The position numbers and the translations under genes were made by a program. From Falsiroseomonas oryziterrae (GTDB lineage: Bacteria; Pseudomonadota; Alphaproteobacteria; Acetobacterales; Acetobacteraceae): 45,653 nucleotides of DNA. This document shows, one piece after another, positions 1 through 45,653 of this stretch. Within the stretch, counting starts at the first letter, position 1; every line of letters begins with the position of its first letter. The notes under the pieces are model-generated. The model was not told where the DNA came from. It ran no database searches and worked only from the letters and a program-made list of their open reading frames with translations. Location: assembly GCF_021864505.1 (NCBI RefSeq), contig NZ_JAKJIB010000005.1, positions 1-45,653 of the forward strand, in the 5' to 3' direction.

Positions 1-98
1 AGCGCCAGCAGCAGGCCGAAGCGCGCCTGGCGCCGCGCCAGGCCGCCCGGCCGCGGCGCGGCGCGCGGCAGCGCGGCCGAGGAGATGGCGGTGCCCAC
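1..98 (-). CDS. ABC transporter permease, N-terminal fragment (partial)
   Basis: Only about 32 codons are inside the window. Reading leftward from a GTG at 98-96, just after the stop of the solute-binding protein gene, the frame stays open to the edge. It gives a short polar leader, a basic stretch (RRQAR) and the start of a hydrophobic segment (FGLLLA). That is how MalF/UgpA-type sugar permeases begin, and a permease directly after a family 1 binding protein is the usual order. The gap to the upstream stop is three bases, so the two genes would be translationally linked. The identity is inferred mainly from context; the fragment is too short for a domain call. Confidence 0.5.
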   Translation of the reverse strand, partial: MGTAISSAALPRAAPRPGGLARRQARFGLLLA

Positions 99-101
99 GC
101 C

Positions 102-1388
102 TCAGGTCCGGCGCTGGTTCGCGGTGGCGCGGCGCAGGCGTGTCGCCATGTCGGCGATGGCCTGGGCCGGCGGCTTGGACAGCAGCAGCGCCGCCTGCAC
201 CTCCTCGCCGATGATGTTGGTCAGGTCGGCGGCGTTCGGCCAGGTGGAGGGCTCGTCCATCTCCGCCGTGCCGGCGTTGCGCGTCCAGTCCACGACATAG
301 GAATCGTCCTGCAGCGTCCGCAGCGCGGTGCGCGTGACGGGGAACAGCCCGACGGCGCGGAAGTAGCGGAGCTGCGTCTCGTCATCGAGCGCCATGTGGC
401 GGACGAACCTCGCCGCCGGCCCGTCGCCGGCGATGCGCGCGCCGCGCGGGTTGGGCAGCACCAGCAGGTGGCCCCACATCAGGGAGCGCGTCGGCTCGCC
501 CGCGCGCAGCACCGGCGTCGCGAAGGCCGCGATGTGCTGGTCGAAGGCGGCGCCCTGGCCGGAATTGTCGCGGGCGAAGCCGCGGGCGAGGGGGGCGTCG
601 TGGTAGAAGGCGGTGCGGTGCTGCGCGATGAGCCGACGGCTGTCGGGTCGGTCCACGTCGCGCGCCATCAGCCCCTCGCGCGAGAGCTCCACCAGGAAGG
701 ACAGCGCGGCGCGGCCGGCCTCGCTGTCCACCACCACCTTGTCCTCCGCATCGAAGACGCGCCCGCCGAAGGTCCAGAGCCAGACCTGGAAATCGGGCGA
801 GATGGAGAGGTTGTTCTTGGTGCAGAAGGCATAGGGCACGACCTCCTGCTGGCTGCGCCGGATGCGCCGCAGCGCGTCGGCGAAGGCGTCCACGCTGCGC
901 GGCATCTCCACGATGCCGGCATCGGCCAGCACTTTCCGGTTCGCCACCATGCCGATCGAGGCAGCGGTCCAGGGCAGGCCGAGCTGGCGCCCGCCGGCCT
1001 GACCGATGCGGAGCAGGCCGGGATCGATGGCGCGCTCCAGCTCGGCGCCCAGCACCTCGCGGATATCGGCGGGCTGCAGGACGCGGGCGAATTGCGGCAG
1101 CCAGCGCTCCGCCAGCTGGACGACGTCCATCGGCTGGTTCGAGCGGATGCGCAGCACCAGGTTCTGCTGCATCTGCGCCCAGGGGAAGCCGATGGTGTCG
1201 AGCCGCATGCCCGGATTGGCGGCGCGGAAGCGCTCGAAGGCCTCGGTCAGGACGGGGCGCGACGCGGCCTCGTCATGGCTCCAGCCGACGAAGGTCACGC
1301 CGCCGGCGGCCTGCGCCCGCGACGATCCCGCGGCGGCTACAGCGGCCGCCCCGCCGAGCAGCGCGCGGCGGCCGAGTTGGAACTGCAT
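102..1388 (-). CDS. ABC transporter extracellular solute-binding protein, family 1 (sugar type)
   Basis: A periplasmic receptor that would deliver a sugar or sugar derivative to an ABC importer. The protein starts MQFQLGRRALLGG and has a twin-Arg-like leader ending near an AQA signal-peptidase site. The mature part reads like family 1 (MalE/UgpB) binding proteins: an early GWSHDE segment, then LTEAFERFRAANPGM, where these proteins have their helix after strand one. About 428 residues is the normal size. I chose the ATG at 1388 because GGAGG/GGAG motifs lie about seven bases upstream; in-frame ATGs at 1394 and 1409 sit on or before that site. It follows the IclR-SMP-30 gene by about 48 bases and precedes a permease, so it probably belongs to the same leftward operon. 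The substrate is unknown; the lactonase, dehydratase and aldolase nearby suggest a sugar or sugar acid. Confidence 0.88.
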   Translation of the reverse strand: MQFQLGRRALLGGAAAVAAAGSSRAQAAGGVTFVGWSHDEAASRPVLTEAFERFRAANPGMRLDTIGFPWAQMQQNLVLRIRSNQPMDVVQLAERWLPQFARVLQPADIREVLGAELERAIDPGLLRIGQAGGRQLGLPWTAASIGMVANRKVLADAGIVEMPRSVDAFADALRRIRRSQQEVVPYAFCTKNNLSISPDFQVWLWTFGGRVFDAEDKVVVDSEAGRAALSFLVELSREGLMARDVDRPDSRRLIAQHRTAFYHDAPLARGFARDNSGQGAAFDQHIAAFATPVLRAGEPTRSLMWGHLLVLPNPRGARIAGDGPAARFVRHMALDDETQLRYFRAVGLFPVTRTALRTLQDDSYVVDWTRNAGTAEMDEPSTWPNAADLTNIIGEEVQAALLLSKPPAQAIADMATRLRRATANQRRT

Positions 1389-1436
1389 GGACATTCTCCT
1401 TCCTCCCATTCCGTGTGGCCGCGCCGGGGCGCGCGG

Positions 1437-3236
1437 CTATCCGCCGAAGCTCCCGACCGGCACGCCGGCCACGCCCGCATCGAAAGCGAAGACCGAACCC
1501 GAGAGCGGCGCCTCGGCGAGCTGCGCCGCCGAGAGCCGCACGCGGGCGCTGGTGATGAACAGGGTGCGAAGCCCCTCGCCGCCGAAGGCGAGGCTGGTCG
1601 GCCGCGGGACGGGCAGGTGGACCAGGCGATCGAGCTGGCCATCCGGCGCGTAGCGCGCGACGCTCCAGCCGTCCCAGAGCGCGACCCAGACGAAGCCCTC
1701 GGCGTCCACCGCCAGGCCATCCGGCTTGCCTTGCGCCTCCGGCACCACGACGAAGGGACGCCGGTTCGTCGCCGTCCCGGTCGCGAGGTCGTAGTCATAG
1801 GCATAGACCGTCCGCGAGCCGGTATCGGTGAAGTAGAAGGTCCTGTCGTCCGGACTCCAGCCGAGGCCGTTTGAGACATGCAGCCCGGTCTCGACCGCGG
1901 TCAGGCGCAGGTCGGGGTCGAGCCGCCAGAGCGTGCCCTGGCCCGGCCCCGCATCGAGCGCCATGGTCCCCGCGAAGAGCCGCCCGGCGCGGTCGCACTT
2001 CGCGTCGTTGAAGCGGTTGGAGGCCTTGCCCGGCTCGGGCACGGCGAGGACGGCGCCCGCACCCGCCTCCGGATCCCAGAGCCGGATGGCGTTGCCGATG
2101 GTGGCGACGAAGCCGCCCGCCCGCCGCGGCACCACCGCGCCGACCAGTTCCGGCACGGGGACGACGCGTTCCTCGCCGGTCGCGGGGTCGCCCAGGTGGA
2201 TGGCGGGGGCCAGGATGTCCACGAAGGCCAGCTGTGCCGCCTCGGCCAGCCAGACCGGGCCCTCGCCCAGGAAGGGGCGCGAGCCGATGGCGAGCCGCAG
2301 GCCCGGGCTCGGCGGCGCCGAGGGGCGCGTCGTGGCGATGGACATTTCGACGTGCCCCGCATTGCCGGAGATGCGCCGCGCCGCCTCGATCACCTCGCGC
2401 CCCAGCGCGTGCAGGCGGTCGGGTGGCAGGCGGAAGCTCGGGCCAAGCACGCAGACCGCGGCGATCGGCTCGCTGAGGTGGTTCAGCACCGGCGCGGCGA
2501 CGGCGGCGACACCCTCCACGCTCTCCTCGATCGAGACCGCGTAGCCGCGCGCCTTCACCAGGTCGAGGTCGCGCTGGAAGGCGTCGGAGGAGGTGATGGT
2601 GGCAGCCGTCAGCGGCGTGAGCTGCAGCGCGGTGAGGCGCCGCCGGCGCTCCGGCGGCGGCAGATGGGCGAGGATGACCTTGCCGACGGCCGAGGCGTGC
2701 AGCGCGGCACGCGCGCCCACCCCGTAGCCGAGCCGCACGCCGGGCCGGACCGCCTCGCGCTGGTCCACGTAGAGGCAGCCGTCGCCGTCCAGCACGGCCA
2801 GTCGCGCGGTCTCGTTGCTGATGGTGGCGAGCCGCGCGAGCTCCGGCTCGGCGGCGCCGCGCAGGTCGAGCGAATCCCAGACCCGGTGCGCCATCTCGAA
2901 GACCTTGAGGCCGAGGCGCCAGCCGCCGGTCTCGGCCTCCTGCCGCAGCAGCCCGGCCTCGGCGAGCGCAGCGAGCATCCGGTGCACCGTCGCGCGCGAC
3001 AGGCCGGCCTGCTCCGCGATGGCGGCGGTGCGCAGCGGCGCGGGCGCGGCGGCCACGAGGTCGAGGAGGCGGAGCGCGCGGAGCAGCGCCTGCGTGCCTT
3101 GCACGGAGCCGTCCGCCGCGCCCTCCGCCTCGGGGCGGGGGGGCAGGGAGGGCGCCTGGCGGAGCGGCCGGTTGCTGCGCATGCCACAATCTGGGCGCGC
3201 TTTCCACGATGTGGTCAAGCCGGATCGCGCCCGCAT
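1437..3236 (-). CDS. IclR-type regulator fused to an SMP-30/gluconolactonase domain
   Basis: One 599-residue reading frame holds two complete domains. Residues about 45-105 are an IclR winged helix-turn-helix (AIAEQAGLSRATVHRMLAAL) and 115-295 an IclR effector domain (ALHASAVGKVILAHLP). Residues about 310-599 are an SMP-30/gluconolactonase six-bladed propeller. The expected divalent-metal and catalytic residues of that family are present: Glu325 in LGEGPVW, Asn410 and Asp411 in NRFND, Asn456 in SNGLGWSPD and Asp506 in KPDGLAVD. The ATG at 3236 is chosen because GGAGG lies about ten bases upstream, overlapping the end of the preceding IclR gene, which implies translational coupling. An internal Met298 lies at the domain junction but has no clear ribosome site. 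SMP-30 proteins hydrolyse sugar lactones, so the fusion may couple lactone sensing or turnover to transcription; that is inference. Confidence 0.9.
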   Translation of the reverse strand: MRARSGLTTSWKARPDCGMRSNRPLRQAPSLPPRPEAEGAADGSVQGTQALLRALRLLDLVAAAPAPLRTAAIAEQAGLSRATVHRMLAALAEAGLLRQEAETGGWRLGLKVFEMAHRVWDSLDLRGAAEPELARLATISNETARLAVLDGDGCLYVDQREAVRPGVRLGYGVGARAALHASAVGKVILAHLPPPERRRRLTALQLTPLTAATITSSDAFQRDLDLVKARGYAVSIEESVEGVAAVAAPVLNHLSEPIAAVCVLGPSFRLPPDRLHALGREVIEAARRISGNAGHVEMSIATTRPSAPPSPGLRLAIGSRPFLGEGPVWLAEAAQLAFVDILAPAIHLGDPATGEERVVPVPELVGAVVPRRAGGFVATIGNAIRLWDPEAGAGAVLAVPEPGKASNRFNDAKCDRAGRLFAGTMALDAGPGQGTLWRLDPDLRLTAVETGLHVSNGLGWSPDDRTFYFTDTGSRTVYAYDYDLATGTATNRRPFVVVPEAQGKPDGLAVDAEGFVWVALWDGWSVARYAPDGQLDRLVHLPVPRPTSLAFGGEGLRTLFITSARVRLSAAQLAEAPLSGSVFAFDAGVAGVPVGSFGG

Positions 3237-3241
3237 GTCCC

Positions 3242-4036
3242 TCAGCCCTCCGCCGTGAGGGTCGGCGGCAGCCGCGCGGCGATCCGGCGGGCGGCCGCCA
3301 TCACCTCCGACGCTCGGGCCAGCAGGTCTTCCCGCGTCATGCGGAAGGCCGGGACAGTGAGGCTGATCGCGCCATGCGGCACGCCGTGGCGGTCAAGGAC
3401 GGGCGCGCCCAGGCTGCGGACCTCCGGAGCCTGCTCCCCGTCATCCAGGGCGAAGCCGCGGCGCGCCGCGGCGTCCAGGTCCTGCTCCAGCGCCTCCCTG
3501 ACGACGAGCGTGCGGGGCGTGTGCGGCACCAGCGGGATCGCACCGAGCAGCGCGGCGCGGCGCGCCGGCGGCAGGAAGGCGAGCACGGCCTTGCCGGTGC
3601 CGCTGCAATAGGCCGGGCCGCGCGCGCCGACGCGCAGGCGGAAGCTTACCGGCTCCCGGCTGTCCGCCTGCGCCAGGTAGAGCATCTCCGTCCCCTGCAG
3701 CACGGCCAGCCGCACCGTCTCGCCGGTTGCGTCGCGCAGGGCGGCCATCTCCTCCTCCGCGGCGCCACGTAGGTCGAGCCCCGCCCAGGCGCGGTTGGCG
3801 AAGGCGATCAGCCGCAGGCCGGGCCGCCAGCCGCCGCGCGGATCCGCGCGGATCAGCCCCTCTTCCTCCAGCGTGGCGAGGATGCGGTGAAGCGTCGCCT
3901 TGGAGTGGCCCGTCATCGCGGCGAGTTCGCCGAAGCGTGGCGGCGCATCGGCCTCCGCGATGGCCGCGAGGACCTCGATGTGGCGGGCGAAGACGCCCTT
4001 GGGCGGTTCCGGCGCGGCGCCGGGCGGTGCGGACAC
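3242..4036 (-). CDS. IclR family transcriptional regulator
   Basis: A 264-residue IclR regulator with normal architecture. The N-terminal winged helix (residues about 15-75) contains FGELAAMTGHSKATLHRIL as recognition helix region, and the C-terminal effector-binding domain contains AYCSGTGKAVLAFLP and later RSLGAPVLDRHG. The start is GTG at 4036, preceded by GAGGAA at a good distance. The gene is divergent from the aldolase gene at 4178, and the space between holds repeated GAACTATGT elements, the likely operator. Its stop is five bases before the ATG of the IclR-SMP-30 fusion, so the two regulators are co-transcribed. IclR proteins usually control the adjacent catabolic operon and themselves; here that would be the sugar-acid genes on both sides. 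The ligand is unknown. Confidence 0.92.
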   Translation of the reverse strand: MSAPPGAAPEPPKGVFARHIEVLAAIAEADAPPRFGELAAMTGHSKATLHRILATLEEEGLIRADPRGGWRPGLRLIAFANRAWAGLDLRGAAEEEMAALRDATGETVRLAVLQGTEMLYLAQADSREPVSFRLRVGARGPAYCSGTGKAVLAFLPPARRAALLGAIPLVPHTPRTLVVREALEQDLDAAARRGFALDDGEQAPEVRSLGAPVLDRHGVPHGAISLTVPAFRMTREDLLARASEVMAAARRIAARLPPTLTAEG

Positions 4037-4112
4037 GGTGCGCTTCCTCGGGGGGGGGCTTCGTCGTCGCGAGCCTGTTGACGGCGGAGCCTGCCTGCGC
4101 CCACACTCGCAG

Positions 4113-4147
4113 TCAATAGAACTATGTTCCGTTCAATGGAACTATGT
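4113..4147. promoter_or_regulatory. Candidate IclR operator: 15-bp direct repeat, 20-bp spacing
   Basis: TCAATAGAACTATGT (4113-4127) recurs as TCAATGGAACTATGT (4133-4147), one mismatch in 15 and exactly 20 bases apart, so both copies face the same side of the helix. Within them, GAAC-3-GTTC (4119-4129) and GTTCC-7-GGAAC (4126-4142) form nested inverted repeats. The element is AT-richer than its surroundings and lies between the divergent IclR (4036) and aldolase (4178) genes. It is the most likely binding site of one or both adjacent IclR proteins; binding itself is inferred. Confidence 0.6.
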
Positions 4148-4177
4148 CGACCTCGGTCGGCGGAGGAGGAGCGCAGC

Positions 4178-5131
4178 GTGCCGTCATTGCCTCGCCTGTC
4201 CGGCGTCCATCCCATCCTCTATGCCTTCTACGGCCCGGATGGCGCGCTCGACCGCGCCGCGCTAGAGCGGCAGGTGGATGTCTGCTTGGCGGCGGGCTGC
4301 GACGGCATCGCGCTGCTCGGGCTGGTGACGGAGGTCTTCCGCCTCTCGACGCAGGAACGGCTGGACCTGGTGGGCTGGGCGGCCGCGCGCATCGCCGGCC
4401 GCGTGCCGCTGATGGCGACCGTCGCCGAGGTCAGCGTGCACGGCCAGCTCGACTTCATCGCGGAGGCCAAGGCGCGCGGCGCCGACTGGGTCGTCCTGCA
4501 GCCGCCGCCCGGCAAGGGCGCGTCGGAGCGCGAAATCCTGCGCTTCCTCGGCGGGGTCGCGGACCGTTCGCCGCTGCCCGTCGGCGTCCAGAACAACCCG
4601 CTGAACATGGACGTCTCCGTCTCGAACGACGCGCTGCTCGCACTACACCGCAACCACCCGAACATCCGCTTCATGAAGGCCGAGGGACCGGCGGTGTCGG
4701 TCGGCGCCTTCGCGCGGGAGGCGGCGAAGACCTGCGACGTCTTCGCCGGCCACGGCGGCATCGAGTGGCCGACGAATCTCCGCAGCGGCTGCCAGGGCCT
4801 GATCCCCGCGCCGGAGCTGGTGGATGCGCAGGTCGCGATTTGGCGCCTCTGGTCCGCGGGCGAGCACGACAGGGCGGAGGCGCTGCACCGCGCCATCCTG
4901 CCCGTCGTCGTCTTCATGTCGCGCTCGCTGCCGCTGCTGATCGCCTATGGCAAGCGGCTGATGGCGATGCGCATGGGCTGGCCGGAGGTGCATCCGCGCC
5001 TTCCCGACACCGCGGTGACGCCCTTCGGCATGGAAGAGCTGGCGCGCTTCGCGGACCTGCTCGGGCCGCTCGGCACCGAGCCGGGCGCCCCCCTCTCGCC
5101 GACGCTGCGGCGCCTGGCCGGCTTCGCGTGA
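4178..5131 (+). CDS. DHDPS/N-acetylneuraminate lyase family aldolase or dehydratase
   Basis: A 317-residue TIM-barrel enzyme of the dihydrodipicolinate synthase family, which cleaves or dehydrates 2-keto acids through a lysine Schiff base. Visible landmarks are LSGVHPILYAFYGPDGALD at the start, GCDGIALLGLVTE (residues 40-52, equivalent to the family GTTGE loop) and FMKAEG with the Schiff-base Lys167. The segment that normally reads YNxP, carrying the catalytic Tyr, is VQNNP here (137-141), so Tyr is replaced by Gln; the chemistry may differ from classical DapA. The GTG at 4178 is preferred because GGAGGAGGA ends seven bases upstream; the in-frame ATG at 4124 lies inside the operator repeats. 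It heads the rightward operon with a Bug receptor and a dehydratase. A 2-keto-3-deoxy-sugar-acid aldolase or dehydratase role fits the context better than lysine biosynthesis. Confidence 0.85.
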   Translation: MPSLPRLSGVHPILYAFYGPDGALDRAALERQVDVCLAAGCDGIALLGLVTEVFRLSTQERLDLVGWAAARIAGRVPLMATVAEVSVHGQLDFIAEAKARGADWVVLQPPPGKGASEREILRFLGGVADRSPLPVGVQNNPLNMDVSVSNDALLALHRNHPNIRFMKAEGPAVSVGAFAREAAKTCDVFAGHGGIEWPTNLRSGCQGLIPAPELVDAQVAIWRLWSAGEHDRAEALHRAILPVVVFMSRSLPLLIAYGKRLMAMRMGWPEVHPRLPDTAVTPFGMEELARFADLLGPLGTEPGAPLSPTLRRLAGFA

Positions 5132-5154
5132 CGCAGGACAAGGAGGAGAACGCC

Positions 5155-6129
5155 ATGACCACGACCCGACGCAGCCTGATCGCCGCTGGCGCAGCGCTGC
5201 TCGCCACCCCGGCCCTCGCGCAGGGCAGCTGGCCGGAGCGCGGCCTGCGCCTCATCGTGCCGCTCTCGCCCGGCGGCATCGCCGACACGATGGCGCGGCT
5301 GGCGGCGGAGCACCTGCAGCAGCGCCTCGGCCGACCGGTCGCGGTGGAGAACCGCAGCGGCGCCGGCGGCGCCATCGGGATGGAAGCGCTCGCCCGCTCC
5401 GCGCCGGATGGCTACACGATCGGCATGGGCAACATCGCCGCGAATGCGATCCTGCCCGCCATGATGCGCGGACGGCTGCCCTATGACCCGGTGGCCGATT
5501 TCACGCCGATCTGCCTCGTCGCGCGGACACCGAGCCTGCTGGTGGTGAACCCGCAGAAGGTGCCGGTGCAGACCCTGCCGGAGTTCCTGGTCTTTCTGCG
5601 TGCCAATCCGGACCGGCTCAACTTCGGCTCCTCTGGGATCGGGACCAGCCTGCACCTCGCGATGGAGATGCTGATGCTGCAGACCGGCACGCGCATGACG
5701 CATGTGCCGTTCCGCGGCTCCTCCGACATGATCACGGCGATGGTCGGCGGTCAGGTGGACCTGGCCGTGGACAGCTTCGCCACCTCCTGGCCGCATGTGC
5801 AGGCGGGGCGGCTGCGTGCGCTAGGCGTGCTGACCGCGGCGCCGGTGGCGCTCGCGCCGGAGCTGCCGACGGTCGGCTCGCTGGTGCCCGGCGTCGAGAT
5901 GGATCCCTGGCACGGCATCATGGGCCCGGCCGGCATGCCGGCCCCGCTGGTCCAGCGCCTGAACGCCGAGCTCGCCGGCTGGCTGCGCGAGCCCGCCGTG
6001 GTGGAACGCTTCGCCAGCTTCGGCGGCGTCGCCTCGCCCACCCCGCCGGAGGCGTTCCGCACGCTCATGACCTCCGAACTCGAGCGGTTCCGCGAGCTGA
6101 TCGCGCGCACTGGCATCACCGCGGGCTGA
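5155..6129 (+). CDS. Bug family TTT solute receptor
   Basis: A 324-residue periplasmic receptor of the Bug/TctC family, which captures organic acids for tripartite tricarboxylate transporters. It has a Tat-like leader (TTRRSLIAAGAALLA) cut after ALA. Family landmarks follow in order: LIVPLSPGGIADTMARL, ENRSGAGGAIGMEALA, SAPDGYTIGMG and later FRGSSDMITAMVGGQVD. AGGAGG precedes the ATG at the usual distance, 23 bases after the aldolase stop. The dehydratase follows after eight bases, so the receptor is embedded in the catabolic operon and probably binds a substrate or intermediate of that pathway, such as a sugar acid. No TctA or TctB membrane subunit lies in the window, which is common for Bug genes. 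Confidence 0.9.
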   Translation: MTTTRRSLIAAGAALLATPALAQGSWPERGLRLIVPLSPGGIADTMARLAAEHLQQRLGRPVAVENRSGAGGAIGMEALARSAPDGYTIGMGNIAANAILPAMMRGRLPYDPVADFTPICLVARTPSLLVVNPQKVPVQTLPEFLVFLRANPDRLNFGSSGIGTSLHLAMEMLMLQTGTRMTHVPFRGSSDMITAMVGGQVDLAVDSFATSWPHVQAGRLRALGVLTAAPVALAPELPTVGSLVPGVEMDPWHGIMGPAGMPAPLVQRLNAELAGWLREPAVVERFASFGGVASPTPPEAFRTLMTSELERFRELIARTGITAG

Positions 6130-6137
6130 GGCGCGCC

Positions 6138-7316
6138 ATGTCCGACACCATCGCCTCCGTCGAGGCCTTCATCGTCGTGATCCCGCGCGAGGTGCCGTAT
6201 CTCGGCCCGCTGCGGAAGGGCGAGGAGATCAACAGCCGCGGCTACTTCATCCGCCGCGGCAACCGCAGCGTCTATCCGGCAACCGACACCTCCGTCCTGG
6301 TGAAGGTGACGACGGCCTCCGGCTGCGTGGGATGGGGCGAGAGCTACGCGATCGTGGCCCCCGGCGCGGTCGCGGAGATCGTCACCGACCTGCTCGGGCC
6401 GCTCTGCATCGGGCGCGATCCGCGCGACCCGGTGCCGCTGCACGAGGATCTCTACGACACCATGCGCGTGCGCGGCTTCGTCAGCGGCTATTTCGTCGAT
6501 GCGCTGGCCGGCCTCGACATCGCGGTGTGGGATGCGGCGGCGCGGCTCGCCGGGTTGCCGCTCTGCCGCATGCTCGGCGGCCAGCGGCACGGGAAGCTCG
6601 CGGCCTATGTCTCGGGCCTGCCGAAGCCGACCCTCGCGGAGCGCGTGGAACTCGCCCTGGAATGGCAGGGGAAGGGCTTCGGCGCGGTGAAGTTCGCCGC
6701 CGCCGTCGCCGACGAGGGCGAGGAGACCGAGATGGCCGCGCTCCGCCGCGCGCTCGGCCCCACCATGCGCATCGCCTGCGACATGCACTGGAAGCACACG
6801 GCGCTCGCCGCGACGCGGCTGATCGACCGGATGCACGCGCACGACCTCTGATTCGCCGAGGCGCCGGTCGCGCCCGAGGACATCGAGGGCCAGAAGGAGG
6901 TCGCGGCCAAGGCGCGCACCTCGGTCGCCATGGGCGAGGAATGGCGCACCGCCTTCGAATATCGCCCGCGCCTGATCGGCCGCTGCATGGACATCATCCA
7001 GCCGGAGATGGCGCATACCGGCGTGACGGAGTTCATGAAGATCGGCCGGATGGCGGAGGCTTTCCACTGCCGCACCATCCCGCACGCCTCGATCGGCATC
7101 GGCATCTTCCAAGCGGCGAGCCTGCATGCCTCGGTCGCGCTGCAGAACTGCGACGGGCACGAGTACCAGCACTCCATCTTCGATCGGAACCTGCGCTTCG
7201 TGCAGGGCGACATGGCGTGCCGGGACGGCTTCTACCAACTCCCCTCGGGCCCGGGCCTCGGTGTCGAGCCGTCGGAGGGGGTCTGGCGCCATGCGCGTTG
7301 TCACGAACCCGCCTGA
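6138..7316 (+). pseudogene. Enolase-superfamily sugar-acid dehydratase interrupted by one in-frame TGA
   Basis: Read through the TGA at 6849-6851, this is one uninterrupted 392-residue mandelate racemase/muconate lactonizing enzyme family protein. Before the stop lie the capping domain and Lys185 (GFGAVKF), then Asp215 (ACDMHWK), the first metal ligand. After it, in the same frame, come Glu241 (FAEAPVAPED) and Glu267 (MGEEW), the other two ligands, Asp285 in MDIIQPEMAHTG and His316 in TIPHAS, the usual Asp/His dyad. The TGA falls in HDL-stop-FAEAP, where relatives carry Trp, so one TGG-to-TGA change explains it. The second Lys of the family KxK motif is absent (KFA). The gene sits eight bases after the Bug receptor. 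Without readthrough the product lacks two of three metal ligands and should be inactive. A sequencing error is an alternative. Confidence 0.85.
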
Positions 7317-8180
7317 GGTAGCATCCTCGGCCTGGCGATGACCTGACAGACCTCCTGGCCGGCCTGACGGTCCGGGCGGTTCGGCCGGTTGCCCGCTCGG
7401 ACAGCGCCGCAGGATTGGACCGCGGCTGTCGCGCCGCTTACGTCTCGAGCGGGTCTTCCTGGGCGCGCGCGGCGTCCAGCGCGGCTCGATTCCGGCGCAG
7501 CGGGGATGGCGCGGCGTCTAGGCACGAAGGCGGGATTCCTGCAGCGATCGGCGCCACGCGCCCGTGGCGACCGCCACCCCGGTGTCGTGCGCGGCGCGGC
7601 CGCCCTCCTGCAGGAGATCCGGCTCGGCCGTCTGTCTCACGGCTTGGTGGCACCGGTCCCTCGCGTCAGCACGATCATGCCGAGCGGTCCGCCAGGTGGC
7701 GACAATACCCTCGCCGCATCCAGGCTAGACGCGGAAGGTCCGCTCCCCGCCCTCTGCGGTCCGATCGGCTGCTGCGTCTAAATGGCGACCTCGATGTAAT
7801 GGCATCGTCGGTTGCGCGTCCCTGCATCCACCAATTCCGAACCCGAGAACACACCACGCCCGATGGCACACGCCAGCGGGCACTCGGTCTCTTGGTGGCA
7901 TCCAGAACGCCCGGCCCAGCACTGCCGCCAGGTGGCCGCTGACCCTTCCCGCCCTCCGATGCCCCACCTGAGCTAGAGTCTGTGATCGCGAAGGCAGGCG
8001 CTGCGGCCTTTTGCGCGACCGACGCGCTCTGCAGACGGCAAACGCCTTTGCCGTTGGTTCAGCGCGCGCGCTCGCGGGGACGCAGTGCCCGAGGGTATCG
8101 AGTGCGTGCACGCATACGTACATCCATATACGACCGCACGCCGCACGACATCCGCGCGGTGACGCCCGGAGACCCTCAGG
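7317..8180. other. Gene-free stretch with a dispersed repeat copy
   Basis: This stretch of 864 bases separates the 3' end of the broken dehydratase gene from the stop of the convergent ThDP-enzyme gene. The open frames in it are short, overlap on both strands, and give proline-, arginine- and serine-rich translations without recognisable domains or convincing ribosome sites. It holds dispersed repeat copy A near 7732-7850. I see no tRNA and no transposase remnant. It may be a scar of lost genes or an insertion element. Confidence 0.6.
7732..7850 (+). repeat. Dispersed intergenic repeat, copy A
   Basis: The core at 7785-7829 matches 43323-43367 (copy D) at 43 of 45 positions. Similarity extends leftward through the CTCCCCGCCC...GCGGTCCGAT block (7742-7764), also present before copy D. 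Downstream it fades after GCATCC, with a weak AATTCCGAACCCGAG remnant of the tail seen in copies C and D. No gene overlaps it. The nature of the element is unknown; a degraded mobile element end or a REP-like sequence are options. Confidence 0.75.
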
Positions 8181-9848
8181 TCAGCTATGCGCCCCCGGTT
8201 GTCCTCCGGGTGGATGGTTACGTCGCATCACCGGGGACATGACTTGATCGGAGATCTGGAAGTCCCAGACGGCGCCTCCACCCCGCCGCGCGAAGTCGGC
8301 GACCATCGCAGGAATGGCCGAGAGTTCCTCCACGCAGGCCCCGCCCAGCCCGAAGCCGCGCGCGATGGCGGCGAAGTCGGGCCGGCCGAACACCGCGCCG
8401 TCATCGGGCAATCCGATGGCGCGCAGCTTGTGGATCTCGGAGCCGTAGGCGCCGTCGTTGAGCACGCAGAGCAGGATGTTCAGCCCATGCCGCCGGATCG
8501 TCTCGAGCTCCTGCACATGCATCATCAGGCTGCCGTCGCCGTCGAACAGCACGACAGTCTGGTCCGGCCGCGCCGCCGCCACGCCGATCGCGAAGGAGAT
8601 GCCGTTCCCGATCGCGCCGAACTCCCGGATCGTGAGGAAGCGGTCCTGCGGACGAGACGGCATGTGCGTGCAGTAGAAGGCGCAATGGCCTGACGAGTTC
8701 ACCAGCTGCCACTCTCGCGGCAAAGCCGCCTCCAGCGCGGCGACGACGGCTGCGGGGTGATGCAGGCCGGGCTCGGGCGCGGCAGGTTCCCGATCGAAGG
8801 GCGTCTCCCGGATCAGCCGCGCTGTCTCCGCGGAGCGCCAAGCGGCCGGTCGCGGCGTGACCGCCTCGATCAGCGCCTCCACGCCGAGGCGCGCATCGGC
8901 GCGCAGGTGGCTTTGCGCTGCGACGCGGCCCTGGCTGATCGCCACCGGTGCGACGTCGAGCTGGAGGACATGCGCCCGGCCGAACAGCTTGCCGCCATCC
9001 GTGTTGTGCTGGGCGAGGATGGTGCCGACGGCGATGACGAGATCAGCCTCGCCCAGCAGGTCCCGTGCGGCGGCGGATGCGTAGCCGCCCGCGACTCCCA
9101 TGCTGAAGGGATCGTCGTGGAACAGACCGCGCGCCGGCAGCGTCGTGGCGAGCAGCGCGTCGCAGCGTTCCGCAAGGCGCCGGCATGCCGGACCCGCGCC
9201 TGACGCTACCGCGCCGAGCCCCGCCATGACGACGATGCGGCGTGCTCCGGCGATGCGCTCGGCGGCGCGCGCAACGTCGGCTGGATGCGGCGGGATGGGG
9301 CTGACCTGCGGCACCAATTCCGACGAGGGGACCGGCAGCGCCGGCCCGTTCCAGGGCAGATCCTGCAGGTCGAAGGGCACGCCAAGGACCACCGGCTTGC
9401 GGGTCATCCGAGCCTCGAGGAAGGCGTCGCGCACCCCTTCGAGCATCCGGGGCGGGTGATGCAGCGGCCGATAGACCGCGCCGGTCGCCGTGACGAAGGG
9501 GGCCTGATCGATCGCCTGATTGTACCAGGCGGACTTCAGCGGCGCCTCGCCGGCGAAGACCACGAGCGGCAGGTTCGCGCGCACCGCGGCGGGCAGCGCG
9601 GTCATCACCTGTGTGAGCCCGGGCCCGCAGGTCACGGTCGCCACGCCGACCTCGCCGGTCTTGCGGGCATAGGCCATCGCGGCGGCAACAGCGCAATGCT
9701 CATGCCGCAGGTAGATCATGCGCGTCCCGAGCCGGCCGAGGATCGAGGCCCAGTTCATGTTGGCGTCGCCGAGCAGGGCGAAGCAGGTCGCGACACCTTC
9801 CTGCCGGAACGCCTCCGCCAGCATCTCGTAGGTCGCCTTCGACGCCAT
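8181..9848 (-). CDS. Thiamine-diphosphate-dependent enzyme (acetolactate synthase-like)
   Basis: A 555-residue ThDP enzyme with the three-domain POX/AHAS layout. The N-terminal pyrimidine-binding domain has the activating Glu50 (YLRHEHCAVAAAMAYAR) and TCGPGLTQVM. A central domain follows (about 185-330), then the C-terminal pyrophosphate domain with FDGDGSLMMH (437-440) and Asn464, the magnesium-diphosphate motif. Such enzymes decarboxylate 2-keto acids and may ligate the product; relatives include acetolactate synthase, benzoylformate decarboxylase and sulfoacetaldehyde acetyltransferase, and I cannot choose among them. The ATG at 9848 is preceded by AGGAGAAGAACCGG. The longer frame back to 10076 runs through the divergent promoter region and overlaps the opposite gene, so I reject it. 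It is divergent from the sugar-binding-fold gene at 10030. No regulatory ACT subunit is nearby, arguing against branched-chain amino acid biosynthesis. Confidence 0.88.
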   Translation of the reverse strand: MASKATYEMLAEAFRQEGVATCFALLGDANMNWASILGRLGTRMIYLRHEHCAVAAAMAYARKTGEVGVATVTCGPGLTQVMTALPAAVRANLPLVVFAGEAPLKSAWYNQAIDQAPFVTATGAVYRPLHHPPRMLEGVRDAFLEARMTRKPVVLGVPFDLQDLPWNGPALPVPSSELVPQVSPIPPHPADVARAAERIAGARRIVVMAGLGAVASGAGPACRRLAERCDALLATTLPARGLFHDDPFSMGVAGGYASAAARDLLGEADLVIAVGTILAQHNTDGGKLFGRAHVLQLDVAPVAISQGRVAAQSHLRADARLGVEALIEAVTPRPAAWRSAETARLIRETPFDREPAAPEPGLHHPAAVVAALEAALPREWQLVNSSGHCAFYCTHMPSRPQDRFLTIREFGAIGNGISFAIGVAAARPDQTVVLFDGDGSLMMHVQELETIRRHGLNILLCVLNDGAYGSEIHKLRAIGLPDDGAVFGRPDFAAIARGFGLGGACVEELSAIPAMVADFARRGGGAVWDFQISDQVMSPVMRRNHPPGGQPGAHS

Positions 9849-9920
9849 CCGGTTCTTCTCCTGCTCGTGGCCTGTTTCATCGGGCCCGCCGTGCGTGTCG
9901 GCATGAAGCCCTGCCGTGGA

Positions 9921-9964
9921 GCGTTGCGCAATGCGCCCGGCCGCCCGCGACATTCGACTGTCGA
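9921..9964. promoter_or_regulatory. Candidate operator in the ThDP enzyme / binding-protein divergent region
   Basis: Two palindromes lie between the divergent starts at 9848 and 10030. GCGTTGCGCAATGC (9921-9934) contains the perfect TTGCGCAA and has one mismatch over 14 bases. TCGAC-T-GTCGA (9954-9964) is perfect over 11. TTGCGCAA-like centres are common in LacI-type operators, but no LacI DNA-binding domain is encoded here. Short palindromes also arise by chance in GC-rich DNA, so this is only a candidate. Confidence 0.3.
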
Positions 9965-10029
9965 GCTGCCCGGCTGCTAGTTTTTCGCCATCGCGGCGTG
10001 TGCCTTCGCGCCGCTGCGGAGTCCTGCGG

Positions 10030-10920
10030 ATGACCCGGCGCATCGCCGTCTTCACCAAGAATGACGAGAACCCCAACTACCGCGCCTTCCTGCACGGCGC
10101 CGAGCGCGCAGCGGCCGCCGCCGGCGTGCTGGCCAGCCGGTACGTGCCGGCGATGCCGGACGATCCTGCCCAGCAGGCCGCCTTGCTCAGGGCTGTGATC
10201 GCGGAGCGGCCCGACGCGATCCTCTTCGCCCCCGCCGATGACCGTCTGCTGGAGCAGCCGGTGGCCGAGGCCAACGAGGCAGGACTCCCGCTGATCGGCT
10301 TCGTGAACCGCATGCGGGGCGACTTCGTGTCCTTCGTCGGCGCGGATGATGTCGCGATGGGTCGACGCATCGCCGGCGTCGCGATCGAGGCGTTGGGAGG
10401 CAGCGGCACGGCTGTGCTGATCGAGGGGCCGGAGACCGCGCCAACAAGCCGCGACCGCGGCGTCGGGTTCCGTGCAGCGATTGCCGCGGCGCCGGGCATG
10501 CGCCTGCTCGCCGCTGCACCCGGGCGATACCTGCGTTCGGGTGGGCGCGAAGCCATGGCCGGGCTGCTGGCGCTGCACGCGCGCATCGACGCGGTGATCT
10601 GCAGCAACGACCTGATGGCGCTCGGTGCGCTGGATGCGCTCGATGCCGCGGGCCGGCAGGCGCTCGTCGTCGGCAACAACGGAACGATCGACGCGGCGCA
10701 GGAGATCGGCCGCGGACGGCTGCTCGCGACGATGGACTATTGCGGCTTCCGCATGGGCGCGCTCGCTGCCATGGCCGCTCTGCGACACCTGTCCGGCCTG
10801 CCGGTTCCGCGCGAGATCATCCTGCCCGCCGAGGTGGTGCATCGGGGCAACCACGCGGGATGGCTCGTGCCGGTGGAGCAGCGCCCGCTGCCCGAATGGG
10901 ACGCCCTGGTCGGCGCGTGA
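10030..10920 (+). CDS. Periplasmic-binding-fold (ribose-binding type) protein without export signal
   Basis: A 296-residue protein of the type I periplasmic-binding fold, sugar-binding branch. The sequence opens directly with the first strand, RRIAVFTKNDENPNYRAFLHGAE, as in mature RbsB-like proteins. It continues with RPDAILFAPADDRLLEQPVAEA, GLPLIGFVNR, FVGADDVAMGRRIA and DAVICSNDLMALGALDAL, all typical of the family. No hydrophobic leader or lipobox precedes it, and no DNA-binding domain is attached. The upstream in-frame extension to 9916 is rich in Arg, Ser and Pro and does not look like a signal peptide. It may therefore act in the cytoplasm as a ligand sensor, or be a receptor that lost its leader. 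The start ATG lacks a strong ribosome site. It diverges from the ThDP enzyme and converges on a Bug gene ten bases downstream. Confidence 0.8.
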   Translation: MTRRIAVFTKNDENPNYRAFLHGAERAAAAAGVLASRYVPAMPDDPAQQAALLRAVIAERPDAILFAPADDRLLEQPVAEANEAGLPLIGFVNRMRGDFVSFVGADDVAMGRRIAGVAIEALGGSGTAVLIEGPETAPTSRDRGVGFRAAIAAAPGMRLLAAAPGRYLRSGGREAMAGLLALHARIDAVICSNDLMALGALDALDAAGRQALVVGNNGTIDAAQEIGRGRLLATMDYCGFRMGALAAMAALRHLSGLPVPREIILPAEVVHRGNHAGWLVPVEQRPLPEWDALVGA

Positions 10921-10930
10921 TCCAGCCGCG

Positions 10931-11902
10931 CTATTCGGGCGTGATGTTCCCCCGCGACACGACCTCGCGCCATTGCGGGACCTCGGCGCGCAGGCGCGCG
11001 GCCAGCGGCTCCGGGCCGGTCAGCAGGAGCTGCGAGCCGCGTTCGGCCATGCGCCGGGATAGCTCGCTGTCCGGCGCGGCGAGCGGCGCCAGTTCCGCGA
11101 GGACGCGCCGGATCGCCTCTGGTGGCGTCGCCTTGCCGGCGAAGAGACCGAACCAGAACGGTACCACGTAGCCTGTCACTTGTTCGCGGAGGGCGGGCAC
11201 CTCTGGCAGTGCCGGTGCCCGCTCCGCGGTCGTCACTGCGAGCACCCGCATCGTCCCGGCCCGCACATGCTCGAGCGTGAGAGAGATGTCGCCGATGAAG
11301 CTGTCCACATCGCCGGACATCAGCGCCGCAACGAGGTGGCCCGCGCCGCGGTAGGGCACATGCAAAAGCTCGATCCCGGCCCGCTGCATCAGGAGCGCGC
11401 CGGCGAGATGCGTCGCCGAGCCGACCCCCGAACTACCGAAGGACAATCGCCCCGGCGTGGAGCGCGCACGGGCAAGATAGTCGGCGAGGCTTGCCGGGCC
11501 GTTCGCTCGCACCGCGATCACCAGCGGTGACTCGTTGACCAGCGTCACCGGCAGCAGTTCGGTGAGCGGATCGAAGGCCAGGTCACGCCGCAATGCGGGC
11601 AGGGAGGCGATGGCGTTCGAGGTGATCAGGAAGCTGTGCCCGTCCGTCGCCTGCGCGACATGCTGCATGCCGAGCGCGCCCCCCGCGCCGGCACGGCTTT
11701 CGTAGACCACCGGCTGCCCGAGACGGGGCGTGAGGTGATCCACGAAGAAGCGTGCCGGCACGTCCTGCGGGCCGCCCGGGGCGAAGGGGCTGATCAGCCT
11801 GATTGGGCGGTTCGGCCAGGCCGGTGCCTGCGCCAGCGCGGGCCCGGCGAGCATCCCGCCGAGTGCCGCGCCGAAGCCGCGCCGAGTGAGTGTCGTGCAC
11901 AT
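10931..11902 (-). CDS. Bug family TTT solute receptor (second of a tandem pair)
   Basis: A 323-residue TctC/Bug-type receptor with a Tat-like leader (LTRRGFGAALGGMLAG, cleavage after ALA). Family segments are clear: LISPFAPGGPQDVPARF, ESRAGAGGALGMQHVA, FGSSGVGSATHLAGALL and YRGAGHLVAALMSGDVD. The PQD in the ligand loop differs from the more usual TDxxAR of its neighbours, suggesting a different ligand. It begins four bases after the stop of the other Bug gene (11907-12875), so the two are one leftward unit controlled from the 12876-13021 region. Adjacent paralogous receptors probably feed different acids to a shared, distant TctAB membrane complex; that is inference. Confidence 0.9.
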   Translation of the reverse strand: MCTTLTRRGFGAALGGMLAGPALAQAPAWPNRPIRLISPFAPGGPQDVPARFFVDHLTPRLGQPVVYESRAGAGGALGMQHVAQATDGHSFLITSNAIASLPALRRDLAFDPLTELLPVTLVNESPLVIAVRANGPASLADYLARARSTPGRLSFGSSGVGSATHLAGALLMQRAGIELLHVPYRGAGHLVAALMSGDVDSFIGDISLTLEHVRAGTMRVLAVTTAERAPALPEVPALREQVTGYVVPFWFGLFAGKATPPEAIRRVLAELAPLAAPDSELSRRMAERGSQLLLTGPEPLAARLRAEVPQWREVVSRGNITPE

Positions 11903-11906
11903 GGCC

Positions 11907-12875
11907 CTACTCCGCCGTGATGTTCGCGGCGCGGACCACCGTCGCCCAGCGATCGACCTCGTTGCGGACCAGGTTGCGCAGCGCGTCGGGGCCCTGCGCC
12001 TCTGGCCGGGCCGGGATGGAGCCGAGCTGTTCGATCCGGCGGAGAATGGCGGGATCGTTCAGCGCGGCGCGCATCGCCTGGTCGAGGCGCGCGACCACCG
12101 CTGGCGGGGTGCCGCGCGGCGCGAAGACGGCGTTCCAGCCCTGGAAGATGTAGTCCGGCACGCCGGCCTCGACCGCCGATGGGACGTCCGGCGTGCCGGG
12201 GCTGCGCTCGCGTGCCGCGAGCAGCAGCCCGCGCATCGTGCCCTGCTGGATCTGCGGCACCGCCGCCGGCGCCAGCAGGCAGGCGCTGTCCACCTGCTGG
12301 GCCACGATGTCGTTCACGGCCGGCCCTTCGCCGCGATACGCGATGTTGTTCATCTGCACGCCGGTGACGTGCTGGAACAGCGCGCAGGCCAGGTGGTTCG
12401 TCGAGCCCCCTCCGGCATGGCCATTGGAGACGCGCCCCGGATTCGCCCGTGCATGGGCGAGGAACTCCTGCATGGTCCGGGCCGGGAAGCCGTTGCGCAC
12501 GACGAAGTAAAGCGGCGTGCCGGCGATCAGTCCGATCGGCTGCAGCTCGCGTGGGTCATAGGCGATGGAGCGGTAGATGGAGGGCGCGGCGGAATGGCTG
12601 CCCAGGCTCCCGACCGTCAGCGTGTAGCCGTCGGGGGCGGCTTGCGCGCCGCGTGCCCCGCCGATCGTGCCGCCGGCGCCCGAGACATTCTCCACCATGA
12701 TCCGCTGGTTCAGCGTGCGGGACATGTGCTCGGCGATGATCCGGGCCAGCACGTCGGTGGCGCCGCCGGGGGCGAAGACCACGAGCATGGTGATGGGCCG
12801 GCTCGGGAAGTCCTGCGCGACGCCCGGGGTGGCGAAGCCGAGCAGCAGCAGTGCCGCGGCGACGAGACGCTTCAT
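11907..12875 (-). CDS. Bug family TTT solute receptor (first of a tandem pair)
   Basis: A 322-residue Bug receptor. The Sec leader MKRLVAAALLLLGFATPGVAQ precedes the mature start DFPSRPITMLVVFAPGGATDVLAR. The family motifs ENVSGAGGTIGGARGA and AAPDGYTLTVG follow, with AYRGEGPAVNDIVAQQVD in the second lobe. The start at 12875 has AGGGAGGAAGC upstream; the in-frame ATG at 12920 would add a charged stretch that spoils the leader and runs into the operator region. The gene is divergent from an IclR regulator and 39 bases from an inverted TTCGC/GCGAA site, so it is probably controlled by that regulator. Confidence 0.9.
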   Translation of the reverse strand: MKRLVAAALLLLGFATPGVAQDFPSRPITMLVVFAPGGATDVLARIIAEHMSRTLNQRIMVENVSGAGGTIGGARGAQAAPDGYTLTVGSLGSHSAAPSIYRSIAYDPRELQPIGLIAGTPLYFVVRNGFPARTMQEFLAHARANPGRVSNGHAGGGSTNHLACALFQHVTGVQMNNIAYRGEGPAVNDIVAQQVDSACLLAPAAVPQIQQGTMRGLLLAARERSPGTPDVPSAVEAGVPDYIFQGWNAVFAPRGTPPAVVARLDQAMRAALNDPAILRRIEQLGSIPARPEAQGPDALRNLVRNEVDRWATVVRAANITAE

Positions 12876-12913
12876 GTGCTTCCTCCCTGGCGCAGAGCCG
12901 AAGCCGCGCCTTG

Positions 12914-12993
12914 TTCGCATTTCTCATAGCGAAACGCTTTTCAGATTTCGGCGTCAAGGATAGATTTTCCCGGCCGTCGTTTCGCAGTGCGAA
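12914..12993. promoter_or_regulatory. Paired IclR-type operator sites with TTCGCA half-sites
   Basis: The divergent promoter region contains two related inverted repeats. TTCGC (12914-12918) pairs with GCGAA (12929-12933), and TTCGCA-G-TGCGAA (12981-12993) is a perfect 13-base palindrome. The first lies about 39 bases before the Bug start at 12875 and the second about 29 bases before the IclR start at 13022. The shared half-site and near-symmetric placement suggest that the adjacent IclR protein controls both its own operon and the Bug pair. The intervening DNA is unusually AT-rich for this window, as expected of promoters. Confidence 0.55.
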
Positions 12994-13021
12994 GTGTGAT
13001 GGGCATGTCAGGGAGGACATC

Positions 13022-13825
13022 ATGGCGACCGACGCCACAGCGCAGGGCGGCCGGGACCCCTACCACCTCGCCTCGCTCCATCGCGGACTGGAGGTGATCG
13101 ACTGCTTCGCGAGCCAGGGCTCCTGGAGCCTCGCGGAGCTTGCGCAGCATCTCCGCCAGAACAAGGCGACGCTGTTCCGCGTGCTGCACACGCTCGAGCA
13201 GTTCGGCTACGTGGCGAAGGATGCGGCGAGCGGGCGCTACGGGCCGGGGCTGCGCTTGCACACGCTGGGCGCAGCTGCCGTGCAGCACCAGACGCTGCGC
13301 TGGCAGGCCCTGCCGCCGCTGCAGGATTTGGCGGAGGCGACCGGCGAGACCGTGCATGTCGGGATCCTGCACGATGGCGTGGTCGTCACCGTGCAGGTGG
13401 TGGACGGCACGCGCGCGGTGCGCATGCATTCCTCCGTCGGCAAGCGCAGCCCCGCGCATGCGAGTGCGCTCGGCAAGGTGCTGCTGGCCCATCTGCCGGA
13501 CGCGGAGGTCGAGGCCCTGCTGGCCCGGCACGGCATGGCGCGCTTCACGCCGAACACCATCACCACGCCCGCGGCGCTGCGCGAGGCGCTGCACCGCGTG
13601 CGCCAGGACGGCTTCGCGCCCGACGAGGAGGAGATCGAGCTCGGCCTGCGCTGCCTGGCCGCGCCGATCACCGATCATGCCGGGCGGCCGAGTGCCGCGC
13701 TCGCCATCTCCGCGCCCGCATCGCGCATGACGCCGCAGGCCGTGGCGGTCCTGCTGCCGCAGGTCAAGGCGACCGCCGCGCGGATCTCCCGCATGCTTGG
13801 CAGCCCTTCCACGGCCGCCGCCTGA
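13022..13825 (+). CDS. IclR family transcriptional regulator
   Basis: A 267-residue IclR regulator. The winged helix spans residues about 17-80 (LAELAQHLRQNKATLFRVLHTL), and the effector domain follows, with HVGILHDGVVVTVQVV and PAHASALGKVLLAHLP as ligand-pocket landmarks and LRCLAAPITDHAGRP near the end. The ATG at 13022 has AGGGAGGACATC directly upstream. It is the first gene of a rightward run with a ThDP enzyme (26 bases downstream), a flavin monooxygenase and a Bug receptor, and is divergent from two more Bug receptors. It is probably the local regulator responding to a substrate imported by these receptors. Confidence 0.93.
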   Translation: MATDATAQGGRDPYHLASLHRGLEVIDCFASQGSWSLAELAQHLRQNKATLFRVLHTLEQFGYVAKDAASGRYGPGLRLHTLGAAAVQHQTLRWQALPPLQDLAEATGETVHVGILHDGVVVTVQVVDGTRAVRMHSSVGKRSPAHASALGKVLLAHLPDAEVEALLARHGMARFTPNTITTPAALREALHRVRQDGFAPDEEEIELGLRCLAAPITDHAGRPSAALAISAPASRMTPQAVAVLLPQVKATAARISRMLGSPSTAAA

Positions 13826-13851
13826 TCAAGAACGACAACCGGGGAAACGTC

Positions 13852-15657
13852 ATGGACGGCATGAACAGGACGGCGCTGATGAACGGCGCCGACATCATCG
13901 TGGACCACCTGACGAAGCAGAAGGTGCCGTATCTGTTCGGGCTCTGCGGCCACGGCATCACCGGCTTCATGGACGCGGCGTTCAAGGCGCAGAACCGCAT
14001 CCGCACCATCTCCACGCATCACGAGCAGACGGCGGGCCACATGGCCGACGCCTACTACAAGGTGCGCGGCGAGCCGGTGGCGACCTTCACCTCCTGCGGG
14101 CCGGGCTCGGCCAATCTCGTGGTCGCGCTCGCCGCCGCGATGATGGACAGCTCCGCCTTCCTTGCCATCACCGGCAACGTGCCGACCGGCCAGTTCAACC
14201 GCGGCCCGTTCCAGGAGACGGGGCGGCACTTCCAGGGCGACTTCCCCTCCGTCATCCGCCCCTACGTCAAGCGCAGCTATCAGCCGACGCGGGCCGACAT
14301 GGTGCAGTTGGCGGTCACCCAAGCCTGGGACCAGCTCACTGCGGGGCGCCCCGGCCCGGTCAATCTCGACGTGCCGCTGAACGTCTTCGTCGAAGAAGCG
14401 GCGGTCACCGCCACCGCGCCCTCGCGGCCGGTCATCAACGGCGCGCCGGGCAATCCGAAGGAGCTCTCGGCCGCGCTCGGCCTGCTGCTGAAGGCGGAAC
14501 GGCCGGTGATCATCGCGGGGCAGGGCGTGATCCTCGGCCGTGCCTGCGATGCGCTCGCCGCCTTTGCCGAGCGCGCGAACATCCCCGTCGTGACCAGCCC
14601 GAACGGCAAGGGCGCGATCCCGGACCGGCATCGGCTGGCCTTCGGCGCCATCGGACGCAACGGCGCCTACGCGGCGAACGACGCGACGAAGAATGCGGAT
14701 GTCATTCTCGCCATCGGCTTCTCCTTCGACGATCGTGCGACCAGCGCCTGGCTGGACGGCTACACGCTGTCCATCCCGCCCTCGCGGCTGATCCAGATCG
14801 ATCTCGACCCGTCGGAGATCGGCCGGAACTACCCGACCGAGTACGGCATCCTCGGCGATGCGAAGGCGAGCCTCGAACTGCTGCTGGAGATGGCGGGGGG
14901 GCGCATTGGCGGGACGCGCCAGGGCGGCGCCTGGCTCGATCGGCTCGAGAAGGGACGCGCGGTCTGGCGCGACTACCAGGCCGGACTCGCGACCTCCGAC
15001 CAGATGCCGCTGCGCCCGGAACGGCTGATGGCCGCGCTCGCCCGCGCCGTGCCGGAGGAGGCGGTGGTGGCAAGCGATGTCGGCGTGCACCACAACTGGA
15101 TCATCCAGCTGATGGATACGATGCGTCCGCGCCACCTGATCCATTCCTGGGGCTTTGCGGCGATGGGTTTCGCAACCTCGGGCATCCTCGGCGCGAAGCT
15201 CGCCGCACCCGACCGCCCCTGCGTCGCGGTGGTCGGCGACGGGTCCTTCCTGATGACGCCGCATGCGCTGGCGACCGCGGTCGAGTACGACATCCCGGTG
15301 GTCTGGGTGGTCTGGAACAACAACGGCTTCTGCTCGATCCGCGACATCCAGCACGGCATGTTCGGCGGCCGCGAGCTGGCCACCGCCTTCGAGGTTCAGC
15401 GCACCGGTGAGCCCTACAGCCCCGACTTCGCGGCAATGGCGAAGTCCTACGGCGTGGCGTCGCACCGCGTGACGCATGTCGGCGAATTGGAGGATGCGAT
15501 CCGCACGGCCGTCGCCGCGAACCGGCCCTACCTGCTGGAGGTGCCTGTGGATCGCGAGATCCGGCCGATCGGGACGGGATCCTGGGACCTGCCGCCGCTG
15601 CCGAACCCCGAGCCCAACTTCCTGAAGGCGCTCGCCGCGCGCGGCCTGAGCCTTTAG
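13852..15657 (+). CDS. Thiamine-diphosphate-dependent enzyme (acetolactate synthase-like)
   Basis: A 601-residue ThDP enzyme with AHAS/POX layout. The N-terminal domain carries Glu58 (ISTHHEQTAGHMADAYYK) and SCGPGSANLVVALAAA. The central domain (about 200-350) has a nucleotide-type fold with PVIIAGQGVILGRA. The C-terminal domain has VVGDGSFLMT (462-465) and NNNGF (489-493), the diphosphate-magnesium motif. It is well diverged from the ThDP enzyme at 8181-9848 in both length and motif context, so the two are not a recent duplication. It sits between an IclR regulator and a luciferase-like oxidoreductase in one operon. Its neighbours suggest catabolic handling of a 2-keto acid or acyl fragment rather than valine biosynthesis; the exact reaction is unknown. 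GGGGAAACGTC precedes the ATG. Confidence 0.9.
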   Translation: MDGMNRTALMNGADIIVDHLTKQKVPYLFGLCGHGITGFMDAAFKAQNRIRTISTHHEQTAGHMADAYYKVRGEPVATFTSCGPGSANLVVALAAAMMDSSAFLAITGNVPTGQFNRGPFQETGRHFQGDFPSVIRPYVKRSYQPTRADMVQLAVTQAWDQLTAGRPGPVNLDVPLNVFVEEAAVTATAPSRPVINGAPGNPKELSAALGLLLKAERPVIIAGQGVILGRACDALAAFAERANIPVVTSPNGKGAIPDRHRLAFGAIGRNGAYAANDATKNADVILAIGFSFDDRATSAWLDGYTLSIPPSRLIQIDLDPSEIGRNYPTEYGILGDAKASLELLLEMAGGRIGGTRQGGAWLDRLEKGRAVWRDYQAGLATSDQMPLRPERLMAALARAVPEEAVVASDVGVHHNWIIQLMDTMRPRHLIHSWGFAAMGFATSGILGAKLAAPDRPCVAVVGDGSFLMTPHALATAVEYDIPVVWVVWNNNGFCSIRDIQHGMFGGRELATAFEVQRTGEPYSPDFAAMAKSYGVASHRVTHVGELEDAIRTAVAANRPYLLEVPVDREIRPIGTGSWDLPPLPNPEPNFLKALAARGLSL

Positions 15658-15677
15658 CAGCCGGAGGGGCCGCGCCG

Positions 15678-16778
15678 ATGCGCCTCGGCCTGTTCATGAT
15701 GCCGCTGCATCCGCCGGACCGGCCGATGCATGCGATGCTGGCCGAGGACACGGAGAAGTCCCTGTTGGCCGACAGGCTCGGCTTCGACGAGCTGTGGGTG
15801 GGGGAGCATTTCTCCGCCACCTCGGAGCCGATCGCCTCGCCGCTCATGTTCATGGCGGCGCTCGCGCCGCGGACGAAGCTCACCTTCGCCACCGGCGTGA
15901 TCAACCTGCCCAACCACCACCCTGCGAAGGTCGCGGCGGAGGTTGCGCAGTTCGACCACATGACCGGTGGACGCTTGATCCTCGGCATCGGGCCGGGCGG
16001 CCTGGCGTCCGACTGGGAGCTGTTCGGCAACACCGACGCGATGCAGCGCGGCAAGCGCATGCTGGAATCGGTCGAGGCGATCCAGGCGATCTGGGCCGGC
16101 GATCCGCCCTACGACATCGCCGGCCCGACTTGGACGACGCGTATCACGCAGACGGTGATCCCCGAATTCGGCATCGGCACCATGCCGAAGCCCTTCCAGC
16201 ATCCGCATCCGCCGATCGCGATCACCGCGCGCAGCGCGGACAGCTTCGGCGTGCGGACAGCGGTCGAGCGCGGCTGGGGCGTGGTGTCGGCGAACTTCGT
16301 CGCCGAGCGCGTGGTGGAGGGACATGGCCGCACGCTGCAGGCCGCACGGGCCGCGACAGGCGGCGCCCCCGGTACGGAGTGGCGCGTCGCGCGCAATATC
16401 TGCGTCGCCGCGACGGATGCGGAGGCAGAGGCGCGCGTCTTCGACCCTCGCTCTGCCAACCGCTACTACTTCAACTATCTCTCGACACTGGCGCGCCGGG
16501 CGAGGCTGCTTTCCACCTTCAAACCCCACGAGGACCTGCCGGACGAAGCGGTGACGCTGGAGACGATCATCGAGGATTGCGTGATCTGCGGCTCCGCCGC
16601 GACCGTGCTGGACCGTCTCGTCGCGCTCCGCGAGCGGGTCGGACCCTTCGATCATCTTCTCATGGCCGGTCTCGACTGGAGCGGCCCGAACGCGGCGTGG
16701 GAGCAGGAGAGCATGCGGCGCCTTGCCGAGGAGGTGATGCCGCGCTTCCGCCAGCATACGGCGGCGCGTGGCAGATAG
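15678..16778 (+). CDS. LLM class flavin-dependent oxidoreductase (luciferase-like monooxygenase)
   Basis: A 366-residue TIM-barrel flavoenzyme of the bacterial luciferase family, which uses reduced FMN or F420 to oxygenate or oxidise small organic substrates. It begins MRLGLFMMPLHPP, followed by LGFDELWVGEHFS, the segment ATGVINLPNHHPAKVAAEVA and DHMTGGRLILGIGPGG, all typical landmarks. DWELFGNTDAMQRGKRMLES continues the family pattern. It starts 20 bases after the ThDP enzyme with CCGGAGG just upstream, so the two are co-translated. No flavin reductase gene is in the window. A role in opening or oxidising the imported substrate before ThDP-dependent cleavage is plausible but unproven. Confidence 0.9.
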   Translation: MRLGLFMMPLHPPDRPMHAMLAEDTEKSLLADRLGFDELWVGEHFSATSEPIASPLMFMAALAPRTKLTFATGVINLPNHHPAKVAAEVAQFDHMTGGRLILGIGPGGLASDWELFGNTDAMQRGKRMLESVEAIQAIWAGDPPYDIAGPTWTTRITQTVIPEFGIGTMPKPFQHPHPPIAITARSADSFGVRTAVERGWGVVSANFVAERVVEGHGRTLQAARAATGGAPGTEWRVARNICVAATDAEAEARVFDPRSANRYYFNYLSTLARRARLLSTFKPHEDLPDEAVTLETIIEDCVICGSAATVLDRLVALRERVGPFDHLLMAGLDWSGPNAAWEQESMRRLAEEVMPRFRQHTAARGR

Positions 16779-16849
16779 GCGTTACCGGTTCCGGGACCGG
16801 CAACGGACGACAACTACGGACGACAACGTCCGAACACGGGAGAGACGAC

Positions 16850-17821
16850 ATGACGATCCAGCGCCGCGCTACCCTGGCCTTGCCGATGCTGCTGCTGCCC
16901 GACATCGCCCGCGCCCAGGCGCAGGGCTGGCCGGCCCGGCCGGTGCGCATCGTCGTCTCCTTCACCGCCGGCGGCACGACGGACATCATCGCCCGCCTCG
17001 TCGGCGCACAGCTGGAGCGCCGCTGGGGGCAGCCGGTGGTGATCGACAACCGGCCTGGTGCGGGCGGCAATATCGGCACGGACAGCGTGGTGAAGGCAGC
17101 GCCCGACGGATACACCCTGCTGGTCGGCTCGGTTGGGCCGCTGGCGGTCAACGTCTCGCTCTACCGAAACATGCCCTACGATCCGCGCCGCGACCTGGCG
17201 GCGGTCACGCAGATCGCCGGCGTGCCCAACGTGCTGGTCGTCCGGTCGGAATTCCCTGGCCGCACCGTGGCGGATCTGGTGGCGGAGGCAAGGCGGCGTC
17301 CTGGCCAGCTCAGCTATGCCTCGACGGGCAGCGGCACCTCGTCCCACCTCTCGGGCGTAATGCTCGACCGCATGGCCGGCATCGAGACGCTGCACATTCC
17401 CTATCGCGGGGCCGTCGCTCTCAACGACGTGCTGGCCGGCCGCGTGCAGTTCATGTTCGCGACCATCCCCTCCGTCATCGAGCCGATCCGGTCCGGTCAG
17501 CTCCGCGCGCTGGCCGTGACCAGCACCGAGCGCTCGCGCGCGCTGCCGGACGTGCCGACGATGGTGGAGGCGGGCTTCCCCGAATTCGACGCTTCCTCCT
17601 GGTTCGGCGTCGTCGCGCCGGCGCGCACCCCGCCCGAGATCGTGAACAGGATCGCGGAAGATGTGCACGCGATTCTGCGCGACCCGGCGATCCAACGGCA
17701 GATGATCGAACAGGGCGCCGATCCGGTGGGAAGCGGGCCGCAGGCATTCGCCGCTTTCATCGAGCGCGAGGTTACGCGCTGGGCCGCCATCGTGCGCGCC
17801 GCGAATGCCGTCGCCGACTGA
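16850..17821 (+). CDS. Bug family TTT solute receptor
   Basis: A 323-residue Bug/TctC receptor, the last gene of the IclR - ThDP enzyme - monooxygenase operon. The leader (RRATLALPMLLLPDIARAQA) is followed by ARPVRIVVSFTAGGTTDIIARLV, DNRPGAGGNIGTDSVVK and AAPDGYTLLVGS, then IPYRGAVALNDVLAGRVQ. GGGAGAGACGAC precedes the ATG. The 71-base gap from the monooxygenase gene contains a perfect 12-base tandem repeat (16803-16814 and 16816-16827), possibly chance. The perfect hairpin at 17902-17937 ends the operon. It is likely the dedicated receptor for the substrate handled by this operon. Confidence 0.92.
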   Translation: MTIQRRATLALPMLLLPDIARAQAQGWPARPVRIVVSFTAGGTTDIIARLVGAQLERRWGQPVVIDNRPGAGGNIGTDSVVKAAPDGYTLLVGSVGPLAVNVSLYRNMPYDPRRDLAAVTQIAGVPNVLVVRSEFPGRTVADLVAEARRRPGQLSYASTGSGTSSHLSGVMLDRMAGIETLHIPYRGAVALNDVLAGRVQFMFATIPSVIEPIRSGQLRALAVTSTERSRALPDVPTMVEAGFPEFDASSWFGVVAPARTPPEIVNRIAEDVHAILRDPAIQRQMIEQGADPVGSGPQAFAAFIEREVTRWAAIVRAANAVAD

Positions 17822-17901
17822 GCAACAAAGACGAGACCTGCCAGCCGGCGCCGAGGGGGGGCTGCGCCGGCGCTGAGCCCATGTCCCGTCGGCCGACTGC
17901 A

Positions 17902-17937
17902 ACGCGGGCAGCACGGCATCTGCCGTGCTGCCCGCGT
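17902..17937. terminator. Perfect 17-bp hairpin between convergent genes
   Basis: Bases 17902-17918 and 17921-17937 are perfectly complementary (arm core GGGCAGCACGGCA) with only a two-base TC between them, so the RNA would form a very stable stem with the top pairs opened as a loop. It lies between the convergent Bug (stop 17821) and tannase-family (stop 17952) genes. A weaker stem precedes it (GCCGGCGC pairing with GCGCCGGC, about 17844-17871). There is no T-tract, so it is not a textbook intrinsic terminator, but position and symmetry suggest bidirectional termination or transcript-end protection. Confidence 0.7.
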
Positions 17938-17951
17938 CGGGGACCTGACAG

Positions 17952-19571
17952 CTACTCCGCAGCGCAGATGTAGCTCGCAGCAAGATTCGGATCGCCGCTG
18001 CCGCGGTATCGCGGCCAGGTGGGAAAGCGGCAAAGCGGGCGTGTCCGGCCGCGGGTCTCGCTCCGGGTGCCGTCGGTGATCACCGCGTGATCGGGTGGCG
18101 TGCCGCTCTCCACCCATGCATCGAGCGCGGCGAGACTTTCCCATTGTGGCGAGAACCGACCGCCGCCATGGGCGAGGCCCGGGATCTCGAAATAGCGGAG
18201 GAAGCGGTCGGTCTCCGCCTGTCCCATGCGCGCGACGATTGCCTGCACGTTGCGGCGGTTCTCGAGAGGGCTCACCGAGGGATCGTCATGGCCGTGCAGC
18301 CAGATGATCCGTCCGCCCCGGGCGGCGAAGCGAGACAGATCGGTTGCGGTCGCGTCGAACAGCCCGGAGATTTCCAGGATGCGCTCACGCACTGGCCCCG
18401 GCGCGGTAACGTCGAGCTGACGGATGTCGAAGTCGCGCCCTCCGTTCACGAAGTAGCGGAAGAACTGGTAGGCACGGTCAACGTGATGCGCGTTGGGTCC
18501 GGAGCGCGGCGGCGACAGCAGCCCGGGCTGGCTGCCGAGCTGCATCGCGATGCCCTCGAGGCTGTTGTAGCCTAGGTAGTCGCGTGCACCGTTTGCGAAG
18601 GCGAAGGGCAGCGTGTAGCCCCGGTGATAGACGCGCATCGTGCGCGCGACCTGCGCATCGGTCAGGCAGTGCGTAGGGTGGCCGGTTTCGCCGGCGCGGC
18701 AACGCAGTGCCTCGAGCGCGGCCGCCGAGCCCCGGCGGCAGGCGTCGGGGTTGCTGACCAGCCCATCCGCGACGCCGTCCAACCCGTCGCAGCGCGCGAT
18801 CGATTCGCGTTGGATGCGCTCCACCATGGCCGGCGGAATCCAGCCGGCCGACCCGTCCTCGTAGACGGCGCGGGCCAGCAGCGCCCCCCAGAGCCGCAGG
18901 CCCATGTAGCTCGACACCGGGTACCAGCTGATGATCCCGTCATAGGCGTCAGGCCAGCGGATCGCGGCGGTCAGCCCTTCCCGTCCGCCGGTCGAGCCGC
19001 CGTTGAAATAGACGCGGCGCGGCGCCTCGCCGTAATGCGCCAGCGCGATCTGGCGGACGGCGTCGAGCGTCTTGCGGATGTGCTGGTAGCCGAAATTGTG
19101 CAGCGCCTCGGCATTGAGCGCGAAGGATGCGTCGTCTGCGCTTTCGGCCTGATGGCCGGAATCGCCCCCGAAGGTGAGGAACCCGCGCGCCAGCGGCGTC
19201 GGTGAGCCGGTGAGCCCGTGCATCTCGAGCCCCGTCGTGTTTGGGATGCGGCCGTTGTAGCCGCCGCCCCCGAACTGCAGCGCCTTGCCGTTCCAGTTCG
19301 CCGGCAGGTTGGCCTGGAAGAGGATGCTCGGCGCTGACGCATCCACCGGCCGGATCGCACCGATGACCCGGCAGTTGCCGCCATGCGCGTCGGCGACTGG
19401 CGTCGCGGAGGTCACCTCGGCGCCGCCGGTCGGCAGGGTGATGGATGCGGCGCCGATGCGGAGCGCAGAAAGTCCGGCGCAGTCGGTCCTGGGCGTCTGC
19501 GCCTGCGTCGCCTGGCTCAGCACCATCGCGAGCCCGATGGCGGGCACCAGCCTCGGCAGCAGCGTCGTCAT
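17952..19571 (-). CDS. Tannase/feruloyl esterase family alpha/beta hydrolase
   Basis: A 539-residue exported esterase of the tannase family, which cleaves aromatic esters such as galloyl or feruloyl esters. A Sec leader ends near SQATQAQ. The nucleophile elbow is GGSTGGREG with Ser193; the acid/base residues are probably the Asp in LHGHDDPSVSP and the His in IPGLAHGGG. Paired cysteines, including RCDGLDGVADG around the calcium-binding region, are typical. ATG 19571 is chosen over 19604 because GGGAGGAGGAC precedes it and the leader then begins properly. The gene lies 50 bases after the ROK regulator on the same strand, so the two may be co-transcribed. It would act in the periplasm on plant-derived phenolic esters, a natural companion for the hydrolase and transporter genes nearby. 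Confidence 0.88.
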   Translation of the reverse strand: MTTLLPRLVPAIGLAMVLSQATQAQTPRTDCAGLSALRIGAASITLPTGGAEVTSATPVADAHGGNCRVIGAIRPVDASAPSILFQANLPANWNGKALQFGGGGYNGRIPNTTGLEMHGLTGSPTPLARGFLTFGGDSGHQAESADDASFALNAEALHNFGYQHIRKTLDAVRQIALAHYGEAPRRVYFNGGSTGGREGLTAAIRWPDAYDGIISWYPVSSYMGLRLWGALLARAVYEDGSAGWIPPAMVERIQRESIARCDGLDGVADGLVSNPDACRRGSAAALEALRCRAGETGHPTHCLTDAQVARTMRVYHRGYTLPFAFANGARDYLGYNSLEGIAMQLGSQPGLLSPPRSGPNAHHVDRAYQFFRYFVNGGRDFDIRQLDVTAPGPVRERILEISGLFDATATDLSRFAARGGRIIWLHGHDDPSVSPLENRRNVQAIVARMGQAETDRFLRYFEIPGLAHGGGRFSPQWESLAALDAWVESGTPPDHAVITDGTRSETRGRTRPLCRFPTWPRYRGSGDPNLAASYICAAE

Positions 19572-19621
19572 CGGCCGTCCTCCTCCCGTGCGGCGTTGCG
19601 CCATCGGCCCTGGTTGGTGCG

Positions 19622-20809
19622 CTAACCTGCCACGCGTCTCGCTTCCTCACGGCGCGGCGCGAGCCCGCCGTCGCGCACGAGTTCGTGCATCGCCCAGGCC
19701 AGCGCAGGCCGCGGGTCCGAGCCCAGGGTGGACGGCAGGAAGCGCAGCGGCACCTGCAGCGCCGCCGTGCCGCCGAAGACGCTGTCCTCAATGCCCTGCC
19801 GCAGCGCCGTGCGCTGGTCCTCCGGCAAGGTGCTCGGCCAGCCGGAGATCGCGACAAGTGAGACGGGCATGATGTTGAGCACGTTGCCGATGGCGAGGCC
19901 GACGCGGTGCAGCGCGTCGGCCATCAGCACTCGGCGCCGCGCGGTCATGCGAACGAGCCGCAACCAATCGTTATCGGCGGCGATCATCTCTGCCTCCGGC
20001 ACACCGAAGATCCGGCCGATGGCGCCGGCCGAGGCAAAGGTCTCGAGGCACCCGCGGTGACCGCAGCGGCAGGCCGGGCCGTGCCGTTCGACCACCACAT
20101 GGCCGAACTCGATCGGGCGGATCGGCGCGGCGGCAGTCACCGGCTCGACCCACGCGCCGCCGATACCTCGCCCGAGATGGACAAAGAGATGTCGCGTCGC
20201 GATGGGCTCGCTGCCCGGCCCGAAGAGGTGCGCCGCCGCGCGCGCGGCAACCGCGTTGACAAGGCCGTGCGGCACCGTCGGGAAGGCGGCCTCGAGCATT
20301 GCGGAGATGGCGGCCGCGTCGAGCGCTGTAATTGGATTGGGGGCGTCGGGTGGTTCGCGCAGGCCGGGGATCGAGACGCCGATGCGCAGCGGCACGACGC
20401 CGCGCGCGCCGCACCAACGACAGAGGGCGTCGATCGCCTGCGCGAAGGTAGCTGCCAGGGCAGGGCGATCGGTCAGGTCGGCAAGCGGCAGGCGTTCGAG
20501 ATAGGCGATGTCGCCGCCGAGCGTGGCGGTCCCGAAGGAGAGTCGTCGATTGGCAAGGGTCAGCCCGGCAATCCATTGATCCTGAGCCAGAGTAACGATC
20601 TGCGTCGGGCCGCCGGGGTAGGGCGCCGGGCGCCTGATCTCCTCAACCAGGCCTTCCTCACGGAGGTCGGCCAGGATGCGGGAGATGCTGACCTCGGTGA
20701 GGTTGCAATCCGTGGCAAGCTGGGGCCGGAACAGGCCGCCCGTGGCGAGCAGCCGGTCAAGCACGGCTGCGCGCGTCTGCCTTCTCGTCCGCAGCTGCTC
20801 CGCGGCCAT
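19622..20809 (-). CDS. ROK family transcriptional regulator
   Basis: A 395-residue ROK protein of the NagC/Mlc/XylR class. An N-terminal winged helix (about 10-75; ATDCNLTEVSISRILADLREEG) precedes an ROK domain with the zinc-binding CRCGHRGCLE motif and LFVHLGRGIGGAWVEP. The sugar-kinase phosphate motif DxGxT is degraded (LAQDQWIAGLTLA), so it should regulate rather than phosphorylate. It diverges from the oligopeptide-type binding protein at 20915, with a CTTACT/AGTAAG inverted repeat nine bases from its start codon, so it probably represses both itself and that operon. The inducer is unknown; a sugar-like molecule would be usual for ROK proteins. Confidence 0.92.
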   Translation of the reverse strand: MAAEQLRTRRQTRAAVLDRLLATGGLFRPQLATDCNLTEVSISRILADLREEGLVEEIRRPAPYPGGPTQIVTLAQDQWIAGLTLANRRLSFGTATLGGDIAYLERLPLADLTDRPALAATFAQAIDALCRWCGARGVVPLRIGVSIPGLREPPDAPNPITALDAAAISAMLEAAFPTVPHGLVNAVAARAAAHLFGPGSEPIATRHLFVHLGRGIGGAWVEPVTAAAPIRPIEFGHVVVERHGPACRCGHRGCLETFASAGAIGRIFGVPEAEMIAADNDWLRLVRMTARRRVLMADALHRVGLAIGNVLNIMPVSLVAISGWPSTLPEDQRTALRQGIEDSVFGGTAALQVPLRFLPSTLGSDPRPALAWAMHELVRDGGLAPRREEARRVAG

Positions 20810-20817
20810 CGGCTTTC

Positions 20818-20832
20818 CTTACTTACAGTAAG
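20818..20832. promoter_or_regulatory. Candidate ROK operator, CTTACT-TAC-AGTAAG
   Basis: A perfect six-base inverted repeat with a three-base centre lies nine bases upstream of the ROK start and 83 bases upstream of the binding-protein start. It is an AT-rich island in very GC-rich DNA, in keeping with an operator overlapping the ROK promoter or ribosome site. Binding by the adjacent ROK protein is inferred from position. Confidence 0.5.
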
Positions 20833-20914
20833 AATGTTAGGCTTCAGCCACGGGCGGCGTCAACGCCGCGGGCAGAAAGGGCCGGTGCCAAGGCCCGCAC
20901 GAGGGGAGAACGCC

Positions 20915-22489
20915 ATGACGACGCGGTTTCGCTGTCTCGCCACCGCTATGGCGGCCCTCCTCGCCGCGGCGCCCGCCGCCGCGCGCGACATCACCATGGC
21001 CCGCGTCGCCGAGCATGCTGCGATCGACCCGCACTTCAACAACGCGGGCAATGACGCATCCACGATGCGCAACATCTACGACAGCTTGCTGAACTTCGAT
21101 GTCAATCAGGCGATCGGCCCCTCGCTCGCCGCCTCATGGCGGGTGGTGGACCCGCTGACCTGGGAGATCCGGCTGCGCGAGGGTGTGCGTTTCCACGACG
21201 GCTCGCCTTTCACTGCGGAAGACGTCGTCTTCTCCCTGAACCGCGCGAAGGACGTGCCGAACAGCCCGTCGAGTTGGGCGCGCAACGTCGGCGACATTGC
21301 GACGATGACGGTGGTGGACCCGCACACGGTCCGCTTCACCTCTCGCGTCCCGACGCCGCTGCTGCTGGAGCAGGTCGGGCAGGTCTACATCGTCTCCCGC
21401 CGCGCCGCGGAGGGCGCGACCACGGCCGACTTCAACGCGGGCCGTGCGGCGATCGGCACCGGTCCGATGCGCTTCGTGTCGTGGACGCCGGGCGACCGGA
21501 TGGAGCTTCGCCGCTTCGACGGCCACTGGCGCGGCGCGGCCGAGTTCGACCGCATCACGGTGCGGTTCATCACCAACCCCGCCGCGCGCATTGCCACGCT
21601 GTTGTCGGGCGGCGTGGACATCATCGACGCCGTGCCCGCCGGCGACGTGGCGCGCCTGGAGCGCGAGCGAGGCATCCGCGTGACCTCCATCGTCACACCG
21701 CGCATCGCCTACATGGCGATGGATTCCGCTCGCGACGAAAGCCCCTTCGTCACCGACGCCGAGGGGCGTCCGATGACACGCAACCCGCTGCGCGACCGGC
21801 GCGTGCGCCAGGCGATGTCCATGCTGATCAACCGCGAGGCGCTGGTGAACACGCTGCTCTCCGGCGGCGGCGTCCCGGCGGGGCAGATCGTCCCTGTCGG
21901 CCAGGGCGGCTACGATCCGTCGTTGGCGCCGATGCCCTTCGATCCCGCGCGCGCGCGCGCGCTGCTCGCGGAGGCAGGCTGGGCCAACGGCTTCGGGCTG
22001 ACCATCCATTCGTCCAACAACCGCTTCCCGCAGGACGCGGCGATGGCGCAGGCGCTGGGCCAGATGCTCGCGCGCGGCGGGATCCGCATCAACGGCGTCG
22101 TGACCATGCCGTTCAACGTCTATATCGGGCAGGCGACCGACCAGCGCTTCTCCGCCTTCCTGTTCGCCTATAACAGCGCGAGCCCGCATTCAGCCGACGG
22201 CCTGCGTGGCCTGCTCGCCACGCGCGACCTGGCGCGCGGCATGGGCGGCACCAACCGCGGCCGCTATTCCAATCCTGACTTCGACGCGGCACTCGCCAGG
22301 GCGCTCGAGGTCTTCGACGAGAACGAGCGCAACCGCCTTCTGGTGGAGGCGACGCGGATCGCGATGGACGACCAGGGCATCATCCCGCTGCTTTGGCAGA
22401 AGAGCTTCTGGGCCTCGCGCGGTGACATCGTGCACGACGCCAACATGCTGGACGAGACCTCGGTCCGTTTCGCGCGCATCGCCCGATGA
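20915..22489 (+). CDS. ABC transporter substrate-binding protein, family 5 (peptide/nickel/opine type)
   Basis: A 524-residue periplasmic receptor of the DppA/OppA family. The leader ends near APAAARD. Family signatures are present: NIYDSLLNFD, SWRVVDPLTWEIRLREGVRFHDGSPFTAEDVVFSL split across residues about 75-105, then GTGPMRFVSWTPGDRMELRRF and PLRDRRVRQAMSMLINREAL. GAGGGGAGAACGCC precedes the ATG. Its last codons overlap the start of the CocE-like hydrolase (ATGA), so receptor and hydrolase are made together. No permease or ATPase genes follow, so the importer's membrane part must be elsewhere. The neighbour's activity suggests an ester or amide ligand, but this receptor class binds many ligands. 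Confidence 0.92.
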   Translation: MTTRFRCLATAMAALLAAAPAAARDITMARVAEHAAIDPHFNNAGNDASTMRNIYDSLLNFDVNQAIGPSLAASWRVVDPLTWEIRLREGVRFHDGSPFTAEDVVFSLNRAKDVPNSPSSWARNVGDIATMTVVDPHTVRFTSRVPTPLLLEQVGQVYIVSRRAAEGATTADFNAGRAAIGTGPMRFVSWTPGDRMELRRFDGHWRGAAEFDRITVRFITNPAARIATLLSGGVDIIDAVPAGDVARLERERGIRVTSIVTPRIAYMAMDSARDESPFVTDAEGRPMTRNPLRDRRVRQAMSMLINREALVNTLLSGGGVPAGQIVPVGQGGYDPSLAPMPFDPARARALLAEAGWANGFGLTIHSSNNRFPQDAAMAQALGQMLARGGIRINGVVTMPFNVYIGQATDQRFSAFLFAYNSASPHSADGLRGLLATRDLARGMGGTNRGRYSNPDFDAALARALEVFDENERNRLLVEATRIAMDDQGIIPLLWQKSFWASRGDIVHDANMLDETSVRFARIAR

Positions 22490-24282
22490 GCCGCATGCTG
22501 CGGATGCCGATGCGCGACGGCGCGCATCTCGCCGCGAGCCTCTATCTGCCCGACGGCGCCGGACCTTTCCCGGTGGTGCTGGAGCGCACGCCCTATGGCC
22601 GCGACGCTCCGCGCCGCATCGAGGTGACGCAGGTCGATCCCGAGCCAATGGATGGGCCGCGACTGGCTGCCGTCTTCACGCGCGCAGGCTACGCGGTGGT
22701 GCTGCAGGATTGTCGCGGCCGCGGCGAGTCCGAGGGTGTCTTTGAGAAGTATCTGAACGAAGGCGCCGACGGCTTCGACAGCTGTGCCTGGATCCTCGAT
22801 CAGCCCTGGTGCGACGGCCGCATCGCGACGATCGGCATGTCCTATGGGGCGCATGCCGGCGCCGCGCTGGGCTGCCTCGATCCGCCGGGCCTGGTTGCGC
22901 AGGTCCTCGATTCCGGCGGCTTCGACAATGGCTGGCGCAACGCCATCCGCCACAACGGCGCCTTCGAGATGAAGCAGGTGAGCTGGGCCTTCAACGAGGC
23001 CCGCCGCTCCCCGGAAGCGCGCGCCGATCCCGTGCTGCGGGCCGCGCTGGAGGCTGAGGACCTCGTCGCGTGGTTCACCCGAATGCCCTGGCGCGCCGGG
23101 CATTCGCCGCTCCGCCACCATCCGACCTATGAGCGCGTGCTGCTGGACCAGTGGCAGGCTGGCGCCTTCGACGGGAGTTGGCGGCGGGTCGGCATCTGGG
23201 CTGAGGGCTTCTACGACCGCTACAGCCGCGCAGCCGTGCTGCACATGTCGTCCTGGTTCGACCCCTATCCCGCGACGGTCACGAACAATTACGCCGGCCT
23301 GAAGCGCGCCGGCCGCGGCGCGCAGCGGCTGATCCTCGGCCCTTGGACGCATGGGGAACGCAGTCGTCGCGTCTTCGGCGACGTCGATTTCGGCCGTGAG
23401 GCGCCAATCGATTCCTGGGCGGGCGACTGGAACCGTCAGCGCGTACGCTTCCTGGACCATGCGGTGCGCGGCGTGCCGGACGGCGAGCCGCCGGTGCGCG
23501 TCTTCGTCATGGGCGGTGGGAGCGGGCGGCGTACGGCGGAGGGACATCTCGACCATGGAGGGCGCTGGATTGCCGTGCAGGACTGGCCCTTGCCTGACGC
23601 CGTCCCCAGCGTCTTCCACCTGCATGGCAGTGGTTTGCTGGATCCGGCTGCGCCCGCCGCCGGCGCCACGCCCGTGACCTTCCGCTTCGATCCGGCCCAC
23701 CCGGTGCCGGCGATCGGTGGCAACTTCTCCTCGCTCGAGCCGATCGCCACGCCAGGCAGCCATGACCAGGTGGAGGCACCGGGCTTTTTCGGCTGCGCGC
23801 CCCCTTATCTTCCGCTCGCTTCGCGGCCCGACGTGCTGGTGTTCCAGACCGAGCCGCTGACAGAGCCTGTGCAGGTGGTCGGCCCGGTGGAGGTCGAGCT
23901 CTTCGTCGCGACCGATGCGCCCGACACTGACGTCACGGTCAAGCTGGTGGACGTGCATCCTGCCAGCGCTGATTATCCGCGCGGCTATGCGATGCTGCTT
24001 GGCGACACCATCCTGCGGCTGCGCTACGCTGAGGATCCGGAACGGCCGCGGCTCAGCACACCGGGGGAGGTGCGGCGCGTTCGGCTGGTGCTTCCAATTG
24101 CCAACCTGTTCCTGCCGGGGCACCGGATCCGGCTCGACGTGTCGTCGTCGAACTTCCCAAAATACGACGTCAACCCGAACACAGGTGAGCCGGAAGGCCT
24201 GTCACGCGGGTACCGCGTGGCGACCAACTCGGTCTTCGTGGATGCTGTGCGGTCGAGCCGGGTGGTTCTGCCGCTCCGCTAA
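22486..24282 (+). CDS. CocE/NonD family hydrolase (X-Pro dipeptidyl-peptidase-like)
   Basis: A 598-residue alpha/beta hydrolase of the CocE/NonD family, whose members hydrolyse esters (as cocaine esterase does) or peptides. The catalytic triad is visible: Ser119 in GMSYGAHAG, the Asp in SSWFDPYP near 260 and the His in GPWTHGERS near 287. A C-terminal jelly-roll domain (about 370-598) includes VELFVATDAPDTDVTVKL and SSNFPKYDVNPNTGEP, characteristic of the family. It begins at the ATG overlapping the preceding stop (ATGA). There is no signal peptide, so it acts in the cytoplasm on what the coupled receptor imports. Control is presumably through the ROK regulator. Confidence 0.92.
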   Translation: MSRMLRMPMRDGAHLAASLYLPDGAGPFPVVLERTPYGRDAPRRIEVTQVDPEPMDGPRLAAVFTRAGYAVVLQDCRGRGESEGVFEKYLNEGADGFDSCAWILDQPWCDGRIATIGMSYGAHAGAALGCLDPPGLVAQVLDSGGFDNGWRNAIRHNGAFEMKQVSWAFNEARRSPEARADPVLRAALEAEDLVAWFTRMPWRAGHSPLRHHPTYERVLLDQWQAGAFDGSWRRVGIWAEGFYDRYSRAAVLHMSSWFDPYPATVTNNYAGLKRAGRGAQRLILGPWTHGERSRRVFGDVDFGREAPIDSWAGDWNRQRVRFLDHAVRGVPDGEPPVRVFVMGGGSGRRTAEGHLDHGGRWIAVQDWPLPDAVPSVFHLHGSGLLDPAAPAAGATPVTFRFDPAHPVPAIGGNFSSLEPIATPGSHDQVEAPGFFGCAPPYLPLASRPDVLVFQTEPLTEPVQVVGPVEVELFVATDAPDTDVTVKLVDVHPASADYPRGYAMLLGDTILRLRYAEDPERPRLSTPGEVRRVRLVLPIANLFLPGHRIRLDVSSSNFPKYDVNPNTGEPEGLSRGYRVATNSVFVDAVRSSRVVLPLR

Positions 24283-24726
24283 CACCGTTGCGTGCCCATG
24301 CGGCAGCGAATCCAACACGAACCTGTCCGCTTTGGCAATGGACGTCGGTCAGTCGCGAGCCAAGCGGGGGGAAGACAGGATGCCTCGAAGTTCTGTTCGG
24401 CATAAGTTGACTCGTGTCCCCGCATCCCAAAGTTTCCTTACAAATCAGATCGCTCCGGCAACCCCGCATCGGTTTACGCCGAACGATTGTAACGGCTCCG
24501 TCCTGTCCGTAAGCGACCCAAAGCGTATGTCCGTGTCGCGCGTCAAAACTTGCGACGCGCGGGCCTCCCCCCGAACACGCGACGCCGCTGCGCGAGGAAC
24601 ACCATGCGTCATGTCCAGGTGTGTTTCGGGGTCTTGCTGGCCCGCACCGGACGACCGCGCCGCAGCGCTGCTGGTGGTGCAACTGGTGAAGCGCTCGTGC
24701 CCTGAACGCCAACGGGACACCAACAC
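24283..24726. other. Intergenic gap between convergent genes, with repeat copy B
   Basis: These 444 bases separate the CocE-like gene and the convergent multiheme cytochrome gene. They are AT-richer than the coding DNA and contain no convincing frame. CCGCTTTGGC (24327-24336) can pair with GCCAAGCGG (24359-24367) with one bulged base, a weak terminator candidate for the hydrolase transcript. Dispersed repeat copy B occupies about 24395-24480. The rest shows no recognisable feature. Confidence 0.6.
24395..24480 (+). repeat. Dispersed intergenic repeat, copy B
   Basis: It opens with GTTCGGCATAAG, identical to copy C at 35109. It continues with CGCATCCCA-A-A-TTTC-like sequence and, about 60 bases on, AACCCCGCATC, also shared with copies C and D at matching distance. 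It is more diverged than the others inside the middle segment. Orientation is the same as in the other three copies. Confidence 0.65.
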
Positions 24727-27096
24727 TCACCGTGGTCTGCGTCTTTCGATTTCAGCAAGGAGCGCGGCTGCGTCGCGGTCCTGGGGATCCAGCTCAAGGG
24801 CGGCCCTCGCGTGCCCCGCCGCCTGCACCAGCCGGCCGCGGTCGCGCTCGAAGGTCGCGGCCGCGATCAGACTCTCGCGATGCCTGGGATGTCGGACGAG
24901 TATGGCGAGCGCCTCATCCACGCGGCCCTGGCGATGAAGTGCGAGCGCGTGCGTATAGGCGTAGCGCGGTTGCTCCGGCGCCAGCCTCGCTGCGGCCGCC
25001 AGCATGTCCGTTGCCTCGTTGATCCGTCCGCGTCGGACCTGCAGGAGTGCCAGTGCGTAGAGCGGGTCGGCCTCGGCAGGATGCGCGGCGACGGCGCGGC
25101 GCAGCAGCGCCTCGGCAGCGTCGGGCTGGCCGCGCGCTTCCTCGAAGGCAGCTTTGTTGACCAGGGCGGGCAGGAAAGTGTTGTCGCGCGCCAGCGCGGC
25201 GCGATAGGCCGCCTCAGCGCCTGCCCGGTCGCCGCGCAGGGCGAGCAGTGCGGCAATGTTAACATGCGCCTCTGGCCGCTCCGCCGCCACTCGCTCGCTG
25301 GCCAGCAATTCGTCCCATGCCCGCGCGAAAGCAGGCCGTGCGGCCTCCGGCAGCGCCTGCAGCGGTACGGGCGCCAGCGCGCGCGCGGCCTCGATGCGCA
25401 CCAGGCGCACCTCATCGGAGAGCAGCCGTGCGGCGTGCAGGCGGTTCTGTGGTGGAAGTCCCTCGAGCGCGCGCAGCGCTGCAGCCCGAACCAGCGGTTC
25501 CGGGTCAAGCAGCGTACCGCCGATCGCCTCTCCCACCGCGCGGGTCGGGGGGGTGGGCAGCAGCGACAACGCGGTGGCGCGAAGGATTGCCGGCTGCGCG
25601 AGGTCGAGCGCCAACCGCGCCAATGCCGTGTCGGCGCCGCGTGCGCCCTCGCGGCCAGCATGGATCGCGAGCGCCGGGTGTGGCCCGCCGCGCGGCGGGC
25701 CGTGCCAAGCGGCAAGGTGCGACGCCGCCCAGGCTTGAGTCTGCCCGCTATGGCAGGATGTGCAGGCATCGGGCGCGCCGATAGCCGCGGCGACGTCGGG
25801 GCGCGGGATGGAGAAGGCGTGATCCCGGCGCCGGTCCACTCCCATGTAGGTGACCGCTGGCATGTGGCACGAGACGCATTGTGCACCGGCGCTGCCCGCA
25901 GCGTGGCGATGATGCTCCGGCGCCTCGAAGCGGGCGGGCAGGTGGCATTGCGTGCAGACCGCATTGCCCTCGGCGCGCAGCCTTCCACTGTGCGGCTGGT
26001 GGCAATCGGCGCAGACCACGCCGGCTCGCTGCATGCGGCTCTGCGCGAAGCTGCCCCATTCGAACACCTCGCCCTGGATCTGGCCGTCCGCGTGGTATTC
26101 GCCGCGCGCCAGCAGCAGCGGCGCGTGGGTGTCGAGGAAGCGCGTACCGGGCAGCGGGTCGATGACCAGTGGGCGCGCGCGGGAATGGCAGGGGGCGCAG
26201 GTCTCGACACCGGCCTGCGTCGCTTGACGTGGCGGGCCGTCCCAGCGCGCGATGCCGCGTGCATCGCCCTTGATGAAGCGCCAGGCGCCGCCGGAGCGGT
26301 CGCGTAGCGCGACCTCGAGGCCAAGATGTGGCACGTCGGGGCGCGCACCGGCGCGCGCCCAGGCGACATGGGCCGCACCGCGGCCATGGCATGATTCGCA
26401 TCCGACGCTGATCTCAATCCATGTCGTGTCGTAGCGGTCGCGCGCCGCGTCGTAGCCGCGCACCAGCCCGGTCGAGTGGCAGGACGCGCACATGAAGTTC
26501 CAGTTCTGGTCGCGCCCGGTCCAGTGCATCGGGTCGCCGGCGCGCAGCGTCTCGTCCGGCATGAGGTGGTACCAGCGCTGGCCACCGGCTTCGCGCGGGC
26601 GGCTGTCCCAGGCCCAGGGCAACGCCTGACGGCGTCCGTCTGGCATCAGCACGAGGTATTGCTGCAGCGGATCCACGCCGAAGGTCTCGCTGACCGTGAC
26701 ATCCGCAACCGCGCCGCCGGGACCGTCGGTGCGGATCAGGAAGCGGTCGGCGTCACGCCGGAAGAGGGCCGCGTGCCGCCCATCGGTCACGCTGACGCCG
26801 GAGAAATCGCCGAGCACGGTCGCCGGCGTCGCCGCCGCCATGGCGCGGGCGTGGTCGCTGTCCCGCCAGTCGGCCGCCTCGGCGGCGTGGCAGGTCGCGC
26901 AGGTGGCCGAGCCGACGAAGCCCGTGCGCGCGCGCTCCGTTGCGACAACGGGCATGGCGCCGTGGAACAGCGCCGTGGCAAGCGCCGGCAGCAGGATGCC
27001 GAGGCAGAGCAAGGCGAACAGCGCCGCGCGCCGCAACGCGGCGCTGCGCGTGTCGCGGTGCGCGGTGAAGGGCGAGCCCGGCCTAGAATCTGGCAT
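24727..27096 (-). CDS. Octaheme c-type cytochrome with HEAT-like and TPR repeats
   Basis: A 789-residue protein with one N-terminal hydrophobic helix (about 22-48), so either membrane-anchored in the periplasm or exported. Eight CxxCH haem sites follow, at residues 66, 203, 233, 300, 362, 381, 407 and 445. The layout recalls cytochrome c554/NrfA-like multihaem proteins. From about 480 to 590 come HEAT/PBS-lyase-like helical repeats (LLDPEPLVRAAALRALEG), and from about 605 to the end tetratricopeptide repeats (AEAAYRAALARDNTFLPAL and successors). Electron-transfer and protein-docking modules are thus fused. The start overlaps the last 14 bases of the barrel gene. I infer a periplasmic redox scaffold working with the barrel and arylsulfatase of the same operon; its substrate is unknown. 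Confidence 0.88.
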   Translation of the reverse strand: MPDSRPGSPFTAHRDTRSAALRRAALFALLCLGILLPALATALFHGAMPVVATERARTGFVGSATCATCHAAEAADWRDSDHARAMAAATPATVLGDFSGVSVTDGRHAALFRRDADRFLIRTDGPGGAVADVTVSETFGVDPLQQYLVLMPDGRRQALPWAWDSRPREAGGQRWYHLMPDETLRAGDPMHWTGRDQNWNFMCASCHSTGLVRGYDAARDRYDTTWIEISVGCESCHGRGAAHVAWARAGARPDVPHLGLEVALRDRSGGAWRFIKGDARGIARWDGPPRQATQAGVETCAPCHSRARPLVIDPLPGTRFLDTHAPLLLARGEYHADGQIQGEVFEWGSFAQSRMQRAGVVCADCHQPHSGRLRAEGNAVCTQCHLPARFEAPEHHRHAAGSAGAQCVSCHMPAVTYMGVDRRRDHAFSIPRPDVAAAIGAPDACTSCHSGQTQAWAASHLAAWHGPPRGGPHPALAIHAGREGARGADTALARLALDLAQPAILRATALSLLPTPPTRAVGEAIGGTLLDPEPLVRAAALRALEGLPPQNRLHAARLLSDEVRLVRIEAARALAPVPLQALPEAARPAFARAWDELLASERVAAERPEAHVNIAALLALRGDRAGAEAAYRAALARDNTFLPALVNKAAFEEARGQPDAAEALLRRAVAAHPAEADPLYALALLQVRRGRINEATDMLAAAARLAPEQPRYAYTHALALHRQGRVDEALAILVRHPRHRESLIAAATFERDRGRLVQAAGHARAALELDPQDRDAAALLAEIERRRPR

Positions 27097-27937
27097 TCAC
27101 AGCGAGATACGCCCCGCTCATCGTCACATCCTGCACGAGCGACCGGCCGCCCTGGTCGTAGGAAAGGTGTCGCCAGCCGAGCTGCACGCCCCCCCATCCA
27201 GTACGATAGCCGATGCCCGTGAAACCCTGCCAGGTCAGGTTCGAATCGCCGCCGCCGATGTCGAGGTAATAGGGCACGAAGAAGCTGGAAGCGCCGATGT
27301 TGATCTGCCCCCGGACGCCGACGATGCCGTTCCAGATGTCGTCGGTGCCGGAAAGCCGCCCGGCACCGCCGAAGCTCGGGCCTGCATTCCCGCGTGGCCC
27401 CTGCAGGGTGACGGTGAGGTTGTAGTCGGTCCTGGCCTCGACCCCGAGGTATCGGAAGCCGGCCAGCGCATCGATGTTGCCCCACGCCCCCGCGGCCAGG
27501 GTGTAGCCGCCTGCCAGCGTCCAGAGCGTCATCTTCAGGTTGGATTCGCCCGATGCATTGGCGGTGCTCGAGACCGGGTTGCGCCCGACGCCCACGATGT
27601 CCAGCGCCTGCACGCGGCTCGATCCGGCATCGGCGCTGACATACATGATGTCCGTCATCAGCGTGAACCGGTCGTAGCGGACCATCGCCGCCAGCAGCAG
27701 CGCGGCGTTCAACTGCTCGAAGTAGTCGCCAGCATCCGCCTTGACGTTCGCCGATCCGCCGAGCGCGGGCGGCAGGTCGTAGCGCAGGTTCCCGCTGATC
27801 GTCGGCAGCCAGAGATAGGGCGCGACCTCGAAGCTCCAGCCGGGGCGCGGCCCGTGCTGCTGCGCCGCCGCGCCCGTGCTGAGGCCGAGGGTAAAGAGCG
27901 CCGCGACGGCACCGGCCTTCCAGTTATTCGACGTCAT
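27083..27937 (-). CDS. Small outer-membrane beta-barrel protein
   Basis: A 284-residue exported protein. The leader ends at GAAAQ; the mature part is rich in alternating aromatic and polar residues and Gly, e.g. WSFEVAPYLWLPTISGNL, NIDALAGFRYLGVEAR and GFTGIGYRTGWGGVQLGWRHL. It ends in Phe (VNARF), the usual signal for BAM-mediated insertion. Repeated strands of about ten residues and turns rich in Asn/Asp/Gly indicate a barrel of perhaps 10-12 strands. It starts 20 bases after the arylsulfatase stop and overlaps the cytochrome gene, so the three are co-translated. It may be a small pore for the sulfatase substrate or product. It is much shorter than the MtrB-type barrels of porin-cytochrome conduits. 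Confidence 0.82.
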   Translation of the reverse strand: MTSNNWKAGAVAALFTLGLSTGAAAQQHGPRPGWSFEVAPYLWLPTISGNLRYDLPPALGGSANVKADAGDYFEQLNAALLLAAMVRYDRFTLMTDIMYVSADAGSSRVQALDIVGVGRNPVSSTANASGESNLKMTLWTLAGGYTLAAGAWGNIDALAGFRYLGVEARTDYNLTVTLQGPRGNAGPSFGGAGRLSGTDDIWNGIVGVRGQINIGASSFFVPYYLDIGGGDSNLTWQGFTGIGYRTGWGGVQLGWRHLSYDQGGRSLVQDVTMSGAYLAVNARF

Positions 27938-27957
27938 CCGATGCCGTCTCCGCGATT

Positions 27958-30462
27958 CTAGTTGCGTTGCGTCGACGGCGCTACAGATCGCTGGCGACGC
28001 GCCATCTCCTCCTCCAACAGGCGAAGCGCCGCCGGGGTTATCGTGCTGTCGCCATAGTCGATGGTCAGCCGCACGATCCGCCCGCTGAAGGGGTTGGGCG
28101 AGGTGTAGTCGCGGTCGTCCACCGAGGTGCCGGTGTCGAGGCCGACATCGAAGGTCTCATCCCATGCGACGGTGAAGGGCAGCGTGTTCGGCAGCGCGCG
28201 CTGCGCCACCTGCGTGCCGTTGACCGTCAGCGTGCCGGTGCCGCCGCGGCCGAAGGGCAGGCCCTCCGGCAGCATCTGCCAGTCGAAGACCACTGTGTGG
28301 CGGCCCGGTGGCAGCGCCGTCGGCGCTTCCCAGCGATGCCGCGCGGTGTTGAGGAAGTTCCAGGTGAAGACGGGCCTTCCCTGGTGCAGGTAGAAGCCGT
28401 AGCCGGCGAAGCGCCCGCCCTGCGTCACCAGCACGCCGTTGGCCCCGCCCTGCGGCACCTCGATCTCGGCCGTGATGCGGTAGGAGCGGTTGAGCAGGTT
28501 CGGCGCCGCGCTGCCCTGGATGGCGGAGACGGGGCCGGTGTAGGTGAACTGCCGCCGCCCCGCCACCGGGCCGGGCCGCACCGAGATCAGCCGCGTCAGC
28601 GTGGAGTTGTCGAGCGGGAGCACCTGGTAGCGCGTCGCCTCCATCAGGAAGATCTCCTGCATCATGCGCAGCCTCGCGGGCTCGCGCGCCGCCAGGTCGT
28701 TCATCTGCGTCGGATCCTCGACGAGGTTGTAGAGCTCCCAGGTGTAGCCGTTGAGCACGTCGGCCGGCTTCGGCGACTGCGAATCCCAGGGCGGCACGGG
28801 TGGCGTGGTGCTGGCCATCCAGCCATCGTGGTAGATGGCCCGGTTGCCCATGATCTCGAAGTATTGCGTCCGCCGGCGCGACGGCGCGTCGCGGTTCGCC
28901 GCGTCGAAGGTGTAGGCCATGCTCACGCCCTCGATCGGGCGCTGCGCGACGCCGTTGACCATGGCGGGCGCCGGGATGCCGGTCGCCTCCAGGATGGTCG
29001 GCACCACGTCGATCACGTGGTGGAACTGGTGGCGGATGCCGCCGCGGTCGGTGATGCGGCGCGGCCAGGAGATCGCCATGCCGTTGCGCGTCCCGCCGAG
29101 GTGGGAGGCGATCTGCTTCGTCCAGCGATAGGGGGAGTTCAGCGCGAAGGTCCAGCCGATCGCCTTGTGATTGTAGGTCTGGTCGGTGCCCCAGGCGTCG
29201 AGGTAGGGCATCATCTGGTCGGCGCTGAACAGCAGGCCGTTGAACCAGGCCACCTCGTTCACCGTGCCGTCGGGCCCGCCTTCCGCGCTGCCGCCGTTGT
29301 CGCCGCTGATGTAGATGATGAGCGTGTTGTCGAGCTGCCCGGCATCCTCCACCGCCTGGATCACGCGGCCGATCTGTTCGTCGGTGTAGGCGAGGTAGGC
29401 GGCGTAGATCTCCATCTGCCGCGCATAAAGCCGGCGCTGGTTGTCGGTCAGGCTCTCCCAACGCGGGATGAAGTCGGGCAGCGGCGGCAGCTGCGCATTG
29501 GCGGGAATAACGCCGAGGCGCCGCTGGTTCTCGAAGATGCGCCGGTGCAGCACCTCCCACCCGGCGTCGAACTGGCCGCGGAAGCGCTCCGCCCATGCGC
29601 GCGTCGGGTGGTGCGGCGCGTGCGTGCCGCCCGGCGCGTAGTGGATGAACCAGGGCCGATTGGGCGCGACGGAGGTGATGAGGCGGATGTGGTCGATGGC
29701 GTCGTCGGCCATCGCGGTGGTCAGGTTCCACTCCGGCCCGGCGCCGACATTGGGATGGATCGGCGTGGTGTTGCGGAACAAATTGCCCGGCTGCCACTGG
29801 CTCGTGTCGCCGCCGACGAAGCCGTAGAAATAGTCATAGCCCTGGCCGGTCGGCCAGTTGGTGAAGGGCCCGGCCGGGCTCGCTTCCCAGGTCGGCACGT
29901 TGTGGTTCTTGCCGAACCAGGCGGTGGCGTAGCCGGTCTGCCGCAGGGTCGCCGCGACATGCGCCGTCTCCGGCGGGATGATGGAGTTATACCCGGGGTA
30001 TCCCGTCGTCAGCTCCGAGATCACACCGGCGCCGACGGAGTGGTGGTTGCGCCCGGTCAGCAGCGCGGCGCGCGTGGGCGAGCATAGCGCGGTGGTGTGG
30101 AACTGCGTGTAGCGCAGACCGGCGGCCGCGACGCGATCCAGCGCCGGGGTCGGGATGACGCCGCCGAAGGTGGAGGGCGCGCCGAAGCCGACATCGTCGG
30201 TCAGGATCACCAGTACGTTCGGCGCGCCTTCCGGCGGCATCACCTGCGGCGGCCACGCCGGCTGGCTGTCGGCTGCGTTGGGCATGATCAGGCCGGCAAA
30301 GGGCGGCGTGGGGGCCGGCAGGCTGAAGGGGTTCGGCGTCATCACCGCATCCGGCGCGCCGGGCGTGCCGCGGATCTGCTGCGCCAGCGCGGTGGTGGCG
30401 AAGGCGCCGAAGGCCAGGCCAGCGAGCACGACCCCGGTTGCGAGCGCTCCGGAACATCTCAT
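27958..30462 (-). CDS. Arylsulfatase (formylglycine-dependent), exported
   Basis: An 834-residue type I sulfatase that hydrolyses aryl or alkyl sulfate esters in the periplasm. After a leader (ending ATTALAQ) the alkaline-phosphatase-like domain begins VLVILTDDVGFG with the metal-binding Asp pair at 89-90. The active-site motif is CSPTRAALLTGR; Cys127 would be converted to formylglycine. Further metal and sulfate ligands lie in GGTHAPHHP and ISGDNGG. From about 610 a beta-rich C-terminal domain follows (YRITAEIEVPQGGANGV onward). The length matches large AtsA-type arylsulfatases. ATG 30462 follows GGAGGAAAGCCCG. The formylglycine-generating enzyme is not in the window. It is the first gene of the operon with the barrel and the octaheme cytochrome. 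Confidence 0.95.
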   Translation of the reverse strand: MRCSGALATGVVLAGLAFGAFATTALAQQIRGTPGAPDAVMTPNPFSLPAPTPPFAGLIMPNAADSQPAWPPQVMPPEGAPNVLVILTDDVGFGAPSTFGGVIPTPALDRVAAAGLRYTQFHTTALCSPTRAALLTGRNHHSVGAGVISELTTGYPGYNSIIPPETAHVAATLRQTGYATAWFGKNHNVPTWEASPAGPFTNWPTGQGYDYFYGFVGGDTSQWQPGNLFRNTTPIHPNVGAGPEWNLTTAMADDAIDHIRLITSVAPNRPWFIHYAPGGTHAPHHPTRAWAERFRGQFDAGWEVLHRRIFENQRRLGVIPANAQLPPLPDFIPRWESLTDNQRRLYARQMEIYAAYLAYTDEQIGRVIQAVEDAGQLDNTLIIYISGDNGGSAEGGPDGTVNEVAWFNGLLFSADQMMPYLDAWGTDQTYNHKAIGWTFALNSPYRWTKQIASHLGGTRNGMAISWPRRITDRGGIRHQFHHVIDVVPTILEATGIPAPAMVNGVAQRPIEGVSMAYTFDAANRDAPSRRRTQYFEIMGNRAIYHDGWMASTTPPVPPWDSQSPKPADVLNGYTWELYNLVEDPTQMNDLAAREPARLRMMQEIFLMEATRYQVLPLDNSTLTRLISVRPGPVAGRRQFTYTGPVSAIQGSAAPNLLNRSYRITAEIEVPQGGANGVLVTQGGRFAGYGFYLHQGRPVFTWNFLNTARHRWEAPTALPPGRHTVVFDWQMLPEGLPFGRGGTGTLTVNGTQVAQRALPNTLPFTVAWDETFDVGLDTGTSVDDRDYTSPNPFSGRIVRLTIDYGDSTITPAALRLLEEEMARRQRSVAPSTQRN

Positions 30463-30607
30463 CGGGCTTTCCTCCGCCTGTGCAGAAGACACTCAGCCAC
30501 GCAGCGCGCGGCCGTTGCCTTCCGGTTCCACCATGCTCCCGGCGTCCGGCGCCGTCGTCAATGCGCGCTATCCAAAATCGGCAATGCGAGCGTTGGGGAT
30601 CGTCACG

Positions 30608-31732
30608 TCATGCCGAGGCGAGCGTTTCCGACGGCAACTCGCCGAACAGGGCCCGGTAGTCCCGTGCGAAGTGGCGAAGATGCCAGAAGCCATGGTCGAG
30701 GGCGACGGACTTCACCAGCTCCGGGCTGTCCCCTCGGCCCCGCAGCGCGCGTCGCGCCAGCAGCAGCCGGCGCGACTTGAGATATGCGTGAGGGCTCATG
30801 CCCAGCGCTGCATGGAACGCATCGTGCAGCCGCCGCGCGGAGACGCCGAGCGCCGCGCACAACTCTTCCGTGTAGATGGGCCGGGCCAGCCGCGCCTGCA
30901 TGAAGTCCTCCGCCGCCCGGACCAGGCGCAGCGCCGCCGCGACGGCGCGCGGGCGCGACCTGATCCCCGCCTGCGTCGTCAGCGCGGCCGCAACCTCCTC
31001 GCGCAGCGCCATCGCGAGGCCGGTTGCGCAGGCCGGGGAGGACAAGCCGGCCGGCAGGCTTTCCGCCATGGTGCTCGCGGCCGCGACCACTCCAGCGAGG
31101 CGTGCCGATCGCTCGGGCGGGAGCGACAGGACGCTGAGCTCGCCCCGGAGCCGCAACTGCGGCGGGGCGAGCTCGGCGAGTTCCTCGAGCATCGGCAGCG
31201 GCAGGGCAAGCGCGCCCCAGCTCAGCGGCTGCGGGTTGAAGCCGGTGATCTCGGCACCGCCGACAGCCAGCACCGCCTCGGTCGACGCCACCTCGGTCCC
31301 GTTCAACCGCGCGGGATGGCGGGCGGCCTGCTGGTAGAGCATCAGCACCGCCATCCCCGGGCTGACCCCGCCGCGGACGACATGGCCGGACGTGTCGGCC
31401 TGCTGCACCACCATGTCGCCGACCTGCAGCACGCGGAGCGTCGCGGCGAAGGGGGCCTCGCGCACCGGGACATAGTCGAACTCACCGCCGAGAAGGGCGG
31501 AGGCGAAATGGTCCGGCTCAGCGAAGCGCCTCGTCAGGCCGGCAGAGGATCCCGCCCCCTCGAGACCAATCATGGCACCCCCGATGACGGCGTGACAGCC
31601 GCCGATCTGCCGCCGCAGGCCGACGCCCGGGTCCAATTGCGACAGGGTTCCGAGCCGGGTGCAAGGCGAGGCTGCCGCGCCGAGCTGCCGCGGGGTCACG
31701 GCCGCGGCATCAGGCTTGCCGAATCCGGACAT
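30608..31732 (-). CDS. AraC family transcriptional regulator
   Basis: A 374-residue regulator. The C-terminal AraC domain (about 265-374) has the two helix-turn-helix units, first YTEELCAALGVSARRLHDAF, then VKSVALDHGFWHLRHFARDYR near the end. The N-terminal part is a beta-rich AraC-binding-like domain that I cannot assign to a ligand. ATG 31732 is preferred to 31852 because GGGGAAAGC precedes it and the extension is an Arg/Pro-rich artefact. It lies 145 bases upstream of the arylsulfatase on the same strand and is divergent from the DUF2092 gene 92 bases away. It may regulate either or both; this arrangement suggests control by the sulfatase substrate or by sulfur supply, but that is inference. 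Confidence 0.92.
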   Translation of the reverse strand: MSGFGKPDAAAVTPRQLGAAASPCTRLGTLSQLDPGVGLRRQIGGCHAVIGGAMIGLEGAGSSAGLTRRFAEPDHFASALLGGEFDYVPVREAPFAATLRVLQVGDMVVQQADTSGHVVRGGVSPGMAVLMLYQQAARHPARLNGTEVASTEAVLAVGGAEITGFNPQPLSWGALALPLPMLEELAELAPPQLRLRGELSVLSLPPERSARLAGVVAAASTMAESLPAGLSSPACATGLAMALREEVAAALTTQAGIRSRPRAVAAALRLVRAAEDFMQARLARPIYTEELCAALGVSARRLHDAFHAALGMSPHAYLKSRRLLLARRALRGRGDSPELVKSVALDHGFWHLRHFARDYRALFGELPSETLASA

Positions 31733-31824
31733 GCTTTCCCCGTACCCCGGGGCGCTGGAGCGCCTAGGCTTCGTGCCCGATGCCGGCCGTCGCGGACGGC
31801 ACGCCCCGCGGCGGATGGAGACGC

Positions 31825-32676
31825 ATGATGCAGAACCGAGGCGACGCGGCACCCGGCCTCGCGCCGCGCGGGCTTGGCGCAGGCGGCGCGATGGCGCGCC
31901 TCCGGTCGCGGCTGTGGCGGGTGGCGCCTCTCGCGGCCTTCGTCTTGGCCTGGGTGTTGGCGGCGCCTGCTGCGCCGCGCGCGCAGGGCGGGATGGACGC
32001 CGATTCGCGCGCCGTGCTGGCCGCCATGTCGGCGCATCTTGGCGGCCTCCGTAGCTTCTCGGTGGAGTATGCGGCGGTTGACGAGGTCGTTACGACGGAC
32101 GGACAGAAGCTCCAGTTCCTGCATTCGGGCAGCCTTGCTGCCCAGCGGCCCGATCGGCTGCACGCGGTGCGCCGCGGCGCCGCCGGCACGGCGGAGCTCG
32201 TGCTGGACGGCAACAGCGTCATGATGTTCGGGCGCGATGCGAACGCCTATCTCCGCCTGCCTGCGACGAGCATCGCCGCCGCGGTGGAGGCGGTGCAGCG
32301 CCTGGGCTTCGATGCGCCCGGCGCCGACCTGCTCGCGGAGCGTCCGATGGACGGCGCGACGACCGACATCACGACCGGCGCCCATGTCGGGATGACCTTC
32401 ATCGAGGGCGTCGAGGTGCATCACCTGGCGTTCCGCGGCGTCGAGGTGGACTGGCAGATCTGGGTGACCGCGGGCGACCGGCCGCTGCCGCTGCGCTACG
32501 TGATCGTCAGCAAGTCGGTGACGGGCAGCCCGCAATACACGCTGCAACTGCGGAACTGGAGCATCGCCCCGGCGGCCGACCCTGCGCGCTTCGTCTTCAC
32601 CCCGCCCCCCGGCGCGCGGCAGATCGAGCCTTCGTCGGTCACCGTGAACCCGATCGGCGACCTGATCATCAGATGA
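31825..32676 (+). CDS. DUF2092 family periplasmic protein
   Basis: A 283-residue protein with a hydrophobic leader (VAPLAAFVLAWVLAAPAAPRAQ) and a mature part resembling DUF2092, an uncharacterised family with a LolA-like half-barrel. Recognisable stretches are LAAMSAHLGGLRSFSVEYAA, HAVRRG and the end FVFTPPPGARQIE. Lol-type folds bind lipids or hydrophobic ligands, but no function is established for DUF2092. GGAGACGC precedes two adjacent ATGs at 31825 and 31828. The small basic protein follows after 17 bases, and an AraC regulator diverges upstream. Confidence 0.8.
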   Translation: MMQNRGDAAPGLAPRGLGAGGAMARLRSRLWRVAPLAAFVLAWVLAAPAAPRAQGGMDADSRAVLAAMSAHLGGLRSFSVEYAAVDEVVTTDGQKLQFLHSGSLAAQRPDRLHAVRRGAAGTAELVLDGNSVMMFGRDANAYLRLPATSIAAAVEAVQRLGFDAPGADLLAERPMDGATTDITTGAHVGMTFIEGVEVHHLAFRGVEVDWQIWVTAGDRPLPLRYVIVSKSVTGSPQYTLQLRNWSIAPAADPARFVFTPPPGARQIEPSSVTVNPIGDLIIR

Positions 32677-32693
32677 AGGAGTGAGCGGGACCG

Positions 32694-32897
32694 ATGTCAC
32701 GCATCTTCAAATGGACCGGCTCCATCCTGGTCTTCGGCTTCCTGATGGCGGCCAACCCGGCATCCTATGTGCGGCAGGGGTCGTGGATCTCCTCGGCCGA
32801 AGCCATCGTGGGCCGGCCGGCCACGCCGGTCAGCGTCGCCGGCGTCGCACGACGCACGACGCGGCGCTGCATCGCGAGCCCCGGGGTGATCTGCTAA
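32694..32897 (+). CDS. Small exported basic protein of unknown function
   Basis: A 67-residue frame with AAGGAGTGAGC upstream of its ATG. A hydrophobic stretch (TGSILVFGFLMAANPASY) follows a short charged start, then a linker and an Arg-rich end, VARRTTRRCIASPGVIC. The product could be exported or membrane-anchored with a basic tail. I do not recognise a family. Close spacing to the DUF2092 gene suggests they work together. Two cysteines near the C-terminus might form a disulfide. Confidence 0.6.
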   Translation: MSRIFKWTGSILVFGFLMAANPASYVRQGSWISSAEAIVGRPATPVSVAGVARRTTRRCIASPGVIC

Positions 32898-33030
32898 GCG
32901 CCTGAGAGGTTCATCGCACAGTGCGCGGGTGATACCGTGAGCTGCGTTGATGGCCCGTGCCGGCGGCCGACTTGGCCTCGAACGGCGCTGGCGGTCATCG
33001 GGATTCCCTGACGATTCGAAGGCCGACCGC

Positions 33031-33774
33031 ATGACGCCCGTGGCCCTCGCGATCCTGGCCTTCGTCTGCATCGCTGGCGCGGGGCTGGCCGGCCTCGCGC
33101 TGCGCCCGCGCGAGGCCCACAAGGCCGAGCCGGTGCGCGAGATGGTGCGCTTCACCCAGGGCATCGTCGCCTCCATCGCTGCGCTGGTCCTCGGCCTGCT
33201 GGTCGCCGGCGCGACCGACCACTACCGCGGCCAGGGAGAGCAGGTGCGGCGGCTGGCGGCGGAAGTGATCGTGCTCGACCGCGCGCTGCTGCAGTTCGGG
33301 CCCGAGGCAGCAGAGGCGCGGCGCGCCCTGTACCGCTCGGTCGAGCACACCATCGAGGAGGTCTGGGCGACCGATGCCAGGCGGCTGACCATGCCGCCGG
33401 GGCCCAACCTGCTCGATGCCGTCGCGCGGCTGGAGGCGACGACGCCGGGCCAGATCTTCCTGAAGGAGCAGGCGCTGGAACAGGTCGTCACGCTGAGCCG
33501 CGCACGCGCGACGCTGGCGACCGCCGAGCATGGCGGGGCGATCCAGCTGCCAGTTGTCGTGATGCTGGTGCTTTGGTTCGTCTTCCTCTTCGTCCTGTCG
33601 AGCCTCTATGGCCAGGCCGACTGGCTGGCGATCGGTGCGATGGTGCTCGGCAGCGCGGCGGTGGCCAGCGCGCTGCTTCTTGTGCTCGAGCTCGACCGGC
33701 CCTTCCACGGTATCATGGCGGTGTCGTCGGTGCCGATGCGCGAGGCGCTGGCAACGCTGGCCGCGCTACGCTGA
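33031..33774 (+). CDS. DUF4239-like (bestrophin-related) membrane protein
   Basis: A 247-residue membrane protein. Hydrophobic segments lie at about 4-22, 47-66, 180-200 and 207-226, arranged as two N-terminal and two C-terminal helices around a soluble helical middle (about 70-175). This is the pattern of DUF4239, which I associate with bestrophin-like channels. The RPFHG segment before the end (LELDRPFHGIMAVSS) is a good family landmark. ATG 33031 begins the first helix cleanly; the upstream frame to 32947 is Arg-rich and lacks a ribosome site. It stands alone and converges with the barrel gene 30 bases downstream. Function is unknown. Confidence 0.75.
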   Translation: MTPVALAILAFVCIAGAGLAGLALRPREAHKAEPVREMVRFTQGIVASIAALVLGLLVAGATDHYRGQGEQVRRLAAEVIVLDRALLQFGPEAAEARRALYRSVEHTIEEVWATDARRLTMPPGPNLLDAVARLEATTPGQIFLKEQALEQVVTLSRARATLATAEHGGAIQLPVVVMLVLWFVFLFVLSSLYGQADWLAIGAMVLGSAAVASALLLVLELDRPFHGIMAVSSVPMREALATLAALR

Positions 33775-33804
33775 CCCGCCGCGCTTACCGGTGCGGCCCG
33801 GGCG

Positions 33805-34845
33805 CTACAGGCTTATGCCGATCCCAAAGGACACGCCGGTGACGCCGTTGTCGCCCAGGAAGTAGCGGCCGATGAAGCGCACGCGTTCCATGTTGATGCC
33901 GAAGGCGCCAAGTTCCCACCGCCCGGTGTCGAACTCGATGCCGCCGCCGACCTTGATGGACCAGTCGAAGCCGAGAGCGTCGCGCTGGTCGCCGAGATAC
34001 CAGCTGGCCGAGCCGTCCAGCACCCAGCGCATCGGGCGGCCGAACGCCTCGACGCCGGTTGGCCAGCGATAGCGCGTCCACAGGCCGAGCGTGCGGGCGG
34101 TGGACCTCGCTTCGGCGATGGACGGCGTATCGCCGAAGGTCTCGATCCGGAGCTGGGTGAAGCGCAGTTCGACATCGATGTCGCGCTCCGGGCGATAGTC
34201 GTAATAGGCGAGGGTGAGCGCGCCGCCGAGGCCGAAGGCGCTGACGTGCTCGCCTTCGAGCACCGCGGCGGAGGCGCCGCGGCGGAGCTGCAGGAGGTCC
34301 GCCAGGAGCGTCCGGTCGCCGGCCGCATAGCCGCCCGCGACGTTGACGATCGGCCGCAGCCATAGGTTCTCCGCGATGGCGATGTCGTAGCCGACGCCCA
34401 GTGTTCCGGTGAAGTTGTTCCAGCGCACGGGCAGCCGGGGTGCATCCTGCCCGCCAAGGTAAAGAAGCGGATCGTAGCGCGCGTAGCCTGCGTAGATCTC
34501 CAAGTAGAGCGGGAAGGCTTCGCTCACGGTGAAGCCGAAGCCGAACTGGCTGAGCGTCAGAGCTGTGTCGCCTGGCCCAGCGGAGGTTCGGTTGATCTGC
34601 ACGGCATTCGCCGAGCCGTCGGGGATCATGTTGTATCCCATCAGCCCGAGGACCCCGCTGCCGAACTGGCGGTTGGCGAGGTCAGCACCGGCGAACCGGC
34701 CGGCCAAGGCGTTGCGAATGCCCTCGCTGCCGATGAGCGGTTGCGCAGCCGGCTGCCCGAACGGACCGCCCGCCACGGCCAGCAGCAGGACGCCCACGCT
34801 GAAACGCCAAAGGCTCCCCTTGAAGCCCCACCGTGCTTTCGTCAT
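33805..34845 (-). CDS. Outer-membrane beta-barrel protein
   Basis: A 346-residue exported barrel. The leader is LLLAVAGGPFGQPAAQ. The mature part alternates aromatic and polar residues in short strands: FPLYLEIYAGYARYDPLLY, GTLGVGYDIAIAENLWLRP, RWVLDGSASWYLGD and the terminal strand GVTGVSFGIGISL. Regions such as NVAGGYAAGDRTLLADLLQL resemble autotransporter-like or whole-cell-antigen barrels but there is no passenger domain. The ATG at 34845 lacks a strong ribosome site; a GTG at 34854 has GGGAG seven bases upstream and could be the true start. No partner gene is adjacent. The role is unknown. Confidence 0.75.
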   Translation of the reverse strand: MTKARWGFKGSLWRFSVGVLLLAVAGGPFGQPAAQPLIGSEGIRNALAGRFAGADLANRQFGSGVLGLMGYNMIPDGSANAVQINRTSAGPGDTALTLSQFGFGFTVSEAFPLYLEIYAGYARYDPLLYLGGQDAPRLPVRWNNFTGTLGVGYDIAIAENLWLRPIVNVAGGYAAGDRTLLADLLQLRRGASAAVLEGEHVSAFGLGGALTLAYYDYRPERDIDVELRFTQLRIETFGDTPSIAEARSTARTLGLWTRYRWPTGVEAFGRPMRWVLDGSASWYLGDQRDALGFDWSIKVGGGIEFDTGRWELGAFGINMERVRFIGRYFLGDNGVTGVSFGIGISL

Positions 34846-35108
34846 TCGCACCACGCGCGGGCTCCCGCCATCCGATTGCCTGATCTGGTCGCCTGTCGGG
34901 TGGATGTGCAACACCGCAAGATGCCCCACCCGACCGGTGACGATCCACAGTGCGGAGGCAATCGTGCCGAATTCGGATAGGGTTTGCACCGCTCGCGCCG
35001 GACCATGCCGCAAGGCTGCGCCGCCCAGCTGGTCAACCTCGCGTCGCGGCAGGGCGACCTGGGTGGCGGCGAGGCATCTGCGGAAGAGCCTAAGCGCCTC
35101 CCAACACC

Positions 35109-35215
35109 GTTCGGCATAAGCCGATGCGCGTCCGCGCATCCCAGAATTTCTCGACACCGCAAGGAGTTGCGAGAACCCCGCATCCGACGATCTCAGCGTT
35201 CGGAAGCAGGGAAGG
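35109..35215 (+). repeat. Dispersed intergenic repeat, copy C
   Basis: The left half (GTTCGGCATAAG at the start, then CGCATCCCAGAATTTC) matches copy B, and the right half (GAGAACCCCGCATCC, then CGTTCGGAAGC) matches copy D with similar spacing, so copy C bridges the two subtypes. It is intergenic and in the same orientation as the others. Confidence 0.7.
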
Positions 35216-35360
35216 CCTCTCGCCGAGGTTTTGCGCGACACGGTCGACGCCCTCCAAGCCCGCCGCCCGCCGACGGCAGGCTTTCGCGTTGTCCGACCCA
35301 GAGCAGCCTCCCGACTCCCTGAGCCCGGCTTCGGCATCGACGCATAGCTTGCTCGGAGAC

Positions 35361-35384
35361 GCGGTGGACTGCTCTGCGCACCGC
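35361..35384 (-). terminator. Possible terminator of the export cassette
   Basis: GCGGTG (35361-35366) pairs perfectly with CACCGC (35379-35384) across 12 bases. The stem begins directly after the stop codon of the membrane fusion protein gene. There is no T-tract, and a six-pair stem is easily formed by chance in GC-rich DNA. Confidence 0.3.
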
Positions 35385-36578
35385 TCACCGAGCCGTGCTG
35401 ACGCGGTCGCCGTCGCGGAGCGCGCTCGGCGGGAAGAGGATGACGGTCTCGCCAGGCGCAAGCCCGTCGGCGACCGTGGCGCTGCGCGCGGCGCGGCGGG
35501 CGACGGCAACCCGCCGCTCGCGCGCCAGGCCACCCTGCACCACGAACACCGCCCAGCCGCCGCCGCGCCGGAACAGCGCGCTGGTCGGCACGAGCACCGC
35601 GTCCTCGATCGCCTCCACAGTGATCCGCGCATCCACGCGGAAGCCGTCGCCGAGGGCTGCCCAGGCTTCGCGCGGCCCGACGAGGTCGATCACGACCCAC
35701 ACCCTCTGCTCCTCCACGCCGAGCGCCGAGACGCGGGTGAAGGCGCCGGGCTCGACGCGGCGGACGCGCGCCTGCAGTGGCGCCGGCCCGCCCCAGCGCT
35801 CGATGGTCACCGGCGCGCCTGGCGCGATGCCGACCGCTTCCGTGGTGAGGACGTCGACCACCACCTCAAGGTCGGCCGGATCGCCGAGTTCCAGCAGCGG
35901 CGCGCCTGCCGCGACGACGGCCTCGCTTTCCTGCAGCACGCGCAGGACCTGCCCGGCGACCGGGGCGCGGACCTCCTGGCGCTCCGGGCCGCTCTCCGAC
36001 GTCTCGGTGGCGGTGAGCAGGGCGCGCGCCTGGTCCAGCTCGTGCTCGGCGGCGTGGCGGCGGCGCTCAGCGGCCAGCATGTCGCGTGCGGCCGTGCGCT
36101 CGGCGAGTTCCGCACGCTCGCGCTGCTGGAGCGGCGCAGCGCCCCGCGCGTGAAGGGCGCGCACGCGGGCCGCGTCCGCCTCGGCCTGGGCCTGCTGGGC
36201 GGCAGCACGTTCCACCAGGATCTCGGCCTGCTGCAGCATAGCTTCCGCGGCGCCGACGCGCTCCTCCGCCTCACGCTGCGCCCGGGGACCGAGCAGGGCC
36301 GAGGGCGCGGCGAGGATCAGCGCGATGGGGTCGTCGCGGCCCACGACGTCGCCGGGCCGCACGCCGAGCCGCAGCACACGTCCGGCGACCGGGGCGGAGA
36401 CGACATAGCGCTCACGCACGCGGGTGCGCCCGTCCTCCTCCACGACCGCCTCGAAGCGGCTGCGCGTGACCTGCTCGGTCTCGACGAGCACCGGCCGTGG
36501 GCGGAAGGCGAGGAAGGTGCCGCCCAGCCCCAGAAGAACGGCCGCGGCGACGAGCGCCCGGCGGACATGCCGGTTCAT
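35385..36578 (-). CDS. HlyD/MacA-type periplasmic membrane fusion protein
   Basis: A 397-residue adaptor of the HlyD/RND-MFP family, linking an inner-membrane ABC transporter to the envelope. One N-terminal helix (RALVAAAVLLGLGGTFLAF) anchors it. The first half-lipoyl segment (YVVSAPVAGRVLRLGVRPGDVV) precedes an alpha-helical hairpin rich in Glu, Ala and Arg (about 95-205) and the second half-lipoyl segment (EVRAPVAGQVLRVLQESEAVV). A beta-barrel domain and a membrane-proximal domain ending in LRDGDRVSTAR follow. It starts three bases after the permease stop. The ATPase-permease-adaptor order matches DevBCA/MacAB-like exporters. No TolC-type outer-membrane channel is next to it. The cargo is unknown. 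Confidence 0.9.
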   Translation of the reverse strand: MNRHVRRALVAAAVLLGLGGTFLAFRPRPVLVETEQVTRSRFEAVVEEDGRTRVRERYVVSAPVAGRVLRLGVRPGDVVGRDDPIALILAAPSALLGPRAQREAEERVGAAEAMLQQAEILVERAAAQQAQAEADAARVRALHARGAAPLQQRERAELAERTAARDMLAAERRRHAAEHELDQARALLTATETSESGPERQEVRAPVAGQVLRVLQESEAVVAAGAPLLELGDPADLEVVVDVLTTEAVGIAPGAPVTIERWGGPAPLQARVRRVEPGAFTRVSALGVEEQRVWVVIDLVGPREAWAALGDGFRVDARITVEAIEDAVLVPTSALFRRGGGWAVFVVQGGLARERRVAVARRAARSATVADGLAPGETVILFPPSALRDGDRVSTAR

Positions 36579-36581
36579 GCG

Positions 36582-38942
36582 TCAGTCCCTTGCCTTCAGG
36601 GCGGCGACCAGGTCGAGCCGGTCGATCCGCCGCCGCACCACCACCGCGCTCGCCAGCGCCGCGCCCAGCACGACGAGCGCCGCCGTCGCGAAGGTCGCCG
36701 TGCTGATCGCCGGCGGGACGTCGAAGCTTTCGTTGTCCCGCGCGCCCAGGATCAGGCCGACGAACCACTGCGCCAGCACCAGCCCGAGCGGGACAGCGAC
36801 CAGCACGGCCACCGCCAGTTCCGCCAGCAGGATGCGCGCCACCTCCCGCCGCGTGAAGCCGAGGACGCGGAGGCTTGCCATCTCCCAGCCCCGCTCTTGC
36901 AGCGCGACGCGGGCGCTGTTGTAGACGACGCCGACCGCGATGATGATGCCGAAGCAGGTCAGCGTCACGGCGCTGGTCAGCACGAGGCCGGCGATCACCT
37001 CGTCGAAGACGCGCAGCCACACGGCCTTGACGTTGGTCGCCGCGACGCGCGGCCGCTCCGCCAGATGCCGCCAGAGCGCCTCGGCCGCCAACGGATCCAC
37101 GCGCAGCGCGACATGGGAGACGAGGTCGTCCTCGCGCATCAGGCGGTTCAGCGCGCCGATCTCCATCAGCGCGGTGAAGCCGATGATGTCCTCGACCAGC
37201 GCGGCCACCGGCAGGTCGTGGACACGGCGCGCGCCTTCCAGCACCTCGACCTGCACGATGTCGCCGGCACGGACGCCGAGCCGTTCGGCGAGCCGCCGGC
37301 TGAGGGCGATTCCGTCGCGGGGGATCGGCACGGGGCGGAGGTCGGCGTCGCGCGGCACGCGCAGCTCCGCGCCCGCCGGTAGGCCGGTGACGGCCAGGAG
37401 ACGGCTGCGCTGCGCGGCCCGGATGCGCACCGGCACGATGCGCTGTCCTTCCGCGGCGAGCACGCCGGGCAGCCGCGCCATCTCCCGCACGGCGCGGGCG
37501 GGGCGCGGGTCCGTCAGTGCCACGAAGGCGTCGCCGCGCTCGATGCGGTCGAACTGCAGCTCGACCATGCTGTCCATTGCATCCCACCAGAACAGGCCGA
37601 GCACCACCATCGGCACGGCCAGCGCGATGCCGAACACGGTGAGGAGCGTGCGCAGCGGGCGACCGAGCAGGCCGCGCAGCGGGATTCTTGCCCGCGCGCC
37701 GAGCCGTCGCCCGACATCGCCGGCCGCGCCCCCGACGAAGGCGGATGGCCGGGCCGGACGCAGCCCCTCCGCGGCGGGCAGGCGCAGGATCCGCCGCAGT
37801 GCCGCGAGGACGCCGAGCAGCGCGACCGCGAAGCTCGCCACGGCGGCAAGCAGCGGCAGCCAGACCGGCAGCAGATACGGCAGCTCCGGGAAGCGGAAGA
37901 AGGGGCGGTAGTTGCCAAGCATGCCGGCACCCATCCAGGCACCGGCGGCGATGCCGAGCGCAGACCCCAGCAGGCAGATCGCCGCGACGAACTTCGCGTA
38001 GTGCGTCGCGATCGGGAAGGGTGGGTAGCCGAGCGCCTTCAGCGCCGCGATCTGGTCGCGCTGCGCCTCCACCATCCGGCCCAGCACGACGTTCAGCAGG
38101 AAGGCGGCGATGCCGAAGAAGACGAGCGGCACGGTAACGGCCAGCGTGCGCTGCTCGGCCAGTTCGTCTTCCAGGAACCGGTGGGAGGGCTGGTCGCGCC
38201 TTCCATAGGCGCCGCGCCCGCCCCAGGGCAGCAGCACCCGGTCGAGTTCCGCGATCACGGCGGCTTCCGAGGCGCCGGGTGCAAGCGTCAGGACGGCCTC
38301 CGTGAAGGCGCCCTGCATGTCGAAGGCGCGCGCGACGGCTTCCTCGTTCGCCCAGAGCACGACGAAGCCGCGATCGTCGGGCAGCGGGCTGCCGGGTCGC
38401 GAGGTGAAGACGAATTCCGGCGAATGGGCGATGCCGACGATGCGGAAGCGCTCGCGCCTTCCGTTCAGGATGACAGCGACCTCGTCCCCCGGGCGCATCC
38501 GCCACGCCTCGGCGAAGGCGGCGTGGATCGCCGCCTCGTCGTGCCGGCTCGGCTCGGGCAGGCGGCCGGCGAGCAGGCGCAGCCGGTTCAGCGCAGGCTG
38601 TTCCCCGCTGACCGGCAGCGACAGGACGCGGCCGGCGACCGGCACCTCGGCGCCTGGCCAGTCCACGCGGGCCTCGCCACCGACGCGGCCTTCCACCACG
38701 GCCACGCCGGGGATCTCCGCGACGCGCGCGAGCAGCGTGCGCGGCGCCCGCTTCACCTCGGCGAAGACCTCCGCGAAGCGGCTCTCGGCGTAGAAGCTCT
38801 GCTGCGCGGCCCGAAGCGACAGGAAGCTGCTCACCGACATCACCAGCACGGCGACGCCGGCGCCGATCAGCAGCGCGATGGTCAGGACCTGGCCGCGCAG
38901 CGCCCAGAAGTCGCGCAGCAGCTTGCGGTCCAGCACGCTCAC
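36582..38942 (-). CDS. FtsX/MacB-type ABC transporter permease
   Basis: A 786-residue inner-membrane protein with two FtsX-like domains. The first helix ([18 protein letters not shown], about 18-36) is followed by a large periplasmic domain (about 40-250), then helix clusters near 260-400. A second short permease unit begins with [19 protein letters not shown] and has its own periplasmic insert and three C-terminal helices. This doubled organisation is like LolC/E-type and DevC-type permeases rather than single-unit MacB. The start is GTG overlapping the ATPase stop (GTGA), so the two are translationally coupled. Together with the ATPase and adaptor it probably exports or extracts a lipid, peptide or drug-like molecule. 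Confidence 0.9.
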
Positions 38943-39715
38943 CAGACCAGTTCCTCGGGCGCGAGGCGGCGCGCATTGCGCTCGGTCGCGACGATGCGCC
39001 CGCCGCCCATGCGCAGCACCCGGTCCGCCATGCCGGCGATCGCGGCGTTGTGGGTGATGACCACGGTCGTCGCGCCGACCTCCCGATTCGCACGCGCGAT
39101 GGCGGAGAGCACCAGCTTGCCCGTCTCGACGTCGAGCGCGCCGGTGGGCTCGTCGCAGAGCAGCGCGTCGGGGCGCTTCACGATGGCGCGCGCGACCGCG
39201 ACACGCTGCTGCTCGCCGCCGGAGAGCTGGCCGGGGAAGTGGTCCAGGCGATGGGAGAGGCCTACCAGCGCCAGCGCCTCCTCCGGCCGCATCGGGTCGC
39301 GCGCGATCTCCGCGACGAGCTCGACGTTCTCGCGCGCGGTGAGGCTCGGGATCAGGTTGTAGAACTGGAAGACGAAGCCGACATGGTCGCGGCGATAGGC
39401 GGTCAGCGCCGCCTCATCCGCCCCGGTCAACTCATGGTCGCGCCAGGCGGCGCGGCCGGAGGTCGGAGCGTCGAGCCCGCCCAGGATGTTCAGCAGCGTG
39501 GACTTGCCGGAGCCCGAGGGGCCGAGCAGCACGACGAACTCGCCCTGCAGGATGTCGAGGTCGAGGTCACGCAGCGCATGCACCGTGGCGTCGCCGCTGC
39601 CGTAGCTCTTGCACAGCCCGCGCGCGACGAAGACCGGGGGCGCACCGGTCGCCTCGGTCTTGCCAGCCGGGGGCGCTGCGTCGGAAGCCGTGGTCATGGG
39701 CGTCCGGCGCAGCAT
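38939..39715 (-). CDS. ABC transporter ATP-binding protein (LolD/MacB class)
   Basis: A 258-residue ATPase that powers the adjacent FtsX-type permease. Walker A is GPSGSGKST (65-73), the Q-loop lies in [13 protein letters not shown], the signature is LSGGEQQR (163-170), Walker B is ALLCDEP (183-189), and the switch His is in [10 protein letters not shown]. The Tyr/Asn after the Q-loop and the short length are typical of LolD/MacB-class ATPases. It is the first gene of the three-gene cassette and overlaps the permease start. About 25 extra residues at the N-terminus before the nucleotide fold are Ala/Thr/Pro-rich; a later ATG (39697) is possible. Confidence 0.95.
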
Positions 39716-39759
39716 GCCACGGTTCCCGGCCAGGCGGCGATGATCGCGCCGCGCGCGGC

Positions 39760-40290
39760 TCAGCCCCGGATCATGCGGGAAAGGGCGCGGTCGCGCAGGA
39801 TGAACTGGTGCCAGAGCGCGGCCAGGACATGGGCCGCGATCGCCGCGAGCATGAGGTTGGCCAGCACCTCATGCGTCTCGCCCCAGATGCGGCCGCCGGG
39901 GACGGGGAAGGGGGCCTGCAGGGGGAAGCCGCCGAAGACCGTCACCGCGCGGCCGCGCGCCCAGCGGTCGAGCAGCCCGCTGAGCGGCACGCCGATGGTG
40001 AGGCCGATCAGCGCCAGGTGCATCGCGGCGGCGCCCAGGCGCTGCCAGGCCGGCCCCTGCGCCGGGGGCAGCGGCGCCACGAGGCGCCAGGCGACCCGCA
40101 GAGCCGCGAAGCCGAGCACCAGGATGCCCAGGCTGTAGTGCAGCTGCATCGCGAGGTCGCGGCCGGCGCCGCGGGGAAACTCCTCCATCGTGCTGCCGAC
40201 CACCCAGGCCGACAGCACCAGCAGCGCGGTTGCCCAGTGGATGGCGCGTGTCGCCATGCCGGGGGATCGCAGCGCGACGGTCGTCGTCAT
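39760..40290 (-). CDS. Cytochrome b561 family protein
   Basis: A 176-residue four-helix membrane cytochrome that carries two b haems and moves electrons between quinol and periplasmic partners. Helices are visible with histidines at the usual places: [60 protein letters not shown] and [39 protein letters not shown] precedes the ATG at 40290. It is 16 bases downstream of a PepSY protein and probably shares its transcript, which leaves the divergent operator near 40675-40723. b561-PepSY pairs beside a two-component system are often induced by envelope or metal stress. Confidence 0.92.
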
Positions 40291-40306
40291 CACCGGGCTC
40301 CCTGGC

Positions 40307-40615
40307 TCAGCGGCCGCGGGGCGCAACGGCGCCGGTGGTGGCGTCCACGCGCAGCTCCACGCGGCGGCCCTGTGCGTCGTTGGCCTTTACCTGCCAGCCG
40401 CCGCGCTCCCATTCGAGCTCGCTGACGGCGGTGTAGCCGGCGCCAAGCACGGCCGCGATGGCGGCGGGGGCGTCGAAGCGGGCATTGCCGGGCGTCACCG
40501 CCTCCGCCGCGCGGCGGTCGGGGCGGTTGTCGTCGGAGGCGGCCAGCGCGGTGCCGAGCGGGGCGGCGACGGCGAGCGCGAGGGCGAGGGCGGCGATGGG
40601 ACGGAAGCGGGTCAT
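40307..40615 (-). CDS. Secreted PepSY-domain protein
   Basis: A 102-residue periplasmic protein. The leader (PIAALALALAVAAPLGTALAA) is followed by a single PepSY domain with AIAAVLGAGYTAVSELEWERGGWQVK split over residues about 52-80 and the end RVELRVDATTGAV, the domain signature. PepSY domains are thought to bind or inhibit proteases or act as small envelope sensors. GGAGACCCGAG precedes the ATG. It is divergent from a second PepSY gene and co-directional with cytochrome b561. Confidence 0.88.
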   Translation of the reverse strand: MTRFRPIAALALALAVAAPLGTALAASDDNRPDRRAAEAVTPGNARFDAPAAIAAVLGAGYTAVSELEWERGGWQVKANDAQGRRVELRVDATTGAVAPRGR

Positions 40616-40674
40616 CTCGGGTCTCCAGGGTTCGGCGTTGCGGCCTCTCCGCAACGGGGCGCATCCTGGCCGCT

Positions 40675-40723
40675 CCCAGCTGAACCGGCGCTGAGCCGTC
40701 CGTTCAGCCGCGGTTCAGCTGGG
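40675..40723. promoter_or_regulatory. Two-component operator with four GCTGAAC half-sites at 11-bp spacing
   Basis: On the plus strand GCTGAAC (40679-40685) and GCTGAGC (40690-40696) are 11 bases apart. On the minus strand GCTGAAC is read at 40713-40719 and 40702-40708, again 11 apart. The outer arms extend to a perfect 13-base inverted repeat (40675-40687 and 40711-40723). Tandem half-sites at 10-11 bp are how OmpR/PhoB-class regulators bind, and one pair faces each divergent transcript. The OmpR-type regulator gene begins 350 bases downstream. Autoregulation of both units is the natural inference. Confidence 0.7.
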
Positions 40724-40741
40724 CGTTCCGATGCTGCCCGC

Positions 40742-41071
40742 ATGCGCCGAGCCCTGCTGCTGCTGCCGATGCTGACGATGCCCCTGCTGACGCTGGGCGC
40801 CCCGAATGCGCGGGCGGATGACCGGCGCGACCATGAGCGCGCGCGCGCCGCGCTCGCCGCCGGGGAGATCCGCCCGCTCGCCGAGCTGCTCGGCGAGGTG
40901 GAGCGCCGCTATGTCGGCCGCGTCATCGCGACGGAGCTGGAGCGCGAGGACGGGCGCTGGATCTACGAGTTCAAGCTGCTGCCGCCGTCCGGCCGGGTGG
41001 TCGAGCTGCGCCTCGATGCCGCGACCGGCGCGCTGCTGCGCAGCCGTGGGCCGGTCGAGGAACGGCGCTGA
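40742..41071 (+). CDS. Secreted PepSY-domain protein
   Basis: A 109-residue exported protein. The leader is MRRALLLLPMLTMPLLTLG; the mature part has one PepSY-like domain (RPLAELLGEVERRYVGRVI, then GRWIYEFKLL and VELRLDAATGALL). Its stop overlaps the response-regulator ATG (TGATG), so it is translated with the two-component system and may modulate the sensor kinase in the periplasm. The start ATG has no strong ribosome site and lies only 18 bases from the operator, suggesting a very short or absent leader RNA. Confidence 0.88.
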   Translation: MRRALLLLPMLTMPLLTLGAPNARADDRRDHERARAALAAGEIRPLAELLGEVERRYVGRVIATELEREDGRWIYEFKLLPPSGRVVELRLDAATGALLRSRGPVEERR

Positions 41072-41730
41072 TGCGCGTCCTCGTCGTGGAGGACCATCCG
41101 GCGCTGGCCCGTCAGGTGATGGACGCGCTGACGGAGGCCGGCTTCGTCGCCGATCACGCGGCCGACGGCGAGGAGGGCCACTTCCTCGGCGACGCGGAGC
41201 CCTACGACGCGGTGGTGCTCGACCTCGGGCTGCCGGTGGTGGACGGGCTCACGGTGCTGAAGCGCTGGCGATCGGCGGGGCGCGACATGCCGGTGCTGAT
41301 CCTGACGGCGCGCGACGGCTGGAGCGAGAAGGTCGCCGGCCTCAACGCCGGCGCCGACGACTACCTGACCAAGCCCTTCGTCATGGCGGAGCTGGTCGCG
41401 CGCATCCAGGCGCTCGTGCGCCGCGCGCATGGTCGCAGCCGGCCGGAGATCGCCCTCGGTCGCCTGGTGGTGGACACGGCAGCGCAGCGCGTGACGCTGG
41501 ACGGCGCGGCCGTGAGGCTGACCGGGCTGGAATACCGGCTGCTCGCCTATCTCGCGCTGCATGCTGGGCAGGTGGTCTCCAAGACCGAGCTGACCGAGCA
41601 TCTCTACGCGCAGGATTTCGACCGCGACAGCAACACGCTGGAGGTGGTGGTCGGCCGGCTTCGGAAGAAGCTCAGCGAGGGGCTGATCGAGACCGTGCGC
41701 GGCCAGGGCTACAGGCTGGCTGCTGCATGA
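41071..41730 (+). CDS. OmpR/PhoB family response regulator
   Basis: A 219-residue two-component regulator. The receiver has the acidic pair in VVEDHP (7-8), phosphoacceptor Asp51 (VVLDLGLP), Thr79 and Lys101 (LTKPF). The C-terminal winged helix (about 125-219) has LTGLEYRLLAYLALHAGQVV and the recognition region SNTLEVVVGRLRKKL, ending in GQGYRL. It overlaps the PepSY gene upstream and the kinase gene downstream, so the three are coupled. It is close to the PmrA/QseB/TctD group by sequence feel. Its likely targets include the divergent PepSY-b561 transcript through the 40675-40723 sites. Confidence 0.95.
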   Translation: MRVLVVEDHPALARQVMDALTEAGFVADHAADGEEGHFLGDAEPYDAVVLDLGLPVVDGLTVLKRWRSAGRDMPVLILTARDGWSEKVAGLNAGADDYLTKPFVMAELVARIQALVRRAHGRSRPEIALGRLVVDTAAQRVTLDGAAVRLTGLEYRLLAYLALHAGQVVSKTELTEHLYAQDFDRDSNTLEVVVGRLRKKLSEGLIETVRGQGYRLAAA

Positions 41731-43073
41731 GATGGCCGCGCTCCCTCGCGCTGCGGCTCGCCCTGGGGACCGGGCTTTGGGTGTCGGTAGGGTTGGGCGC
41801 GGCGGCGTGGTTCGTCACCGGCGTCGTGGTGCGCCAGGTCGAGGCCGCCTTCGACGCAAGGCTGGCCGGGTTGCTCGACGCTGCCGTGGCGGCGGCGGCA
41901 ACGGATGCCGAGGGGCGGGTCGTGGTCGCCCGCGCGCCCGCCGGCGCGGATTTCGAACGGCCCTTCGGCGGCGCCTATTGGCAGGTGACGGGGCCCGGCG
42001 GGGCGGTCGCCACCTCCCGCTCGCTCTGGGACCAGGCGCTTCCCGCCGCCGCGGGGGGGCATGATGGGGTGTTGCTGCGCGACGTGGTGGGGCCGCGGGG
42101 CGAGAAGCTTCGCGTCGCTGAGCGCGACCTGCTGCTGCCCGGCGCCGCGGCGCCGGCGCATGTCGCCGTCGCGCTGTCCCGCGGGGAGACAGAGGCCGAG
42201 GTCGCCCGGCTTCGCACGATCCTGCTGCTGACCTTCGGGGCGCTGGGGCTGGGGCTGGTGGCTGGCGCCGTGGCCACCGTGGTCGCGGGTCTCGCGCCGC
42301 TGCGCCGCGTGCGCCGGGCGCTTGCCGAGATCCGCGATGGCCGCCGCGAACGGCTGGCGATCGCGGCGCCGTCCGAGATCGCGCCCCTGGTCGCCGAGGT
42401 GGACGCGCTGATCGCCGCGAACCGCGCCACGGTGGAGCGGGCGCGGTCGCATGTCGGCAACCTCGCCCATGCGCTGAAGACGCCGCTGGCGGTGCTGCGC
42501 AACGCGCTCGAGCGCGCCAGCCCCGACATTAAGGCAGCGCGTGTCGAGGCGTCGGCGCTGGAGCGGTTGGTTCACCACCACCTCGCGCGTGCGCGGGGCG
42601 CCGCGCTGGCCGCGTCCCTCGCAGCGGCTTCGTCGCCGCTTGCGATCGCGGAGGAGGTCGCCAGCGCGTTGCGCCGGCTGTTCGACGGGTGCGATCTGCT
42701 GATCGAGGTGGAGGGCGATCCGGGCGCCCGGGTCCGGGTGGACCCTCAGGACCTCGCAGAAATGCTCGGCAACCTGATGGAGAATGCGTGCAAATGGGCC
42801 CGGCGGCACGTCGGCGTGACCATTGCCGCGGATGGGAAGTCTGTGGTCGTCGCGGTGGGCGATGATGGTTCGGGCCTGCCAGAGGACGGGCGGGATGCCG
42901 TTCTCGGCCGCGGGGTGCGGCTGGACGAGCAGACGGCGGGAAGCGGCCTCGGCCTCGCAATCGTGGCGGACCTGGCAGCGCTGCACCGCGGCAGCCTCGA
43001 GCTCGGCCGGGCCGCCGAAGGCGGGCTTCTCGCCACGCTGCGGCTTCCGCGGCACGGAGTGACGGCAACCTGA
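41727..43073 (+). CDS. Sensor histidine kinase
   Basis: A 448-residue membrane kinase. Helices lie at about 9-35 and 163-190, with a periplasmic sensor domain of about 125 residues between them. HAMP-like sequence (190-215) leads to the dimerisation domain with His248 (GNLAHALKTPLAVLRN). The catalytic domain carries Asn353 (NLMENACKWA), the G1 box (DDGSGLP, 379-385) and the G2 box (GSGLGLAI). HALKTP instead of HELRTP is typical of PhoQ/QseC relatives. Its ATG overlaps the regulator stop (ATGA). The stimulus is unknown; neighbouring PepSY and b561 genes point to envelope, metal or redox stress. Confidence 0.95.
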   Translation: MRWPRSLALRLALGTGLWVSVGLGAAAWFVTGVVVRQVEAAFDARLAGLLDAAVAAAATDAEGRVVVARAPAGADFERPFGGAYWQVTGPGGAVATSRSLWDQALPAAAGGHDGVLLRDVVGPRGEKLRVAERDLLLPGAAAPAHVAVALSRGETEAEVARLRTILLLTFGALGLGLVAGAVATVVAGLAPLRRVRRALAEIRDGRRERLAIAAPSEIAPLVAEVDALIAANRATVERARSHVGNLAHALKTPLAVLRNALERASPDIKAARVEASALERLVHHHLARARGAALAASLAAASSPLAIAEEVASALRRLFDGCDLLIEVEGDPGARVRVDPQDLAEMLGNLMENACKWARRHVGVTIAADGKSVVVAVGDDGSGLPEDGRDAVLGRGVRLDEQTAGSGLGLAIVADLAALHRGSLELGRAAEGGLLATLRLPRHGVTAT

Positions 43074-43269
43074 CAGGCGGAAACCAGGACGCAAGCGCCG
43101 CTATCTTCGTCCCCCCGGGAGGCCGCCTGCCTCGCTGCTGGCCTCGTTCTGCACTTCGCCGGTTGCGCGGACCCCGAGGGTTGGCCCGGGGCAGGAGCCG
43201 CGCCGGCGGCTGTGGTCCATGTCGTGCTATGTCCGGTGCACTCGCTGCTCGGCGGGCAGGTCGGCGTGT

Positions 43270-43440
43270 ACGAGGGACCGCTTCCCGCCCGAGGCGGTCC
43301 GATTGCCTACCGAGTTCAGATAGCGACCTCGATGTATTGGCATCGTCGGTTGCGCGTCCCCGCATCCCCGAATTTCCATCGAAAGCAAAGCGCTCGAAGA
43401 ACCCCGTATCCAGCGATGACGGGGTTCGAAAGCGGAGGGC
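43270..43440 (+). repeat. Dispersed intergenic repeat, copy D
   Basis: This is the fullest copy. Its left part (CGCTTCCCGCCC, GCGGTCCGATT, then the core 43323-43367) matches copy A, with the core identical at 43 of 45 bases. Its right part (CGCATCCCCGAATTTC, then GAAGAACCCCGTATCC and GTTCGAAAGC) matches copy C. Two internal inverted repeats (43275-43300 and 43399-43427) would fold its RNA. No open frame in it looks like a real gene. Confidence 0.75.
43399..43427. terminator. Nine-bp hairpin between convergent genes
   Basis: GAACCCCGT and ACGGGGTTC are perfect complements separated by 11 bases. The stem lies between the convergent kinase and NnrS genes, inside repeat copy D. There is no T-tract. 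It may serve as a bidirectional terminator; the equivalent arm is not conserved in copy C. Confidence 0.4.
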
Positions 43441-43536
43441 GGATAGCCTACTTTGTGCGTTTCGCGTTTGCCCCATTCCCCCCTGCGTCGACTTACCGCC
43501 TGGCCAACTGCCGATTTCACCTCGCAACGGCCGCGC

Positions 43537-44766
43537 TTAGCCGGGTTTGCCATCTGGCCGGGGTGCCAGCAGCATCGGCCCGAAGACGGCCAGGAAGACG
43601 GAAAAGGCTGAGATCCAAAGCACCGCGGCTGCAGCCAGGGCTGTCCCCGCCGGGAGCGCCAGACCGCCGAAGACACGCAGCAGGACGGCGCCAATCAGCA
43701 GGCCGTAGGCTGCCGCCATGGACGACGTGGCCGTCAGGTCTCGGCCGGTGTGCCCAAGCGTCGCCCGCGTCATCACCGCCAGGATCATCAGCGCGATGGC
43801 GCCAGCCGCCTGCAGGTGCAGCCAGGCGCCCGCCCAGGGCGCTGCGGCGACCAGGAAGGCGGGCTTGAGTAGCAGCGCGGCGGGGATCAGCGCGTAGGCA
43901 GCATGCAGGACCCACAGCAACGGCTCCTGTCCCGTCCGCAGCCCGTGCCAGCGCGACAGGCGCAGTGCGGCTAGCAGCCCGGCCGCGGCCGCCACGCCGC
44001 CGGAGAGCACGCTGCCCGGCGCTGCGAGATCGACCAGGGCCACCGCGATCAACGACAGGATGCCTGCGCGATCCACGCCCGGCAGCGGCCGAAGCTCCAC
44101 CGGGCGCCCCGCCCGACGCAGCGCGTTCAGCGTGAAGGCCGGCAGGATCCGGCCGCCGATCAACCCGACGAGGACGAGCGCGACGTTGAGGGCAAGCATC
44201 TGCCCGGCCGCCCATGTGCCGGCGAACCAGCCGGCTGCCTCGCCCAGCATCAGCAGGTCGCCCGTCCAGAACATCAGGATCAGGGCAGGCGGTCCGAACA
44301 GTCTCGGCGTCCGAGCCGCGAGGACGGCGGGCAGGATCGTCAGAAGGAGTGCGGGGATCGGCAGCAGCGCCATGACTGCCGCGACCGAGGGCGGCAGGAG
44401 CACGCCCGGCAGCAGCACCAACCGCGCGGCGAGGAACAGCGCTGCGAGTCCGATCACCGGCCAGCCGGCGTAGCCAGGGCGTCCGGTCCAGTTCGGCACG
44501 GCGGTCAGCAGGAAGCCGCACATCGCCGCGCCGACGAAGCCCGCGATCATCTCGTGCGCGTGCCAGCGAACGCCGGGGAGCAGGCCCTCGGGTAGCCGCG
44601 CCTCGTGCAGCGCCGCGGTCCAGACCAGCATCGCCGCGACGGCCCACAGGCCGCAGAGCAGGAAGAAGGGCCGGAAGCCGTGCCGGAACAGCGGCACGGC
44701 AAAGGGCATCGGGCGCGCGGCAGGCGAAGCAGGCCGCGTGGGCTCCGCGACGGCCGGGACGGTCAC
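43537..44766 (-). CDS. nnrS: NnrS family haem-copper membrane protein
   Basis: A 409-residue integral membrane protein with about twelve hydrophobic helices. The family landmarks are FRHGFRPFFLLCGLWA at the start, VRWHAHEMIAGFVGAAMCGFLLTAVPNWTG (histidines that bind haem or copper, split here over residues about 67-96), GGRILPAFTLNAL and the later TRATLGHTGRDL. NnrS proteins are associated with nitric-oxide and nitrosative-stress tolerance and with denitrification gene clusters. The start is GTG, overlapping the carbonic anhydrase stop, so the two are translationally coupled. No nitric oxide reductase is in the window; the rest of the cluster may lie beyond the right edge. Confidence 0.92.
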   Translation of the reverse strand: MTVPAVAEPTRPASPAARPMPFAVPLFRHGFRPFFLLCGLWAVAAMLVWTAALHEARLPEGLLPGVRWHAHEMIAGFVGAAMCGFLLTAVPNWTGRPGYAGWPVIGLAALFLAARLVLLPGVLLPPSVAAVMALLPIPALLLTILPAVLAARTPRLFGPPALILMFWTGDLLMLGEAAGWFAGTWAAGQMLALNVALVLVGLIGGRILPAFTLNALRRAGRPVELRPLPGVDRAGILSLIAVALVDLAAPGSVLSGGVAAAAGLLAALRLSRWHGLRTGQEPLLWVLHAAYALIPAALLLKPAFLVAAAPWAGAWLHLQAAGAIALMILAVMTRATLGHTGRDLTATSSMAAAYGLLIGAVLLRVFGGLALPAGTALAAAAVLWISAFSVFLAVFGPMLLAPRPDGKPG

Positions 44767-45479
44767 CGGGGCGGCTCCGCCACGGCGCGACCCATGGCCG
44801 GCGCAGGCGGCATGCCGCGGTCCACCTGACGGAACGGGCCTTCCGGACTCTCCGCAGCCTGCAGCAGGCCCCAGCCGAAGTGGAAGTACCAGCCGTGCAG
44901 GGAGAGGCGGCCATCCGCGACCCGCTCGGCGACGAAAGGGTAGGTGTGGAGGTGCCGCAGGCTCGCCAGAACCGCCGCCTGCTCCGCGCGGCGCGCGATC
45001 ACCGGCCGCTCGGCCTCGGTGACCAGCCCGTCCATCTCGTCGCGCACCTCCGATGCGATGCCGACCCAGTCGGAGACGAAGTCGAAGCGGCGGCCGCCGT
45101 GGTCGTGCTCCAGCAGGCAGCGCACGCCGGCGCAGAAGCTGTGCCCGAGGACGATCACGTGCCGCACGCCGAGCGCGACGACACCGAACTCGATCGCCGC
45201 CGAGGTGCCGCGCGGGCGGTGGTCCGGCTCGTAGGTCGGCACCAGGGCTGCGACGTTGCGCACGACGAAGAGGTCGCCGGGCTCCGCGCCGCAGATGATG
45301 GCGGGGTCGCTGCGGCTGTCCGAGCAGGCGATCACCATCACCTCCGGCCGCTGCCCGTCGAGGAGCGTGTCGTAGAGCTCGTGGTCGTTCTCGAAGTGCT
45401 GGTCGCGGAAGCGATCGAAGCCGTCGACGAGGCGACGCAGCGCTCCGCTGTTCGGCCGGGGCGGGCGGGCGGTGGCCAT
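44763..45479 (-). CDS. Beta-class carbonic anhydrase
   Basis: A 238-residue zinc enzyme interconverting CO2 and bicarbonate. Zinc ligands are Cys52 (ACSDSR, with Asp54 and Arg56 as the catalytic dyad), His113 and Cys116 (LGHSFCAG). FVVRNVAALVP and GTSAAIEFGVVALGV are further family blocks. ATG 45479 gives the normal N-terminus (ALRRLVDGFDRFRDQHF); the frame further upstream overlaps the preceding gene. It starts one base after that gene's stop and overlaps nnrS downstream, so all three form one leftward operon. The pairing with NnrS suggests a metabolic or stress role rather than only CO2 fixation. Confidence 0.93.
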   Translation of the reverse strand: MATARPPRPNSGALRRLVDGFDRFRDQHFENDHELYDTLLDGQRPEVMVIACSDSRSDPAIICGAEPGDLFVVRNVAALVPTYEPDHRPRGTSAAIEFGVVALGVRHVIVLGHSFCAGVRCLLEHDHGGRRFDFVSDWVGIASEVRDEMDGLVTEAERPVIARRAEQAAVLASLRHLHTYPFVAERVADGRLSLHGWYFHFGWGLLQAAESPEGPFRQVDRGMPPAPAMGRAVAEPPR

Positions 45480-45480
45480 C

Positions 45481-45653
45481 TCAGGCGAACCCCTGCAGGG
45501 GCAGGATCCCGAAGCGGCCGCCCGCCGGCACGGCCTCGAGGGCCGTGGGAACGCGCAGCAGGCCGTCGGCGGTGCGCAGGCGGTCCCGCACATGCACCCG
45601 CGTCACGCCGAGCGCGGCCATCAGCGCCGCGTGCCGCGCGCCGAGGCGTGTGC
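45481..45653 (-). CDS. C-terminal end of an unidentified protein (partial)
   Basis: The frame is open from the right window edge to a TGA at 45483-45481 and codes for 56 residues, including ARHAALMAALGVTRVHVRD, then TADGLLRVPTALEAVPAGG and the end GILPLQGFA. The ADGL-VP-ALEAVPAGG pattern resembles the last domain of MoeA-type molybdopterin transferases, which would fit beside nnrS in a molybdenum-dependent denitrification cluster. The LGVTRVHV stretch also recalls Crp/Fnr helix-turn-helix segments. I cannot decide from this fragment. It ends one base before the carbonic anhydrase start. Confidence 0.5.
   Translation of the reverse strand, partial: TRLGARHAALMAALGVTRVHVRDRLRTADGLLRVPTALEAVPAGGRFGILPLQGFA

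Follow-up and report, generated by a model that had tools for sequence, protein, structure and literature searches.

The octahaem cytochrome and the sulfatase that are encoded close together in the genome of Falsiroseomonas oryziterrae very probably serve one function. We analysed a stretch of 45,653 nucleotides (contig NZ_JAKJIB010000005.1), here called the window, in which both genes lie in a single same-strand run. A sequence-only reading of the window had joined the two gene products with a small outer-membrane barrel into one envelope system. The sulfatase–cytochrome part of that proposal stands, as the pair occurs beyond chance and across families, whereas the barrel does not belong to the core. 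Full-text literature searches, the hits of which were judged mostly by their titles and the beginnings of their abstracts, returned no paper on the pairing of a sulfatase with an octahaem cytochrome.

Gene arrangement of the locus

The run comprises four genes:

30608–31852, minus strand: AraC-type regulator (HTH_18), first gene of the same-strand run (Pfam)
27958–30462, minus strand: predicted Cys-type S1 sulfatase, AtsA-like (PF00884)
27083–27937, minus strand: predicted small outer-membrane beta-barrel, a lineage-specific accessory (predicted model)
24727–27096, minus strand: octahaem HEAT/TPR cytochrome of 789 residues (motifs, Pfam, and model)

The ORF calls thus give the order AraC regulator, sulfatase, barrel, and cytochrome on the minus strand. 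The spacing given in the sequence-only reading agrees with the ORF coordinates; the sulfatase and the barrel are separated by 20 bases, and the barrel and the cytochrome overlap by 14 bases. The AraC-type regulator, located directly 5′ of the sulfatase on the same strand, was absent from that reading. In 12 loci, the window counted, an AraC relative is found no more than five genes from the cytochrome. No tRNA genes were found within the window, and a promoter scan of it gave nothing useful, the sole terminator-like site being below chance.

Sequence and predicted structure of the cytochrome

The cytochrome is divided into the following parts:

25657–26931, minus strand: OcwA/MccA-class octahaem core, residues 56–480 (structure and profile comparison)
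26563–26805, minus strand: beta-rich insert between haems 1 and 2, residues 98–178, with many invariant residues (alignment and model)
25291–25656, minus strand: HEAT-like helical repeats, residues 481–602 (model; HEAT_2 in homologues)
24730–25284, minus strand: TPR superhelix, residues 605–789 (Pfam, model, and structure search)

The combination of eight c-haems with TPR repeats in one 789-residue protein, as read earlier from the sequence, is borne out by exactly eight CXXCH motifs (residues 66, 203, 233, 300, 362, 381, 407, and 445) and by TPR models above the cut-off (TPR_14, TPR_2, and TPR_19). Besides several TPR models, Pfam matches Cytochrome_C554, Cytochrome_C7, and Paired_CXXCH. The eight CXXCH motifs are invariant and in register across an 80-row alignment, which includes the window and the rows of which were selected for eight sites. 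The AlphaFold model has a pLDDT of 93.9 and a pTM of 0.91, and the N-terminus forms a signal or anchor helix. The window cytochrome gives no Pfam HEAT match at E ≤ 1e-3. HEAT_2 matches eight of the ten homologues scanned, three of them above the Pfam cut-off, and the HEAT-like region consists of paired helices in the AlphaFold model.

The histidine residues outside the CXXCH motifs should be noted. Just six of them, His82, His243, His369, His395, His398, and His426, are near-invariant (79 or 80 of the 80 rows), while His191 occurs in 70 rows; Met412 and Met418 are invariant. Six near-invariant additional histidines and invariant methionines for eight haems are what would be expected if one haem is open. 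By homology with OcwA and MccA, haem 2 would be the open one in the window cytochrome. The lone further cysteine outside the eight motifs is residue 31, and in the 80-row alignment cysteine conservation is confined to the haem sites.

The core is well kept, with 58% mean column identity and many invariant residues in 19 diverse members. The nearest named relatives of the cytochrome are from Roseococcus, Neoroseomonas, and Roseomonas, those from Falsiroseomonas being somewhat more distant.

Comparison with known multihaem cytochromes

In the VIA structure comparison, the haem core is superimposed on OcwA (6i5b) with a Z score of 15.8 and an rmsd of 3.2 over 327 residues at 24% identity. The core profile matches OcwA (4.7e-23), cytochrome cf (3e-11), and MccA (6e-6) in hmmsearch, and c554 and NrfA weakly. 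Since the haem half has an OcwA/MccA-class core, the protein is probably a redox enzyme. TPR folds dominate when Foldseek is run with the whole model. MccA and NrfA are absent among the best 50 VIA structure matches listed, which we do not count as evidence against kinship.

The extracts of PMC6703420 used here describe OcwA as a nonahaem cell-surface reductase of Thermincola potens, give loss of haem 5 as a possible origin of MccA, identify haem 2 as open in OcwA and as the active site in MccA, and mention an extra beta domain common to both. Window haems 1–4 and 5–8 align to OcwA haems 1–4 and 6–9, respectively. Like OcwA, the window core is related to c554/NrfA, and its model shows a beta-rich segment separating haems 1 and 2; judging from its position, this segment may correspond to the extra beta domain of OcwA. 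Unlike OcwA, the window protein has eight haems instead of nine, with no clear counterpart of OcwA haem 5, and it has a HEAT/TPR arm behind the haem core. OcwA has a C-terminal three-helix bundle; in the window model, the helices that come after the haem core are those of the HEAT/TPR arm. It also differs from OcwA in its Gram-negative signal peptide and its linkage to a sulfatase.

A CX15CH haem site is a feature of MccA/SirA. The window cytochrome resembles this protein (PDB 4rkm) in being octahaem, in apparently having lost the same haem position, and in its c554-like N-terminus, but it has neither CX15CH nor a conserved extra cysteine for copper, and it carries a HEAT/TPR arm. An assignment as MccA is ruled out by the lack of CX15CH and of conserved cysteines outside the haem sites. 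An atypical haem site in SirA is mentioned in the part of PMC6976685 used here.

Conservation of the cytochrome–sulfatase pair

At E ≤ 1e-40, and with the genome of the window included, the cytochrome core was detected in 9 of the 385 sampled Alphaproteobacteria and in 35 of the 398 sampled Pseudomonadota. The whole-genome set comprises 52 loci with the window, and the partial matches G014, G045, G053, G026, and G067 are left out of it; in 34 of its loci, the cytochrome has a sulfatase within 3 kb. Random placement, using the sulfatase count of each genome and treating sulfatases as unclustered, gives an expectation of 0.59 for a 7.5-kb target and 0.82 for a 10.5-kb target. Counted by family, 16 of 20 are sulfatase-linked, with 0.57 expected. 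The named set shares a few loci with the whole-genome set and consists of 54 loci, that is, 57 minus two weak partial matches (L108 and L109) and one incomplete, uncalled locus (L092). A sulfatase is present within 3 kb in 37 of these 54 loci; among the 35 whose flanks reach 3 kb or more on both sides, 29 have one. In 19 locus rows (L057 and L114 being one locus), the sulfatase and the cytochrome are on the same strand with a gap of less than 100 bases or an overlap.

The cytochrome stands without a sulfatase within 3 kb in 18 of the 52 whole-genome-set loci and in 6 of the 35 well-flanked named loci; none of the six loci of family f194 has one. The sequence-only reading would count a cytochrome that commonly stands alone against its proposal, and these loci half bear that out. 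The occurrence of the three genes in this order is limited to the Roseomonas group, whereas that of the pair is broad even with these sulfatase-less loci. A quick tree was built from 80 cytochromes, of which 51 have a sulfatase; on it, the sulfatase label changes at least 18 times compared with a mean of 23.9 for shuffled labels, indicating that the label is clustered on the tree. L098 is scored as sulfatase-less in this tree, though a six-frame search found a sulfatase there; it was added to the named counts together with L070. The type of the partner sulfatase changes 10 times on the tree. The two genes have repeatedly come together or been separated.

Sulfatase of the window and partner sulfatases

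The ATG of the window sulfatase has GGAGG in front, and the longest frame extends to 30492. The N-terminus resembles a signal peptide, and the protein matches PF00884 with an E value of 3.8e-56. It contains the motif of Cys-type enzymes:

30070–30084, minus strand: CSPTR motif, residue 137 of the long sulfatase frame

The cysteine of this motif would be expected to become formylglycine. The nearest PDB entries are Pseudomonas aeruginosa AtsA (1hdh) and its variants (E 9.2e-57, residues 90–612). In the HMMER alignment with the variant 4cxk, the DD, SPTR, GKxH, His, DN, and Lys positions match up, and we take the DD, GKxH, His, DN, and Lys positions to have metal-binding and catalytic roles in AtsA. 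The window sulfatase has a catalytic region like that of AtsA but differs from it in about 230 extra C-terminal residues and in standing in a gene run with the cytochrome. Judging from its sequence, it is a Cys-type S1 enzyme of the AtsA-like kind.

All 75 partner sulfatases with a readable motif are Cys-type (44 CSPTR, 24 CTAGR, 3 CSPSR, 2 CSPGR, 1 CTAAR, and 1 CTPSR); the total of 77 partners includes two fragments without the motif (L061 and L119) and counts one locus twice (L057/L114). G008 was read by way of L064, assumed from length and position to be the same contig. However, all 109 sulfatases with a motif read are Cys-type, so that a Cys-type partner is not specific. Two or more clearly distinct subfamilies are represented among the partners, an AtsA-like one with CSPTR and an arylsulfatase-A-like one with CTAGR, and the orientation relative to the cytochrome varies. 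The CTAGR protein examined has its closest relatives among 7aj0/ARSA-type arylsulfatases. This difference between subfamilies argues against one substrate, the common factor being the sulfatase.

Other genes recur near the cytochrome. In one gammaproteobacterial branch, the genes run from a CTAGR sulfatase through the cytochrome, MoxR, DUF58, DUF4381, and VWA proteins to BatD. Roughly 6 to 9 kb past BatD, G667 encodes a type I phosphodiesterase, an anSME, and an FGE-like protein that lacks the cysteine pair. GMC-family oxidoreductases are encoded within five genes of the cytochrome in five loci, four of which were Pfam-tested. In L209–L211, the GMC gene is two genes upstream of the cytochrome on the same strand, adjoining a sorbitol-dehydrogenase-type small subunit (L209) or a c-type cytochrome (L211). 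In three f194 loci with no sulfatase within 3 kb, a GMC/sorbitol-dehydrogenase-like operon precedes the cytochrome. Four loci (two of them Pfam-tested) encode, one or two genes from the cytochrome, a type I phosphodiesterase, which works without formylglycine.

Sulfatase maturases in cytochrome-bearing genomes

FGE works via a copper-bound cysteine pair and anSME via a radical-SAM centre; the catalytic cysteine-pair motif of FGE was used to read the PF03781 matches. Such matches are present in 44 of 46 cytochrome-bearing genomes, including G014 (C-terminal part of the cytochrome gene) and G045 (cytochrome cut by a contig end). The idea that FGE is near-universal in these genomes was dropped, as most of the matches read are without the cysteine pair. 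A long FGE with the pair is found in 10 of the 46 (G000, G008, G011, G014, G016, G080, G532, G536, G731, and G745); these are the genome of the window, which has a bona fide FGE, and nine others with an intact one. G578 retains a 142-residue FGE remnant that has the motif and adjoins a sulfatase, and in G123 there is an 86-residue N-terminal piece. The anSME search, covering all 46 genomes at E ≤ 1e-20 with a permissive search on 18 of them, gave matches above the cut-off in eight other genomes and weaker radical-SAM matches in six more.

Twenty-seven of the 46 genomes possess PF00884 genes and neither intact FGE nor anSME, with their weak PF03781 matches read in part. A Cys-type sulfatase was read in 18 of these 27, and four (G489, G493, G566, and G716) have radical-SAM matches of 106–112 bits, below the anSME cut-off. 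G650, a single contig, has 17 PF00884 matches, and all ten sulfatases read are Cys-type; it gives no PF03781 match at E ≤ 1e-3 and no anSME match at E ≤ 0.01. G772 has 11 PF00884 matches, again with 10 of 10 read as Cys-type, together with a weak PF03781 match in a 1022-residue protein and a 25-bit match to the anSME model. In G045, the cytochrome is present and no PF00884 match was found.

Strong FGE (at least 219 bits) is found in 60 of the 398 Pseudomonadota, 6 of the 35 with the cytochrome and 54 of the 363 without it, which are similar frequencies. Outside Alphaproteobacteria, 22 strong-FGE genomes and 24 cytochrome genomes have zero overlap, a weak contrast, as about 2 would be expected if the genomes number around 250, which is a guess; within Alphaproteobacteria, 6 of 11 cytochrome genomes have strong FGE. 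The phylum sample does not show FGE and the cytochrome replacing each other. The cytochrome as the sole possible maturase everywhere is ruled out by the intact FGE in 10 of 46 genomes and the anSME in eight others. FGE, anSME, and the cytochrome would, hypothetically, share the task of making formylglycine; no sequence relation of the cytochrome to the other two was seen.

Possible functions of the pair

The cytochrome and the sulfatase are probably located in the periplasm. The locus may encode a periplasmic sulfatase module with a Cys-type S1 sulfatase and an exported OcwA/MccA-class octahaem cytochrome as its core, to which the AraC regulator (regulation) and the barrel (uptake or export) would be local additions. 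We tentatively favour action of the cytochrome on its sulfatase partner, in maturation or repair of the formylglycine cysteine. The HEAT/TPR arm would hold the exported, still unfolded sulfatase, the open-coordinated haem (haem 2 by homology) would oxidise the C-x-P/A-x-R cysteine to formylglycine or restore it, and the remaining haems would drain electrons. MauG is a periplasmic dihaem c-haem enzyme that oxidises side chains of another protein. It offers a precedent for the proposed reaction as a periplasmic c-haem enzyme acting on protein residues, though it is dihaem and has another target. The constant haem half with varying partners is more easily explained by action on a feature common to Cys-type sulfatases, namely the cysteine that becomes formylglycine, than by action on one substrate. 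The 27 genomes with PF00884 genes but neither maturase also count in favour of this reading. On the other hand, the FGE of the window's own genome, the dehydrogenase operon of f194, and the phosphodiesterase neighbours speak against this action as the sole role, and where intact FGE is present, in the own genome and nine others, the cytochrome is not needed for maturation. Action on the sulfatase ranks at most level with the alternative that the cytochrome is a pathway enzyme.

According to that alternative, for which we see a similarly modest chance, the sulfatase cleaves a periplasmic sulfate ester admitted by the barrel, giving an alcohol or phenol, and the cytochrome oxidises or reduces the product or takes electrons from a dehydrogenase. 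The conserved pairing, the AraC-type control, and the GMC-family oxidoreductases in five loci are consistent with this. However, the partner subfamilies differ, presumably with different substrates, yet the cytochrome core remains at the above identity, and four of the five GMC loci (L203, L209, L210, and L211) have no sulfatase within 3 kb. An aromatic sulfate as the substrate with oxidation of its product, as the sequence-only reading suggested, is unsupported. A respiratory or detoxifying role as an OcwA/MccA-type reductase, with nitrite, hydroxylamine, sulfite, or a similar oxyanion as the substrate and nothing more than shared regulation with sulfatases (under limiting sulfur or oxygen, for instance), is rather unlikely for the cytochrome. 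The fold class and the missing OcwA haem 5, as in MccA, agree with such a role, but the features that exclude MccA count against it, as does the fact that sulfatases release sulfate, not sulfite; moreover, nitrogen- or sulfur-respiration genes were not recognised by eye among the recurrent neighbour clusters listed. That both genes merely ride in polysaccharide/sulfatase islands with no functional tie is very unlikely. The sulfatase-less loci (18 of 52 and 6 of 35) and the 10–17 sulfatase-family matches in some genomes would fit such islands, but fewer than one neighbour is expected compared with 34 seen (in a model treating sulfatases as unclustered), 19 rows have closely spaced or overlapping genes on the same strand, and the tree requires 18 or more label changes.

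A stronger form of action on the sulfatase, in which the cytochrome, as a periplasmic haem oxidase, is a third maturation system replacing FGE/anSME in many Proteobacteria with MoxR–VWA helpers in one branch, is quite unlikely. To our knowledge, E. coli is without this cytochrome; if so, the third maturation system suspected in that species must be something else. The existence of a third system is an acknowledged open question in the part of PMC8379841 used here, and the question appears, by title, as Benjdia et al. 2007 in the reference list of PMC6189696. If the link between the cytochrome and the sulfatase is right, an undescribed octahaem subfamily present in about 9% of the sampled Pseudomonadota gains a defined cellular partner, and the cytochrome becomes a concrete, deletable candidate for the third system, which bears on the breakdown of sulfated polysaccharides and on aldehyde-tag protein engineering. 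If the cytochrome is instead a pathway enzyme, the pair is still a new envelope redox module.

The small barrel

The barrel has no Pfam match at E ≤ 1e-3. Its model (pLDDT 79) is nearly all beta beyond an N-terminal helix, and the closest PDB folds in the structure search are small outer-membrane barrels, with omptins at the top. In 13 of the 54 named loci, a member of the barrel cluster (some members are just 22–28% identical) is encoded within 3 kb of the cytochrome, and a different small protein stands between the sulfatase and the cytochrome in five loci (L059, L061, L062, L067, and L075); that of L067 has no Pfam match. The barrel is thereby ruled out as a core part and is a lineage-specific local addition. 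The same-strand order sulfatase–barrel–cytochrome was observed in just six loci, the window and five named ones of the Roseomonas group; in three of these five, an additional called frame intervenes. The barrel family also adjoins sulfatases without the cytochrome.

Sulfatase and cytochrome loci of other composition

A second sulfatase locus, L130, is found in the genome from which the window derives:
G000:C247:1-4752, genes for a DUF1254 protein, an AraC-type regulator, a sulfatase and a barrel paralogue
The paralogue (2252-3004) is 34% identical to the window barrel, and the cytochrome is absent from this contig, judged over its whole length of 4.8 kb.

In locus L102, a tandem of three sulfatase genes (2640-9876) lies immediately upstream of a single cytochrome gene, and genome G065 carries three cytochrome loci (L117, L118, and L119), all three of which have a sulfatase, or a fragment of one, at most 3 kb from the cytochrome. 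In L209, L210, and L211, the cytochrome lies two genes behind a GMC oxidoreductase, and no sulfatase is present within 3 kb of it. Small proteins, one of them DUF2388, are also encoded close by; near the octahaem cytochrome lie a small subunit of the sorbitol-dehydrogenase type, as tested in L209, and a c-type cytochrome, as tested in L211.

A large gammaproteobacterial cluster includes the cytochrome and sulfatase in L227 (G667:C1:1380000-1396000) and L183, in the following order:
anSME, FGE-like protein, type I phosphodiesterase, BatD, VWA, DUF4381, DUF58, MoxR, cytochrome, sulfatase
The FGE-like protein of this cluster lacks the cysteine pair. In L288 (G578:C18), an FGE frame cut to 142 residues (2090-2518) retains the catalytic motif and immediately adjoins a sulfatase gene, in a genome also carrying the cytochrome; this frame possibly represents FGE decay.

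Besides the AraC-type regulator gene, the window contains:
31780-32676, DUF2092 gene, divergent from the regulator gene
33805-34845, gene without Pfam assignment, convergent with a bestrophin-like gene
The product of the gene at 33805-34845 appears barrel-like by eye.
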